Of a stretch of 64,000 bases of DNA, positions 1 through 64,000 are shown in pieces. Under the pieces are notes generated by a model that ran no database searches, had not been told where the DNA came from, and was given only the letters and a program-made list of their open reading frames with translations. Origin of the DNA: Argopecten irradians (taxonomy: Eukaryota; Mollusca; Bivalvia; Pectinida; Pectinidae); contig NC_091143.1 of NCBI RefSeq assembly GCF_041381155.1, positions 23,835,695 to 23,899,694 on the forward strand. Reading direction: 5' to 3'. The stretch's first letter is position 1, and each line of letters opens with the position of its first letter. The position numbers were made by a program, and so were the translations under genes.

Positions 1-158
1 ACTAAACATTATTATCAGAGATAAATATTTTTAAAAATGGCTTATAGAGTTTGATCTAAAGATTTTTTGAGTTTATATTTCTTCACGATGTATCTGTTCG
101 GTTCTTTTAAGTTTTCTATGGGGGCCTAGTATTCCCCCTTATTCTGTTAAGTTATTTA

Positions 159-289
159 AGGCCCCGATTTCTCGAAACAAACTTAAGTCAAAAACTGACT
201 TAGGTCTAAAGTTTTCATATAAGTCACATAAGGAGAAAAACTTCAGTTTTGACTTAAGTCTGTATTTTTGTTTCGAGAAATCGGAGCCT
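159..289. repeat. Foldback (MITE-like) element
   Basis: The arms near 160-200 and 250-288 are reverse complements of each other, sharing the block GATTTCTCGAAACAAA and a CTTAAGTC core. The whole could fold into one long hairpin. A direct repeat, GGCCTAGTATT, lies at about 123-133 and 303-313 on either side. A decayed relative of the same family is at 41730-41845. Stretch 1-487 otherwise shows no gene. Confidence 0.6.
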
Positions 290-487
290 GTTGATGGCTA
301 AGGGCCTAGTATTGCTGACTGATATAGGAAGGTCAGGCGGAGTATTGAATTTCTACATTCTTTTGTGAATTATTCTAATCTTCTATTTTAGATTTCAAAA
401 GAATGTTATATGTATATGAACTTGTCAAATAATCTATACAATTTAATAGTCTCTGTTTGTAGAAATTAAAATACATGATTTTGTTAC

Positions 488-3400
488 CTTAGAAAATCCA
501 CCGCCAAAGCCATCATAGAAGCTTGTATGTACAACTCCGGGCCTGCAAAACAGTAGCAAAAGGTCAAACTACCCAAGGTCACTTAAACTACTACCGAAGT
601 CATAGTTTATTTAGAGCAAAAAGAATTTCGATCATATGCTCTTACCTTACTTCGTTAACCCTGATTCCGAACTCTGCCATTTCTAAAACAAAAAATATAA
701 CAAAATGTTAAATATGTTATTACATTGAAATCTGTCATATACGAATTGTAATATTTGTATGATACCTGTGACAAAGGCATATCGATATCTAAAGCTAAAA
801 TAATGGTATTTTACTCTTGAATAGTAGATTTATATAATAATTATAAATAATCATTAACTATCACAGTCAGAGTTACAAATACACAATTTTCATATTTTTT
901 TCAAGGTGGTGTATCTCGAGCCATACCTAAAGCAAGAGTTTTGGTGAACATCTCCACTGCTGCCTTTGTCATACCGTAAACACCACAAACACTCGACTGA
1001 CAAAACAAACAATCAACTGATAAAACCAACAATCAACTGATAAAACCAACAATCAATTCATAAAACCAACAATCAATTCATCAAACAAACAGTATTCTTA
1101 CCAAACAAATAAACTCAGTAGGTGTAATATTTCGTGGTAACATGAAACTTTCTTTAAGTGGGATCGTTACAAAATAATAGAAAATGAAATATAATATTGA
1201 AAACAAAGATATGAATATAAGGATCAAGTCTAAGCGGCCATTTTCTTTAAAAACAGCAGAAAATATGCATGGTATTTTTTAAAGACAAACTACAAAGTTT
1301 AGTTTGAAAGATATAAATACACTGCCCCTTTCTTACCGGATCCTCAGCTACAATAGTTGCAAGATTCACAATATTTCCTGGAATAACAAGATACATTCAT
1401 TTTATTGAATTTCATCATTTAAATCTAGATTATATCAAGGTTTAGTTATATCTTATATTTTTAACACTTGGTTGTTTTCTGTTTCAGGACTTATAACTTT
1501 AACGACCATTGTCGCTATAATGAAATGACACTGAAACGAAACAGAGATTGTCAGATCATATGTGTCGAGATGAAATCAGATAATATGTGTATGTCGTTAC
1601 AATGTCTCATTTTAAGAGGACGGAAGCAATTCAACAAAATATATTGTATGTATTAAAAAAATATCATTATATCGCTCTTCAAAAGGGTCGGCACAGATAT
1701 CTTCCAGGTTTGCTGTAGTTAGATTATACCTTTAGTTACTTTTAAGTAAGGTACAGACAGCTGTGCTATAGAGAGTTGAGTTTTTACATTGGCGTTCAGT
1801 AAAGCATCATACACATCGGGTGGCTTGGCAGGCAGAGGGGCTAATCGTCCCACACCAGCATTATTAACCTAAAACCAAATACAATATCACACTATCTCTA
1901 CAGTTAATATCACAACAAGTAAACCTTAAACACTGCCATTTGTAAAAGTGTACACAAAAAACAATGAAAACAAATAATAATAATAAATATATAAAACAAT
2001 GCGAGGTCGTGAAGAAACATGAAGAAACTTCATACCAATTTCTATTAGGAATAAAAGTACAACGTAAAATAACACATAGTCCCATTCAGTATTTTCAAAA
2101 GCAAGGTTACAATTTCTCTTCAACACTTTTCTTACCAAAATATCTAGCCTTCCAAACCTTGCAATACACTTATCAAACATGTTCTGTATATCGTCTTTTT
2201 TCGTGTTATTTACTTCCACTGCGAACACCTGTAAATGAATAGATCAGATCATCTGTTACATATAGAAATATTACACAAAGTACTCAAAAGAATATAGTAC
2301 TGTATACACAGTATTTCGTTTCATAATAAAATTTATATATATTAAACATTGCGTTATGTTTATTTCCGATTCCACTGCACTGCATCGGGATACATACATA
2401 TATATGCCAAAGATTTGTCATGTATTGGAATAGATATGGATATGCATAGTCTACCTGGTGTATGAGAGTTGATAACATAGCTTGCTGCTTAAGTATATGT
2501 GGTAATATTGCAGAGTTTAATCAATGGAATCTTATCAGTATTTGATAATTATACATATAAACTATATTTTTATTCCAGATCTAATCTTACGTCATCGCTC
2601 GTGAGTCCCGCCTTTTTACAGTCCTCCACCACAGTCTGTGCTCTAGCCATGTCATTATCTGCCAGTACCAACTTTGCTCCGTACTTAGCGAAAACAACGG
2701 CGATAGCTCTAGCTAACCCCCCACCTGTTGGCAAATGATCGTCAGAATTATAATTATATAAGGACGCCCAATGTAGGTCATGTGTTTATAACCTTGTGTG
2801 TTTTGGGAGTCTGTTGTATGCTACAAGGGCGATCACTCTACCTAATCATCCACCTGTTTGAAAATAGTAGTCACAACTTTGGTTATATAAGGTAGACAAC
2901 TCTATCTGATTCACCATATATTTGTAAATGGTAAAGAGATGTTGTATGCGGACGACCTCCCCTAAAGGTCATGTATTGTTTAGTTGTCTATGTGTTTTTG
3001 GGAGTATAGCACGTGGAACGTTGCAAAATTCACGAAATAAAATAAATATTGAGAAATAAATATATGTTCAAACATATGCATATATATACAACGAACTTAA
3101 GCATATGATTTCCAGAAGAAAACAAAAACTAAACTGCACTAAAACATGATTAAAACAAGAAGTAAATAATAGGTCCTTAACAGTTGGGCACCTAAAACTC
3201 CAAATGTAGCATACCTAGTCCTGTTGACCATCATTGGTGTTAGCGCTATAAACCAGAATCACATTAATACTCATCCTTATTGACCTTTTAAAGGATGAGA
3301 GTGTTTACAGATACCGTAAATAATACTGGGGTATTCAGGTAAAAATAGATCCATGCAACCATTTCATATTAAAATTTGGTACATGATAAATTAAAAACAT

Positions 3401-4732
3401 CCTTAGGCTAAACCAAAATAATATAGCAATGGTTTTAGAGTACGAATAGTCGAGTAGAATGAGATACTTGTGAGTTTGTTTGTTTAACGGCCTATTAACA
3501 GCCATGTAAGCGGTGTCTAGTGTCTATAAAGTGTGTGGTGCGTGTTTTGGGAGACTCCGGTATGTTCGTGTTGTGTCTTCTTGTTTAATTGAAGTGTTGC
3601 CCTTTTTATACTGCTATATCACTGAAGCATACCGCAGAAGGCACCAAGCAACACATCCCATCCGGTCACATAATACTGACAACGGGTTAACAAATCGTCC
3701 CAATCCCTTAATGCTGAGCGTCAAATGCCCAATATACGGGGTTTTTTGTGTAATCAACAAAGATTTACAAGTAAATTACCACGTTTTCTCCGCATTAAAT
3801 GCTGACAAAGGCTAGGTAAGTTGTTACTGAGACGAACTGTGCGATTTCGAAAAAACAATTATAAAATCAGCAAATGTAGCCGACAATAAAAACAAACCGA
3901 AACGATACGAAGAATTCACGAAAGTCTCCTCTTCCGGAAAATATCACGTGACCCGATCGACTTCGCATGGGAAAAACAGAAATAAACATGTTATCGGCCA
4001 TAGAAAATCTGTCGGCCTATATACGAAGCTCTTCGGTAATTGTCAGGTTTTGCAATGACGACTGTTTCAAGATGATATTTGACCGTTCGATATCATGTCT
4101 CACTGAATCATGCCATAGGCCTAATACACGTCTGTCATCTTTATTCTAGGTCACTGGTACAATGTTCGTTCATTGTATATGTTTTGTGATTACATAAAAC
4201 AAAAACCTGAAAATGTACGTAAAAGAAAAGTGCTTCAGCTGTAGCAGAAACTACCACTTTTATAGACTTTGGTGTGTCTCTGCCAAGGAACAGAACCCAA
4301 TGCCTACCTCTCCATGGGCGAGCTCTCAAGAGAAGGCCAAAAGTGAGGTGGTGTCAAGGGAGACGCTATAGGAAGAAAATGTTAGCTAGGAAGAAGAGAA
4401 TAAGGTAAAATCCTTAATTTAGTCGTCATTTACTATCATGCAATAGGGACAGCAGGTACAATTCTAACTCCTCCTACACAAATAAAGATGAATTAATTAA
4501 TATGTATGTTCACTATTAGAGAGGCGGAAATATATATTATACACGAACACACGGTTTCTACAAGGCATTCATGGTTATAACATGGTAATTTAACTCCTTT
4601 CTACGGTATCAATCAGTAGTAACCGAACAGTGTATCGTGTTGTGTACACAAGGAGGCGGACTAAACATTAGTTTTACATTGAGGAAACACATAACCTGAG
4701 ATTATGGTGACTTTTTCCTTTAGAGATTCCAT
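488..4732 (-). CDS. SDR-A: classical short-chain dehydrogenase/reductase, partial and probably inactive
   Basis: Eight exons on the minus strand, in gene order: 4696-4732, 2591-2724, 2136-2228, 1730-1868, 1337-1377, 927-996, 646-682, 488-542. All have GT-AG borders, and phases match SDR-B and SDR-C. The start is the ATG at 4732 (MESLKEKV). The ninth exon, which carries the C-terminus in the paralogues, would lie left of position 1, so the gene is cut by the window edge. Active-site YGMTK (Tyr and Lys) and the NNAG block are kept. Three features point to loss of activity: the cofactor loop, normally TGxxxGxG, reads SGGG followed by LAR because exon 2 is 6 nt (two residues) shorter than in the paralogues; the catalytic Ser position is Thr (NLAT); and the usual Asp in the strand-4 block is Asn. 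The frame is open throughout, so this is either a recent pseudogene or a protein with an altered role. Substrate unknown. Confidence 0.8.
1001..1092. repeat. 20-bp minisatellite in SDR-A
   Basis: About four copies of a 20-bp unit (AATCAACTGATAAAACCAAC and close variants), with unit starts at 1011, 1031, 1051 and 1071. It lies in the intron between exons 5 and 6 of SDR-A, directly beside the exon 6 acceptor, so the minus-strand copy forms part of the T-rich tract before that acceptor. Confidence 0.8.
2690..3010. repeat. Local duplication containing a fragment of SDR-A exon 2
   Basis: The segment around 2826-2905 repeats, with many changes, the first part of exon 2 plus its acceptor and adjoining intron (about 2695-2770). 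Shared blocks include CCACCTGTT and TTATATAAGG. A third partial unit follows at 2935-3005 (TGTTGTATGC, GGTCATGT, TTTTGGGAGT). The extra exon-like fragment has decayed and is not expected to be used. Confidence 0.55.
3476..4400 (-). repeat. Dispersed bivalve-type repeat, interrupted copy
   Basis: Located in intron 1 of SDR-A. One part (3476-3815) carries the blocks CCTATTAACAGCC, TTTTGGGAGACTC, CACTGAAGCAT, CACCAAGCAACACA and TGCTGAGCG. A second part (4240-4400) carries TATAGACTTTGGTGTGTCT, GGAACAGAACCCA and GTCAAGGGAGACG. About 420 bp of unrelated sequence separates them. The same order of blocks recurs at 11225-11580, 13355-13640, 17830-17960 (opposite strand), 22390-22690 (opposite strand) and 36515-36675. 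Class not assigned; the CCTATTAACAGCC end resembles the 3' tail of bivalve SINEs read backwards. Strand given is by that tail and is tentative. Confidence 0.6.
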
Positions 4733-6427
4733 CCTTAGCTCCCTTTAATCATGCCTTGACCACATGTGTGCTCTGTATCAACAACTGGCTAGGTATATGT
4801 GTGTATATATTGTGAATGATAACGTAAATAGATTTTACTCAATTATAGCTTATCGCTATCCACAAAACTTTAGGGGTCACTATCAAGGTCATCATATCCA
4901 CACATGGACTGTGTGTCATAGTAAAACTGAAGGTACCTGCTTCTGGATATTTTAACTGACCAATTTTACAGACAAACTTTTTTGAATATTTCAGAGGACC
5001 GACGTCCAACTTATATCACCATTAAGTAGTATTCTCAATCGCGTTCTTTTCATTTTCATCAAAATAACCAACAAACCTGACTCGTCTTATACACAAGTGA
5101 TCGCAGTACAAAAAACCTTCAGTTATACTATTACATAAGCCATTGACATAGACAACATGACAGGAAGTCTTATCGAGTGTCGAGTTTAGGTTTTAATTCA
5201 CCCTCCTCTTTGATCATCGCTCAATTAATACACTCAAAGTTGTGATAAAATAAAGACAATTTTAAATCCATCGAATTTGTTTGCACAATGAATGTTTTGT
5301 AATTTTATGACAATATTAATTACAGATTCAGCCCTATATTTTCCTGTCAAATATAGTGCAGACAGGAAGAATTGTACCTGTTGTCCCGTATCATGATCGT
5401 AAACAATGGTTTAATTTGGGATGTTTTCTATAATTCATAACCGAAAGTCTTCTTCACTCTTCAATGACAATGCATTAATTCTGTTTTTAAGTTGAGAGTT
5501 AATTGGTGGAAGTCTTATTGTTCTGTCCCAGATACTAGTTGTCCCTATGTATGTTTGTGTCCGGATGGTGTGTGCTTTTGATTGTCATTTGGCCTTATTT
5601 AGTATTTCTTCTTACTGAAAAGCACACGATATTGGTGTAGTGAATCATGTTATCTATACGTGTTTTCACAATTTATATGGACATGAAGAAATAATATGAA
5701 ACGAAGCTATGGAAAGTTACGCGATAAAGGAATAAAAGAGCAATTTCATAAATCATACGTGACTGTTTTGCTTAATTCATTCATATCCAATACAAACGCA
5801 TTTTCTCATTGACTGTGTCATAACTTGACGGCATTTCCTGTCCCTCGATGCATGAATGACGTCATTCCTGAGTCTGATACCATGAGAAAGATCGAGGCAT
5901 TTTAATACTTGTCTTACTTCTATCTGGACCTGGTTGTTCAAAAGTTTTGAAATTTCTTATGATATTTCAAGATAAAGAATGGAATAGTCAGAATTCCATA
6001 AGTTGTTTTATCTTGATTTGAAAGTTGTCGTAAAACTGTGATTGGCCTAATTATCTTTCTAATAACTTCATCAGGGTGTAAAGATTTCACAATTCCTTGG
6101 GAAGGTGCTAAAGTTTTGTATGTGCTCAATATTCGTTTGTTGTCATAATTATCCGATGCATTGTTCAAAAGGAAATATGAACAAAAAGTGCGTGATTATA
6201 TTCTTTTATGTTATTGCCATTAAAATATTACATCAAGAGCGTTAATAACAACGATACAAGAAGTCTCCACATACAGGTTAACAGGCCATTGTGTTTAAAA
6301 GTACAACACACTCACAAATCACATAGTTATAATAGATATAATGTTACATTATTCAATAAGACTGGCTAAAGCCAAAACATTATGCCATTGTTCAAAAGGA
6401 AAAATATTATCCATTATTGGTGTTGAC
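4733..6427. other. Intergenic region between SDR-A and SDR-B
   Basis: AT-rich, with no exon-like block on either strand that I can support. It holds the promoter of SDR-A (minus strand, upstream of 4732) and the 3' flank of SDR-B. No clear TATA box or other named site was recognised. Confidence 0.5.
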
Positions 6428-12968
<6,541 letters not shown>

Positions 12969-14236
12969 CGCTTGTTTGTAATGTCTCCTCCGATTGTGTT
13001 CTCAGTATCAACGACCGACCGGGTGTGATATGTACACAGTGGGCGACAGTGTGAATAGATCTACAGAGCTATATCTTATCAGGGTCTCATGCTCGGGCCT
13101 TAATTCAGTCAAACCGTAGCACGGCTCAGTGATATATTATGTGTTAGGACCTTTAATAGGGTTTGACAAGTTGAAAACTATTTAAATCAATCAAATTTAT
13201 TATTGAATTTTCATATGCTTTTATGATAGATAAAGAGAATCGTTAAAGGCGACTAGTGTTTGGAAGCATATTTTCTATTCCGTTAAAATTTATTCCATAG
13301 TCACATTTTACACTATCTTTCTTTTAGCTTGGAGTTTTGCAGCCCGTTGCAACTGTTGGTTATAAAGTTAGAGTATAGTAAGAAATTTTTCTTCACTGAA
13401 GCATTCCGCCATCAAGCAACAGTTTTACTGGCAATCTATTCATCTCACTTCCTTTACTCTCAACACTAAGCAGAAACAGAAAATGCCATTTGATAGTGTA
13501 TGGCCTCAGCCAGTGGACAGAACCCAGAGTCTTTCCTCACAGTGATGAGCGCTCAACGCATGGTTAAAATGAGACAGAGGAGATGTTAAGAAGAAAATAG
13601 ATTAGGAAGAATAGAAAGAAAATAATATTCCAAATTTAGTCACCATTTACGATCTCTTGCAATGTGGGGAAGCAGGCACAATTCCATCGACCTACTTACA
13701 GGATACGCATCAATGTGTCAGCTGTGTCCATACAGTGAGGAAAAAATATTATCCAACTAACCAGAGTAATTATATATTCGACATGAAGCTTAACCCGCTA
13801 ATTATTCAAACTAAACCATTGCTAACAAAGTGAGAAAAAACTGCAAACCAAAAACCCACTCATTGTTATAATACCAAATGCACTATTGATATCCTTAATA
13901 AGACAACATGTTGTCGTTTACATGTTTTCACATATCCCCGTTAACGAAGGATTCATGAGTTTAAAATTCATTTGTGTCACAATAATAATTTTAAGAAACA
14001 TTTAATATGTAGCTTAAATACAGACTTCATAGATTACGTGTATCGTCTCTTGTCAGACACGCCATACGAGAATTCTACTTATCCACCGGACACTGATATG
14101 ATATCGCATACATCAACATGATAATACATATCAACATAATTTGATCAACCTATGATAATCATATTGGAGATCACGGGTTTGTTATGCCACAACGTCGCAA
14201 ATGATTATAAATGTCATTTGTTCTTTATTCTCTCCT

Positions 14237-14276
14237 CCTTTCCTTTCTTTCTTTCTTTCTTTCTTTCTGTCTTTCT
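14237..14276. repeat. (CTTT)n microsatellite
   Basis: TCTTTCTTTCTTTCTTTC run with minor interruptions, about 40 bp long. Confidence 0.85.
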
Positions 14277-14326
14277 TCAGAAGACTTCGATAAATAATAA
14301 AATAACGCATCCAAAATTCTAAAATA

Positions 14327-14332
14327 TTTATT
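14327..14332 (-). terminator. Candidate polyadenylation signal of SDR-C
   Basis: AATAAA on the minus strand, about 170 nt after the SDR-C stop codon. Position and hexamer fit; not proven. Confidence 0.4.
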
Positions 14333-14502
14333 AAACCTAATATCACTACAAACGTGGATAAAATTTGTTAACTTTAATGTGCTACCAACACACTCCTTAC
14401 ATGTAAGTCTGTGATTTCATCGCATCCTACCGCGTTTGGCCCGAGTGATCACCTCCGAGTATACATGGCATCGAACATAGACCTTTGGACAGGCGAGGAA
14501 AT

Positions 14503-17500
14503 TTATTTGGACTTCAGATGAGGATTATATCTTGCCCCAACACAATGACGTCCTCCATCGACGTAAAAGAAGTTGCCGGTACTATAGGAAGACAGATCGC
14601 ACGCAAGGAAAGCTACAGCTTTAGCGACCTCTTCAGGAAGTCCCAGTCGGCCCAGCGGATGTTCAGATATCACGCTCTTCATCACAGTCTACAATATTTT
14701 AACACGATTACAATTTATCCTGGAAAGACAGACTTACTAAATTTTATGACACTAAGTCATAAAATCATACAACGTCATATTTATGGGAGTGTTTATTTAC
14801 TTTAGTTTAGAACTTGTTAAACATTGACGTTACAAACCAAAAAAGTGAAAGGAGTGGAACATTTACTTATAAAGTTCGGTAATGTCCATAGAAAATAAGC
14901 TCACCTCGACGTTTTGCCCAAAGTCAACATCATATAATCCAGTATGCATAGTTCCGGGACTGAAAACATTTAAGTGAAATGCTTATCCTATTTCAATGTA
15001 CATTTAAAGTATAGCTTGTGTTAACCGAATGTCATCGAATCCAGCATGTTTGGCCGGTATAGGAAGATACAGGGTTTAATTAATAATAATAGTTAAGAAG
15101 GAAATTACACAATTAAGCTGGTGAATAGATTGGGATCAAGATTAGACAATAACCTAAACTGTACTAAATTGGAAAAGAGTATCGTTCTTATACACTCTAG
15201 GAAATAGTTTGCTCTGAGGTTTATGTATTTTTTTTTTAAATATTTATAGCATATTCATGATTCAAAAATGATACTAGTTCTGATGTGTTATCCATACCGT
15301 ACTGAGTTAACCCGGACACCGAATTCCGCCAATTCTACAAAACGAAAAATCAAATATTTCATCTGGTATTGCTTTTTTTTATCATATACATTCTGATTAT
15401 GAAACAAATAAAATACGCATTAGTTTGGATGGCCCTACATTAAAGGAAGAAATGTCATTTACCTTTTCATTTGACAACGAAAAACATGTGTATATACGTA
15501 TAAAATAATTTCCTTAGTTGGGATTTAATTTATTTCAAGACCTAGAACATTACAGATCTCCTCATTTACACAAACATCTGGTGTCACTTTCTTGAAAAGT
15601 TAAAATAGAAATATACAAAATGTTATTTGCATCCAGCCATCATATAACATACCTAACGCTAGGACTTTGGTAACACAATCAATACCGGCTTTGGACACAC
15701 AATAAACACCTGCCGCTGCTACCTGTGTAACATTACCATGGAAACGTAATTATCTGTCTAATTATAGCTGTTAATTAAGAAATAGATTTTATTAACACAG
15801 AACATAAACAATATATCTATTACATTCGATAAATTTCATTTTGTTTGCCTTTGTTATCGATGTAGTGAAATGAAATCGGCATAGAATGTCACGATAAGGA
15901 TCTAAAATCAATCAAAACTTGATAAAACAAACGATAGAAAGAGAAAACTCTAATTTGTATATTAATAACATAGATATGATTGTTTTAATATTTAAATAAA
16001 GATTTTAAAGAAACATTTGGTCTTTTGAAATTCTTAGTTCTTTGGAACATATACCTTATATATATTCCCATAACTTTGTAAGACGATATGATTGAAAGAC
16101 ATTTGCTGACAAAGTCGCACAGCTGCATTTATAATCAAACTATGTTACATTTCCGTAAGCGATAATATAACAAGCATACTGAGCATTACTGAAGGAATAC
16201 CGGTTCTCACAACTAAAGAATTGAAACAGGAAAAGCACACACGCTGATACATTGACCATGACCTTAAACCTCTGATGAACAAATTTGATTTTGTTCAAGA
16301 TTTGTTTTTATTTCAAACTTATATGTTATGTTTGGGGATAATACAAGAAGAAAAAAGTAGGTAAGAGCTAAATATAGTAACAGTGATTTTGATCTTGACC
16401 CGATTTTGTTATAATTCGCGTGAGCGCTGTCGGACGAACAGACAGGTAGAAAACCTATAATAACACTGTCTTCGCCGGCAGGTACTTTAAAAGTATTGAA
16501 AGTCTTCATAGCCAATATGAATGCCAACTAGACAAAGGCAAATTCCACGAAGTTGGGTTTGCCTCAGTCCAGTTGGCATTCATAATGACTATGAATGCCA
16601 ACTGAAAGACGTTCAATGCTTATATTTACATTTGGTAACAATTTTATGTTGAAATACCATTGGATTTTGCATCTATAATGAATTTATCATTCGTTATCGT
16701 CAAAGACGGAACATCCATTTGAACAGACGTTTTCCGTGATCACTGGCACGACAATTATGACATCACAATGATAATGACGTCATGATAAGCGATTGAAGTT
16801 TATAGTCTATATGACTGCCAACTGCGCTTGGTAAGGTTACAAAGTGGAAGTGCAGTGAAAATGTAAATATATGTAAAATCAAATAAGAAAAACTATTCAA
16901 AATAAATTCTTTTGTTAAAATGAATACAGCCTTCTACATTATGCAGTATTTCATTCATTAAGATATTTAAGAATAACAAAGTTAATGCAACAGAAAGCAA
17001 AAATGAATATATAAATAAATAGCTCACCGCCTCCTCTGCCACTATGCTGGAGAGATTCACTATCGTTCCTGAAATAAAATAAACATTCTCCTTATGACAA
17101 ATTGAATGTAGCAGTTTATTTGTTTAAAAGGATCTATAATTTCAAACGTTTAATCACACCGGCATATATATGTGTAATCGACAGTAAATTGGACTATATC
17201 TTTATCATTTATGCAACATGAAAACTATATTTACATTACATTAGTATAGAAAAAAGTGTTTGAACTCGCTATAGTTTAATACAATTCATATTCTTGCCTC
17301 AGGTATTTGTTATTAAAAACATATTGTAGATACACTTATTTCTGGCCTCCATTAAGACATGTCTTGACCAAAAGTATTATCAATATTAAATGAAGTCCTA
17401 TTACCTTTTGTCTTTTTGAGGTAAGGGACAGCCAGTTGTGTGAGGAATACCTGGGCCTTAAGGTTAACGTCCATTAAAAAGTCGTACATTTTGTCGTCAG

Positions 17501-20500
17501 CTTCCAACAAACCTTGTTTCCTATACACACCTGCATTATTTACCTGTCATACAACACACAGAAGATAAGTGACCTTTGCTATATGAACCGCAATTTTCTT
17601 TGAATTCTTTAACCTAATAACGTCACAGATGTATTTAATTTCTATCTTATAACCTTTTTATAATGATGGTATTTAAGCAGTCACCATAACAAATAAAACT
17701 TGTATTAAAACTATTAAGTTTAACGTGCAAACCTATCGCTGTATACATGCAAAGCCACAATTATCGCGTTGGTAGGGTGTTACAGTAATAAGTACTGCTC
17801 TCACTATACGATATCGTAAAATGCGACTATTTGGGATATTATCTTTTTTTCTTCTTCCAAACAAACTTTCTACTTCGTATCGTCTCCCTTGACGACGCAT
17901 CACTTTTGGCCTCGTCCCTTTAAAGGCCCAATATCCGTATCTTTCTTAATTTTTTCTTGATTTAGGAGAATGTTGAAAAAAAATCCTGTTGTAAATCATG
18001 CAGAGACAGGACTAAATCGAAGTCAAGATGAGCAATAATGATTCGGAATTTGTGATAAAAATCAAATAAATGTTAAACATCGCTAGGTGGGTCCCAGTAA
18101 GTCAAACAAGCCGACTTTCAACAACTGCTGTACCAAAGTTATTAAAAATTTATTACAAACATTCTTTAATATATCTTAATTTCAACTACATTTACAAATA
18201 CTAACAATATCGGAGCCGAATTTAACTTGAATTTTTGTTGATAGTTACGTATAGTGTGGCTTTAAGGAAGGTTCTGAGTAGTGTTACGTCGCACCATAGT
18301 CTATAAAAGTGATAGTTTCTATTTCGACTGAGATGATGACAATTCTCATTATTCAATCAAACACTGATTGCTAATTTCGGTTTGAGGTGAACTGTGATAA
18401 TTCTAGTTTTTATATTTGTGTTTGCATGTAATGTACATGTAAATGAACTGACCAATATGTCTATCCGTCCAAATGCCTTCACACATTCATCTACTACATT
18501 CTTTCTGTCTGCGTCTTTAGTTATGTCACACTTGACTGCCAGCATCTAAAGAGAACCAAAAAAATTAAATGGTAAGATTGTCGCCTGCATCGCATGCAAA
18601 AGTAAGATAATCTCCCATAATACAATGTACATATGACATAAGTTAATGTAAAATTAACCACTGTACAAATTTGACGTTCCACCTTTGAATTGGCTAATTA
18701 TCTATTATAGCCTGGTTGAGAGGGCATTATTGCCTCATAGTATTGTCGAGGGATGGAATAGTGCCCGAGCCAAAGATGAAGGCACTATCCCATCATGAGA
18801 CAATACTATGAGGCAATAGTGCCCTTTCTACCAGGCCATAATGGGTTTAGTACATCACCCTGACATGAAACCGTTTATCATATCATCGTAATAGAAGTAC
18901 GTCAAGCGATACCTCGCAACGCTATCTTCATTTCCACACCACGTTGTTACATTAAAAGTACAACATATGAATTGTCGCAGAAATATGGGATTTTATAAAA
19001 ACAGGATTCAGCTTCATGAAAATTAAAAGTAGATCAATATAGAACATTAATGAACTGTCTTCTGTAGAAAAGCAACATTTGCTTCCATCCCCGCACACAA
19101 CAGCCTGTCCGCCATCTTGACGTCTTGATCGAAGCGCAACGTTATAATGACGTCATGTAATGGTAACGTCACAATACATTCAAGTTCAATTTCGCGCCAC
19201 TTCAATAGTGCCCGCTTCCCCGGGCACTATTGCAAATAGTACCCATGTGTGTAGCCAATCAGAATCCAGTATTCTATCACGTGATGTACTAATTAACTAT
19301 ATTTGTATCGTAGACTAATTAAAAGGATCAACTTGAATATATTTTAGAAATAAGGGTGACCATTATAAACTGTAAAGTGTTAAGTGTGGGAATGGTGCAT
19401 ATTCAATATTTATATCTCCTTAAGATATATTATTACAAATCAATCCTAAAGTATCCAGATAACGTTGAGGGGTAAAATTTATCCCATAACTATACATGTT
19501 TCACAATGGAAAAACCATGTGCATAAACAACAGTCACTTGTTGGGGAATCTATATATAGTTACTCTAATGAAGTGGATATTTTTACCACAAGGATATCTT
19601 GTGATAGGTCGAGGGAGGAGTGAAGTATTTATATATTGGATACAATACGTTTATTAGACATATTTACTCCTTGGTTGTTTACCTCGCTCTTTTTGCTTCC
19701 ATTGTTAACACATTCTTTGGCGACCGCTTCGGCTCCAGGTAAATTCATATCTGCTAGGACCACTATCGCTCCATATTTGGCGAACAGAAGTGATGTACAG
19801 CGACCAAAACCAGACCCGGCTCCTGTAGGTTTCATTACGATATAACATAGTCACTTTGATATCCTTATTCATAATGTTCAAGCATATTCTTCAGCATTTT
19901 TATTCTTAAGACAATACAAAATACATGTACAATTTTAAGATTTCGACAAACAATATAGAAAATGAAGTCTATTTCTCTCAATTTTAGAACATTCTGATTA
20001 AAAGCCTGTTTTGTGCTAGTGCGTCCTCTAAATATTTGAATATACCACGACTACAGTCGTAATGAAATGGACCCAAAACGTCATGATTTTTTTTTCTTGG
20101 AATTACTGAAGCAGAATATTTGAGAAGTAGTGTCTCAAAAAATTCATTTTACCGCCTACATTTTTTTCAATGTAATTAAAAATGTACAAAATGTAGTGAC
20201 GTTTAAATCTGTACATAATTTCAAGCGTTCTTAGTGTCAAATGTATGAGTAAAGCTTTGGTCATTGATCATATTATGACTCGGAATACCTCGGTAGTTTT
20301 GTGTCACGTTCTAAAGTTCCGAGTTATGATGTCATACCAAGAATTTCAAAGGCGACCTACTGATTGGCTAAGGCAAACGTGGCCCTGATCGCGATACCGT
20401 CAGATTCTCGGACATGGCAAGATAGACACGACGCCATTAACAGATGATTTCAATCGAACTGATTCTTAAAGGATTTGGCTATTTTACATTCAAGTCAAAC

Positions 20501-20975
20501 ATCAGTTAAATACACTGTGATATCCTAAATTCTGTTCCATGTTTATGACTTAACCATTCCTACATATAAGAAAGACTTGGTCTTAGTTCTGAGAGCAAAT
20601 CAACAAATGAAGTTGAAACCCATCCAAATAGAGAAATGAATATCGAGTCCATAGAACGAATATTTTCATTCACACAATAGAGCGAGAAATTAACATAGAA
20701 ATTATGCTGATGTTGTTCTAAAGCTATAGCCTAGTCTAAAGTTAACCCCTACTTAAAAAGATTACCATCAAGTTCGAATTCATAATTAAGATGATTTTTT
20801 GAAAAACGGGGCCTGCATTTCATATAGATCTAGGTATATTTAAAAAAAAAAAAAAAAAAAAAACATTTCCATCCGCATAATTTAGACGGCATGGAAAAAA
20901 CATGAAGTTAATACCAAATAAATATTTTAATTTATTACCTGTTACAATAGCTACTTTATTCTTGAGTGACTCCAT
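14503..20975 (-). CDS. SDR-C: classical short-chain dehydrogenase/reductase, complete
   Basis: Nine exons on the minus strand: 20939-20975, 19683-19822, 18453-18545, 17405-17543, 17028-17068, 15653-15722, 15298-15334, 14905-14959, 14503-14688. They total 798 nt and encode 265 residues. Motifs: T12-G-A-G-S-G-F-G19, D37, D66 of the strand-4 block, NNAG 92-95, N117, NLSS with catalytic S144, Y157-C-V-S-K161, and VNSVRPG 182-188. Every classical SDR catalytic residue is present, so this copy looks the most canonical of the three. Intron phases are 1,0,0,1,0,1,2,0, identical in SDR-A and SDR-B. It starts with [13 protein letters not shown], and a plausible polyadenylation signal (AATAAA on the minus strand) lies at 14327-14332. 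Reaction: reversible NAD(P)-linked alcohol/ketone interconversion; the substrate is unknown. Confidence 0.9.
16514..16600. repeat. Short hairpin in SDR-C intron 5
   Basis: GAATGCCAACTAGACAAAGG is followed about 45 bp later by its approximate reverse complement, ending in GTTGGCATTC. A further TATGAATGCCAACTG copy lies at about 16587-16602. Confidence 0.55.
17830..17960 (+). repeat. Fragment of the dispersed bivalve-type repeat
   Basis: Opposite orientation to the copies at 3476 and 11225: TTCTTCCAAACAAACTTTC, ATCGTCTCCCTTGACG and TTTTGGCCTCGTCC. In SDR-C intron 3. Confidence 0.5.
18706..18844. repeat. Long palindromic foldback in SDR-C intron 2
   Basis: Arms 18706-18754 and 18800-18844 are near-perfect reverse complements built on GCCTCATAGTATTGTC and GCCTGGT..AGGGCA, with a loop of about 45 bp. 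Related GGGCACTATTGC motifs recur near 19200-19235, suggesting the hairpin is part of a larger element that ends near 19300. Confidence 0.7.
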
Positions 20976-21296
20976 ATTTTCTCTGTCCGATGAACACCTG
21001 TGATGCCGACTAGATATGTAGAACAACTGGTTCAAATGGCTATGTCGCGATGGCCTTGGTCGCTGGAGACATCTAAAGATAAGTTTTCTGATATAGAGAA
21101 CCAGGAATTTCAGTCACTAACTTTCCGACCAGTCAACTTGACTGTTTGTTGGCCTTGACGCGTTGTAGAATATCTGAATCCCGTACTTGTTTTGTAAGCT
21201 AATCTATATACATGAAGTGACATTCGTTAGCAAAGATATATATTCAAGCACACTGCTTTAGGATGTACACCTCTGACAAATCGGTTTTTTCTGTAT

Positions 21297-21640
21297 TAAA
21301 CCTGAGCAAAAATTTATACAAACTCTATTACCCTTCCCACAAAAATGTTTCTGGTCAAATTTGGTTACATTCAATGCAAAACTCTATGACAAGTAGCGAT
21401 TTTAAGGATTTACCTCTATTTCCTCTATTTGGATCCGCCCATCCTGCCCCAAGGAAGTCAGAGCCAAAATGTATACAAACTCTATTCCCTTCCCCCAAGG
21501 ATGTTTCTTTCAAAATTTTGTTACATTCCTTGTAGAACTCTATGACTAGTAACGATTTAAAGGAAATGTTGTAGGACGAACAACGGACGCCGCGCCATGA
21601 CATAAGCTCACCGGCCCTTCGGGCAAGATGAGTTAAAAAT
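21297..21640 (+). repeat. Dispersed bivalve-type repeat with two diverged internal units
   Basis: Two related units about 160 bp apart: ACAAACTCTAT..CCTTCCC..ATGTTTCT..GTTACATTC..GAACTCTATGAC occurs at about 21318-21405 and again at about 21477-21560. It ends in GGACGCCGCGCCATGACATA followed by CTCACCGGCCCTTCGGGC, which has a short GC hairpin. I recall the same 3' block from many bivalve genomic repeats. Open frames here on both strands are not genes. Confidence 0.6.
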
Positions 21641-22389
21641 TTGGGATCCGTGTGCATACTGTTTTCGACCATTTAAATATTTGTTTGTCATTATTTTTGA
21701 GTACAAAATAAAAGTGGTCAAAATATTCTAAAGTATAGATATAAATTGACGAAAGTTTAAACTGATCAATTTTATTTGAAAACCTCAAATCTTTTTGGTA
21801 TAGGTCGAAACGATACTGAAATCTCAGACGTGCTCATCCTTCAGCTGTGATGGCCTTAATGCAATTATGTAAAGATTTATTGACCATTGACTTATTGGTT
21901 AAGATTTACAAATTGCCAATATGGTCAACGATTGGGGTTTTTTTTAAAATGGTAATATGTACAACAATAATAATTTGTAACAAAACGTATTTACGTCTCA
22001 CTAACGATTTTCAGTAATAAATGCATGCGTATATACGATCCTATTTATCATTCAAATGGTAATATACGCCTTATATAAATACTCTGAGAATTGCTATATT
22101 CACAATGGAACATGTTAACACAAGGAAGACAACGAAACAGATGATTTACATTATGTATTACACTGTCATTATCTTATCACAAAACATGTGACATCAGCTG
22201 ATTCTAGTTCTGATAACCTTTTCGTTGATTTGATAAACATGGGAGCTTATTTTTGCCATGTATACCAGCTGTTACAAGCTACACAGAAATTGATTCCATT
22301 ATAAAGTTTATAAAAACATTTTGAACCAAAGATGGCCCCGTATAGTGTAAGAATTTTAACTGATATTGCGACTAAATTTAAGATCTTAA

Positions 22390-22690
22390 ATTTCCTTTCT
22401 TCGCAACAAGCTTTCTGCTTTCTATACGTCTCCCTACACCTCCATTTTGACCTTTGACCTCATGAGGAAGGCACTCTTTTCTGTCCCCTGGCCGAGACAC
22501 AGCATAGTCTATAATCGCGGTAGTTCCTACTCCTATTCAGGGTTCAGCCAAAAAAAGGAATGGGACGACTGGTTTGCCATTGTCAGAATAATGTGACCGG
22601 GTGGGGGTTGATGCTTGGTTTCTTCGACGGCATGCTTCAGTGATATAGCACTACAAAAAGGGCTAGTGTTCCAATATACCAATCAGACGA
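22390..22690 (+). repeat. Dispersed bivalve-type repeat, opposite orientation
   Basis: Read on the minus strand it shows the same order as the copy at 3476: CACTGAAGCATGCCG, CACCCGGTCACATTATTCTG, AAACCAGTCGTCCCATTCC, GTGTCTCGGCCAGGGGACAG. Located upstream of SDR-C. Confidence 0.6.
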
Positions 22691-24689
22691 TTAAATTTGT
22701 TTAAATGGGAATATTAATTTATGAATTATATTCCTAGTATTCAGATTATATTTTTAGAAATCAAGAAAAAGCTTGAAGATGAGAAAATATGTGATAAATC
22801 TTTCTTATGCCAATTACTTTTCTAGAAAATGACAAATACTAACATTTACAAATTAATTTCTTGTATACAACCTTTTCGACCGATGTACCCTAAATTTGGT
22901 TTGTCATATTTCATTGAAAGTCACCTACTAACAAATATGTTTAGAACTGATTATCACGCTTAAAATATATATTACTTGGGTTTGATCATTTTTGTCAAAC
23001 AGAACACGGTACTTTTTTGTAAATTTCTCTTTCACATCATGGGTGCTTTCTCATTGTAATAAGTGCCATATAGAACAGCCTCCTTACCTTGTAACTACGA
23101 CTGACTAAGTACTTACGAAAGTGTAGATGCTAGAAGAACAGGAATGTGTGGTGGTCGCTCATTGTGGGTCAAATTCACCTGTTGCAGCGTGTCTCAAATT
23201 AAATAAAAGCAAACAACACACCCAACTGTACATAAACCAAAATGGATATTTTAATGATTGTATGAATATTATTTAAAATCATATTTTCTTAATCCCGCTT
23301 TTTTTTTTTTTTTAATCTTTTTTTAAGTTCTCAAATATTGTGCAAATTAAGTGTCACTTAACATTTAAAGGGTTTTTAACGCAAGTTTATATATAGTAAT
23401 GCTTTGTCTATAATGTGGTATTATGAATTCCTGGCCGAAAAGACATGTACTGTACATAGATCGAGATATTGGACAAAGCATTGACCTATCTCAAAAGCTG
23501 TCCAGTCTGTGAGCTCACATCCACCTCTTTACATTAAAACTGATAACTTATTATGGAAATATCAGAAATATATTCCACTGTGTATCATATTTCATCAATT
23601 CTTTACAAACCATCAAATACAAAAGACATAAAACCATTATCAGTACTGCATTGTGTTAAATATTCATTAAAATGTACACGTATAACAACCCCTAAGGTGT
23701 TATCACAGTTATCAAAGTTATACTTTGTTATCATGAGACCATCTCTTGTAGAAGTATCTGTACACTAGGGAATGTATAGAAACCCCTAGCATACGAATAT
23801 ATATACTTCTAAGAATGAATCTCACTAACAAATGGGTATGTTCCCTCTATCTAGTGTTTATTTAAATTATTATGATACAACATCCAACAGGAATATGCCT
23901 CCACAAGCAATGCTTAATTATATCATAAATTCAATTTACTTTTGTCTACTTCATCTCTTCTTTATTTATGAATTAAAAATTAAGTTTATCAGCCTGAGAG
24001 AAATTTTCTTTTCTGGCTCAATTATAGCATATTATCTTTACTTCAAATAAGTTACATTAAAAAAAGGAAGAAAAAAAGATTAAAAATTAAAATTTGAGTT
24101 CATTCTTAATCAATTATCATTTTATAAAATCTTTAAAAGATATGTCGGATATTGTATAATTTTTATATAAATTAGATAATATACAAATGTAAGGTTTGGG
24201 AATTAAATGACCACACGAAGCACACTTGAGGTATTTAGAAAATTACACCCGGAAACTCCTTTCCAAATATATATTCAAAAAGCATTTAAACCATCCGGTG
24301 ACATAACATCATATATGATAGTGATTTTGACCTAGAATGGTATGACGTGTGACGAACGCTTTCTATAGTTTATGTCCTTTTATCAGAAAAAAATCAGTAC
24401 AAATTTAATTATATTTGATTTTGGCCTTGTTGAATTAGTTTATAGAATTTTAAGAATATTGTGTCATTTTCCACTACTTTTTTCTAAAGACAATAACAAA
24501 GTCGACCTGTAATTTCATGTCAAGTCACGTGATCACCTGTGTAACATGGAGGTTTCATTATGCATGAAAATCTTTGATTATGCACTGACAGCGCCAATGT
24601 CAGTAATCGTATATGTAATGGAGTGCAGGTTTTTTACATAACCATACTTACTGCCTCTTATCATATATATAATACTACACACCTACTTT

Positions 24690-24851
24690 AGTAAACCTGA
24701 TATTCAAGTGACAATCATATATCTAGCACATACTGATATAATTGATCTGACAGTGGTACACGCCGGGTAAGATAATACAAATTTACGGTCCTTCACGATA
24801 ACCAACCACATAAGATAATACCGGTGTTGCTATACAGGGGCTGAACCATAG
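24690..24851 (+). promoter_or_regulatory. Candidate promoter and non-coding first exon of the acyl-CoA synthetase
   Basis: This stretch matches 35635-35757 upstream of the dead copy (GACAGTGGTACACG, GTTGCTATA.AGGG.CTGA). A good donor (GTATGT) begins at 24852, and two AG acceptors lie just before the start codon (ending at 25005 and 25020), so a 5' untranslated exon probably ends at 24851. In the dead copy the donor reads GTCACT. Confidence 0.4.
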
Positions 24852-25028
24852 GTATGTAACTCTATTCATTTATCAGAATTTATTTTCCTGTAATATTTGA
24901 GCTACAAGTATAATTGACATGTAAAGGTTCCTATACAAAAACAGAATACAATACTAAATTTGAAAACTCAAATGACTTGATAATATTTTGTTTCATTCCT
25001 TATAGGTTTCATTCCTTATAGCGAGGCA

Positions 25029-28000
25029 ATGCCTACTAAAAAAGACCACGTTCTTTTTGGCGCAGCAGGAACCGTAGGTGGCGCCATTGTAGCATGGCGT
25101 ACTTTGTTTCCGTGGATCGGGGATGACATGACTACAATGCTGGGGGTCAAGAAAATTGGGGACAAGATGAACTCTGACCTTAATAATGGTGTTTTCCTTA
25201 TCGACAAGTTCGAGGAACATGTAAGAGCGCACCCAAAGAAGGTATTCCTGTATTTCGAAGACAAAGAATACAGCTATGAATTCATTGACGCAATGGCGAA
25301 CAAAATGGCCAACATAATTCTTGGTTACGACCTGAAACCTGGTGATACTGTAGCCGCCATGATACAGAATGAGCCATCCTTTGTCTGGACGCTACTGGGT
25401 ATGTATACCTTTAAAGGAGGAGTATCAAAGGAACCATTATATGGCTCTCCATTATAAGTGTGATAAAGATACTCTTTGTCATCTATTCTAATGATCGCGC
25501 TTTTGTGCTCATTGGAATTTCAGCAACCAAAGGATTAAAAAAAATAACGAATAAATCTATTGAATTCTACATAACGTATTATAGGTAATAAGTGCAAAAT
25601 GGTAATTTATTTAAGCATGCAATTCAAAAACAATGTTCATTGTTAATTTGATTTTTTGTTTGTTTTTATCCAACCATATCTTTATTGTAGTATCATTTCC
25701 TCTTTTTATGATATTCATTTTATTAGGTCTACAAAAGATAGGTATGGTGGATGCCTTCATCAACTACCATCTGACAGCCGAGCCTCTTCTTCACTCTATC
25801 CGGGCTAGTCAGGCCAAGGCCGTCATTATCGGCTCGGGTATGGTGATAGCAGACGATAATATCATCTAAACATTATAAAACGTTTAGTACATTTTTGATA
25901 ATAAACTATGATGTTTATAGTGGAAATATATGTCGTATTGTTCACCTGAATGAAAGTATTACTAATGTACAACAATTTATGTTCACTCATTATTGACCAA
26001 TCAAAACACAGCCTTTTCAATGAAAACTCGGTTTCAAGGGAATTATTTTGTATTCTATGAATTTTCAAGTTATTTTCTCATTTTAAATTGTTGGAGCATA
26101 GATATAGTGGAAAATAGTTTGATGCAACGAACACGGGTTGAATCCTCAATTATTATGAAATACTCTTTTTCTATGAAAACATGAGATAAGCGAATAAATT
26201 ACAATTATCATCATTCAGAGAACCATGTCGATATTCATTGTGAATTGTACATCCTAATCATTTTACAGGAGATGGAATGTTAGAATCTATAGAGGAAATC
26301 CGCCATAATTTACCAGCCAAACTGCCCATTATCGTGCAGGGACGTTTACCGTCCGAACTTCCTCCGGGATACCATTCATTAGATTACGCTTTGGAAAGGA
26401 CACATCCTCTTCCGGTTTGTAAGACTCTACGCTCTCACGTGACTATGATGTCTCCGGTGTGTTATATCTACACGTCTGGTACAACAGGTAAACATCGAAA
26501 ATGTCTTATAACAAAAGTAATAAATGAAACCAATACATGTCTGATGACGAAAAAAAAGTTAAAAATATTGTACAAGGAACAAAATAACAAATATCTGCTC
26601 TAAGGTTATAACAAAAATAATTAATTTCCGATGAAAGGATTACAGACTTTTGGTTTGAAAATGAAAGTCTACCATCAAAGTGATATGCACATGTACTCCT
26701 TCCTTTGTTTTTCGAGTAAGGAACATTTTTCGTATCGTAAAAATAGTTGTGTATGTTGAAATGTTAATATTGACGTCTGTTTATCTGTTTGCCACCGCCC
26801 CCTATAGTCTTGATGTATAATGTATGATAATGTATTAAAGATCCTCTCTGTTGCAAAGTCATTTTTTATAATTATTTCAAACATGTTTTTCAAAAATAGA
26901 TATTTGGAAATAAGAGTTCATACCAAGTGTAAGAAATGCTCTTCACAAAATGGCCGCCAAATTGATCATTTCCAAAACATAGCTTATGCAAAATTATGCA
27001 AACAATAGAAGATTCATTTCTGACAACTTGCTACAAAAAGAGACAATTATGCATTGAAATCACAAACACTATTTCATTAATGTTGAAACTTTGCCAGATG
27101 CATTATGGGATCGTCATCATAACAGTCGCATTGCTTCTGATTATGTTTGATAATCAACGCTTTTTTGTCGTGAGTCGTGACTGAACGATTGTATGGTAGG
27201 TATTTAATTTAAGATATGTCTAATTAAATCTCCAATGTATAAACATACGTCTTTTACATTGAAAAATGCTATTATATTTTGTGAAATTTCGTCAATGTAG
27301 CTTAATTACCAAGTACACTTCCTTAATTTGACGATATGCTTTCACATTATTTTATCATTTAATACTTACAACTGTTTTGCTTTCATGTAGGTCTACCTAA
27401 GCCAGCCATATGCAACCAAGCGAAGGCAATCGCGTCATCAAAGATTTGGGCCTGTTTCGATTTCAATGCCAATGACATTTCGTACGCTGTAACGCCACTT
27501 TATCATAGTGGGGCGACAGTATTAGCACTTTTCAACACCATCGCGGTTGGTAAGCATAGTAGTACAAAGGAAAGACAAAATTAAAATTCAAGTATTCTAT
27601 TATACATGTAGATAAGAAAGCGAGGTGGCCGAGTGGTGAAGAAGTCTCGGCGTTTTTGGAATCCCATATGAGACGGATATTTGGTATTGATAGTTGGTCG
27701 GTGTTTTTTTTTTTCGGATACTCCAACTTATCTCCTCCTCCTAAATATGACCCTGGCCAGCTGTTATGAAAATTTGCAATTTATTCATTTCCATTAAATT
27801 GTTCAGAAGCTGGTGATACATGTAGTATTAACGGTACATTAAAACCATTTGCGACCCTACAAAATGATCCATCTCAGTTTTAAATTCACATTTTAAATAT
27901 CAAAAGTCGTTTGGGAAAGGTGTTGGACTTCTAAAGACACTGTCGGAATGTTTTCGGTGAAATGTTCAAACTGCTATGAACAGCTTCTTATTTGCTTAAA

Positions 28001-31000
28001 TATCATGCTTTAAAATGCTTGAGGTGTGTAATATGGCGATCATTTTAAAATCATACTCGAAAGATCCCAGCTAAATCATTCAGTCTAACATCTGGACGCA
28101 TTATCGTATTGTATTGTTACATAGGCTGTACAATGGTACTTTGCCGGAAGTTTTCCGCCCGCCATTACTGGGATGATTGCCGGAAGTACAAGGTTACCGT
28201 TGTTCATTATATCGGGGAGCTCTTTCGGTATATACTAAAGGTTCCAGAGGTAAGCACTAACTATTATTTGAATTGAAAGCCTGCTTTCTGTGGGGTTTTT
28301 TTTGACGAAATTTCTGCCATCTCCCATCTCAATACACAACAATGCGAAAAATGTCACCCGCCAATGCGACAAAATCGCGCTTCAATACGAAAGATTTCGC
28401 GTACTGTTGCGTTGGCGCCTCTGAAATCATGCCACGATACTTTTCACTTCGATTTCAAAATTCACCTAAATGCACGGCTTTACTCCTTCAACTGTATAAT
28501 GATATCATGTTCCCATTATGACCATCTGACAATTTTGTAACTTCTTCCTTTTGCCTCCGTTTTATTGTTTTAGTATAATTTTGCATTTAGCAATAGTATC
28601 AAACAATTATAAACAGATAGATTTTGTCCACAGTCTCCATTGGACGGTGTCCACAACATTCGCGTTGCTATGGGTAACGGTCTGAGGATGGATATATGGA
28701 AGAAATTTCAGGACAGATTCAAGATCCCTGTCATTGTAGAACATTTCGGAGCTACCGAGGGAACATCAGTTACAATAAACCTTACTAATAAAGTGGGAGC
28801 CATCGGTAGATTATCACCATTCATGGTAAGATATTGGGCGTAACATCTTACGAATCCTTCCAGGGATGTCCCCTAGTCGTTGGTAAGATAATTAAGTAAT
28901 GTCTTACCCATCCATTTGTTGGGTAGGTGTTGTCTCCATACCAAAACACATTAGAGTACTAGACGACAGTTTTCACTCCCTGCAAAGGCTCTGTGTTTAA
29001 AGAATGGTTCGTTCGAATAATGTTGGTATAAGTTTATCCAGTTTGCTACCTTCTGGTAAACTTTGGCACTATCCTTTAGTAAGATAGCCAGATACATGTA
29101 GATACCCCTAGCATACGAAAGCATACACGATATAATCATAAAGTTATATGTGCCGTAATTTTCACACTCACGAATCAAGATGGGCTTTTAATATGTTATT
29201 CAGCACCAAAATTTACCAACTTTTTGAAAATTACAGTGCTTTCAATGCATAGGTTTTGATTTTACATGTACAAATAAGAGCTGAAATTGATTTTTGGCAG
29301 TACTGTCAAAAATCATTTATTTACATCAATAGTGAAGTGAAATGAGTACATACGGCGAGACCATGAAGCCAAATTGTGGTCTACAATTTCATTACACATT
29401 TTCACAATGTTTTTAGTAATTGCAAAGTGACTTCTGCAGGTATGTTTTCATTTAAACATATTTAAGGCATAAAAACAACAATTTTACAGTACAAAATTTC
29501 TGTGTTATAACTAACGTTTATAAGTCATCTGAAGCCATTTGAATGATTTTTACAGCTTTATTCATCAAACCTTATGGTTTTTAATAAATTAATGATGAAA
29601 AAATAACATTTCAAAATTATCGCCCAGTTACGGCACATATAACTTTAACTCAAACATGATAATGTAACAACATGGACATAGGATACACAACGAATTCATC
29701 TTTAAATGTCACTGTTACATAAGTCATTAAACAAAACAAAAATAACATTTTACGTGATGTGTCTAGACTGATTCCCTTCCCTTAGTTCTCTACTCTCCGC
29801 CAGGTTGCGCTCGGCTGGCTAGGGTCCTCAGTGAAGCGTACGCAAGGGAGGTAACTGAGGCGGGAACCAGTCTAATGATGTGTCGAATACATGATTGATA
29901 TGTATTCTTTACTCTTTCTTTTACAATAAGGACGAAATCATCATAAAAAAGCTTACAGATGAGCAAGGGTTGTATTCCTTGACTGGCTCGTTTTAACAAC
30001 AGTTGAATGCAAATAGATATGTTTGCATTTTCGTCATAGCGCAGTTTTTTCATTTCGTTTATTTATTAATTCACTTATCGGTTAGTCGGAATCTTGTGAG
30101 CATCAATCACTTGTTCAAGTTGATGACATCAGAAAATCCTTTTAATGGTGCCGTGAACCACGGTGTGGGAGGAGCAGGGGATTGTAGTAGGGAAGGGGAG
30201 TAGGCGGACGGTATGGGTCTATATAACGACCCAATGACAATCTGATCTATTGTCACAGTTTGAAGCCAATGCAACCATAATTTAATTAAAGTATAGCTAT
30301 GTAAAAATATAGCATGTTTTGATTCTCTTGTTCAGAGCTTGAAAGCATCATTCAATGATAAAACATGTTTTTGTGGTATATTTTATAGCGACTTGCATCT
30401 AAATACAAGCTGTATGTCCCAGTACGTGTGATACGGTACGACCGGGTCAAAGACGAACCCATCAGGGGGAAAGATGGCTTCTGTATCGACTGTGGCGCAG
30501 GTCTGTTATAAAGGGAATTCTGAGGATCTTGAATACATAGAAGGGATATTATGAGCGGGAAATGATTTTATAAATTTGAGAATGATAGAATTAAGTGTCT
30601 TTTTGCTCATAGTGATAAAAAATACTGACAGTTGAGGTACATTATATATCGAAATAGTTTGTCTATTTTTGGATGTTCGTCGTCAAAACAACGGTGTCGG
30701 TTGCCAAGACTTCCTTGAATTAAAGCAACGTGTCCACGGCTTTGTCCATATTACATGATATATATGTGTCATTCGTTTGCTCCCGCTTTGGAAAGGTCAT
30801 TGTTTTAGTGTGCCGCTTGCTGTAAAATAAATTGGGACTTTAAAGAAATTAATTTAAATCTAATATCCTGATGCGTAGATAAAAATGTAAGTATTTTCCA
30901 GGAAAGCACAGATCTCACAATATTTTAACAAATGATTTTTGTGGAATGTTCAATGACTTTACAGGTTTATAGAAGATGTACTCTGTTTACAGGCGAAGAA

Positions 31001-32231
31001 GGACTGATTATATCTGGAGTACCGGAGACAATAACACAATTCTATGTAGGATCCAAGTCTATGAACGAGAAAAAATTCCTTCGAGATGTTTTTGAAAAAG
31101 GCGATGCCTTCTTCAACTTTGGTGACATAGTATTCGTCGATAAAGATCACTATCTGTACTTTCGCGATCGTCTCGGGGACACATTTCGGTTTGTATTTCA
31201 TATCTTACAAACCATTTGTTGCTAGTAGTTCTGGTATCAAATTCAATGAAGTAAGGAGGGCTTTTACAGCTGTTGTTCTCGGTTGATTTGTAAATCACGT
31301 TACTGGGTAATGAAGTAGAATATAACATAGTTCGTTTTCCTATAATGTATCAGCCATCGGCTGTATTTATAGAATGCAATATTGAAATGGCTGTATCAGA
31401 AATTAGCGATGATAAAGGTATTTTGCTAGCACAGTTGTTATGTATTTGCATTGCCTATAGGAATTATTTTGTGGCAGTATTTCATTTTCCTAAATCCTAA
31501 TATTGTGACATGTCAAAACATCATAACAAGGTTGTTCTTCTATTTGCTATCACAGCTGGAAGAGTGAGAACGTGTCCACTCGAGAGGTGGCGGAGGTGCT
31601 GAGTACACTGACGTTTATACAGGATGTTAACGTGTACGGCGTAGAAGTACCGGGTTAGTAAAACACAATATAGACCGCAAAACTGTTACCTCACGGGAAG
31701 TACCCGGCGCTGTGATTCATGAAGTTCGCAGACCACATTTTCGAAATATAAATATTTTACCGTGTATCCTATTCTACATCATTTCTGGATATTTTTCGTA
31801 CATGTACATTCCAATAGCTTAGTAACTTTACTATCATATATTAAGATTTCTCAATAAAGATCGTGACCAGATAAACTGAATACACATGTAGCTTTGTTAA
31901 TCATGAGCTTAATATTGTAGATAATGACGGAAGAGCTGGGATGGCCGCCATACTTTTGAAAGAAGACAAAACTGTATCGCCGGAAATTCTACGACAAATC
32001 TACCGAAAGTGTGAAAAGTCACTTCCAAAGTATGCTAGACCGATATTTCTGCGGTTCCAGACTGATTTCGAGGTCACTCAAACAATGAAACATAGGAAAG
32101 TAGACCTTGTCAAAGAAGGTTACAACCCAGAAAATACAAGTGATCCTATGTTCTGTATGGACGTGAAAAACAAAACATACTCTTCTCTGGACAACTTGTC
32201 ATATCAGCAGGTCGTCAAATCGAGACTATAG
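25029..32231 (+). CDS. Very-long-chain acyl-CoA synthetase / fatty acid transport protein (SLC27A family)
   Basis: Ten exons: 25029-25398, 25727-25837, 26269-26487, 27391-27549, 28125-28249, 28634-28825, 30389-30500, 30993-31188, 31556-31653, 31921-32231. They total 1893 nt and encode 630 residues, the usual size for FATP/VLACS; every junction keeps frame (phases 1,1,1,1,0,0,1,2,1). The family activates long or very long fatty acids to acyl-CoA using ATP. Visible features: a hydrophobic N-terminal segment (about 9-30); AMP-binding motif [12 protein letters not shown] at 226-237; FGATEG at 366-371; GDTFRWKSENVS at 491-502, where the family usually has Gly for the Ser; and TQTMKHRK at 580-587. 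The C-terminus is Ser-Arg-Leu, a peroxisomal targeting (PTS1)-like tail; human SLC27A2 also ends in a PTS1-like tripeptide. Transcribed away from the SDR array. AATAAA at 32624-32629 is a likely polyadenylation signal. Confidence 0.92.
27612..27670 (+). repeat. tRNA-like SINE fragment in intron 4 of the acyl-CoA synthetase
   Basis: GCGAGGTGGCCGAGTGGTGA followed by AGTCTCGGCG and GAATCCCAT resembles the A-box half and end of a Ser/Leu-type tRNA, but the anticodon and T arms do not form a full tRNA. A decayed version occurs at the matching place in unit 2 (about 37590-37615), so the insertion predates the duplication. Confidence 0.5.
29140..29646. mobile_element. Non-autonomous TIR element (MITE), copy 1
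   Basis: About 507 bp bounded by inverted repeats AAAGTTATATGTGCCGTAA and its complement TTACGGCACATATAACTTT. There is no coding capacity. A palindrome around GGCAGTACTG lies inside. A second copy of the same family is at 52799-53317. It lies in intron 6 of the acyl-CoA synthetase, and the matching intron of the dead copy (near 41400-41530) lacks it. Confidence 0.85.
29764..29875. mobile_element. 112-bp MITE with 9-bp target duplication
   Basis: Inverted ends TAGACTGATTCCC and GGGAACCAGTCTA. It is flanked on both sides by TGATGTGTC (29755-29763 and 29876-29884). The dead copy has an empty site at about 41528-41545 with a single ACGTGATGTGATG. The interior is GC-rich and non-coding. Confidence 0.75.
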
Positions 32232-32475
32232 TAACATACTTTTATCTTGAAACCTCGTCAAATCATGCCATGAAATCGAGACTGTTGGAGCATACGTCTG
32301 TACTTTACGTGTACAGCCATGGATACACTAGGTTCGAAAGAACATAGGTCATTGAACAAGAACGCTTTGAATGTTTGTGAAATGGTATTGATGAATTAAA
32401 ATGCTGTTTGTTTGTAATTGAGAGCCGTCCTCAAAAAGTTAATTTTGTGTTTATGTACTACAGAGTTGTATGCCC

Positions 32476-32597
32476 TTGCGGATAGGTATTGATTGTTAAG
32501 TGATGTGTTTGCGAGTGTCAAGCCATACTTGTCAGGGAAAGCGACTTGAAATCTCACTCACAAAATCCTGGCTTAACAATAAATACCTAACCGCAAT
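32476..32597 (+). repeat. Hairpin-forming inverted repeat in the 3' UTR of the acyl-CoA synthetase
   Basis: 25-bp arms at 32476-32500 and 32573-32597 (TTGCGGATAGGTATT.. and its near-perfect complement) enclose about 72 bp, itself partly symmetric. It lies between the stop codon and the AATAAA at 32624, so the mature 3' UTR would carry it. Confidence 0.65.
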
Positions 32598-32623
32598 GGA
32601 GGTAACTTTAATATGTAACAATG

Positions 32624-32629
32624 AATAAA
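32624..32629 (+). terminator. Candidate polyadenylation signal of the acyl-CoA synthetase
   Basis: AATAAA about 390 nt after the stop codon at 32231. Plausible by position only. Confidence 0.45.
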
Positions 32630-32639
32630 GATACTGTGG

Positions 32640-34560
32640 TTGTTGTCTGTACGGTATAGGTATGCAGTCAATGTAAAAATTAGACAATGGTAAATCAGCA
32701 TCGTTCTTAGTTCTTAGAACGAAAGGAATTATTTAGAAGCAATATTTGACCGGAGTTATGTATGTGCTACCTTATGTACCCAGTTCGTGTAGACCAGCAA
32801 AACCTAATAATATTTATGTTTATGTTGTATAAAACGACAAATTGAAAAATTACTACTAAGATATGTTTTGGTTCGGGAATAATAGCATATAATTAGGATG
32901 ATCAAATATAATTTTCCTGCTGATAAAAGAACATTGATTACATGTTTTCAATAATAAAAAACAAACACTATTGTGTAATAATAGTTTTTTATTGTCAATC
33001 GAACGTGTATCTCGAAGAGCACTTTGCTAATACCAGATATTTTGTTTAACTTTTAACTGCAATATTCTTTATGCTTTTAATTTCATTTCCTCAATCGATT
33101 TCCAGTTAGAATTACTTCATTAACTTTTAGCTTTTTATTGATCTTGATGATTAGTAATTTGATAATGGGAAATTATATATATCTGTTTGTCGTCCTCATT
33201 TTTGTTTTCCATGACATGAAATAATTTGGTTTAACCTTAATTTCCAGGATGTTCGGTACAAAAGGCGAGATTCCGTCATTACTATTTCAATGACAATTGA
33301 TATAAACAAAAACAATAAACGAATATCTCATAACATACAATATCATATTGGCTTTTCCTAAGAAGCCGTAAGGATTCATCCTTGGTCCCAGGTGTACGTC
33401 GCGCTATCGCTAACTATTCCTGGGATAATAGGCTTTATTTGCTACGATATTATGAGGATCTGGAAAAAGTTAATAAAATTTATAACAAGAAATCCTAGAA
33501 AGATCTGGTGCTAACGATGGGCTATGTAAGTGACACAAAAAACAATGCACTCCAATTGTCAATTGTTAATTGATACTGGTTGTCATGTTGTGCTTGGATT
33601 TGTTCCAAAATGCATATTCAGATATCTGAATAAGCCTCACAAGTTTAATTTGAGAAAGCTTAAGACTTCCTCGATGAGAAAGCTATGAAATTTATGAAGA
33701 CTGCCTATGTTGTTTCGTTTTCTTTTACAAAAAGATGACAAACAATCGGGACAAGAAAGATCTATAAATGAAATTTCATAAGAGCCCTTTGACACTTTCT
33801 GAGAGAAAGCCAAACTTCAATTATCAAAATTGTTGACATATTGAGTCCAAAATGCAATATGTACAACTACCATACATTGTTGCAAAGACAAGAGACTATG
33901 GACCTAGACAATATTGACAGGCCTTAGATACAAAAATCACTTTTATAATCAAATCAATATTTACTAGTTAAAACGTAATTTAGTGTATTGATAAACTTTT
34001 CTGGAATTACTTACAAAGCCAGTGAAAAGGACTATAGAGAGTAACCAACTAAATAATTTTACATAGACCACAATGTAAAGTTTTGTAATGTATTTTCAAA
34101 ACAAAGGAATGTTAGTTACATGTAGCTATTGTTTTCTAAAATTAAAGTCAAAGTTCTCAAATAACACTAGACAGAAAAAAAGTTTGGGTCCTTCTGCTAA
34201 AACTCCAGCTAGGATAGCCATTTTGAAATAAGGTGCATTTTGCACTAAAATATCCTGCCTTTTTAAAAATATTTTAGCTATTTATTATCTAAATTGATAT
34301 TTTGAACCTAAATTTCAATCTGAATTTCCAATTTCAAATCATTGTTATCTAGGATTAATAACAGTCAGAAAACATTTTTACTTTTGAAATCAACCAGCCA
34401 ATCAGGGTCCTGGGCTCAATCTTGTATATACAGGGATAATTTCGAAGTTCTTTTTTAAAATTTAGTTGACTGTTCCCTATACGCATTACACTAGTGATTT
34501 GTGCAAAAATATAAAGGCGAGTTTACCAGATAAAAGATGAATTATATGATAAAGGTACAT
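32640..34560. other. Spacer between the duplicated units
   Basis: Includes the tail of unit 1 to about 33360 and then unique-looking AT-rich sequence. No exon, RNA gene or clear repeat recognised between about 33400 and 34550. Confidence 0.45.
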
Positions 34561-34904
34561 TTGTGATATTGCTATCGATTTTGACCTACATTGATAAGAC
34601 GTGTGTAGAACTCGAACTATACTTAATCAATGCAACATTGGATTTTACAGTTTGGCATAGTTGAATCAGTTTATAGGATATAATTACACTACTTATTATT
34701 ATTTTTATTTTTTTTTTATTTATTGTTTTTTTGTTTTGTTTTTTTTTTATAGTTTTTATTACAGACAAGAACTGAAATTTGAGATCATGTCGTGCAAACA
34801 CTTGTGTAGCGTGTAGGTTTCAGTATGTACATCTAGGATTATACACAGACAGCAGCAGACAACATGGCAGTGAGAATAGTTTTGTAATGAAATATATTTT
34901 CATA

Positions 34905-34990
34905 TAATATTCGTACTGCCTCCGAAAGAGATCGAACTCGGGACCTCTATAGCCGAAATTCGATCTAGGTTTATTGCGGATAATATCATT
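34905..34990 (-). repeat. Possible tRNA-derived SINE fragment
   Basis: On the minus strand, GAGGTCCCGAGTTCGATCTC resembles a pol III B box (GAGTTCGATCT) with its stem. No complete tRNA fold and no A box were found nearby. Confidence 0.35.
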
Positions 34991-35805
34991 AGTGTCACAT
35001 AGATTATGCTGCAAATTTAAAATTCAATGATTTATCTAATATAGAAAATAAAGCACCAGGATTTCATTTACAAAAAGCTTGCAATTATAAGTTTCATATT
35101 TTGAATAAAAACGTATTAATTAAAAATACACCTGGTATTCTTAGCAACGATTTAAAGCAAAAACAACACATATTTTCTAAATCTGATCAAACAGTGTTAT
35201 CCTTGAAATGTGAGCAAGCTTTGAACACTAGCATCAAATATTTGTTTTATTTTCTAAAGTATTATTGAAGAACATCTTCTGATGTTGGTAATTACGTTCT
35301 GTGGTTTTGATAATAATTACTTAGGAAATATCGATTTGTTGAGAACTAAAGATTTAAATGACCAAAACCATCTTGTTTTACGAAATAAGGAATAAATTAC
35401 GGTATTTGGATAGTGTCTGCTTCACGCACCATTGTCTTAAAAGTGATGACGTCATAATGACGTCAATGCTTTTCAGCAGAATCAAATTACTCCTTTTTAT
35501 TGTCCATACAATACATGTTTTATGTACCAAAATATCGTTTTTCTTGCTCATGTATGTCAAAAGTAATACCATTTTGAAAGTGTTACATGATTTACGGAAC
35601 ACTCGATCTGTACTTCAGTAAACCTGACATTCAAGCGATATGCCTTCTATATTTCGTTCTGACAGTGGTACACGTTGGGTACGATAAAAAAATAACAGCT
35701 TAGTCACGACGCACAGAGCATATCAGTGTTGCTATAAAGGGACTGATCCTAGGTCACTTTGTTCTCTAAAGATAATTTTATTTGCTAAACTTTTTGAGCT
35801 GAAAT

Positions 35806-35836
<31 letters not shown>

Positions 35837-35879
35837 CATGTCGAGGTATTTTTTAGATAGTACAGAGCCCCCCTGGCTG

Positions 35880-36235
35880 ACATGCCTCACACTTATTTCA
35901 TTTCATTTTAACGAAACCTTATTTCGTTTTGACGAAATGATGTCAACTCGTTTTAACGAAATAATGTTATTTCGTTTTAACAAAATACTAATTCGTTTCA
36001 TCGAAATGTTATTATATTTAATCGTATTAGTATTTCGTTTTATCGAAATGATATTATTTCGTTTTATCGAATGGTATTTCGTTTTATCGAAATGCTATTC
36101 CCTTTAATTGACAAATTATTTCGTTTTATTGAAATAGTATTTCGTTTTATCGAAAAAAAAAATCGTTTTATCGAACTAGTAGTTCGTTTTGTTTTTGCAT
36201 TTGTTATTTTGTTTTATCGACTTATTATTTCGTAT
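35880..36235. repeat. Degenerate low-complexity repeat replacing exons 1-2
   Basis: Many imperfect copies of a unit near ATTTCGTTTTATCGAAATG, which is itself partly palindromic. It lies exactly between the promoter-like segment of unit 2 and the surviving 3' half of exon 3, where exons 1 and 2 should be. Open frames here are repeat artefacts. Confidence 0.75.
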
Positions 36236-36514
36236 CGTCCATTGACGTTTGCCGCCCGAACTTCCTCCAGGATTCAACTCGTTATATTACGCATTGGAAA
36301 CGACACGTTTGCTTCCGGTTTGTAAGACTCTACGCTCTTACATGATTTTGATGTCTCCGGTGTGTTACATCTACACTTCCGGTACAACAGGTAAATATCG
36401 GAATGTCTTATGAAAAAAAACGTCTGATGGAATAAATATCAAATGTCTGATGAAAAAATTATGAGTGTTTGGAGAAACATATTTTAAATGACTGGTGAAA
36501 AATAGGAAATGTTT

Positions 36515-36675
36515 GTTTGTTTGTTTGATTAATTAACGTCCTATTAACAGCTAAGGTCATGTAAGGACGGCCTCCCATGTATGCGGTGTGTTGTGTGTAT
36601 GTTGTGCGAGGTGCATGTTTTGGGAGACTGTGGTATATTCATGTTGTGTCTTCTTGTATAGTGGAACTGTTGCCC
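36515..36675 (-). repeat. Dispersed bivalve-type repeat, end fragment
   Basis: GTTTGTTTGATTAATTAACG, CCTATTAACAGC, GTCATGTAAGGACGGCCTCC and TTTTGGGAGACTGTGG match the start of the family seen at 3476. Located in intron 3 of the dead copy. Confidence 0.65.
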
Positions 36676-36689
36676 AATGAAATTAATAA

Positions 36690-36965
36690 CTAATGTCTGA
36701 TAAAAACATTATGAATGACTGGTGAAATAAAAAGTTTTTGATTAAATAAATACCAAATGTTTGATGAAATAAATACCAAATGTCTGATGAAATGAATACC
36801 CAGTTTTTGATGAATGAAATACCAAATGGTTGATGAAATAAATACCAAGTGTTTGATGAAATAAATACCAAGTGTTTGATGAAATAAATACCAAAGGTTT
36901 GATAAAATAAATACCCAGTTTTTGATGAATGAAATACCAAGTGTTTCATGAGAACATTTAGAATA
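36690..36965. repeat. Minisatellite in intron 3 of the dead copy
   Basis: About a dozen imperfect copies of a 21-22 bp unit (GTTTGATGAAATAAATACCA). Both overlapping minus-strand open frames (105 aa each) come from this repeat. The intact gene has only isolated similar motifs here (ATGTCTGATGA near 26540), so the array grew after the duplication. Confidence 0.8.
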
Positions 36966-38370
36966 TCTGGGGAGACTAATAATAAATGACTGGTAATCAA
37001 GGCTCATAATTAAAGTAAGAAATGTCTAATGATTGAATAAACTTATGTCCTGATTACAAATTTATGATGACAAAATTAATAAATAATCTGAAGAAATAAA
37101 CTGTCAACAAATACCCTGAACGACTTACTGTGTGGTAGCTATTGGATTTTAAAAAATGGTTCCAGTTAAATCTCACGTGGTAAAAAGTCTTATATACGTC
37201 ATATTGTATTGTTTACATAGAAAAATGCTATTTGGAATATATTTGTTACAAATTTCTTCAATGTAGCTAAGAATTATGACGATATGGTAGATTTGAAACT
37301 ATTTTATTTATTCAATATTTACAACCTGCCTCTATTATTTTATTATTCAATATTTACAACAGCCATATGTAACCAAGCGAAGGCAATCGGATCATCAAAT
37401 GCTTGGGCTTGTTTCGATTTCAATTTCAATGACATTTCGTACGCTGTAACGCTACTTTATCATAGTGGGGAGACGACATTAGCACTCTTCAACACCATCG
37501 CAGTTGGTAAGCATAGTTGTTATTTATCAACAACGTGGCCCTCATACAAAGGCAAGACAAAATTTAAGTTTGTTTTAAGTATTCTGATAATAGATTAGGA
37601 TGCAAAGTGGTCGATGTTTTTTCTTCAGGTATTCTGGGTTACTGCCACCACTTTACCATTTTATTCCTTAAATGATCCTGGTTGTTAAAAGGACTAATCA
37701 AACCAATTGTTTTGAGTGAAGTATTTTATAGTTTGACAGTAGCCTCCTACATGCAGCAAGTCAAGACGTTTTTTTTTTGCATTTTCCTCAGTGTGTATAT
37801 CGTTATTCCTATTGATAATATGACAGAAGGCAAGGCCTTTAAAGGGCGCAGCCAGATGTTTTAATATGAACTATGCACGGCATCGGAAGAGCGAAGCTCT
37901 ACTCATTTAATCTATTTTTTATTTAATGTAGAAGACATAATTTAGAAATAAAAGGACACACTTTAAACTATAGAGGTATATGACCTAATGATTATCTAGC
38001 GTAAACTCAAACAAATACACTCAAAGATTCAGAATTTTCTGTGTCCATTCAAGACCTGGAGTGCCGCGTATGCGAATCCTATGATTTCGCTCCATTTGTT
38101 GACGTTATGTGACGTCATGATGCCTTGTGCTCATCTTCGCCTTGGTGGATATTTGACTGCATTCTATAGTTTTTAATTTTCAAAGTGTTATTATTCTTAT
38201 TTAAAAATTATAAAAAAAATGTTTAATTACTCCTGTTATGCATTTGCATTAGTTTAATATATATTTACTGGGGAGAGCAGTACCGGAGCAATGCACAACT
38301 TTCCCATCTGTATGAAAAAATGGCGGTCGCAAACTGAAGCTGTCAGTGTGTAGGATTGAATTTTGAAGAT

Positions 38371-38459
38371 TGTGTTTTTTCCTATATTTTTCTTCGGGCA
38401 CGAAGTGCGAAGCACTTTTAAGGTAACACATACACGAAAATGTAGGAAAAAAACACAAG
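38371..38459. repeat. Inverted repeat in intron 4 of the dead copy
   Basis: GTGTTTTTTCCTATATTTTT and AAAATGTAGGAAAAAAACAC form the ends, with GCACGAAGTGCGAAGCAC between. The minus-strand open frame 38249-38509 is an artefact of this element. Confidence 0.5.
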
Positions 38460-38639
38460 GGCTGCGCTCTTATTAGACTCCTAACACTGCGATATACAGT
38501 CGTTTTCATGCATTATATATTCCTATATTCATTAAAATTGAACACCTACAACTTTTCCGAAACAAAAGATAAAGAACAGTAATTTAAAACAATGGCCTTA
38601 GTTAAGGCTATAACAACAAACAAATACAAGTCCCGACAT

Positions 38640-38775
38640 CCCATGTGGGTCAGTTGCCAGGTACTGACCGCCAGTCGGTGGGTTTTCTCTGGTTACTTTG
38701 GCTTTCCTCTACCATCAAACCCGACACGTCCTTACGTAACCCTGGCTATTTATAGGACATGAAAACTACACAACC
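38640..38775 (+). repeat. Degenerate SINE body
   Basis: GACCGCCAGTCGGTGGGTTT followed by TCTCTGGTTACTTTGGCTTT, CGACACGTCCTTACGTAACC and CTGGCTATTTATAGGACATG matches, with decay, the conserved central core and 3' tail of bivalve SINEs. No tRNA head was found upstream. Confidence 0.6.
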
Positions 38776-38887
38776 ATGTTAACAGGGAGAATTCATATTC
38801 GCTGTTTTGCAATATTGCTGTGATTTTCGACTATAGCGCGGTAACTAAGACGACAGCTGGAAAAATAACACGACCCGCGTTATTGTA

Positions 38888-38938
38888 ATTAACATTAAAT
38901 TGACATTATTATGAGATGATGATAAACGCAGTATTAAC
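38888..38938. repeat. Left target-site duplication of the LINE
   Basis: 51 bp beginning ATTAACATTAAATTGACA and ending GCAGTATTAAC, identical to 40071-40121. Confidence 0.9.
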
Positions 38939-40070
38939 AGGAAGTAAACAGAAAAAACAAAGGGTTTCAAATGAGATTAATATATTATGTGATGTATCTG
39001 ACAACAACAGTAAGTTAGAAAATGTCAAACATGGAAAATTACTTGGTGTTTGCATTGATGATACCCTTACTTGGGATAAACATGCCCAAGATGTTATAAA
39101 AAAGGTGAATTTTAAAATTCATCAATTATGTCGTATAAAGAAATGTTTACCAATTTCATCTAGAATAACGTTTTTATAATTGTTTCATTTTACCTTACCT
39201 TGATTATTGTTCAAATGTTTGGGGACATTGTAGCCAGCTGTACATAAGCAAACTTGAACGAATGCAAAAGAGAATACTTCGTATTATTTTAGACGAAGAT
39301 TATACCGTATCAGGTGAGGAACTTCTTTGTAAATTAAAATGGCTACCTTTTAGCAAAAGAGTAAAATATAATGAGTGTATTCTTATGTTTAAAGTTATTA
39401 ACAAATTATGTCCTAATTATTTAGATTGTAACAATTTAGTATCCAATATTCATGAAAAGAAGACTAGATCAGCCACTTCAGGGAAATACTTATTACCTAG
39501 ATTTAAAACAGAAAAATTTAAGAGCTCATTTAAGTATAGTGGACCATCACTATGGAATGATCTACCAGAAAGTGTTTCTAAAAATACAAAACTTTCCAAA
39601 TTCAAATACGAATGCAAAAAACACTTCCTACATGTATCCAATAATCACTGTTTCATTTGCTTCTTAATACCAATTTTTAGTAAACTCAGCACTTTTTGTT
39701 CTTTTATCGTCTTAATAAACTATCGTTAATTAATCAAACAAAATCAATTTTAATACATGCTATAATAGCATATATTCTGTCAATTTTTATTCTTTTGTCA
39801 TATTGGCATATATGTATATTAGACACTAATTCATTAAGATGTGTTTTTATTTTTCCATATATTTATGCACCATGAGCTTTATGAGTGCCTTTTTAATTTT
39901 TACTATTTTCTGTGATAATCTGACTGTGATATCCATTATAATAATACATGCAACGCTGTAATATGTATGGTCTATGATATATTCCATGTTGTAAATATTG
40001 TATATTTTTATGTCGACCACTTGGAAGACGAGTCTGTGACTCAAAGTGTTATCGACTCTAAATAAAGTCT
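38939..40070 (+). mobile_element. 5'-truncated LINE (non-LTR retrotransposon) with reverse transcriptase C-terminus
   Basis: Two coding segments carry the C-terminal part of a Jockey/CR1-like ORF2. Segment 38939-39179 has KLLGVCIDDTLTWDKH. Segment 39178-39729 has YLDYCSNVWGHC, ERMQKRILRI, LLCKLKWLPFSKR, GPSLWNDLP and SKFKYECKKHFL. They are in different frames, joined at a T run near 39172-39177, consistent with one single-base indel. The 5' part (endonuclease and reverse transcriptase fingers/palm) is missing, as is usual for 5'-truncated LINEs. The 3' end has AATAAAG just before the right target duplication and no long poly(A). It lies in intron 4 of the dead gene, same strand. Exact clade not assigned. 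Confidence 0.88.
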
Positions 40071-40121
40071 ATTAACATTAAATTGACATTATTATGAGAT
40101 GATGATAAACGCAGTATTAAC
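40071..40121. repeat. Right target-site duplication of the LINE
   Basis: Identical 51-bp copy of 38888-38938. Confidence 0.9.
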
Positions 40122-41729
40122 GGTAAGCTAATAACTTTTGCAACGCGACATCATTTCTTTTTTACATTCCCATTAAAAAAAGCCGTTTCGGAATGGTATT
40201 TGACCTTCATCAAGGGATATTTTTGACAAATATGTTGAAACAAAATATTTGCTGAAGTATCATGCTTTAAGATACATCAATTGTGTTTCAAACCAATAAT
40301 CTAGCATCTTAAAGTCCTTTACAAACTATTTATCTATATATGCATTTTACTCAATATTTACTGATCATTTAGTGTAATAGCAGGACTCCTCATTATGATG
40401 ATTTATATTCTCAAATGTTGGCTGTTCAATGGTACTTTGCCGGAAGTTTTCCGCCCGCCATTACTGGGATGATTGCCGGAAGTACAAGGTTACCGTCGTT
40501 TATTATATCGGGGAGCTCTTCGGGTATATACTAAAGGTTCCAGAGGTATTTACCACTTAAACATGAATTTTGAATGAAAATTTGTTATCCAAATAAAACA
40601 TTCCGATTGCCATCTGGAATCTCACAACACAAAAGTAAGACAAAAGAAGGAACCCGCTAATAGGAAAGTGCAAGAGCGCGTCTATGCGAAAGAACCATGT
40701 GTCAGTGCGACTGAAATATTCTGTTGCCGACCCAATTTTATTGCATTGTCGCATTGGAGAGCTGTCGCAACAATGGGAGATGGTATACTTTTCACCTCGA
40801 TTTTGTCGATTTCAAAATTTAACTAAACGCAACTCCCTTTATGTATACAAAAAGTGTGTGTCTGTAGCAGTTATGTCCATTTGACAGCTTTCTCACTTCT
40901 TCCTATGCTTCCGTTTTATTATTTTTGTATGATCTACATTTGATGCAAAATATTATTTGACAACTAATTAAAAGTAAATTTTACACACAGACTCCTTTGT
41001 ATGGCGTCCACAACAATCGCGTTGCTATGGGTAACGGCATGAGGATAAATTTCAGGACAGATTCAAGTTCCCTGTCATTGAAGAACATTTCGGAGCTACC
41101 GATGGAACATCACTTACCATAAACCTTACTACAAAGTGGGAGCCGTCGGTAGATTATCGCCGTTCATGGTAAGATATTGAGTCCTTCCAGGGTTGTCCCC
41201 TAGTCCTTGGTAAGATATTTTGTCATACCCCTCCACTTGTTGTGTAGCTGAACACAACACAGTGCTAGTTAGCATACAACTGCAAAGGATTTGTGCTTAA
41301 AAATGGTTCCAATAATGTAGGTTTAATGTAATCCAGTTGTCTACATTCTCGTAAAATTTGACACTATGCTTAAGTAGCAAACTGGATTCCACTATAAGGA
41401 AATATACACGATTTTAATCTGATCACAATCACGAAAATGTACCAACTCGTACTAGGTGAGATCGTATCCGTCTGCAAATGTCCCTGGTTTGTTGTTAATT
41501 CAGTAAGCAAAAACATAAGATTAACGTGATGTGATGAATTCGTTACCATGTATTCTATACTCATAATTATCATTAAGAACGAAATTATCATAGAAAAATA
41601 TACATTTCAACAATTGCGTAAGGGTTATCTTTCTTTACCGATATGAATTTCAACAACTTTTTAATGGTACATGTAACATAAATGTTTTTTCTCTCATACC
41701 TACAGTTGTAATACTGGCTGGACGCAATT

Positions 41730-41845
41730 GCTCGAACAAGCTTAAATCAAAAATGAACTTAAGTCTAAAATTATTAGCATTGATTGCATAATAGAAATAA
41801 TCTAAATTTTGACTTTTATTTCGAGAATTCGGGGCCAGGTCTCGG
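41730..41845. repeat. Decayed foldback element
   Basis: CTCGAACAAGCTTAAATCAA, GAACTTAAGTCTAAA, TTTTGACTTTTATTTCGAG and TTCGGGGCC match the family at 159-289. In intron 6 of the dead gene. Confidence 0.5.
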
Positions 41846-42100
41846 GCAATACACACATGTCGCCTGAGGTTGTATTGCATGGCTAGAGCGTCAACAATAT
41901 TACTATTTACAATTTTAATATTGTTTTCAGAAATCAGGCTTGGTTAAATTTAACAGATGCAAACAACGGTATTTGCGTTGAAAATACCACGCAATTTTCA
42001 TGTAAAGAGAACTGACTCTCCGTCGCTTTTTACCGAATATATTTCAAAATAATGGATAATCTTTGAAGTAAAATTGCAATAAAACATAAAGGAATAAAAG

Positions 42101-42262
42101 GAAAATACTCTTTCATAATGATGTTGATACGAAGGTATAGATATTCTAACCCCGGGATCACAAAATAGTGTAAAACCCTCGACACGCGTCGGGTATTACA
42201 ACATTTTGTGAACCTCGGGTACACTTCACTATCCTCCATATCAATATATGAAAGAGTATTAT
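42101..42262. repeat. MITE-like inverted-repeat element
   Basis: Ends AATACTCTTTCATA and TATGAAAGAGTATT are reverse complements. The interior is partly symmetric around CCCTCGACACGCGTCGGG. In intron 6 of the dead gene. Confidence 0.6.
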
Positions 42263-42537
42263 TAAAGTATTATTAAAAGTATATTCGTCGTGGCATAGTC
42301 TATATTATAATTATTTAATCACGTTTATTGATACATTCATTCGTTGGCTGCGTTGGAATCGTGTAAACATCAATCAGATGTTCGACCTTGATGACAAAAG
42401 AAAATCCTTTGAATGGTGCCATGAACCGTTATGAAAGGAGCAGGAGATTGTAGTAGGTGGGGGAGCAGGGGATGGGTCTATTTAGCGACGGAATGAATGA
42501 CAACCGATCTATTGTCACAGTATGGTCAATCTCTAAT

Positions 42538-42853
42538 TTAAAGATGCTCCACCGCGACAAATAGTATTTTTGACTATAAAAACAGGAACAGACTTTATCT
42601 TTTGTCAGTTACAAAAGTATTACTTTACACCAGTACCACCATTGAGAAGTTTGAGCTTCTAATTTTACTTTTAAGTATGAAAAATAATTAATTGCATCCC
42701 GAAAAATATCCGTGCAATATCCTTTATTTCATAGCACCAAAGGCGAAATAAATTATTTTTGATTTTCTGTTTAATTCAACAACATGATCAAACACCAAAT
42801 TGTTAAACTGAAGAATATCATTGATAAAACATTCGGCGGTGGAGCATCTTTAA
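42538..42853. mobile_element. 316-bp MITE with perfect 18-bp TIRs
   Basis: TTAAAGATGCTCCACCGC at the left and its exact complement at the right. The matching site in the intact unit (30277-30295, AATTTAATTAAAGTATAG) is empty, so this inserted after the duplication. The site suggests a TTAA target. Non-coding. Confidence 0.85.
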
Positions 42854-43217
42854 GTATAGCTTTGTTGTGAAAATATGGCATTTTTCAACTTGCGTCTAAG
42901 TACAAGCTGTATGCCCCAGTACACGTGATACGGTATGAGAAAGTCAAAGAGGAACCCATCGGGGAGAAAGATGACATCTGTATCGGCTTTGGCGCAGGTC
43001 TGTTATAGAGGAAATTCTAAGGATTTATTGTACCAGCACAGGATAAAAAAGGATAAAGGGACCGAATGAAAGCCTCTATTTATTTAACTCTAATATTTTG
43101 ATATACGCGTGGATAAAAATTATTAATATTTTGCACGTAAAGCACAGATCTCATAGTCTCCAACAAATGTTTTTGTAGAATTTACAGATATGTATAAAGC
43201 ATACTCTATTTACAGGT

Positions 43218-43417
43218 GAAGAAGGACTGATTATATCTGGAGTACCGGAGACAACAACACAATTCTTTGTAGGATCCAATTCAATGAACGAGAAAAAAAT
43301 CCTTCGAGATGTTTTTTGAAGAAGGACTGATTATATCTGGAGTACCGGAGACAACAACACAATTCTTTGTAGGATCCAAGTCAATGAACGAGAAAAAATC
43401 CTTCGAGATGTTTTTTG
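43218..43417 (+). repeat. 100-bp tandem duplication inside exon 8 of the dead gene
   Basis: GAAGAAGGACTGATTATATC starts at 43218 and again at 43318. The two units differ at only a few bases. As 100 is not a multiple of 3, it shifts the frame. Confidence 0.9.
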
Positions 43418-44553
43418 AAAAAGGCGACACCTTCTTCAACTTCGTCGATGAAGACCACTATCTTTGCTGTCGCAATCGTCTCGGGGACACATTTCGGTTC
43501 GTATTTCATACCTTACAAAACATATGTTGAAAGTTGTTCTGATATTATATATGATGACTTTTACTAGTGTTTTTTCTGGGATGATATTTGGTAATGCAGT
43601 ATAATATGACATATAGCTCGTCTTCTTATAATGTATCATTTACTGACACCGTCGGTTGTATTCAATAAAATGCAAACTTGAAAAATAATGCATAATTGTT
43701 GAAATAATCGACATTGATTTTTTGACAAGGTTAAAGAAGTTTTGCTATCATAGTTCATCCAGTGATCTGTTCGTATATTTAACGCATTGTCAAAAGGAAT
43801 TATTTTGTGGTAGTTTTTCATTTTTTATTTCTTAATCCTGATATTTTGACTTGTCAACATATCATAACAAGGTTATTCTTCTATTTGCTATCACAGCTGA
43901 AAGAGTGAGAACGTGTCCACTCGAGAGGTGGCGGAGGTGCTGAGTACACTGACGTTTATACAGGATGTTAACGTGTACGGCGTAGAAGTACCAGGTTAGT
44001 AAAACACAATATAGACCTCCTTCAAATTATTACTTAATGGAATGTACACATCGATGTGATCCTTACAAGTTCGCAAATTATATTGTAAAGAATAGATATG
44101 TTACCATCTAATAATTTACTATATTGCATCATTTCTTTTTCGTATATTTACTTTCCAATAACATCTTGATGATTTGTTATAGCCCAGTGAGATTTCTCAA
44201 TTTAGATCGTGATCTGTTTTACGTTAGACTGAATACACATGTAGCATTGTTAGCTACTACCTAAATATTGTAGATAATGACGGAAGAGCTGGGGTGGCCG
44301 CCATTCCTTTTAAAGAAGACAAATCTGTATTATCGGAAGTTCTACAAAAAATCTACCGGAAGTGTCAAGGTCACTACCAAAGTATGCAAGACCGCTATTT
44401 CTGCGGTTCCAAACTGATTTCGAGGTCACTCAAACAATGAAGCATTAGAAAATAGACCTTGCCAAAGAAGGTTACAACCCTGAAGTTAAAAGTGATCCTG
44501 TGTTCTGTATCTATGGAGAAAACAAAACGTACTTTCGTCTAGTTACCTCTACA

Positions 44554-44701
44554 TATCAGCAGGTCGTCGAAAGTAGACTATAGGAACACACTCTCATTTG
44601 TATACCTCGTCATATCAGAAGGTCGTCACATCGAGACTATAGGAACAAACTCTTATCTGCATTCCTCGTCATATCGACAGGTCGTCAAATTGAGACTATG
44701 A
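44554..44701 (+). repeat. 59-bp tandem repeat of the gene's 3' end
   Basis: The block encoding the C-terminal residues plus the stop codon (TATCAGCAGGTCGTC..AGACTATAG) occurs at 44554-44583, 44613-44642 and 44672-44701, spaced exactly 59 bp apart. The intact gene has one copy with a trace of a second (near 32260-32285). Confidence 0.8.
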
Positions 44702-45269
44702 GCACTCTCTGATCTGGAAGCATGGTATCGAATTGAGACTGAAGGAACCATCAAATCATTTCCTGATACTTCTTTATATCAGTAAATCTTTATATCGATA
44801 TCGAGACAATAGGAGCATACGACTGTACGTATACAAACATGGATAATCAGAATATTTGAAGAGAAATTTTCCAACTATTATTATCTGTTTAGATGATTTT
44901 CGATGAGATTAATGCCGCAATCAAAAAATAAAGTTACATTGCGGTGGATGTCTGTAGGGTAAAATTAACAATCAATGTATAATTACCCAATGATAATTAA
45001 CGTGGTTTTAAGAACAAAAATTGGTTTAGTATCTATATCTGAACCATGAGTACTGATTGTGCTACCTTGCAATGGAGTATCTACATAGTCTTTGTTTACA
45101 TCAGAAGACATAATGATAGTTATGTTCATGCAAATTTAAAAAGACAAATAATGAATTGCAATTTACTTAGCAAACGCTTTTTTTCTAATTGTTATGAACA
45201 ATCAATCCACATCATCCATATCATTGTTAACTGAGTAGATAAATAATTTTCTCCCATACTTCACAGGGA

Positions 45270-45655
45270 TATCCCGTGGTTGTTAGGGAAAAGATATCTC
45301 TATCTTACACAGGGGGGTGTAAGACAGCTCACACGCGCTAGACAATAACATGACGTCATCAATACATGCGGCGTAACTGCGGCGCGCATTGTAGATGACG
45401 TCATCAATTTTGACGCATAACGACGTTCCTGCGACAATGGCGCAATGAAAAAGCTGGAAACCAAGTGGAATTTCATCATATTTTCTACTAAGTATGGGAG
45501 AAAAAGCATCAAACATGGGTCTGTGAAGTGGACAGGTATATCTCAACCCTCGTGAAAGATTTTGGCCGTCAACCCTCGGAAAGCCTCGTGTTGCCCGGCC
45601 AAAATCTTTCACTCGGGTTGAGATATCCCTGCCCACTTGACATGTAAGATTCTAT
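45270..45655. mobile_element. GC-rich palindromic element (MITE-like)
   Basis: Contains a strong hairpin: TATATCTCAACCCTCGTGAA.. at about 45537-45569 pairs with GGCCAAAATCTTTCACTC.. at about 45599-45631. ATCTTACA (about 45302) and TGTAAGAT (about 45642) are inverted near the ends. Two TGACGTCATC motifs lie inside. The minus-strand open frame of 117 aa (45283-45636) crosses the hairpin and is not a gene. Confidence 0.6.
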
Positions 45656-47401
45656 TAATCTTTATCAGCAATTTCCTCATTGTCAATTTAAATTATTTCA
45701 GTATTAAACATAAGTATTATTTTGATCTTTAAAATAAGTCGTTATAATCTAACATTAGAAATAAATCTTTGTCTTCCGAGATATAAACTTAACCATTTTT
45801 AACTATAGATTCATGAGTCGGGTGAAGAGGAACTGTATAGTTCCTGCAATAGAAATTTTTTATAATCTATTCCTTTCTATTCTTTTCCTTTTCCTGTTTT
45901 GCATATCTTTGTATATCTTGGTGATTCTTAATTTCAGTATATACTATACGCAAGGCGAGTTTCCGTAATGACGATTTCCATGACAACTGATACAAACAAT
46001 AACAGATAAGACAAGATATCACAGTAGCATCTTTTCCTAACAAGCAATACTTTGCACTTGTTATGCTTCATAACACAATAGCTGCGAACAGGTTTCAAAC
46101 TTTTTGTACTTTATAAGGTTTAGAAACAAACAACGAACCCCATACAAGTACATTGTGCTGACCGAGAAATTAGCCCCGAGCTTATCACAGCATGGAGGTT
46201 GTCACACAACGTTGGATTTATGAGCGGACATGAGATAGCGATGTTTACCCTGTCGACACCTGATGTGTTGAGGGAGTTTTATTGGGAGTGAACATCAACA
46301 TTTCATTCACTTTTAAAATCATGGACTTTATCCTTAACCACCTGCAGTCTTGGTTTAAGCCTATTTAAGTGCAAGGTTATTTATACTTTTCCCCGTAAGA
46401 AGCATTTGATGTCAAAGAAGCTCACAGGCATTACACAATTGCTTTATGGTAAATACATGATAGATGATACACACTGCATTAATTCAGCTAAGCCTTGATA
46501 TCATTCTCGCTAATTCATCGAGGTATGAAAAACTTAACAACAAAAACAAAACATTTTTCAATATTTTGTATTTAGTATTCATCATGATATACAAAACAAA
46601 ACATCAACATATTTATCAATTACTATCATATAGTGTTATACCGCCTTGGAAAATAATGACCGAGGACGTAGAACGAGGTAATTAATTGTCTTAAATTCTA
46701 CCAAGGCGACATAACCGAATCAAAGGTCATTAATTTCTATATTAAATATGCTTTGATTTTCAACTATTCTCCTTGGCTAATATATGGTCACGTGACGTTC
46801 GATATATAGCATATATCGACTAGACTCGTTGTTTCCTTACTTTGTGATCTTCAAATTTGGAGTTCTTCAGGGTGGCGCTAACACTTTTCTCGTAATTAAC
46901 ATGTACATTAGAAAATGTCAATGACGTTTGCCAAAGAAACTACATATCTGATATAAATATGATGAACCTTTTTTCGGTTCATATAGGTTATACTGCCCTG
47001 ATAGACTCTAAAATAATGACCCCTCGATACGATCAAAGAACCTCAATAAAAACCCATAATTGATATATTTTATTTCATAGAATAGAGATATTGATCATTA
47101 GCATAGATTTTTTTGTAAATAAGCAACAAGATAGTAAATAAGATTTAAAAATAAGCGTTGAACATTATAAATATACTAATGTAAACCCAATAGAAACATA
47201 ATTATCACAGTGTTAAAATAATTATTTGTTTATTCTATTTCTTGTAATTACATGTAGTTGATTACCATTAAAACCTGCCTTCATACTTGACTTAATTAAT
47301 GTCCGTTGTTTGCGACATTTCAAATACATTAAATGAAAGACTAAGTTATATGTTTCAATCATGGAAAGGACTTAAAAAGTGCATCGATTGCCAAATATGA
47401 A

Positions 47402-47484
47402 TTATGTGGAGACTTGTATGACGGCTTCAGGAAAGAGGTCAGACGCTCCAATAGATTGACCGATCTCTGCATCGCGGATGTCAC
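47402..47484 (-). CDS. Weak candidate terminal exon, unidentified
   Basis: On the minus strand an acceptor-like TTTGTGTCCAG precedes an open stretch read as GDIRDAEIGQSIGASD..., ending in TAA after 27 codons (entry phase 1). Another frame is also open, no upstream partner exon was found, and no family is recognised. It may be chance. Confidence 0.2.
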
Positions 47485-50040
47485 CTGGACACAAATATAG
47501 AGAAGATACAATATCATAATCGGTCAGTGAGATAATTCATACAAGAAAGTGGTGGGTGAGTCCGATATACATGTATCGTGTCACAAAGAAAATCCTACAG
47601 TCGTAAATAGAAGACTCACAAAGATAAATATGTATGTTTGATGTCAAAAGCTGCATATAGTGGTGGTTCAGTAACCATAGAGTCGGCTATCAGTTGCCTC
47701 CTCGGAGTAAACTGTGGGAGAAGATGTGTCTATTTGGTCCAACTAGTATGATGGTACTTTAGGCAGGAGTATCGCGCTAATAAAAGGAGACAATCCCTAT
47801 TGCAGTTTTTTCAAAGGACATACGCATCACCAGACATATATGACGGTCCGTCCAGTATATATTTAGCTTTTCGATATGACAACACAAATAAAATCATTCA
47901 GAAAAATTGATGTCGGTTTTCTGATAACGATCATACAAATGTATTCTGTGAATAAATATGCTGATAATGTTGTTACGATATGTACCACACTGTCGGAGAT
48001 TGGTAATCTAATTTAATTCCCTGTACTGTTCGTTTAATATCAGTCGTGCTAATCAACATTTGGGCGATACTTTGTTCGTGTTAATCCTTTTATGATTGAG
48101 ATTAGTATTTACTTTTTCTGTCTGCGTTCTATTCTTCACGATTAATTGTGATTGCTCAAAAATCTAAAATTATTTATCGGTAACCGCAATTCATGTAACA
48201 TCAAGTAACCATAAATCAATTGGTCAACATAAAATAAGGATAAAATCAATACAACCCATCTGATATCAAAACACTAATGCAATGCATATTCAAAACAAAA
48301 TATGTAAGAGATCAGGGGTAAATTCGCCGCGAGTGACATTTATTATTAGTAGTAGTATGAGTTGTTGTTAAATCACTGTTTTGTGTCGTAATCGGTGTGT
48401 TTGTGTGCCTTTAAAATTTTATAAATAAAATCGCCATTTTATGCAGAGTTATTTGTGCATTATACAACTGATATCGTAAACTTGAGAAGACAGTTTGGCT
48501 TTCTCATCACCCCAGCGAGGTAACTTCATTCACCAACCTACCTATACTTATATTTAGACATGCTTTCATCGTCACACATCTCAACAGGCATTAGGTAACT
48601 TTCACTTTTTTCACGTTCGTCAATGATACCACGTGCACATAGTTACGTCATTCATAATAAAATACAAATATATATTTCTCGAGGAGCTATAATTGAACAT
48701 TTCCACTATGTAATTAAGAATGATACACACGTCTGTAGCCTTGTCAGTACTGAAGATGACTTTGCAATGTGTAGATGTAGTGCAGTTAATTGACCAATCA
48801 GAGGTGTCAATATGCTTTTTTCCTTCGCCCTACGTCATACACCAATCACGTATGTCGTCTCATACATCAGACGATAGCAATATCCCACACGGAAACCATA
48901 AAATCCAGCCTTCGATGTCACTGTTGTAGCGTAGTGATCGAGTTATGGCGACAAGCCGACATATTTATATGTTTTACAGGACAGGGGACTACTGTATAAT
49001 TGAAAACTGATCGGTAATTTGTATATATATATATATATATAATGTTTAGACTTCCTACTTCTATATAAATATATATCTACGGTGCTCTAATATGTTTTGG
49101 GATGTTATAATGATAAGTTTGTGATATTCATTGATATTGTTTTGTTTCCTCTTCTTCCTTTAACAGATACCTATCAATGTTGATTTCATGTGGGTAAAAA
49201 CGATATACACGATTTCACAAAGCAAACTGTATAAATATAGCAGTTTGAAATATCCCCTAACGTATCCCTTTTCCCTAGAATACTACCATGTAGCCGGTCA
49301 TTTTCGAGGGGATGCCATTTTCGCGATTTCGCTATGATCGCTAAATTTAAATGTCAAGGAACGATTAAGTCAGATAAGCCCTGACAGCCAGAACGCGAAA
49401 CTTCAAAACAGCTCAATTAAATTTGATTTTTTTTTATTAAATAAATTATAAAGGGGAACATAATTATACAAAGAAATATCCTATTTAAGTCAAACACGAT
49501 ATCATTGTTAAACACATTTCATATTTTCCTAGAATCGCAACTTTGATTAAGACAATTTTAAACAAACAATGAGCTAATTTTTCTTTTGTTTGGTGGTTGA
49601 GAGAGAATATAATTGAAGGTTGGTCGTTTGAATTCACAATAGTTACCTATCTCTATTTAACCCTGCTTAGTATAAAGCTTTGTTACCATGTCAATATTTA
49701 TTACTATTCACTAAGCGTTTTTGTGATATCAAATGTTGCCAAAGAACAATTGATAAACACTAGGATTTGACACCATAAAGGTTTGACCCGATATTGACCT
49801 TGATTGTTTTCAATGTTTGGGTCGCTGATTTTTGTATCATTCTCACAGATTATTTCTTATTATGGCAAAACAGTTTTTAATCATGATCGCAAACTTTTTT
49901 GTGTCATTATAGAAGATTCTGTTTGTACTTTCATTGCAGACGTTATTACATCAGATTCGCAGATATGTTTGATATCATGAACACAGACTTTTTATATCAC
50001 GATCGCAGATTGTTTATATCACAGTCACAATTTTTTTTAG

Positions 50041-50490
50041 ATCATGATCGCAGATTTTTATATCATGATTTCGGATTTTTCGTATCATGATCGCAGATTT
50101 TTTATATCATGCCCGCTGTCTTTTTATATATTGATCGCAGATTTTTATATCATGATTTCGGATTTTTCGTATCATGATCGCAGATTTTTTATATCATGCC
50201 CGCTGTCTTTTTATATCATGATCGCAGATTTTTATATCATGATTTCGGATTTTTCGTATCATGATCGCAGATTTTTTATATCATGCCCGCTGTCTTTTTA
50301 TATCATGATCGCAGATTTTTATATGATGATTTCGGATTTTTCGTATCATGATCGCAGATTTTTTATATCATGCCCGCTGTCTTTTTATATCATGATCGCA
50401 GATTTTTATATCATGATTTCGGATTTTTCGTATCATGATCGCAGATTTTTTATATCATGCCCGCTGTCTTTTTATATCATGATCGTAGAT
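50041..50490. repeat. 87-bp minisatellite
   Basis: Five copies; the block GCCCGCTGTC starts at 50111, 50198, 50285, 50372 and 50459, exactly 87 bp apart. The unit is itself made of TATCATGATCGCAGATTTTT-like subrepeats. Since 87 is 3 x 29, an open frame (50044-50598) runs through it, but the translated 29-residue repeats are an artefact. Confidence 0.92.
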
Positions 50491-52032
50491 ATTTTATATG
50501 CCGGTATCGTGATGATTTTTACAATGATTGCCAGTAAGTTAAACGTCAATTTTACGTTTCTGGGTAAACATCCCTGTAACCATGGTAACGTGCATTGATG
50601 ATATATTTTTATAAGTGATTTAATTAAGATGTAACATCTTATCAGGTTCGAATCCCATGTTGTTCGATGGTTTTTTTTCTCCATGTCATCCTACTTTCCC
50701 CACAAACGAACCTGTCTCGTTTATAATTGACCTTGGTTGTTAAAAGGTCTTGAACCAATAAACTAAGCCCTACTCATACTTGTGCATGCATGTACAAAAC
50801 TTTCAGCTGCATCGATCTGAAATTGCTTGAGAAAAACTGTTTTACGATACGTCATGAAAAAGCATAGTCAGACAGATTTCGATCGCATTTGTCAAATACC
50901 ACTTTAAAGTCCATACTAATCTATTATAGTCCTTCAGTGCCGCATCGGACGACAAGTGTTCTACTTGTGGTGAGTTTGTGTAGGTGTACAAGTTTTGTGA
51001 TGCTTTAGATAAAATATCAAAAGAGCAGTTGTACATTGTAATGTGTGAATTGTCATTTAAATATTAAATACGATGCGTTGGAGGTTAATGTGATTGTGCC
51101 TATCGAACGAAACATCTTTTATCAATTTCTGTGATCGCATCTATCAATTCTATTTGGAACACTAAATCTTATATCATTGAATATTAGATATAATTCTCAG
51201 CTATTTGAAGTGTCAGTTGTATTGAATTCACCGCCCACATTTTTACCATTTTTTTTCATTTATACTTTGAGTATAGGTGCATACATTGTAATACACCATA
51301 GCATGTTTTTTTCGGAACCCGGTGTCGTTTTTAATGCGTCGATTTTGAGATAACGCAAATTGACGGTAAATTGTGGCTTACTAAAAACACTAAAAACCCC
51401 TGAACAACCGAATTCAATAATGTCATAAGATTGAATATGAACGAACTATCGCAAGCTGTACTCTAACAGAACTTATTAAATATACAAAAGGATGAAATAT
51501 TGATCTTATTAACCTTCTTATCATAAGCATACCTAAGGAATAATAAAGTTATGTTTTTCTACGAGACAGTTTGATATCATTTGACAGGTATTGCGTATGT
51601 TCCACGATAATTTGATGTAATGTGAGATTTCGTTAATATATTTTCAGTATTCAGTAGATTTGAAAAGGGAACTATTTTCTATCTCCCCACGCAATATGAT
51701 TAAATCTTAATCATATATTCTTTGGAAATATCGGTTGAGTGCATTTTGATTGTGCTAGATGTCAAAGTATTGTGATCCCTGCTGTAAGTTTGACCATTAA
51801 ACAGCGAGTTGAACTCCCTTAGCATTTCAAACATGACTGGTAGGAGACAGGCTTATAGGCTAGTATACCCATGGGGATACGTTGATTGATTATATTAATC
51901 ATATTGAGAACATTTCGTTGTTTCTAGTAAATTTTGTTCACTAACTATAATATAATAATTTTATGATGAATATATAGATGATATAAGCGCACCAATGCCA
52001 CATGCACCATGCATAATGTATCGGTATTGACA

Positions 52033-52040
52033 TTATATAG
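52033..52040 (+). promoter_or_regulatory. Candidate TATA box of the secreted peptide gene
   Basis: TTATATAG followed by a locally GC-richer stretch (52040-52270) in an AT-rich region. It lies about 210 nt before the predicted start codon at 52244. A short upstream open frame (ATG at 52091, stop at 52133-52135, 14 codons) would be in the leader if transcription starts about 30 nt after this box. Confidence 0.4.
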
Positions 52041-52243
52041 ACGCAGCCGGGATCAAACCCCACCCAGTATATCGCTCGTCGACTGCCGCTATGGAACAGA
52101 CATCGGACAACAGACAGCATCAGCTACTGGAGTAACCGAACTCCTTCTCAGACACGCGAGCTACACACCACGTCTTCCAAAGGACCATAGTCGTCCCAGA
52201 GGAATTCATTCTGATTCACAAACAAGAAAACACATTCAACACA

Positions 52244-55200
52244 ATGGGAACCAAGAATGCTGCACTTAAGGTAAGATCATATACCTTTATATTGTAACCT
52301 TTTGTCCTTTTGATAATTGTGCACCAAGAATGCTACTTCTGAAGGGATTTCTACCGCTATCTTACCTTTAAGTGTCACCTTGTCACACTTAAACTTTTTT
52401 GTCATAATAGGACAACTTAAGAGCTGCAATTAAAATAAAACAGGGTTTTATTTTCATTGTATGCTTTTTAAAAGCAATTTGACGTTTTTTTTCTCAATCG
52501 GAAAAAAGAGTCCATTCTCTTCTAGTATAAAGGGTTTTTATAAGCTAAACTGTTTTGTATATTGTCATAATTTTGATTGGCATTAGTTTAAATAGGCGGA
52601 TGGTCCAATGTACATGTATGAGTATTTTCAATTAGTGAAAATATGTTAGAAAACTACATAATATGAAGACATTTTCTTTAGAATATAAACAGAAAATATT
52701 TAATTTGTCAAATTGACATTTCTTTGTTCTAAACGATTTTGGAGTGTCGAAATGAAACTAAAATTGGAACATGTATTTCTGCCGAAAATATTATCTTTAA
52801 AGTTATATGTGCCGTATTTTTCATAGTCACGGATCAAGAAGAGCTTTTAATGTGTTATTCAACTCCAAAAGTTACCAACATTTTGAGAATTACAATACTT
52901 TCAATGTAAAGATTTAAATTTTACAAATACAAAAGAGAGCTGAAAATGATTTTTGGCAGTACTGCCAAAAATCATTATATCAACATCTTTAGTGTAGTGA
53001 AATGAGTTCATACGGTCAGACCATGAAGCCATATTATTGTCCACAATTTCATTGCACATTTTTACAGTATTATTAATAATTGTAAAGTGATTTCTGAAGG
53101 TATGTTTCCATCTAAACGTGTATAAGGAATAAAAACAAGAATTTCACAGTGCATAACCTATGTGTTCCAACTAACGTTTATAAGGCATTATATATGTTGT
53201 CTATCCATTTGAATGATTTTCACAGCTTTATTCATTAAAACTTATGGTTTTAAATAGATAATTAGAAAAAAAAATAGCATGTCCAAATTTTCGGCTAGTT
53301 ACGGCACATATAACTTTAAATAAATGCTTTATTGATATCCTATAATATCCTCAAATTTACAGAAAGTTATTAACATATTAATGGTTTTGAAACATAATAT
53401 CATTATCTATTCCCCGTATGGTTTTTATTCCATTATCGATGTGGTATATTAATACTATTATATCATTATCTATTCCCCGTATGGTTTTTATTCCATTATC
53501 GATGTGGTATTAATATAATATATCATTATCTATTCCCGTATGTTTTTCATTATCGATGTGGTATTATATAATATATCATTATCTATTCCCCGTATGGTTT
53601 TTATTCCATTATCGATGTGGTATTAATATAATATATCATTATCTATTCCCCGTATGGTTTTTATTCCATTATCGATGTGGTATTAATATATAATCATTAT
53701 CTATTCCTACGTGTGATATATCTATTCCCCGTATGGTTTTTATTCCATTATCGATGTGGTATTATAATATATCATTATCTATATGGTTTTTATCCATTAT
53801 CGATGTGTATTAATATATATATCCCCTATGGTTTTTATTCCATTATCTATTTCCCCGTATGGTTTTTATTCCATTATCGATTGGTATTAATATATATATC
53901 ATTATCTATTCCCGTATGGTTTTTATTCCATTATCGATGTGGTATTAATATAATATATCATTATCTATTCCCCGTATGGTTTTTATTCCATTATCGATGT
54001 GGTATTAATATAATATATCATTATCTATTCCCCGTATGGTTTTTATTCCATTATCGATGTGGTATTAATATAATATATCATTATCTATTCCCCGTATGGT
54101 TTTTATTCCATTATCGATGTGGTATTAATATAATATATCATTATCTATTCCCCGTATGGTTTTTATTCCATTATCGATGTGGTATTAATATAATATATCA
54201 TTATCTATTCCCCGTATGGTTTTTATTCCATTATCGATGTGGTATTAATATAATATATCATTATCTATTCCCCGTATGGTTTTTATTCCATTATCGATGT
54301 GGTATTAATATGTGTTAACAACTTTTAGTATTTATTTTTTGTTTTTGTTCAGTTCAGAATTAGATACTGTCGCTATGTCCTCGTGAAGGAATAGCATTTT
54401 AAACATTCTACATTTTAGAATGAAATTATATCGAACGCTTCCAAAGGCATTTTTTCCCTAAGATATTTACTCTTGATATATAAGGTATTTGAATGCGTGG
54501 AATAGAAAAGTAGTTTTGGGACTTTTTCATGTCATGAATCCGCTCTGTAAGAAGTGCTATGTCATCATCTTACAATTTTAGTTCACATTTGCAATATTTT
54601 AGTTAAATAAAACCCACAAGAACATGTTACATACGAAATGATATTGAAAGAATACCACATCATTTTAATACGAACTTTTGAAAAATCTTTTGCTGAAATG
54701 TACTGTGAAGTTTCGTTTTACTCTACTTGATTTCTGACACATGTTCTTTTCCCGATATAGCTTCTAAGCTAGAGGTAAAATGTTGTACTGACATTTTAAC
54801 TATAGACTGAAGCCCATTTGAAATATTAGCAATTTAAGACAGTGATCGTTCTATACGTCCCTGCCGTAATGCTGTGTACTTGCACTTTGATTAAATTTGA
54901 ACATGAACAAATATAAACTCCTTCACAATTATTTGGAATACCGTAAGTGGCTTTCCCATATCATGACACTAGTGTGTTTCCTTGAAGTTAATCGTATAGC
55001 GCTTAGTGAAAGTGTTAAAATAAGTTAAAGTTTAAAGTTGATTTTTGCCTGTCGGTGCTAACATCGAATTACTGCAGTTTTTGTTGAAGCCCCTGTCCTT
55101 ATTCTGCAGTCTTCTGTAATTTTAACACTGGCCGTCAGTAAGCCAAGAGAATTTAAATGTCGTTGCTAATTTGAGACCTAAATGGGACAGTTGCTTTACT

Positions 55201-58200
55201 CTTCGTAAGGAGTGTTTTCTGCTCCTCTTAACACGTCACGTCCTAACCTTACTTTTAATTACAAAACATGACAGACAAACCATGTAAACAAGCACAGTCT
55301 TACCGAAAGTTTTAATTTGTATATGGATAAATTGTCATAACAAATTAATGAATGAAGCTATCAATACAATATATACTTTATATCATTCTAACAAAGTGTT
55401 AAGTGATCCAAGCATCTAGAATCTAGAGTAAAATCATCACTAAGGGAGGCAATATCAGTGTTTTTACAAGCCTGACGTTTGCTGTTTCTTATAACTTAAC
55501 TTTGGGGCTTGTTTAGGTCTGCCCATCGTGTACGTACTTATTAGAACGATTAAAAAATTACTGAGATAGCATTTTGACACGTGCTGTCTATAGATAATGA
55601 TGATCAATAGAGAATAACTTTAATGCTATAGTAGTAAGTAGCAATACTTTTACTGAAGCCAGCAATGAAATGACTTAAAAAGCTAAAGTGTGCATATTTG
55701 TTAGGCCACACCAATTTGAAAAACAGTTCGTCGGGAATTCCCGTTCTAAAAATTGAAATTTCAGATAAATATATAAAAAAAAAATAATCTCGCTCCTGTT
55801 TTTCGAGTTCCAGATTTTATATTATTTTCTCATTTTGGTCTCACAAACGCTTGAATCGATAGGAAAAACGAAAGAGAAACAAAAATGGCGCGGGATGTAA
55901 ACATGCGTTCGTTTGCCGCTTTCTACACTGTAACTTTATAGCCGAAGTAAAGCAAACGGAAAGATGAAAAACTCTGTTGTGAATGTTAATTCACGAACAG
56001 GGGACGTCCCTTACATGGCAACAGAATGTTGTGAAGATTGATCTTGCAATGTTTTGCTAGAGCTTCCGTCGTTGATAGTGATTGACGCAATGACGGTATT
56101 ATTTTGGAAACATGATTAACATGCAATGCGTGCATGCATTCTTCGAAACCACCAGCTAAAGGTTGTATCGAAATAGCTTCACATCATATGGCGTTAATTG
56201 ACTATGGTGAGTTAAGTATGAAATTTACGTGATCGGAAAAAAGCGTCATGACTCTATTTTAGGCCTAGAATTTTGTAGGAAATCAACGTTTGATATTGTG
56301 ATGAACGCACGAATAAACAATTTCACTTCCTTCGAAGCTTTCTGGAGATAATTTAAAACGGATTTTTTTTCTGAAGTGTTATTTTTTTCTGAAGTGTTAA
56401 TTGTTTGTGTTATTTTTTATTAAAATATAATATCAAAAAATTGTAGACCATTAAAGGGTGTTTTTTCATAATGTTTTAATATTGTTGTGATATTGTCTCA
56501 GTAAAACGAAACTTATATGAGAAACATCAATTATTATTGAATCATATGTTGGTAAAAATATCAGAATCATTTTGAGTCCATGCATGGACTACTAGGATAA
56601 TGAAGCCTAAATTGGTTGTTACTATTTTTTTAAACTGAAACAACTTCAATTTCCAATGACTTGCATGATATTTATTTAATGGTGTTTAGCAATAAAACGT
56701 AAATTACCACCCCATCCTTAATATTTTTCCAAATTCATACTATTGAGATGCTATATTAAAACTAGTTATATTGACAATGTGAATGTTTTATGATGTGATC
56801 ATACAAAATCGACAAGAAGTTTATCAACTACCTTTAGGTTACATTTCTACTTCTATTAAAAGCTGGCAAAACATTTCAAGAACATAAACCAAACAATCAT
56901 CACTCAAATATAATGAACTGCGACATGTAAAATCCTACATATGTTAAATATAGCATTTTACAATCCGCTCTCTCCGATTTCTTCCAAAATGAGAAATAAA
57001 AATAAAATAAAAAATTCCCACTCTCTCGCTCCAATTTTTAATTTCAATTCCCGAAGAACTATTTTTCAAATTGGTGTGGCCTTATTTGCCAACTTTTGTT
57101 GCGAAATGGTGTAGTGGTTAAGCCGCTCACCTTCCACCCAGCCGGCCGGGGTTCGATCCCCGTAACGGACGTGAAAAGCTTAGGTGCCACCTGCCCGTTC
57201 ACGTGGGTTTTCTCCAGGCACTTCAATTTCCTCTCACACTAAGATCCCTCGTGCGCTTACATCCGGGCTATCGAGAGTAAGTTACATGTTTCTAAAATCG
57301 ATGTAAAATAAATAAAGTTATATTATTACATTTATATTATATTACTATTATATATTATATAATGTATATTATATATATATGTATGTATACATGTATATAT
57401 ATTATTTCTATGTAGAAATTAGTTGTTTCACAGTGTATATGCAAGAAATATAGGACAAGAGTATATTGTTATCGAGATTCCAGTTTTAATGAATCTTTAT
57501 TATACTTTTGTAACTGTCAGACTACATAGTATCAAATTAGTTTTAAACAAAACGCAGGAATGTCAGTTGGAGCAGCAATGACCTTTTAGTTTCCATGCAT
57601 GTGGAATTGACTCCAATTACATTAGGTTTTATAGCCGTTAATGAGTATTAATGGCCAACGAAAACATTACAACATCCTCACAAACGTGAACCGTGACGCT
57701 CCACGATAGCAACAACTTCTTGAATAACAATAAATTTACGCATTTTATTTCATTAAATAATGGAGTTGCTCTTTTGACTGTACAACCGATGTGAGTGAAA
57801 AGTGAGATTCCCTTGGGGATTATGTGATCCGAACTCATATACTGTGTATAATGTAAAATGAATCATTGCCACTGTAATTAAATTAACTGAAGCAATACGG
57901 TTATAGAGATAAGAAATGAAATTTTAGGATGCTTCCCCGTCATGATAAATTGACCTGCCCGTTTCATGTTTTACACGTTTGTCTTTAAACATATTAAATG
58001 AAATAATGCATGTGAGTTAATTGTATCGACAAAACCCACCAATAAAGGTTGTATTTAGTTTAATAACTATGCAATTTTATATTATATATATGAAATTTAT
58101 GTATCGAATAAAAGCGCCAATTGCAAAGAAAATTTTGTTCATTACTCAAGATTTCGAACGATTTCGTTTTCAAAATAATCATTATACTTTTGTATCACTT

Positions 58201-61200
58201 CAACTTAAAGATCAAATTAGTTAATTAAAAAAAGTTTACAATCTTGATTTGGAGCAGCATCAAAACCTTTTATATTTCTTTCATTGGAATTGACTCAAGT
58301 GTTTAATTTTAAATGGGGATTAATGAGTAATTAATTATACAACATCCTCACAAAGTGAATTACGCACCACGATAGTTTTGAATAACAAATTTTTTACGTG
58401 TTTTTTATTTCATGTAAATAATGATTACAATAAAACGTAAATTACCACCCCATCCTTAATATTTTTCCAAATTCATACTATTGAGATGCTATATTAAAAA
58501 CTAGTTATATTGACAATGTGAATGTTTTATGATGTGATCATACAAAATCGACAAGAAGTTTATCAACTACCTTTAGGTTACATTTCTACTTCTATTAAAA
58601 GCTAGCAAAACATTTCAAGAACATAAACCAAACAATCATCACTCAAATATAATGAACTGCGACATGTAAAATCCTACATATGTTAAAATATAGCATTTTA
58701 CAATCCGCTCTCTCCGATTTCTTCCAAAATGAGAAATAAAAATAAAATAAAAAATTCCCACTCTCTCGCTCCAATTTTTAATTTCAATTCCCGAAGAACT
58801 ATTTTTCAAATTGGTGTGGCCTTATTTGCCAACTTTTGTTGCGAAATGGTGTAGTGGTTAAGCCGCTCACCTTCCACCCAGCCGGCCGGGGTTCGATCCC
58901 CGTAACGGACGTGAAAAGCTTAGGTGCCACCTGCCCGTTCACGTGGGTTTTCTCCAGGCACTTCAATTTCCTCTCACACTAAGATCCCTCGTGCGCTTAC
59001 ATCCGGGCTATCGAGAGTAAGTTACATATTTCTAAAATCGATGTAAAATAAATAAAGTTATATTATTACATTTATATTATATTACTATTATATATTATAT
59101 AATGTATATTATATATATATGTATGTATACATGTATATATATTATTTCTATGTAGAAATTAGTTGTTTCACAGTGTATGTGCAAGAAATATAGGACAAGA
59201 GTATATTGTTATCGAGATTCCAGTTTTAATGAATCTTTATTATACTTTTGTAACTGTCAGACTACATAGTATCAAATTAGTTTTAAACAAAACGCAGGAA
59301 TGTCAGTTGGAGCAGCAATGACCTTTTAGTTTCCATGCATGTGGAATTGACTCCAATACATTAGGTTTTATAGCCGTTAATGAGTATTAATGGCCAACGA
59401 AAACATTACAACATCCTCACAAACGTGAACCGTGACGCTCCACGATAGCAACAACTTCTTGAATAACAATAAATTTACGCATTTTATTTCATTAAATAAT
59501 GGAGTTGCTCTTTTGACTGTACAACCGATGTGAGTGAAAAGTGAGATTCCCTTGGGGATTATGTGATCCGAACTCATATACTGTGTATAATGTAAAATGA
59601 ATCATTGCCACTGTAATTAAATTAACTGAAGCAATACGGTTATAGAGATAAGAAATGAAATTTTAGGAGAACGTCACTGGAAGCAAATGTGATGAATATT
59701 TAGAACAACAATAAATGTCCAGTAATTAAGTGGCGACTGTACAGGATGGCGCGAAATATAAAATTACATGGTAAATTATTGTAAATTAGTTGTAAAAAAT
59801 ATTGATGTTATATACATATAACATAGCCCCTCTCCCTCCCCCCTCTCTATTTCTCTCCTTCGCTCGCTCTCTTTTATCCTTCCTCCTCACTTTAATAATA
59901 TTTGATACTATTATCTTATATTTAAATCCATCTTATGATGTAAATGTTCAATACATTGTAAATTGTAATGGAGATTTTTTTTATATGTTTGATATAACAA
60001 ATCCGTTTGCTATTAATAACAATGAAATATGTTTAAACTTAAACTTATCAATACGTTAATGGTTTGCCAAATATAACCGAAAATAATTCTTCAATTTGTT
60101 ATTTTAAATCTATGTTTTCAACCCCTTATCCATCGGTATGCCTCCGTTTACGTCAGCGGTTCCTTGGTCGTGTCAGATACATCATGATACATGTAGTTAC
60201 CGAATAGAGTGCAGCACTCTGTAGTTTTATTGGTATCGACAAAACCCTATATAAAATCTATTTTTGTACGAAAGAAAATAAAAGTAACGAACATGGTTAA
60301 TTGTACACAACTCTGATTTCCAAGACTTCGTCTTCAATAATATAACACTATATAAACTTATATCATACTAATTTAATTATTGTTTGGAGTACAAATGTTT
60401 ATAAGGCAATAAAACTCTTTTGATTTTCTTTCATTTTTTTTTTTTTTTTTTTTTTACTTTTGTTTTACGTGTGTGTTTGTATGTGTATGTACGTATTTGT
60501 GTTCAAAACTTCGCTATCCTTTCTAAAAGATTCGATTGGTTTACATTAGTTGCCGTAATTTCCTGCGTATAACCCGTACCGGGGTATGGCAAGCAAAATC
60601 AGGCATTTTCTATGATTTTGTAAAATAAATTCCAGATTGCCTCGGCCCCACCGGAAGCTTTCCCGCGGGTTATACGATGAAGTATTCCATTAAAGTTTGT
60701 ACTATATATTATTAATGACACATTCGTTGATATGTTATAGTACTCTCGGAGAGGAGAACATCGGTTTATTTAAGGACATGTAGTAAACCCATTAGCATTT
60801 CATTTGTTTGAAAGTATATGTAAAAATGCTTTAATATATTAAGAGTGTATTTCAGCTACTGAGTGTTCACCTGCCATTTTGTGTGTCTTAAAAATAGCTT
60901 ACAAGGTATAGACTGCACATTTTTCCTATTTTCGTAATAATTTCCACAGATAACCCGCATCGACAGAAAGCCCGCATAAGACATCTTTTTATGTAAAAAA
61001 ATCGTATAGCCCGCGGGCAATACGCAGGATATTACGATACACAGACAACAGAACTATCCTATTCTATTCCTGTCTATTAAAACTTGACATCATCCTACTC
61101 ATCTTCTTTCTTAATTTCATTAATCATTTCTGTGCTTTAATTTTAAAATTTCCCCACATAATAATTTGTACGAGGTATTATACGAAATGTATCACTTTGT

Positions 61201-63816
61201 TTTAATTAGTATTAAAAACAATTTAGAATATCGAAAAAGAGAAATAATCAATATACGTTAAGTAAAATAGGCTTAAAAGATAGAGAGAAAATGTTATAGT
61301 TGATAAAGATGACTTAAGTCGTAAAAGCACAAATTTTTTGATATGTTGTAAAGTATCGTTCTACTAAAAACTAAACAGAAAATAAACAAAAATAGTGACA
61401 AAATAACACCCAGTCAAAGTGCCACTTGAACACGACTTTATCGAGGATTTGCTGTTGTTAAAGTGAAATATACAGCGAACCTATTTCAATTGATATTATA
61501 TTGGCCATATTTGTAAATACAGTAATGTAATAAACTAAATATCAAAATTAATCGTCTGATGTACAACTATGCGGAGACGGAATTATGATGGTTGGATGTA
61601 TTTCACCTAAGGCAGGATGATTGGTGCAGACATGGTCAATGTTAGAGATACCTCTGATAGCATCATTGTGTTATGGCACTCTGAAGGGAAGGCAGCCGCA
61701 ACATAATTGATGCGCGGAAATTTATGATACAGTTTAAGTACTTGTCGTCTGCTTCGAAGAACTTGTTGATTTAATTTTATTAAAAATTATATAAAATTAT
61801 ATTAAATTACGAACATACAGTGTAAGCCTTCATATCATCTATATCATTTCGTTTAAAGGCCACCTACTTTTCTGAAAAAAATAAAGCTACTTAAAACAAC
61901 GTAAGAAAATATGTATCAATTGCCTAAGATGAGGTTACAATACCAAATATATACAAAATGCAATCCATGATCTATATCAAAGGTGAAGTTTAGCCGTTTG
62001 GCGCATTGATAGTCAACTAACGCGCGATAATTAGGACGACGGCGGGAAAAATAATATGTCTCGCGGTATGAATATTAACATTTAATTCATTTTAATGATA
62101 GTGTTCAGAAGGTGATGATGGATATAGTATTAATGGTAAGCTAATTACGTTTGCATCTCCACAAAGTTATCAATCCCGTTTAACATTCCCATTATAAAAA
62201 ATAAAAGCCGCTTTGGAAAGGAAGTTGGTCTTTGATGAAAATTGCTTAACATAGGTATGGAGTAATGTGTCATTTGGTAGATAAATAAGACAAAGCCAGC
62301 CACATGAACGATGCTAAGATACACGGTGTCAGTCGAATTAACATTCCGTATCTTATTGTTAAATGAAGCGTGACGTTTAGCGCACTTTCTCCCACGTTAT
62401 GGATCGTATTCAGCGGTAATAACTGGGGTATATTTTGTTAATCTAAATTATCATTAATAATGCCAAACATTAAAAATTGTAGGAGACATTCACCCTACGT
62501 AAATGGCGATTCCAGCTCGTTGACAATTAAGGAAATCCCACTTACTACTTACACCCGGTAACATTAATGTCAATTAACACCCTCGGTGGATTTATAAATT
62601 ATGCATAGTTTCCATGGATTTGTAAACATAAAGCAGTGGCACTGTAATAACCTCTATAGGACTTTATTATAATTAGAATAAACACATTTCTTTCAATGAT
62701 GAGGTTTGAGAAAGGTCAAACTTGAAATTGACCCAGAATAGTAGAGCAGATATGATCTAATTAAACGCCTACTGATCTAATGGAAAATGTGACAACCTGT
62801 GTATTCTTATGTATCGACCATGCACGTGTTACTTTTTAAATATGTATCACAGGACCATGTATCGACCATGCTATCGTAATTCAATTTTACGAATGAACAA
62901 TCTTCAGATTACGATTATTAAAATGATTCGTTTTTATTTTAGATATCAGTTGTATGTCTTATGTTGACCAACGCTTACGTCATCGAAGCCAGTTTTAAGC
63001 GTTCAATCTGGAACAGCAGGATTGTTGGTCTGAAAAGGTCGCTGGACAACATTGATCAGGACCCTCATAGAAAGAGCCTGGGCTATCTATTCCGAGGATG
63101 GCCTCCACGATATAACAGGAAGAGGAATAATTATAGTGAGTTTCATAACTAACCATGCACTCATTTGGTACAAAATATAATACCTATACATTGGTCATGT
63201 CACCAACTGAACTTTCGGTTAAACCATGCAGAGAGATTGACGAAACGCATAGAAAATGATGTATCCATATTTGGAATAAAAAGAGAAAAGTAAAAACTGT
63301 GTTCAATTTGTTGAAATATATTTCTATTGTTAATATAATTCTATCAAAGACCGACCGAGCGTTTGATATTGTAAATCTGCGACTAACATACTATCCTATT
63401 CGAAAAGTCATACATCTGTACATACTATCAGACGTGAGTTATAAGATAGTTCATACCCAATAAACCCCAAACATCTAAGTTATTTAACATTTATAGTAGT
63501 TCTACCATGACCTGACTATCAAATGTTAAAATTAATATTCACCTCATGATGTGATAGATCATTACGAATATTAATGTCGTACACTTAAATTTGTCAATGA
63601 TATACGTATTTTAATAACTGCTCACCTTATAAGTAATGATAGATAAAACAATAACTGTCAATCACGATCTTGTTTTAGGAACACCGCCACCGCCAGAGAC
63701 TGTGCTTGATGGCAACCAAATCGTACGATACGGTAGTATAATTAACATATTTATTATCATTTTTGATTTACGCATCTGACGTAGAAAAGATATTGCTTTT
63801 CTCTGTAGGGTCCTGA
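52244..63816 (+). CDS. Predicted small secreted peptide precursor, 93 aa, unrecognised
   Basis: Four exons: 52244-52270, 62943-63135, 63679-63732, 63809-63816; 282 nt, with all phases matching (0, 1, 1). The ATG has a strong context (ACA before, G after) and the first donor is GTAAGA. Exon 1 (MGTKNAALK) joined to exon 2 (ISVVCLMLTNAYVIEA) makes a typical signal peptide with a basic start, a hydrophobic core and likely cleavage near A25; neither exon alone would. The rest is basic, with dibasic sites at K28-R29, K40-R41, R52-K53 and R68-K69-R70, which would release pieces such as SIWNSRIVGL and SLGYLFRGWPPRYN. A TPPPPE stretch follows, and the end is NQIVRYGS. There are no cysteines after the signal. 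AATAAA at 63907-63912 fits as polyadenylation signal. Intron 1 is 10.7 kb. It could be a neuropeptide or other secreted basic peptide; I know no family match. The last 8-nt exon is the weakest part. Confidence 0.5.
52799..53317. mobile_element. Non-autonomous TIR element (MITE), copy 2
   Basis: Same family as 29140-29646, aligning along its full length. The TIR is AAAGTTATATGTGCCGTA, with the exact complement at the right end. It lies in intron 1 of the predicted secreted peptide gene. Confidence 0.85.
53393..54311. repeat. 60-bp satellite-like tandem array
   Basis: The unit contains TCTATTCCCCGTATGGTTTT and CCATTATCGATGTGGTATTA. The last six units (53941-54300) are identical and exactly 60 bp long; earlier units carry indels and changes. 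The open frame 53677-54318 (213 aa, 20-residue repeats) is an artefact of the period being a multiple of 3. Confidence 0.95.
54330..55700. other. Intronic stretch without recognised features
   Basis: AT-rich sequence inside the predicted 10.7-kb intron; no exon, RNA gene or clear repeat recognised on either strand. Confidence 0.4.
55704..57081. mobile_element. 1.4-kb TIR element, PIF/Harbinger-like by its TTA flanks
   Basis: The left end GGCCACACCAATTTGAAAAA and the right end TTTTTCAAATTGGTGTGGCC are inverted repeats; similarity extends inward for over 100 bp (left to about 55840, right from about 56985). TTA lies directly outside both ends (55701-55703 and 57082-57084), and a TWA target duplication is typical of PIF/Harbinger elements. 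No transposase frame seen, so it is non-autonomous. The right arm is included in the 1.24-kb duplication. Confidence 0.7.
56690..57929. repeat. 1.24-kb direct repeat, copy 1
   Basis: Nearly identical to 58428-59668 (offset 1738-1740 bp); I count only about six differences by eye. It includes the right arm of the TIR element, the SINE and about 600 bp of 3' sequence. Confidence 0.93.
57100..57320 (+). repeat. tRNA-derived SINE, copy 1
   Basis: The tRNA-like head has A-box TGGTGTAGTGGTTAAGC (from 57107) and B-box GGTTCGATCCC (57150-57160) within a CGGGG..CCCCG stem. The body has ACGTGGGTTTTCTCCAGGCA and CAATTTCCTCTCACACTAAG, the conserved core seen in bivalve SINEs. An AT-rich tail follows. 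The head is not a working tRNA: no proper anticodon stem or acceptor pairing. Confidence 0.85.
58180..58427. repeat. Diverged third partial copy of the 1.24-kb unit
   Basis: Matches 57500-57760 in order with many deletions: TATACTTTTGTA, ATCAAATTAGTT, TTGGAGCAGCA, GGAATTGACTC, TACAACATCCTCACAAA, CACGATAG, TTGAATAACAA. It lies between the two near-identical copies. Confidence 0.7.
58428..59668. repeat. 1.24-kb direct repeat, copy 2
   Basis: See copy 1. Both end at ATTTTAGGA and then diverge abruptly. Confidence 0.93.
58840..59060 (+). repeat. tRNA-derived SINE, copy 2
   Basis: Same SINE as 57100-57320, carried by the duplication rather than inserted separately: its flanks are also identical. 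Confidence 0.85.
60554..61036. mobile_element. MITE-like element of about 480 bp
   Basis: The left end CGTAATTTCCTGCGTATAAC and the right end CAATACGCAGGATATTACG are inverted repeats. Inside are further CCCGCGGG and GCGGGTTATACGAT symmetric blocks. No coding capacity. Confidence 0.7.
61040..62942. other. Intronic stretch before exon 2 of the secreted peptide gene
   Basis: AT-rich. Its one recognisable part is 62019-62235, a diverged copy of the sequence surrounding the LINE insertion site (38829-38938 joined to 40122-40210) without the LINE. Nothing else supported. Confidence 0.5.
62019..62235 (+). repeat. Unoccupied relative of the LINE insertion site
   Basis: CGCG.TAA.TA.GACGAC..GGAAAAATAA, ATTAACATT, GATGATG, AGTATTAA.GGTAAGCTAAT and ACATTCCCATTA.AAAA..AAAGCCG line up with the left and right flanks of the LINE as one uninterrupted segment. 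Probably an older dispersed repeat present at both places. Confidence 0.65.
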
Positions 63817-63906
63817 CCCTTATTAAAGCATCTCAATGGAAAACCGGTGAATAACACACAAATCATGTGATATTTTTTTGTTTGCTAGAGGAAATATCAC
63901 TAAGTT

Positions 63907-63912
63907 AATAAA
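63907..63912 (+). terminator. Candidate polyadenylation signal of the secreted peptide gene
   Basis: AATAAA about 90 nt after the predicted stop at 63814-63816. Confidence 0.35.
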
Positions 63913-64000
63913 GATTTTAAAGCAGATATTATTAATTTACCAAAAATACATAAATAAGATAAAATTTGTTTGCAAACATTTGTAAAAATCCGCTACGCGG

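Follow-up and report, generated by a model that had tools for sequence, protein, structure and literature searches.

A candidate scallop gene for a small secreted peptide precursor, divided by a 10.7-kb first intron

Four small segments on the forward strand of a scallop chromosome raise the question of whether they constitute a gene and, if they do, of what its product might be. The window, that is, the whole stretch of DNA analysed here, comprises 64,000 nucleotides of Argopecten irradians (contig NC_091143.1, positions 23,835,695 to 23,899,694), and positions above 64000 continue its numbering past its end. The regulatory myosin light chain encoded in this genome fits such an origin: 130 of its 145 residues fall within exact matches of at least six to the striated-muscle chain of scallop, the other 15 being residues 1-14 and 97, and all 32 residues of the last exon are those of PDB chain 1scm_B, from A. 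irradians. Argopecten irradians or a very close relative is thus the likely source. Of the other markers, COX1 was not found, two myosin-head loci match myosin I best and a third region reads like myosin V. An initial annotation had joined the four segments into a possible undescribed secreted precursor with the layout of a neuropeptide prohormone. Our analysis retains exons 1-3 as the best model of what is probably a genuine gene, whose product would be a small, basic and secreted precursor, and treats exon 4 as one of several candidate endings. The explanation that we favour, with a probability of roughly 0.6, is a single-copy scallop gene whose product would be cut at dibasic sites into peptides with a signalling role, a neuropeptide or peptide hormone being the likeliest. 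This explanation builds on what can be observed directly, namely the sequence and its frame, the coding signal, a strong exon 1 and the finding of no second copy. The features discussed below are collected in Table 1.

Table 1. Coordinates of the features of the candidate locus and of its downstream neighbour, in window numbering unless stated otherwise.
Feature	Position	Strand	Remarks
Putative promoter and 5' untranslated region	52034-52243	+	TATATAG at 52034-52040
Upstream ORF	from ATG 52091	+	14 codons, inside the putative 5' untranslated region
Exon 1	52244-52270	+	ATG and signal-peptide n-region, MGTKNAALK; phase-0 donor AAG/GTAAGA
Intron 1	52271-62942	+	about 10.7 kb, GC 0.31
Exon 2	62943-63135	+	ISVVCLML...GWPPRYNRKRNNY, core of the signal peptide and bulk of the precursor; entered in phase 0, left in phase 1
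Exon 3	63679-63732	+	C-terminal stretch, RTPPPPETVLDGNQIVRY and first base of next codon; entered and left in phase 1
Claimed exon 4	63809-63816	+	G/GG TCC TGA, reading GS and stop; eight coding bases; one of several candidate endings
Polyadenylation hexamer	63907-63912	+	AATAAA; fits the GS or the read-through ending
Neighbour gene	contig 23903793-23909868 (window 68099-74174)	+	ten predicted exons, 4.1-10.2 kb past the window end

Gene model and coding evidence

As had been proposed, the four segments join in phase into a frame of 93 codons closed by a TGA stop, with GT/AG at all intron edges and MGTKNAALKISVVCLMLTNAYVIEASFKRSIWNSRIVGLKRSLDNIDQDPHRKSLGYLFRGWPPRYNRKRNNYRTPPPPETVLDGNQIVRYGS as the predicted product; exons 1-3 by themselves join in frame into a core of 91 residues. 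The donor of exon 1 is strong, its score being reached by 0.1% of 3543 GT sites under the generic matrices, untrained on the host genome, that provide all donor and acceptor scores given here. Among the 516 phase-0 ATG..GT segments between 33.0 and 62.9 kb, exon 1 alone reaches its donor score of 6.4 or its donor-plus-coding score of 12.6. Read in the claimed frame, exon 2 carries 13.5 bits of coding signal, against -6.8 to -29.8 bits and two to five stops in each of the five others; its splice sites are ordinary (acceptor 1.9, with 5.4% of decoys as high; donor 1.9, with 4.4%). Exon 3 is supported by its frame, by its composition, with a GC content of 0.56 as against 0.30 and 0.26 in the flanking introns, and by a coding score of 7.3 bits; its acceptor scores 2.0 and its donor a weak -0.7, a value that 13% of decoys reach. 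The coding signal averages 0.30 bits per codon over the whole reading frame and 0.21 over exon 2 alone, while 33 segments of kinase and myosin genes from the host genome give 0.28 (SD 0.09). The coding model was trained on 33 segments (18,852 bases) out of 42 kinase and myosin loci, nine loci having been excluded, seven of them because their matches contained stops.

It might be argued that there is no gene here, and that chance open frames happen to lie beside splice-like sites. The unremarkable sites of exon 2 (about 5% of decoys score as high) and the weak donor of exon 3 are consistent with such a view, as are the results of wider scans. Exon 2 ranks 12 among long internal-exon candidates on both strands of 93.5 kb, at a site cut-off of 1.5 that was lowered knowingly (a cut-off of 2 misses exon 2), and exon 3 is absent from the 30 best short candidates of an unconstrained short-exon scan. 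Eight of the 11 candidates that outrank exon 2 are recognisable genes or repeats, identified in part through Pfam and in part by reading their translations. The 11 include three short-chain dehydrogenase readings, three fatty-acid-transport/acyl-CoA ligase readings and two readings, overlapping each other, of a single minus-strand ORF that lies downstream and has no known family, the remainder being two copies of one repeat and an ORF at 45333 of undefined nature. Against a chance origin, exon 1 is an outlier among its 516 competitors, the coding bias of exon 2 is confined to a single frame and the GC content of exons 1-3 (0.44-0.56) stands well apart from that of the introns (0.26-0.31). Hence, we regard the absence of a gene as unlikely.

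Several other features were observed in and near the window. Repeated short-chain dehydrogenase exons occupy the minus strand from about 900 to 18600 (e.g. 2591-2724, 11021-11160 and 17405-17543), suggesting tandem gene copies. A gene of the fatty-acid-transport/acyl-CoA ligase type (AMP-binding, Pfam) lies on the plus strand at 24984-32231, and ligase-like exon pieces at 36.2-37.6 kb (36271-36390 and 37221-37598) look like a partial duplicate of a gene of this type. At 39169-39726, also on the plus strand, the translation of a 186-residue open frame reads like the C-terminal portion of the reverse transcriptase ORF of a non-LTR retrotransposon; the frame has no Pfam match. Downstream, a minus-strand open frame of 250 residues with charged segments of the IDR type (L004:8788-9537) has the top coding score in the scan and, likewise, no Pfam match.

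The region upstream of exon 1 had been credited with a TATA-like box and a rise in GC content. The latter is borne out, since the GC content of the 200 bases at 52041-52240 is 0.505, a value reached by 0.34% of 200-base windows. The former is weak evidence, because TATATA(A/G) occurs 29 times on the plus strand of the window. Intron 1 has repeats of its own, among them a minisatellite at 53397-54311 (14.9 copies of a 60-base unit) and two copies, 1.74 kb apart, of a repeat ORF with identical translation (RPGFDPRNGREKLRC..., 57142-57276 and 58882-59016). A further minisatellite lies at 49874-50499 (6.2 copies of an 87-base unit). Close to the start of intron 1, at 52323-52334, accaagaatgct is a second occurrence of twelve bases of exon 1.

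Alternative endings and the downstream neighbour

The component of the initial annotation that was not confirmed is its terminal exon, and with it the NQIVRYGS C-terminus. In spite of a good acceptor at 63809 (4.4, reached by 0.6% of decoys), the splice that yields this end is uncertain, because the donor of exon 3 is weak and other endings fit as well. Between 63.74 and 66.5 kb, ten acceptors are preceded by a fair pyrimidine tract; the tails that they would add are 2 to 20 residues long and include GS-stop (63809), EEISLS-stop (63889) and DLLGYY-stop (64794, with an AATAAA at 64858). The acceptor of the first scores above those of the other two (2.8 for 64794 and 2.0 for 63889), and if the third splice is omitted the frame of exon 3 reads on as YGSIINIFIIIFDLRI up to a stop. 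The polyadenylation hexamer reported at the 3' end is indeed present. A search with 63733-64000 returned 41 matches outside the locus, mostly over about 63959-64000 and the longest starting at about 63912; a dispersed repeat covers about 63959-64000. No other copy of the DNA around 64794 was found in the genome. We rate the ending at 63809 as the likeliest, rather than as an established one.

The choice of ending bears on amidation. The RYGS of the favoured splice form lacks a clean amidation signal, its Gly being followed by Ser. With the better acceptors, RYG followed by a basic residue requires a donor three bases further on, at 63736, which scores -6.5 and gives tails of YGRS-stop with 63809 and YGKEISLS-stop with 63889. 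With the donor at 63733, an amidation signal is given by just two of the poorer acceptors that pass the filter, and the ending through the exon at 64794 reads YD in place of YG.

An outcome that had been named in advance as contrary to the proposal, that these exons are part of a larger protein, was also tested and is disfavoured. Exons 1-3 would in that event form the N-terminus of a larger secreted structural protein rich in Asn, Gln, Gly and Trp and extending to about 74.2 kb, with exon 4 being spurious. The idea has some appeal, given that exon 3 ends in phase 1, that nine downstream exons on the plus strand (68979-74174) are every one entered in phase 1, that joining exons 1-3 to them leaves a single open frame of 411 residues and that exon 4, the proposed partner of exon 3, has just eight coding bases. 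This fusion model was dropped as first choice upon the finding of an exon at 68099-68150 that encodes a typical signal peptide of its own (MKLHIAIPIVCLACLGQ) and has a phase-1 donor. In a first-exon scan of 63.74-68.95 kb it is the only one of seven phase-1 candidates to pass all filters, and the same filter applied to 52 kb of control sequence returned two overlapping candidates with a common donor. The neighbour has phase-1 introns throughout (all nine) and is complete as a predicted secreted protein of 337 residues, so that a fused product would have one signal peptide too many. Two neighbouring genes are thus likelier than one, because the neighbour has a signal-peptide exon of its own, and we consider a single fused gene quite improbable.

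The neighbour is itself of some interest. After its signal region it is 20% Asn, 16% Gln, 16% Gly and 9% Trp, which suggests an extracellular protein with a structural or adhesive role. Neither the joined 411-residue model nor the first 93 residues of the neighbour protein had a match in Pfam, and the joined model had none in PDB. Five of its exons, used as a 145-residue query, found no other copy in the genome, and strings from the protein found no match in the running text of 5.39 million open papers.

The predicted precursor and its processing

The N-terminus of the joined product is a plausible signal peptide as judged by hydropathy and the small-residue rule, with a hydropathy peak of 2.35 (11 residues from residue 7) and candidate cleavage after A20 or A25. 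The notion that splicing of exon 1 to exon 2 creates this signal peptide holds insofar as the joined N-terminus is plausible, but the hydrophobic core comes mostly from exon 2, with exon 1 contributing the start and the n-region. The sole cysteine of the precursor sits in the signal region. The four basic runs that had been read as cleavage sites are present, but their number is weakly above that obtained by shuffling (mean 2.2, P=0.09), because about 21% of residues 26-93 are Arg or Lys. The basic pairs partly reflect this composition. KR pairs, on the other hand, number three against 0.59 expected from residue shuffling (P=0.008). The convertase-type sites SFKR, LKR, HRK and NRKR bound short predicted peptides.

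A basic composition of this kind is also what one would look for in a secreted cationic defence peptide or in a matrix peptide of shell or mantle, whose basic pairs would follow from its abundance of Arg. Residues 26-93 have a pI of 10.95 and a charge of about +8.5, the precursor includes a stretch rich in Pro, Arg and Trp, its gene adjoins that of a secreted protein rich in Asn, Gln and Trp, and the weak excess of dibasic runs agrees with such an origin. The grouping of KR, commoner than in shuffled sequences, argues against it, as does the acidic SLDNIDQDPH, which separates the basic pieces in a prohormone-like manner, and no Pfam family of any kind was matched. A defence or matrix role, the main rival to a peptide prohormone, is on balance rather unlikely.

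The favoured reading, a precursor of signalling peptides, can be laid out as a sequence of steps, for which splicing, secretion, cleavage and signalling are what we infer. Transcription would start near 52.06 kb, and the mRNA would contain exons 1, 2 and 3 together with one short terminal exon, or else a read-through end. Its product would be the 91-residue core plus a short tail; the two likeliest endings would bring it to 93 or 97 residues, and others to as many as 111. The N-terminal 20-25 residues would direct it to the secretory pathway, where proprotein convertases may cut at the four sites listed above and release SIWNSRIVGL, SLDNIDQDPH, SLGYLFRGWPPRYN and a C-terminal peptide beginning NNYRTPPPPETVLDGNQIVRY. 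The calculated average masses of the first three are 1144.3, 1153.2 and 1725.9, respectively. At least one of the four peptides would presumably act as a signal, a neuropeptide or a peptide hormone being the likeliest kind. The initial characterization as a neuropeptide-like secreted precursor is sustained as regards a small, intron-split, predicted secreted and basic product; it is less so for the neuropeptide role, which the layout makes plausible and to which the favoured form contributes no clean amidation signal.

Searches for relatives returned the locus itself. Searches of the host genome with the protein (E-value cut-off 10) and with the spliced cDNA (cut-off 1) each found this locus alone among the best candidates scored, and no paralogue, retrocopy or transposon copy was detected. 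The 93-residue model had nothing significant in Pfam or PDB (best PDB E-value 0.13), and no folded domain was recognised in either. Viral and prokaryote contig collections contained no relative, as expected for an animal gene, and the peptide strings had no match in the running text of the same open papers. It is possible, though less likely than not, that the gene founds a family of signalling peptides restricted to scallops or bivalves and unmatched in the libraries searched, with the SLGYLFRGWPPRYN peptide, the NNYRTPPPPETVLDGNQIVRY peptide or both as its active product. Secreted peptides confined to one lineage are difficult to annotate, being short, split by introns and devoid of domains. 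If expressed and processed, the precursor would represent a new candidate signal in scallops, and its gene would illustrate how a first intron of 10.7 kb can keep such a gene hidden. Scallops are farmed animals, and how neuroendocrine signals govern their growth and spawning is a question of practical interest.

Comparison with known peptide families

Invertebrate neuropeptide prohormones have a signal peptide followed by short pieces bounded by dibasic sites, lack domains and carry an intron in the signal-peptide region. The predicted scallop precursor is like them in all these respects, and differs in having no repeated peptide copies and, in its favoured form, no amidation signal. Resemblance to the NKY precursor is more limited. 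Searched against the host genome with three residues added, the NKY peptide of Patinopecten yessoensis finds a gene elsewhere (C4) at 79% identity over 38 of 39 letters. Both precursors have dibasic sites and, towards the C-terminus, an RY with Gly after it, but the NKY locus is a separate one, its mature peptide (KVFWQPLGFVPASMRM...GFRYGR-stop) has no visible similarity to those predicted here and it ends in RYGR as opposed to RYGS.

A closer parallel is found among the bivalve peptides of the LRYamide type. The general layout seen here is shared by bivalve neuropeptide precursors in the account of PMC8398477, in which the LXRYamide precursor of the oyster Crassostrea gigas is described as yielding an amidated peptide of 23 residues with LXRYamide at the C-terminus and, potentially, four further peptides; its authors report that they found no homologue in other molluscs. 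LRYamide in P. yessoensis and LXRYamide in C. gigas are reported only from bivalves (PMC8398477, PMC5996578), and expression of the LRYamide gene in P. yessoensis is given as high in mantle (PMC8398477, PMC5996578, PMC6425005). It could thus be asked whether the precursor is the scallop orthologue of these, a special case of the reading favoured above, with which its odds overlap. In the annotated form its last piece has 23 residues, ends in IVRY-G-S and is preceded by four pieces, in keeping with the oyster precursor as outlined in PMC8398477. Nonetheless, exon 3 ends in NQIVRY, which is neither LXRY nor LRY, and its Gly is followed by Ser instead of a basic residue or a stop, unless the much weaker donor at 63736 is used. 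Moreover, an LRY end would be expected to persist between the two scallops, because the NKY peptide keeps its GFRYG end at 79% identity, an expectation drawn from that one family. Orthology is for these reasons improbable. Compared by description (PMC8398477, PMC5996578, PMC6425005), the LRYamide and LXRYamide precursors are nonetheless the nearest in layout to the predicted scallop precursor: the latter differs in its IVRY end and its lack of a clean amidation signal, and resembles them in comprising several peptides, of which the C-terminal one is about 20 residues long and ends in hydrophobic-X-Arg-Tyr.
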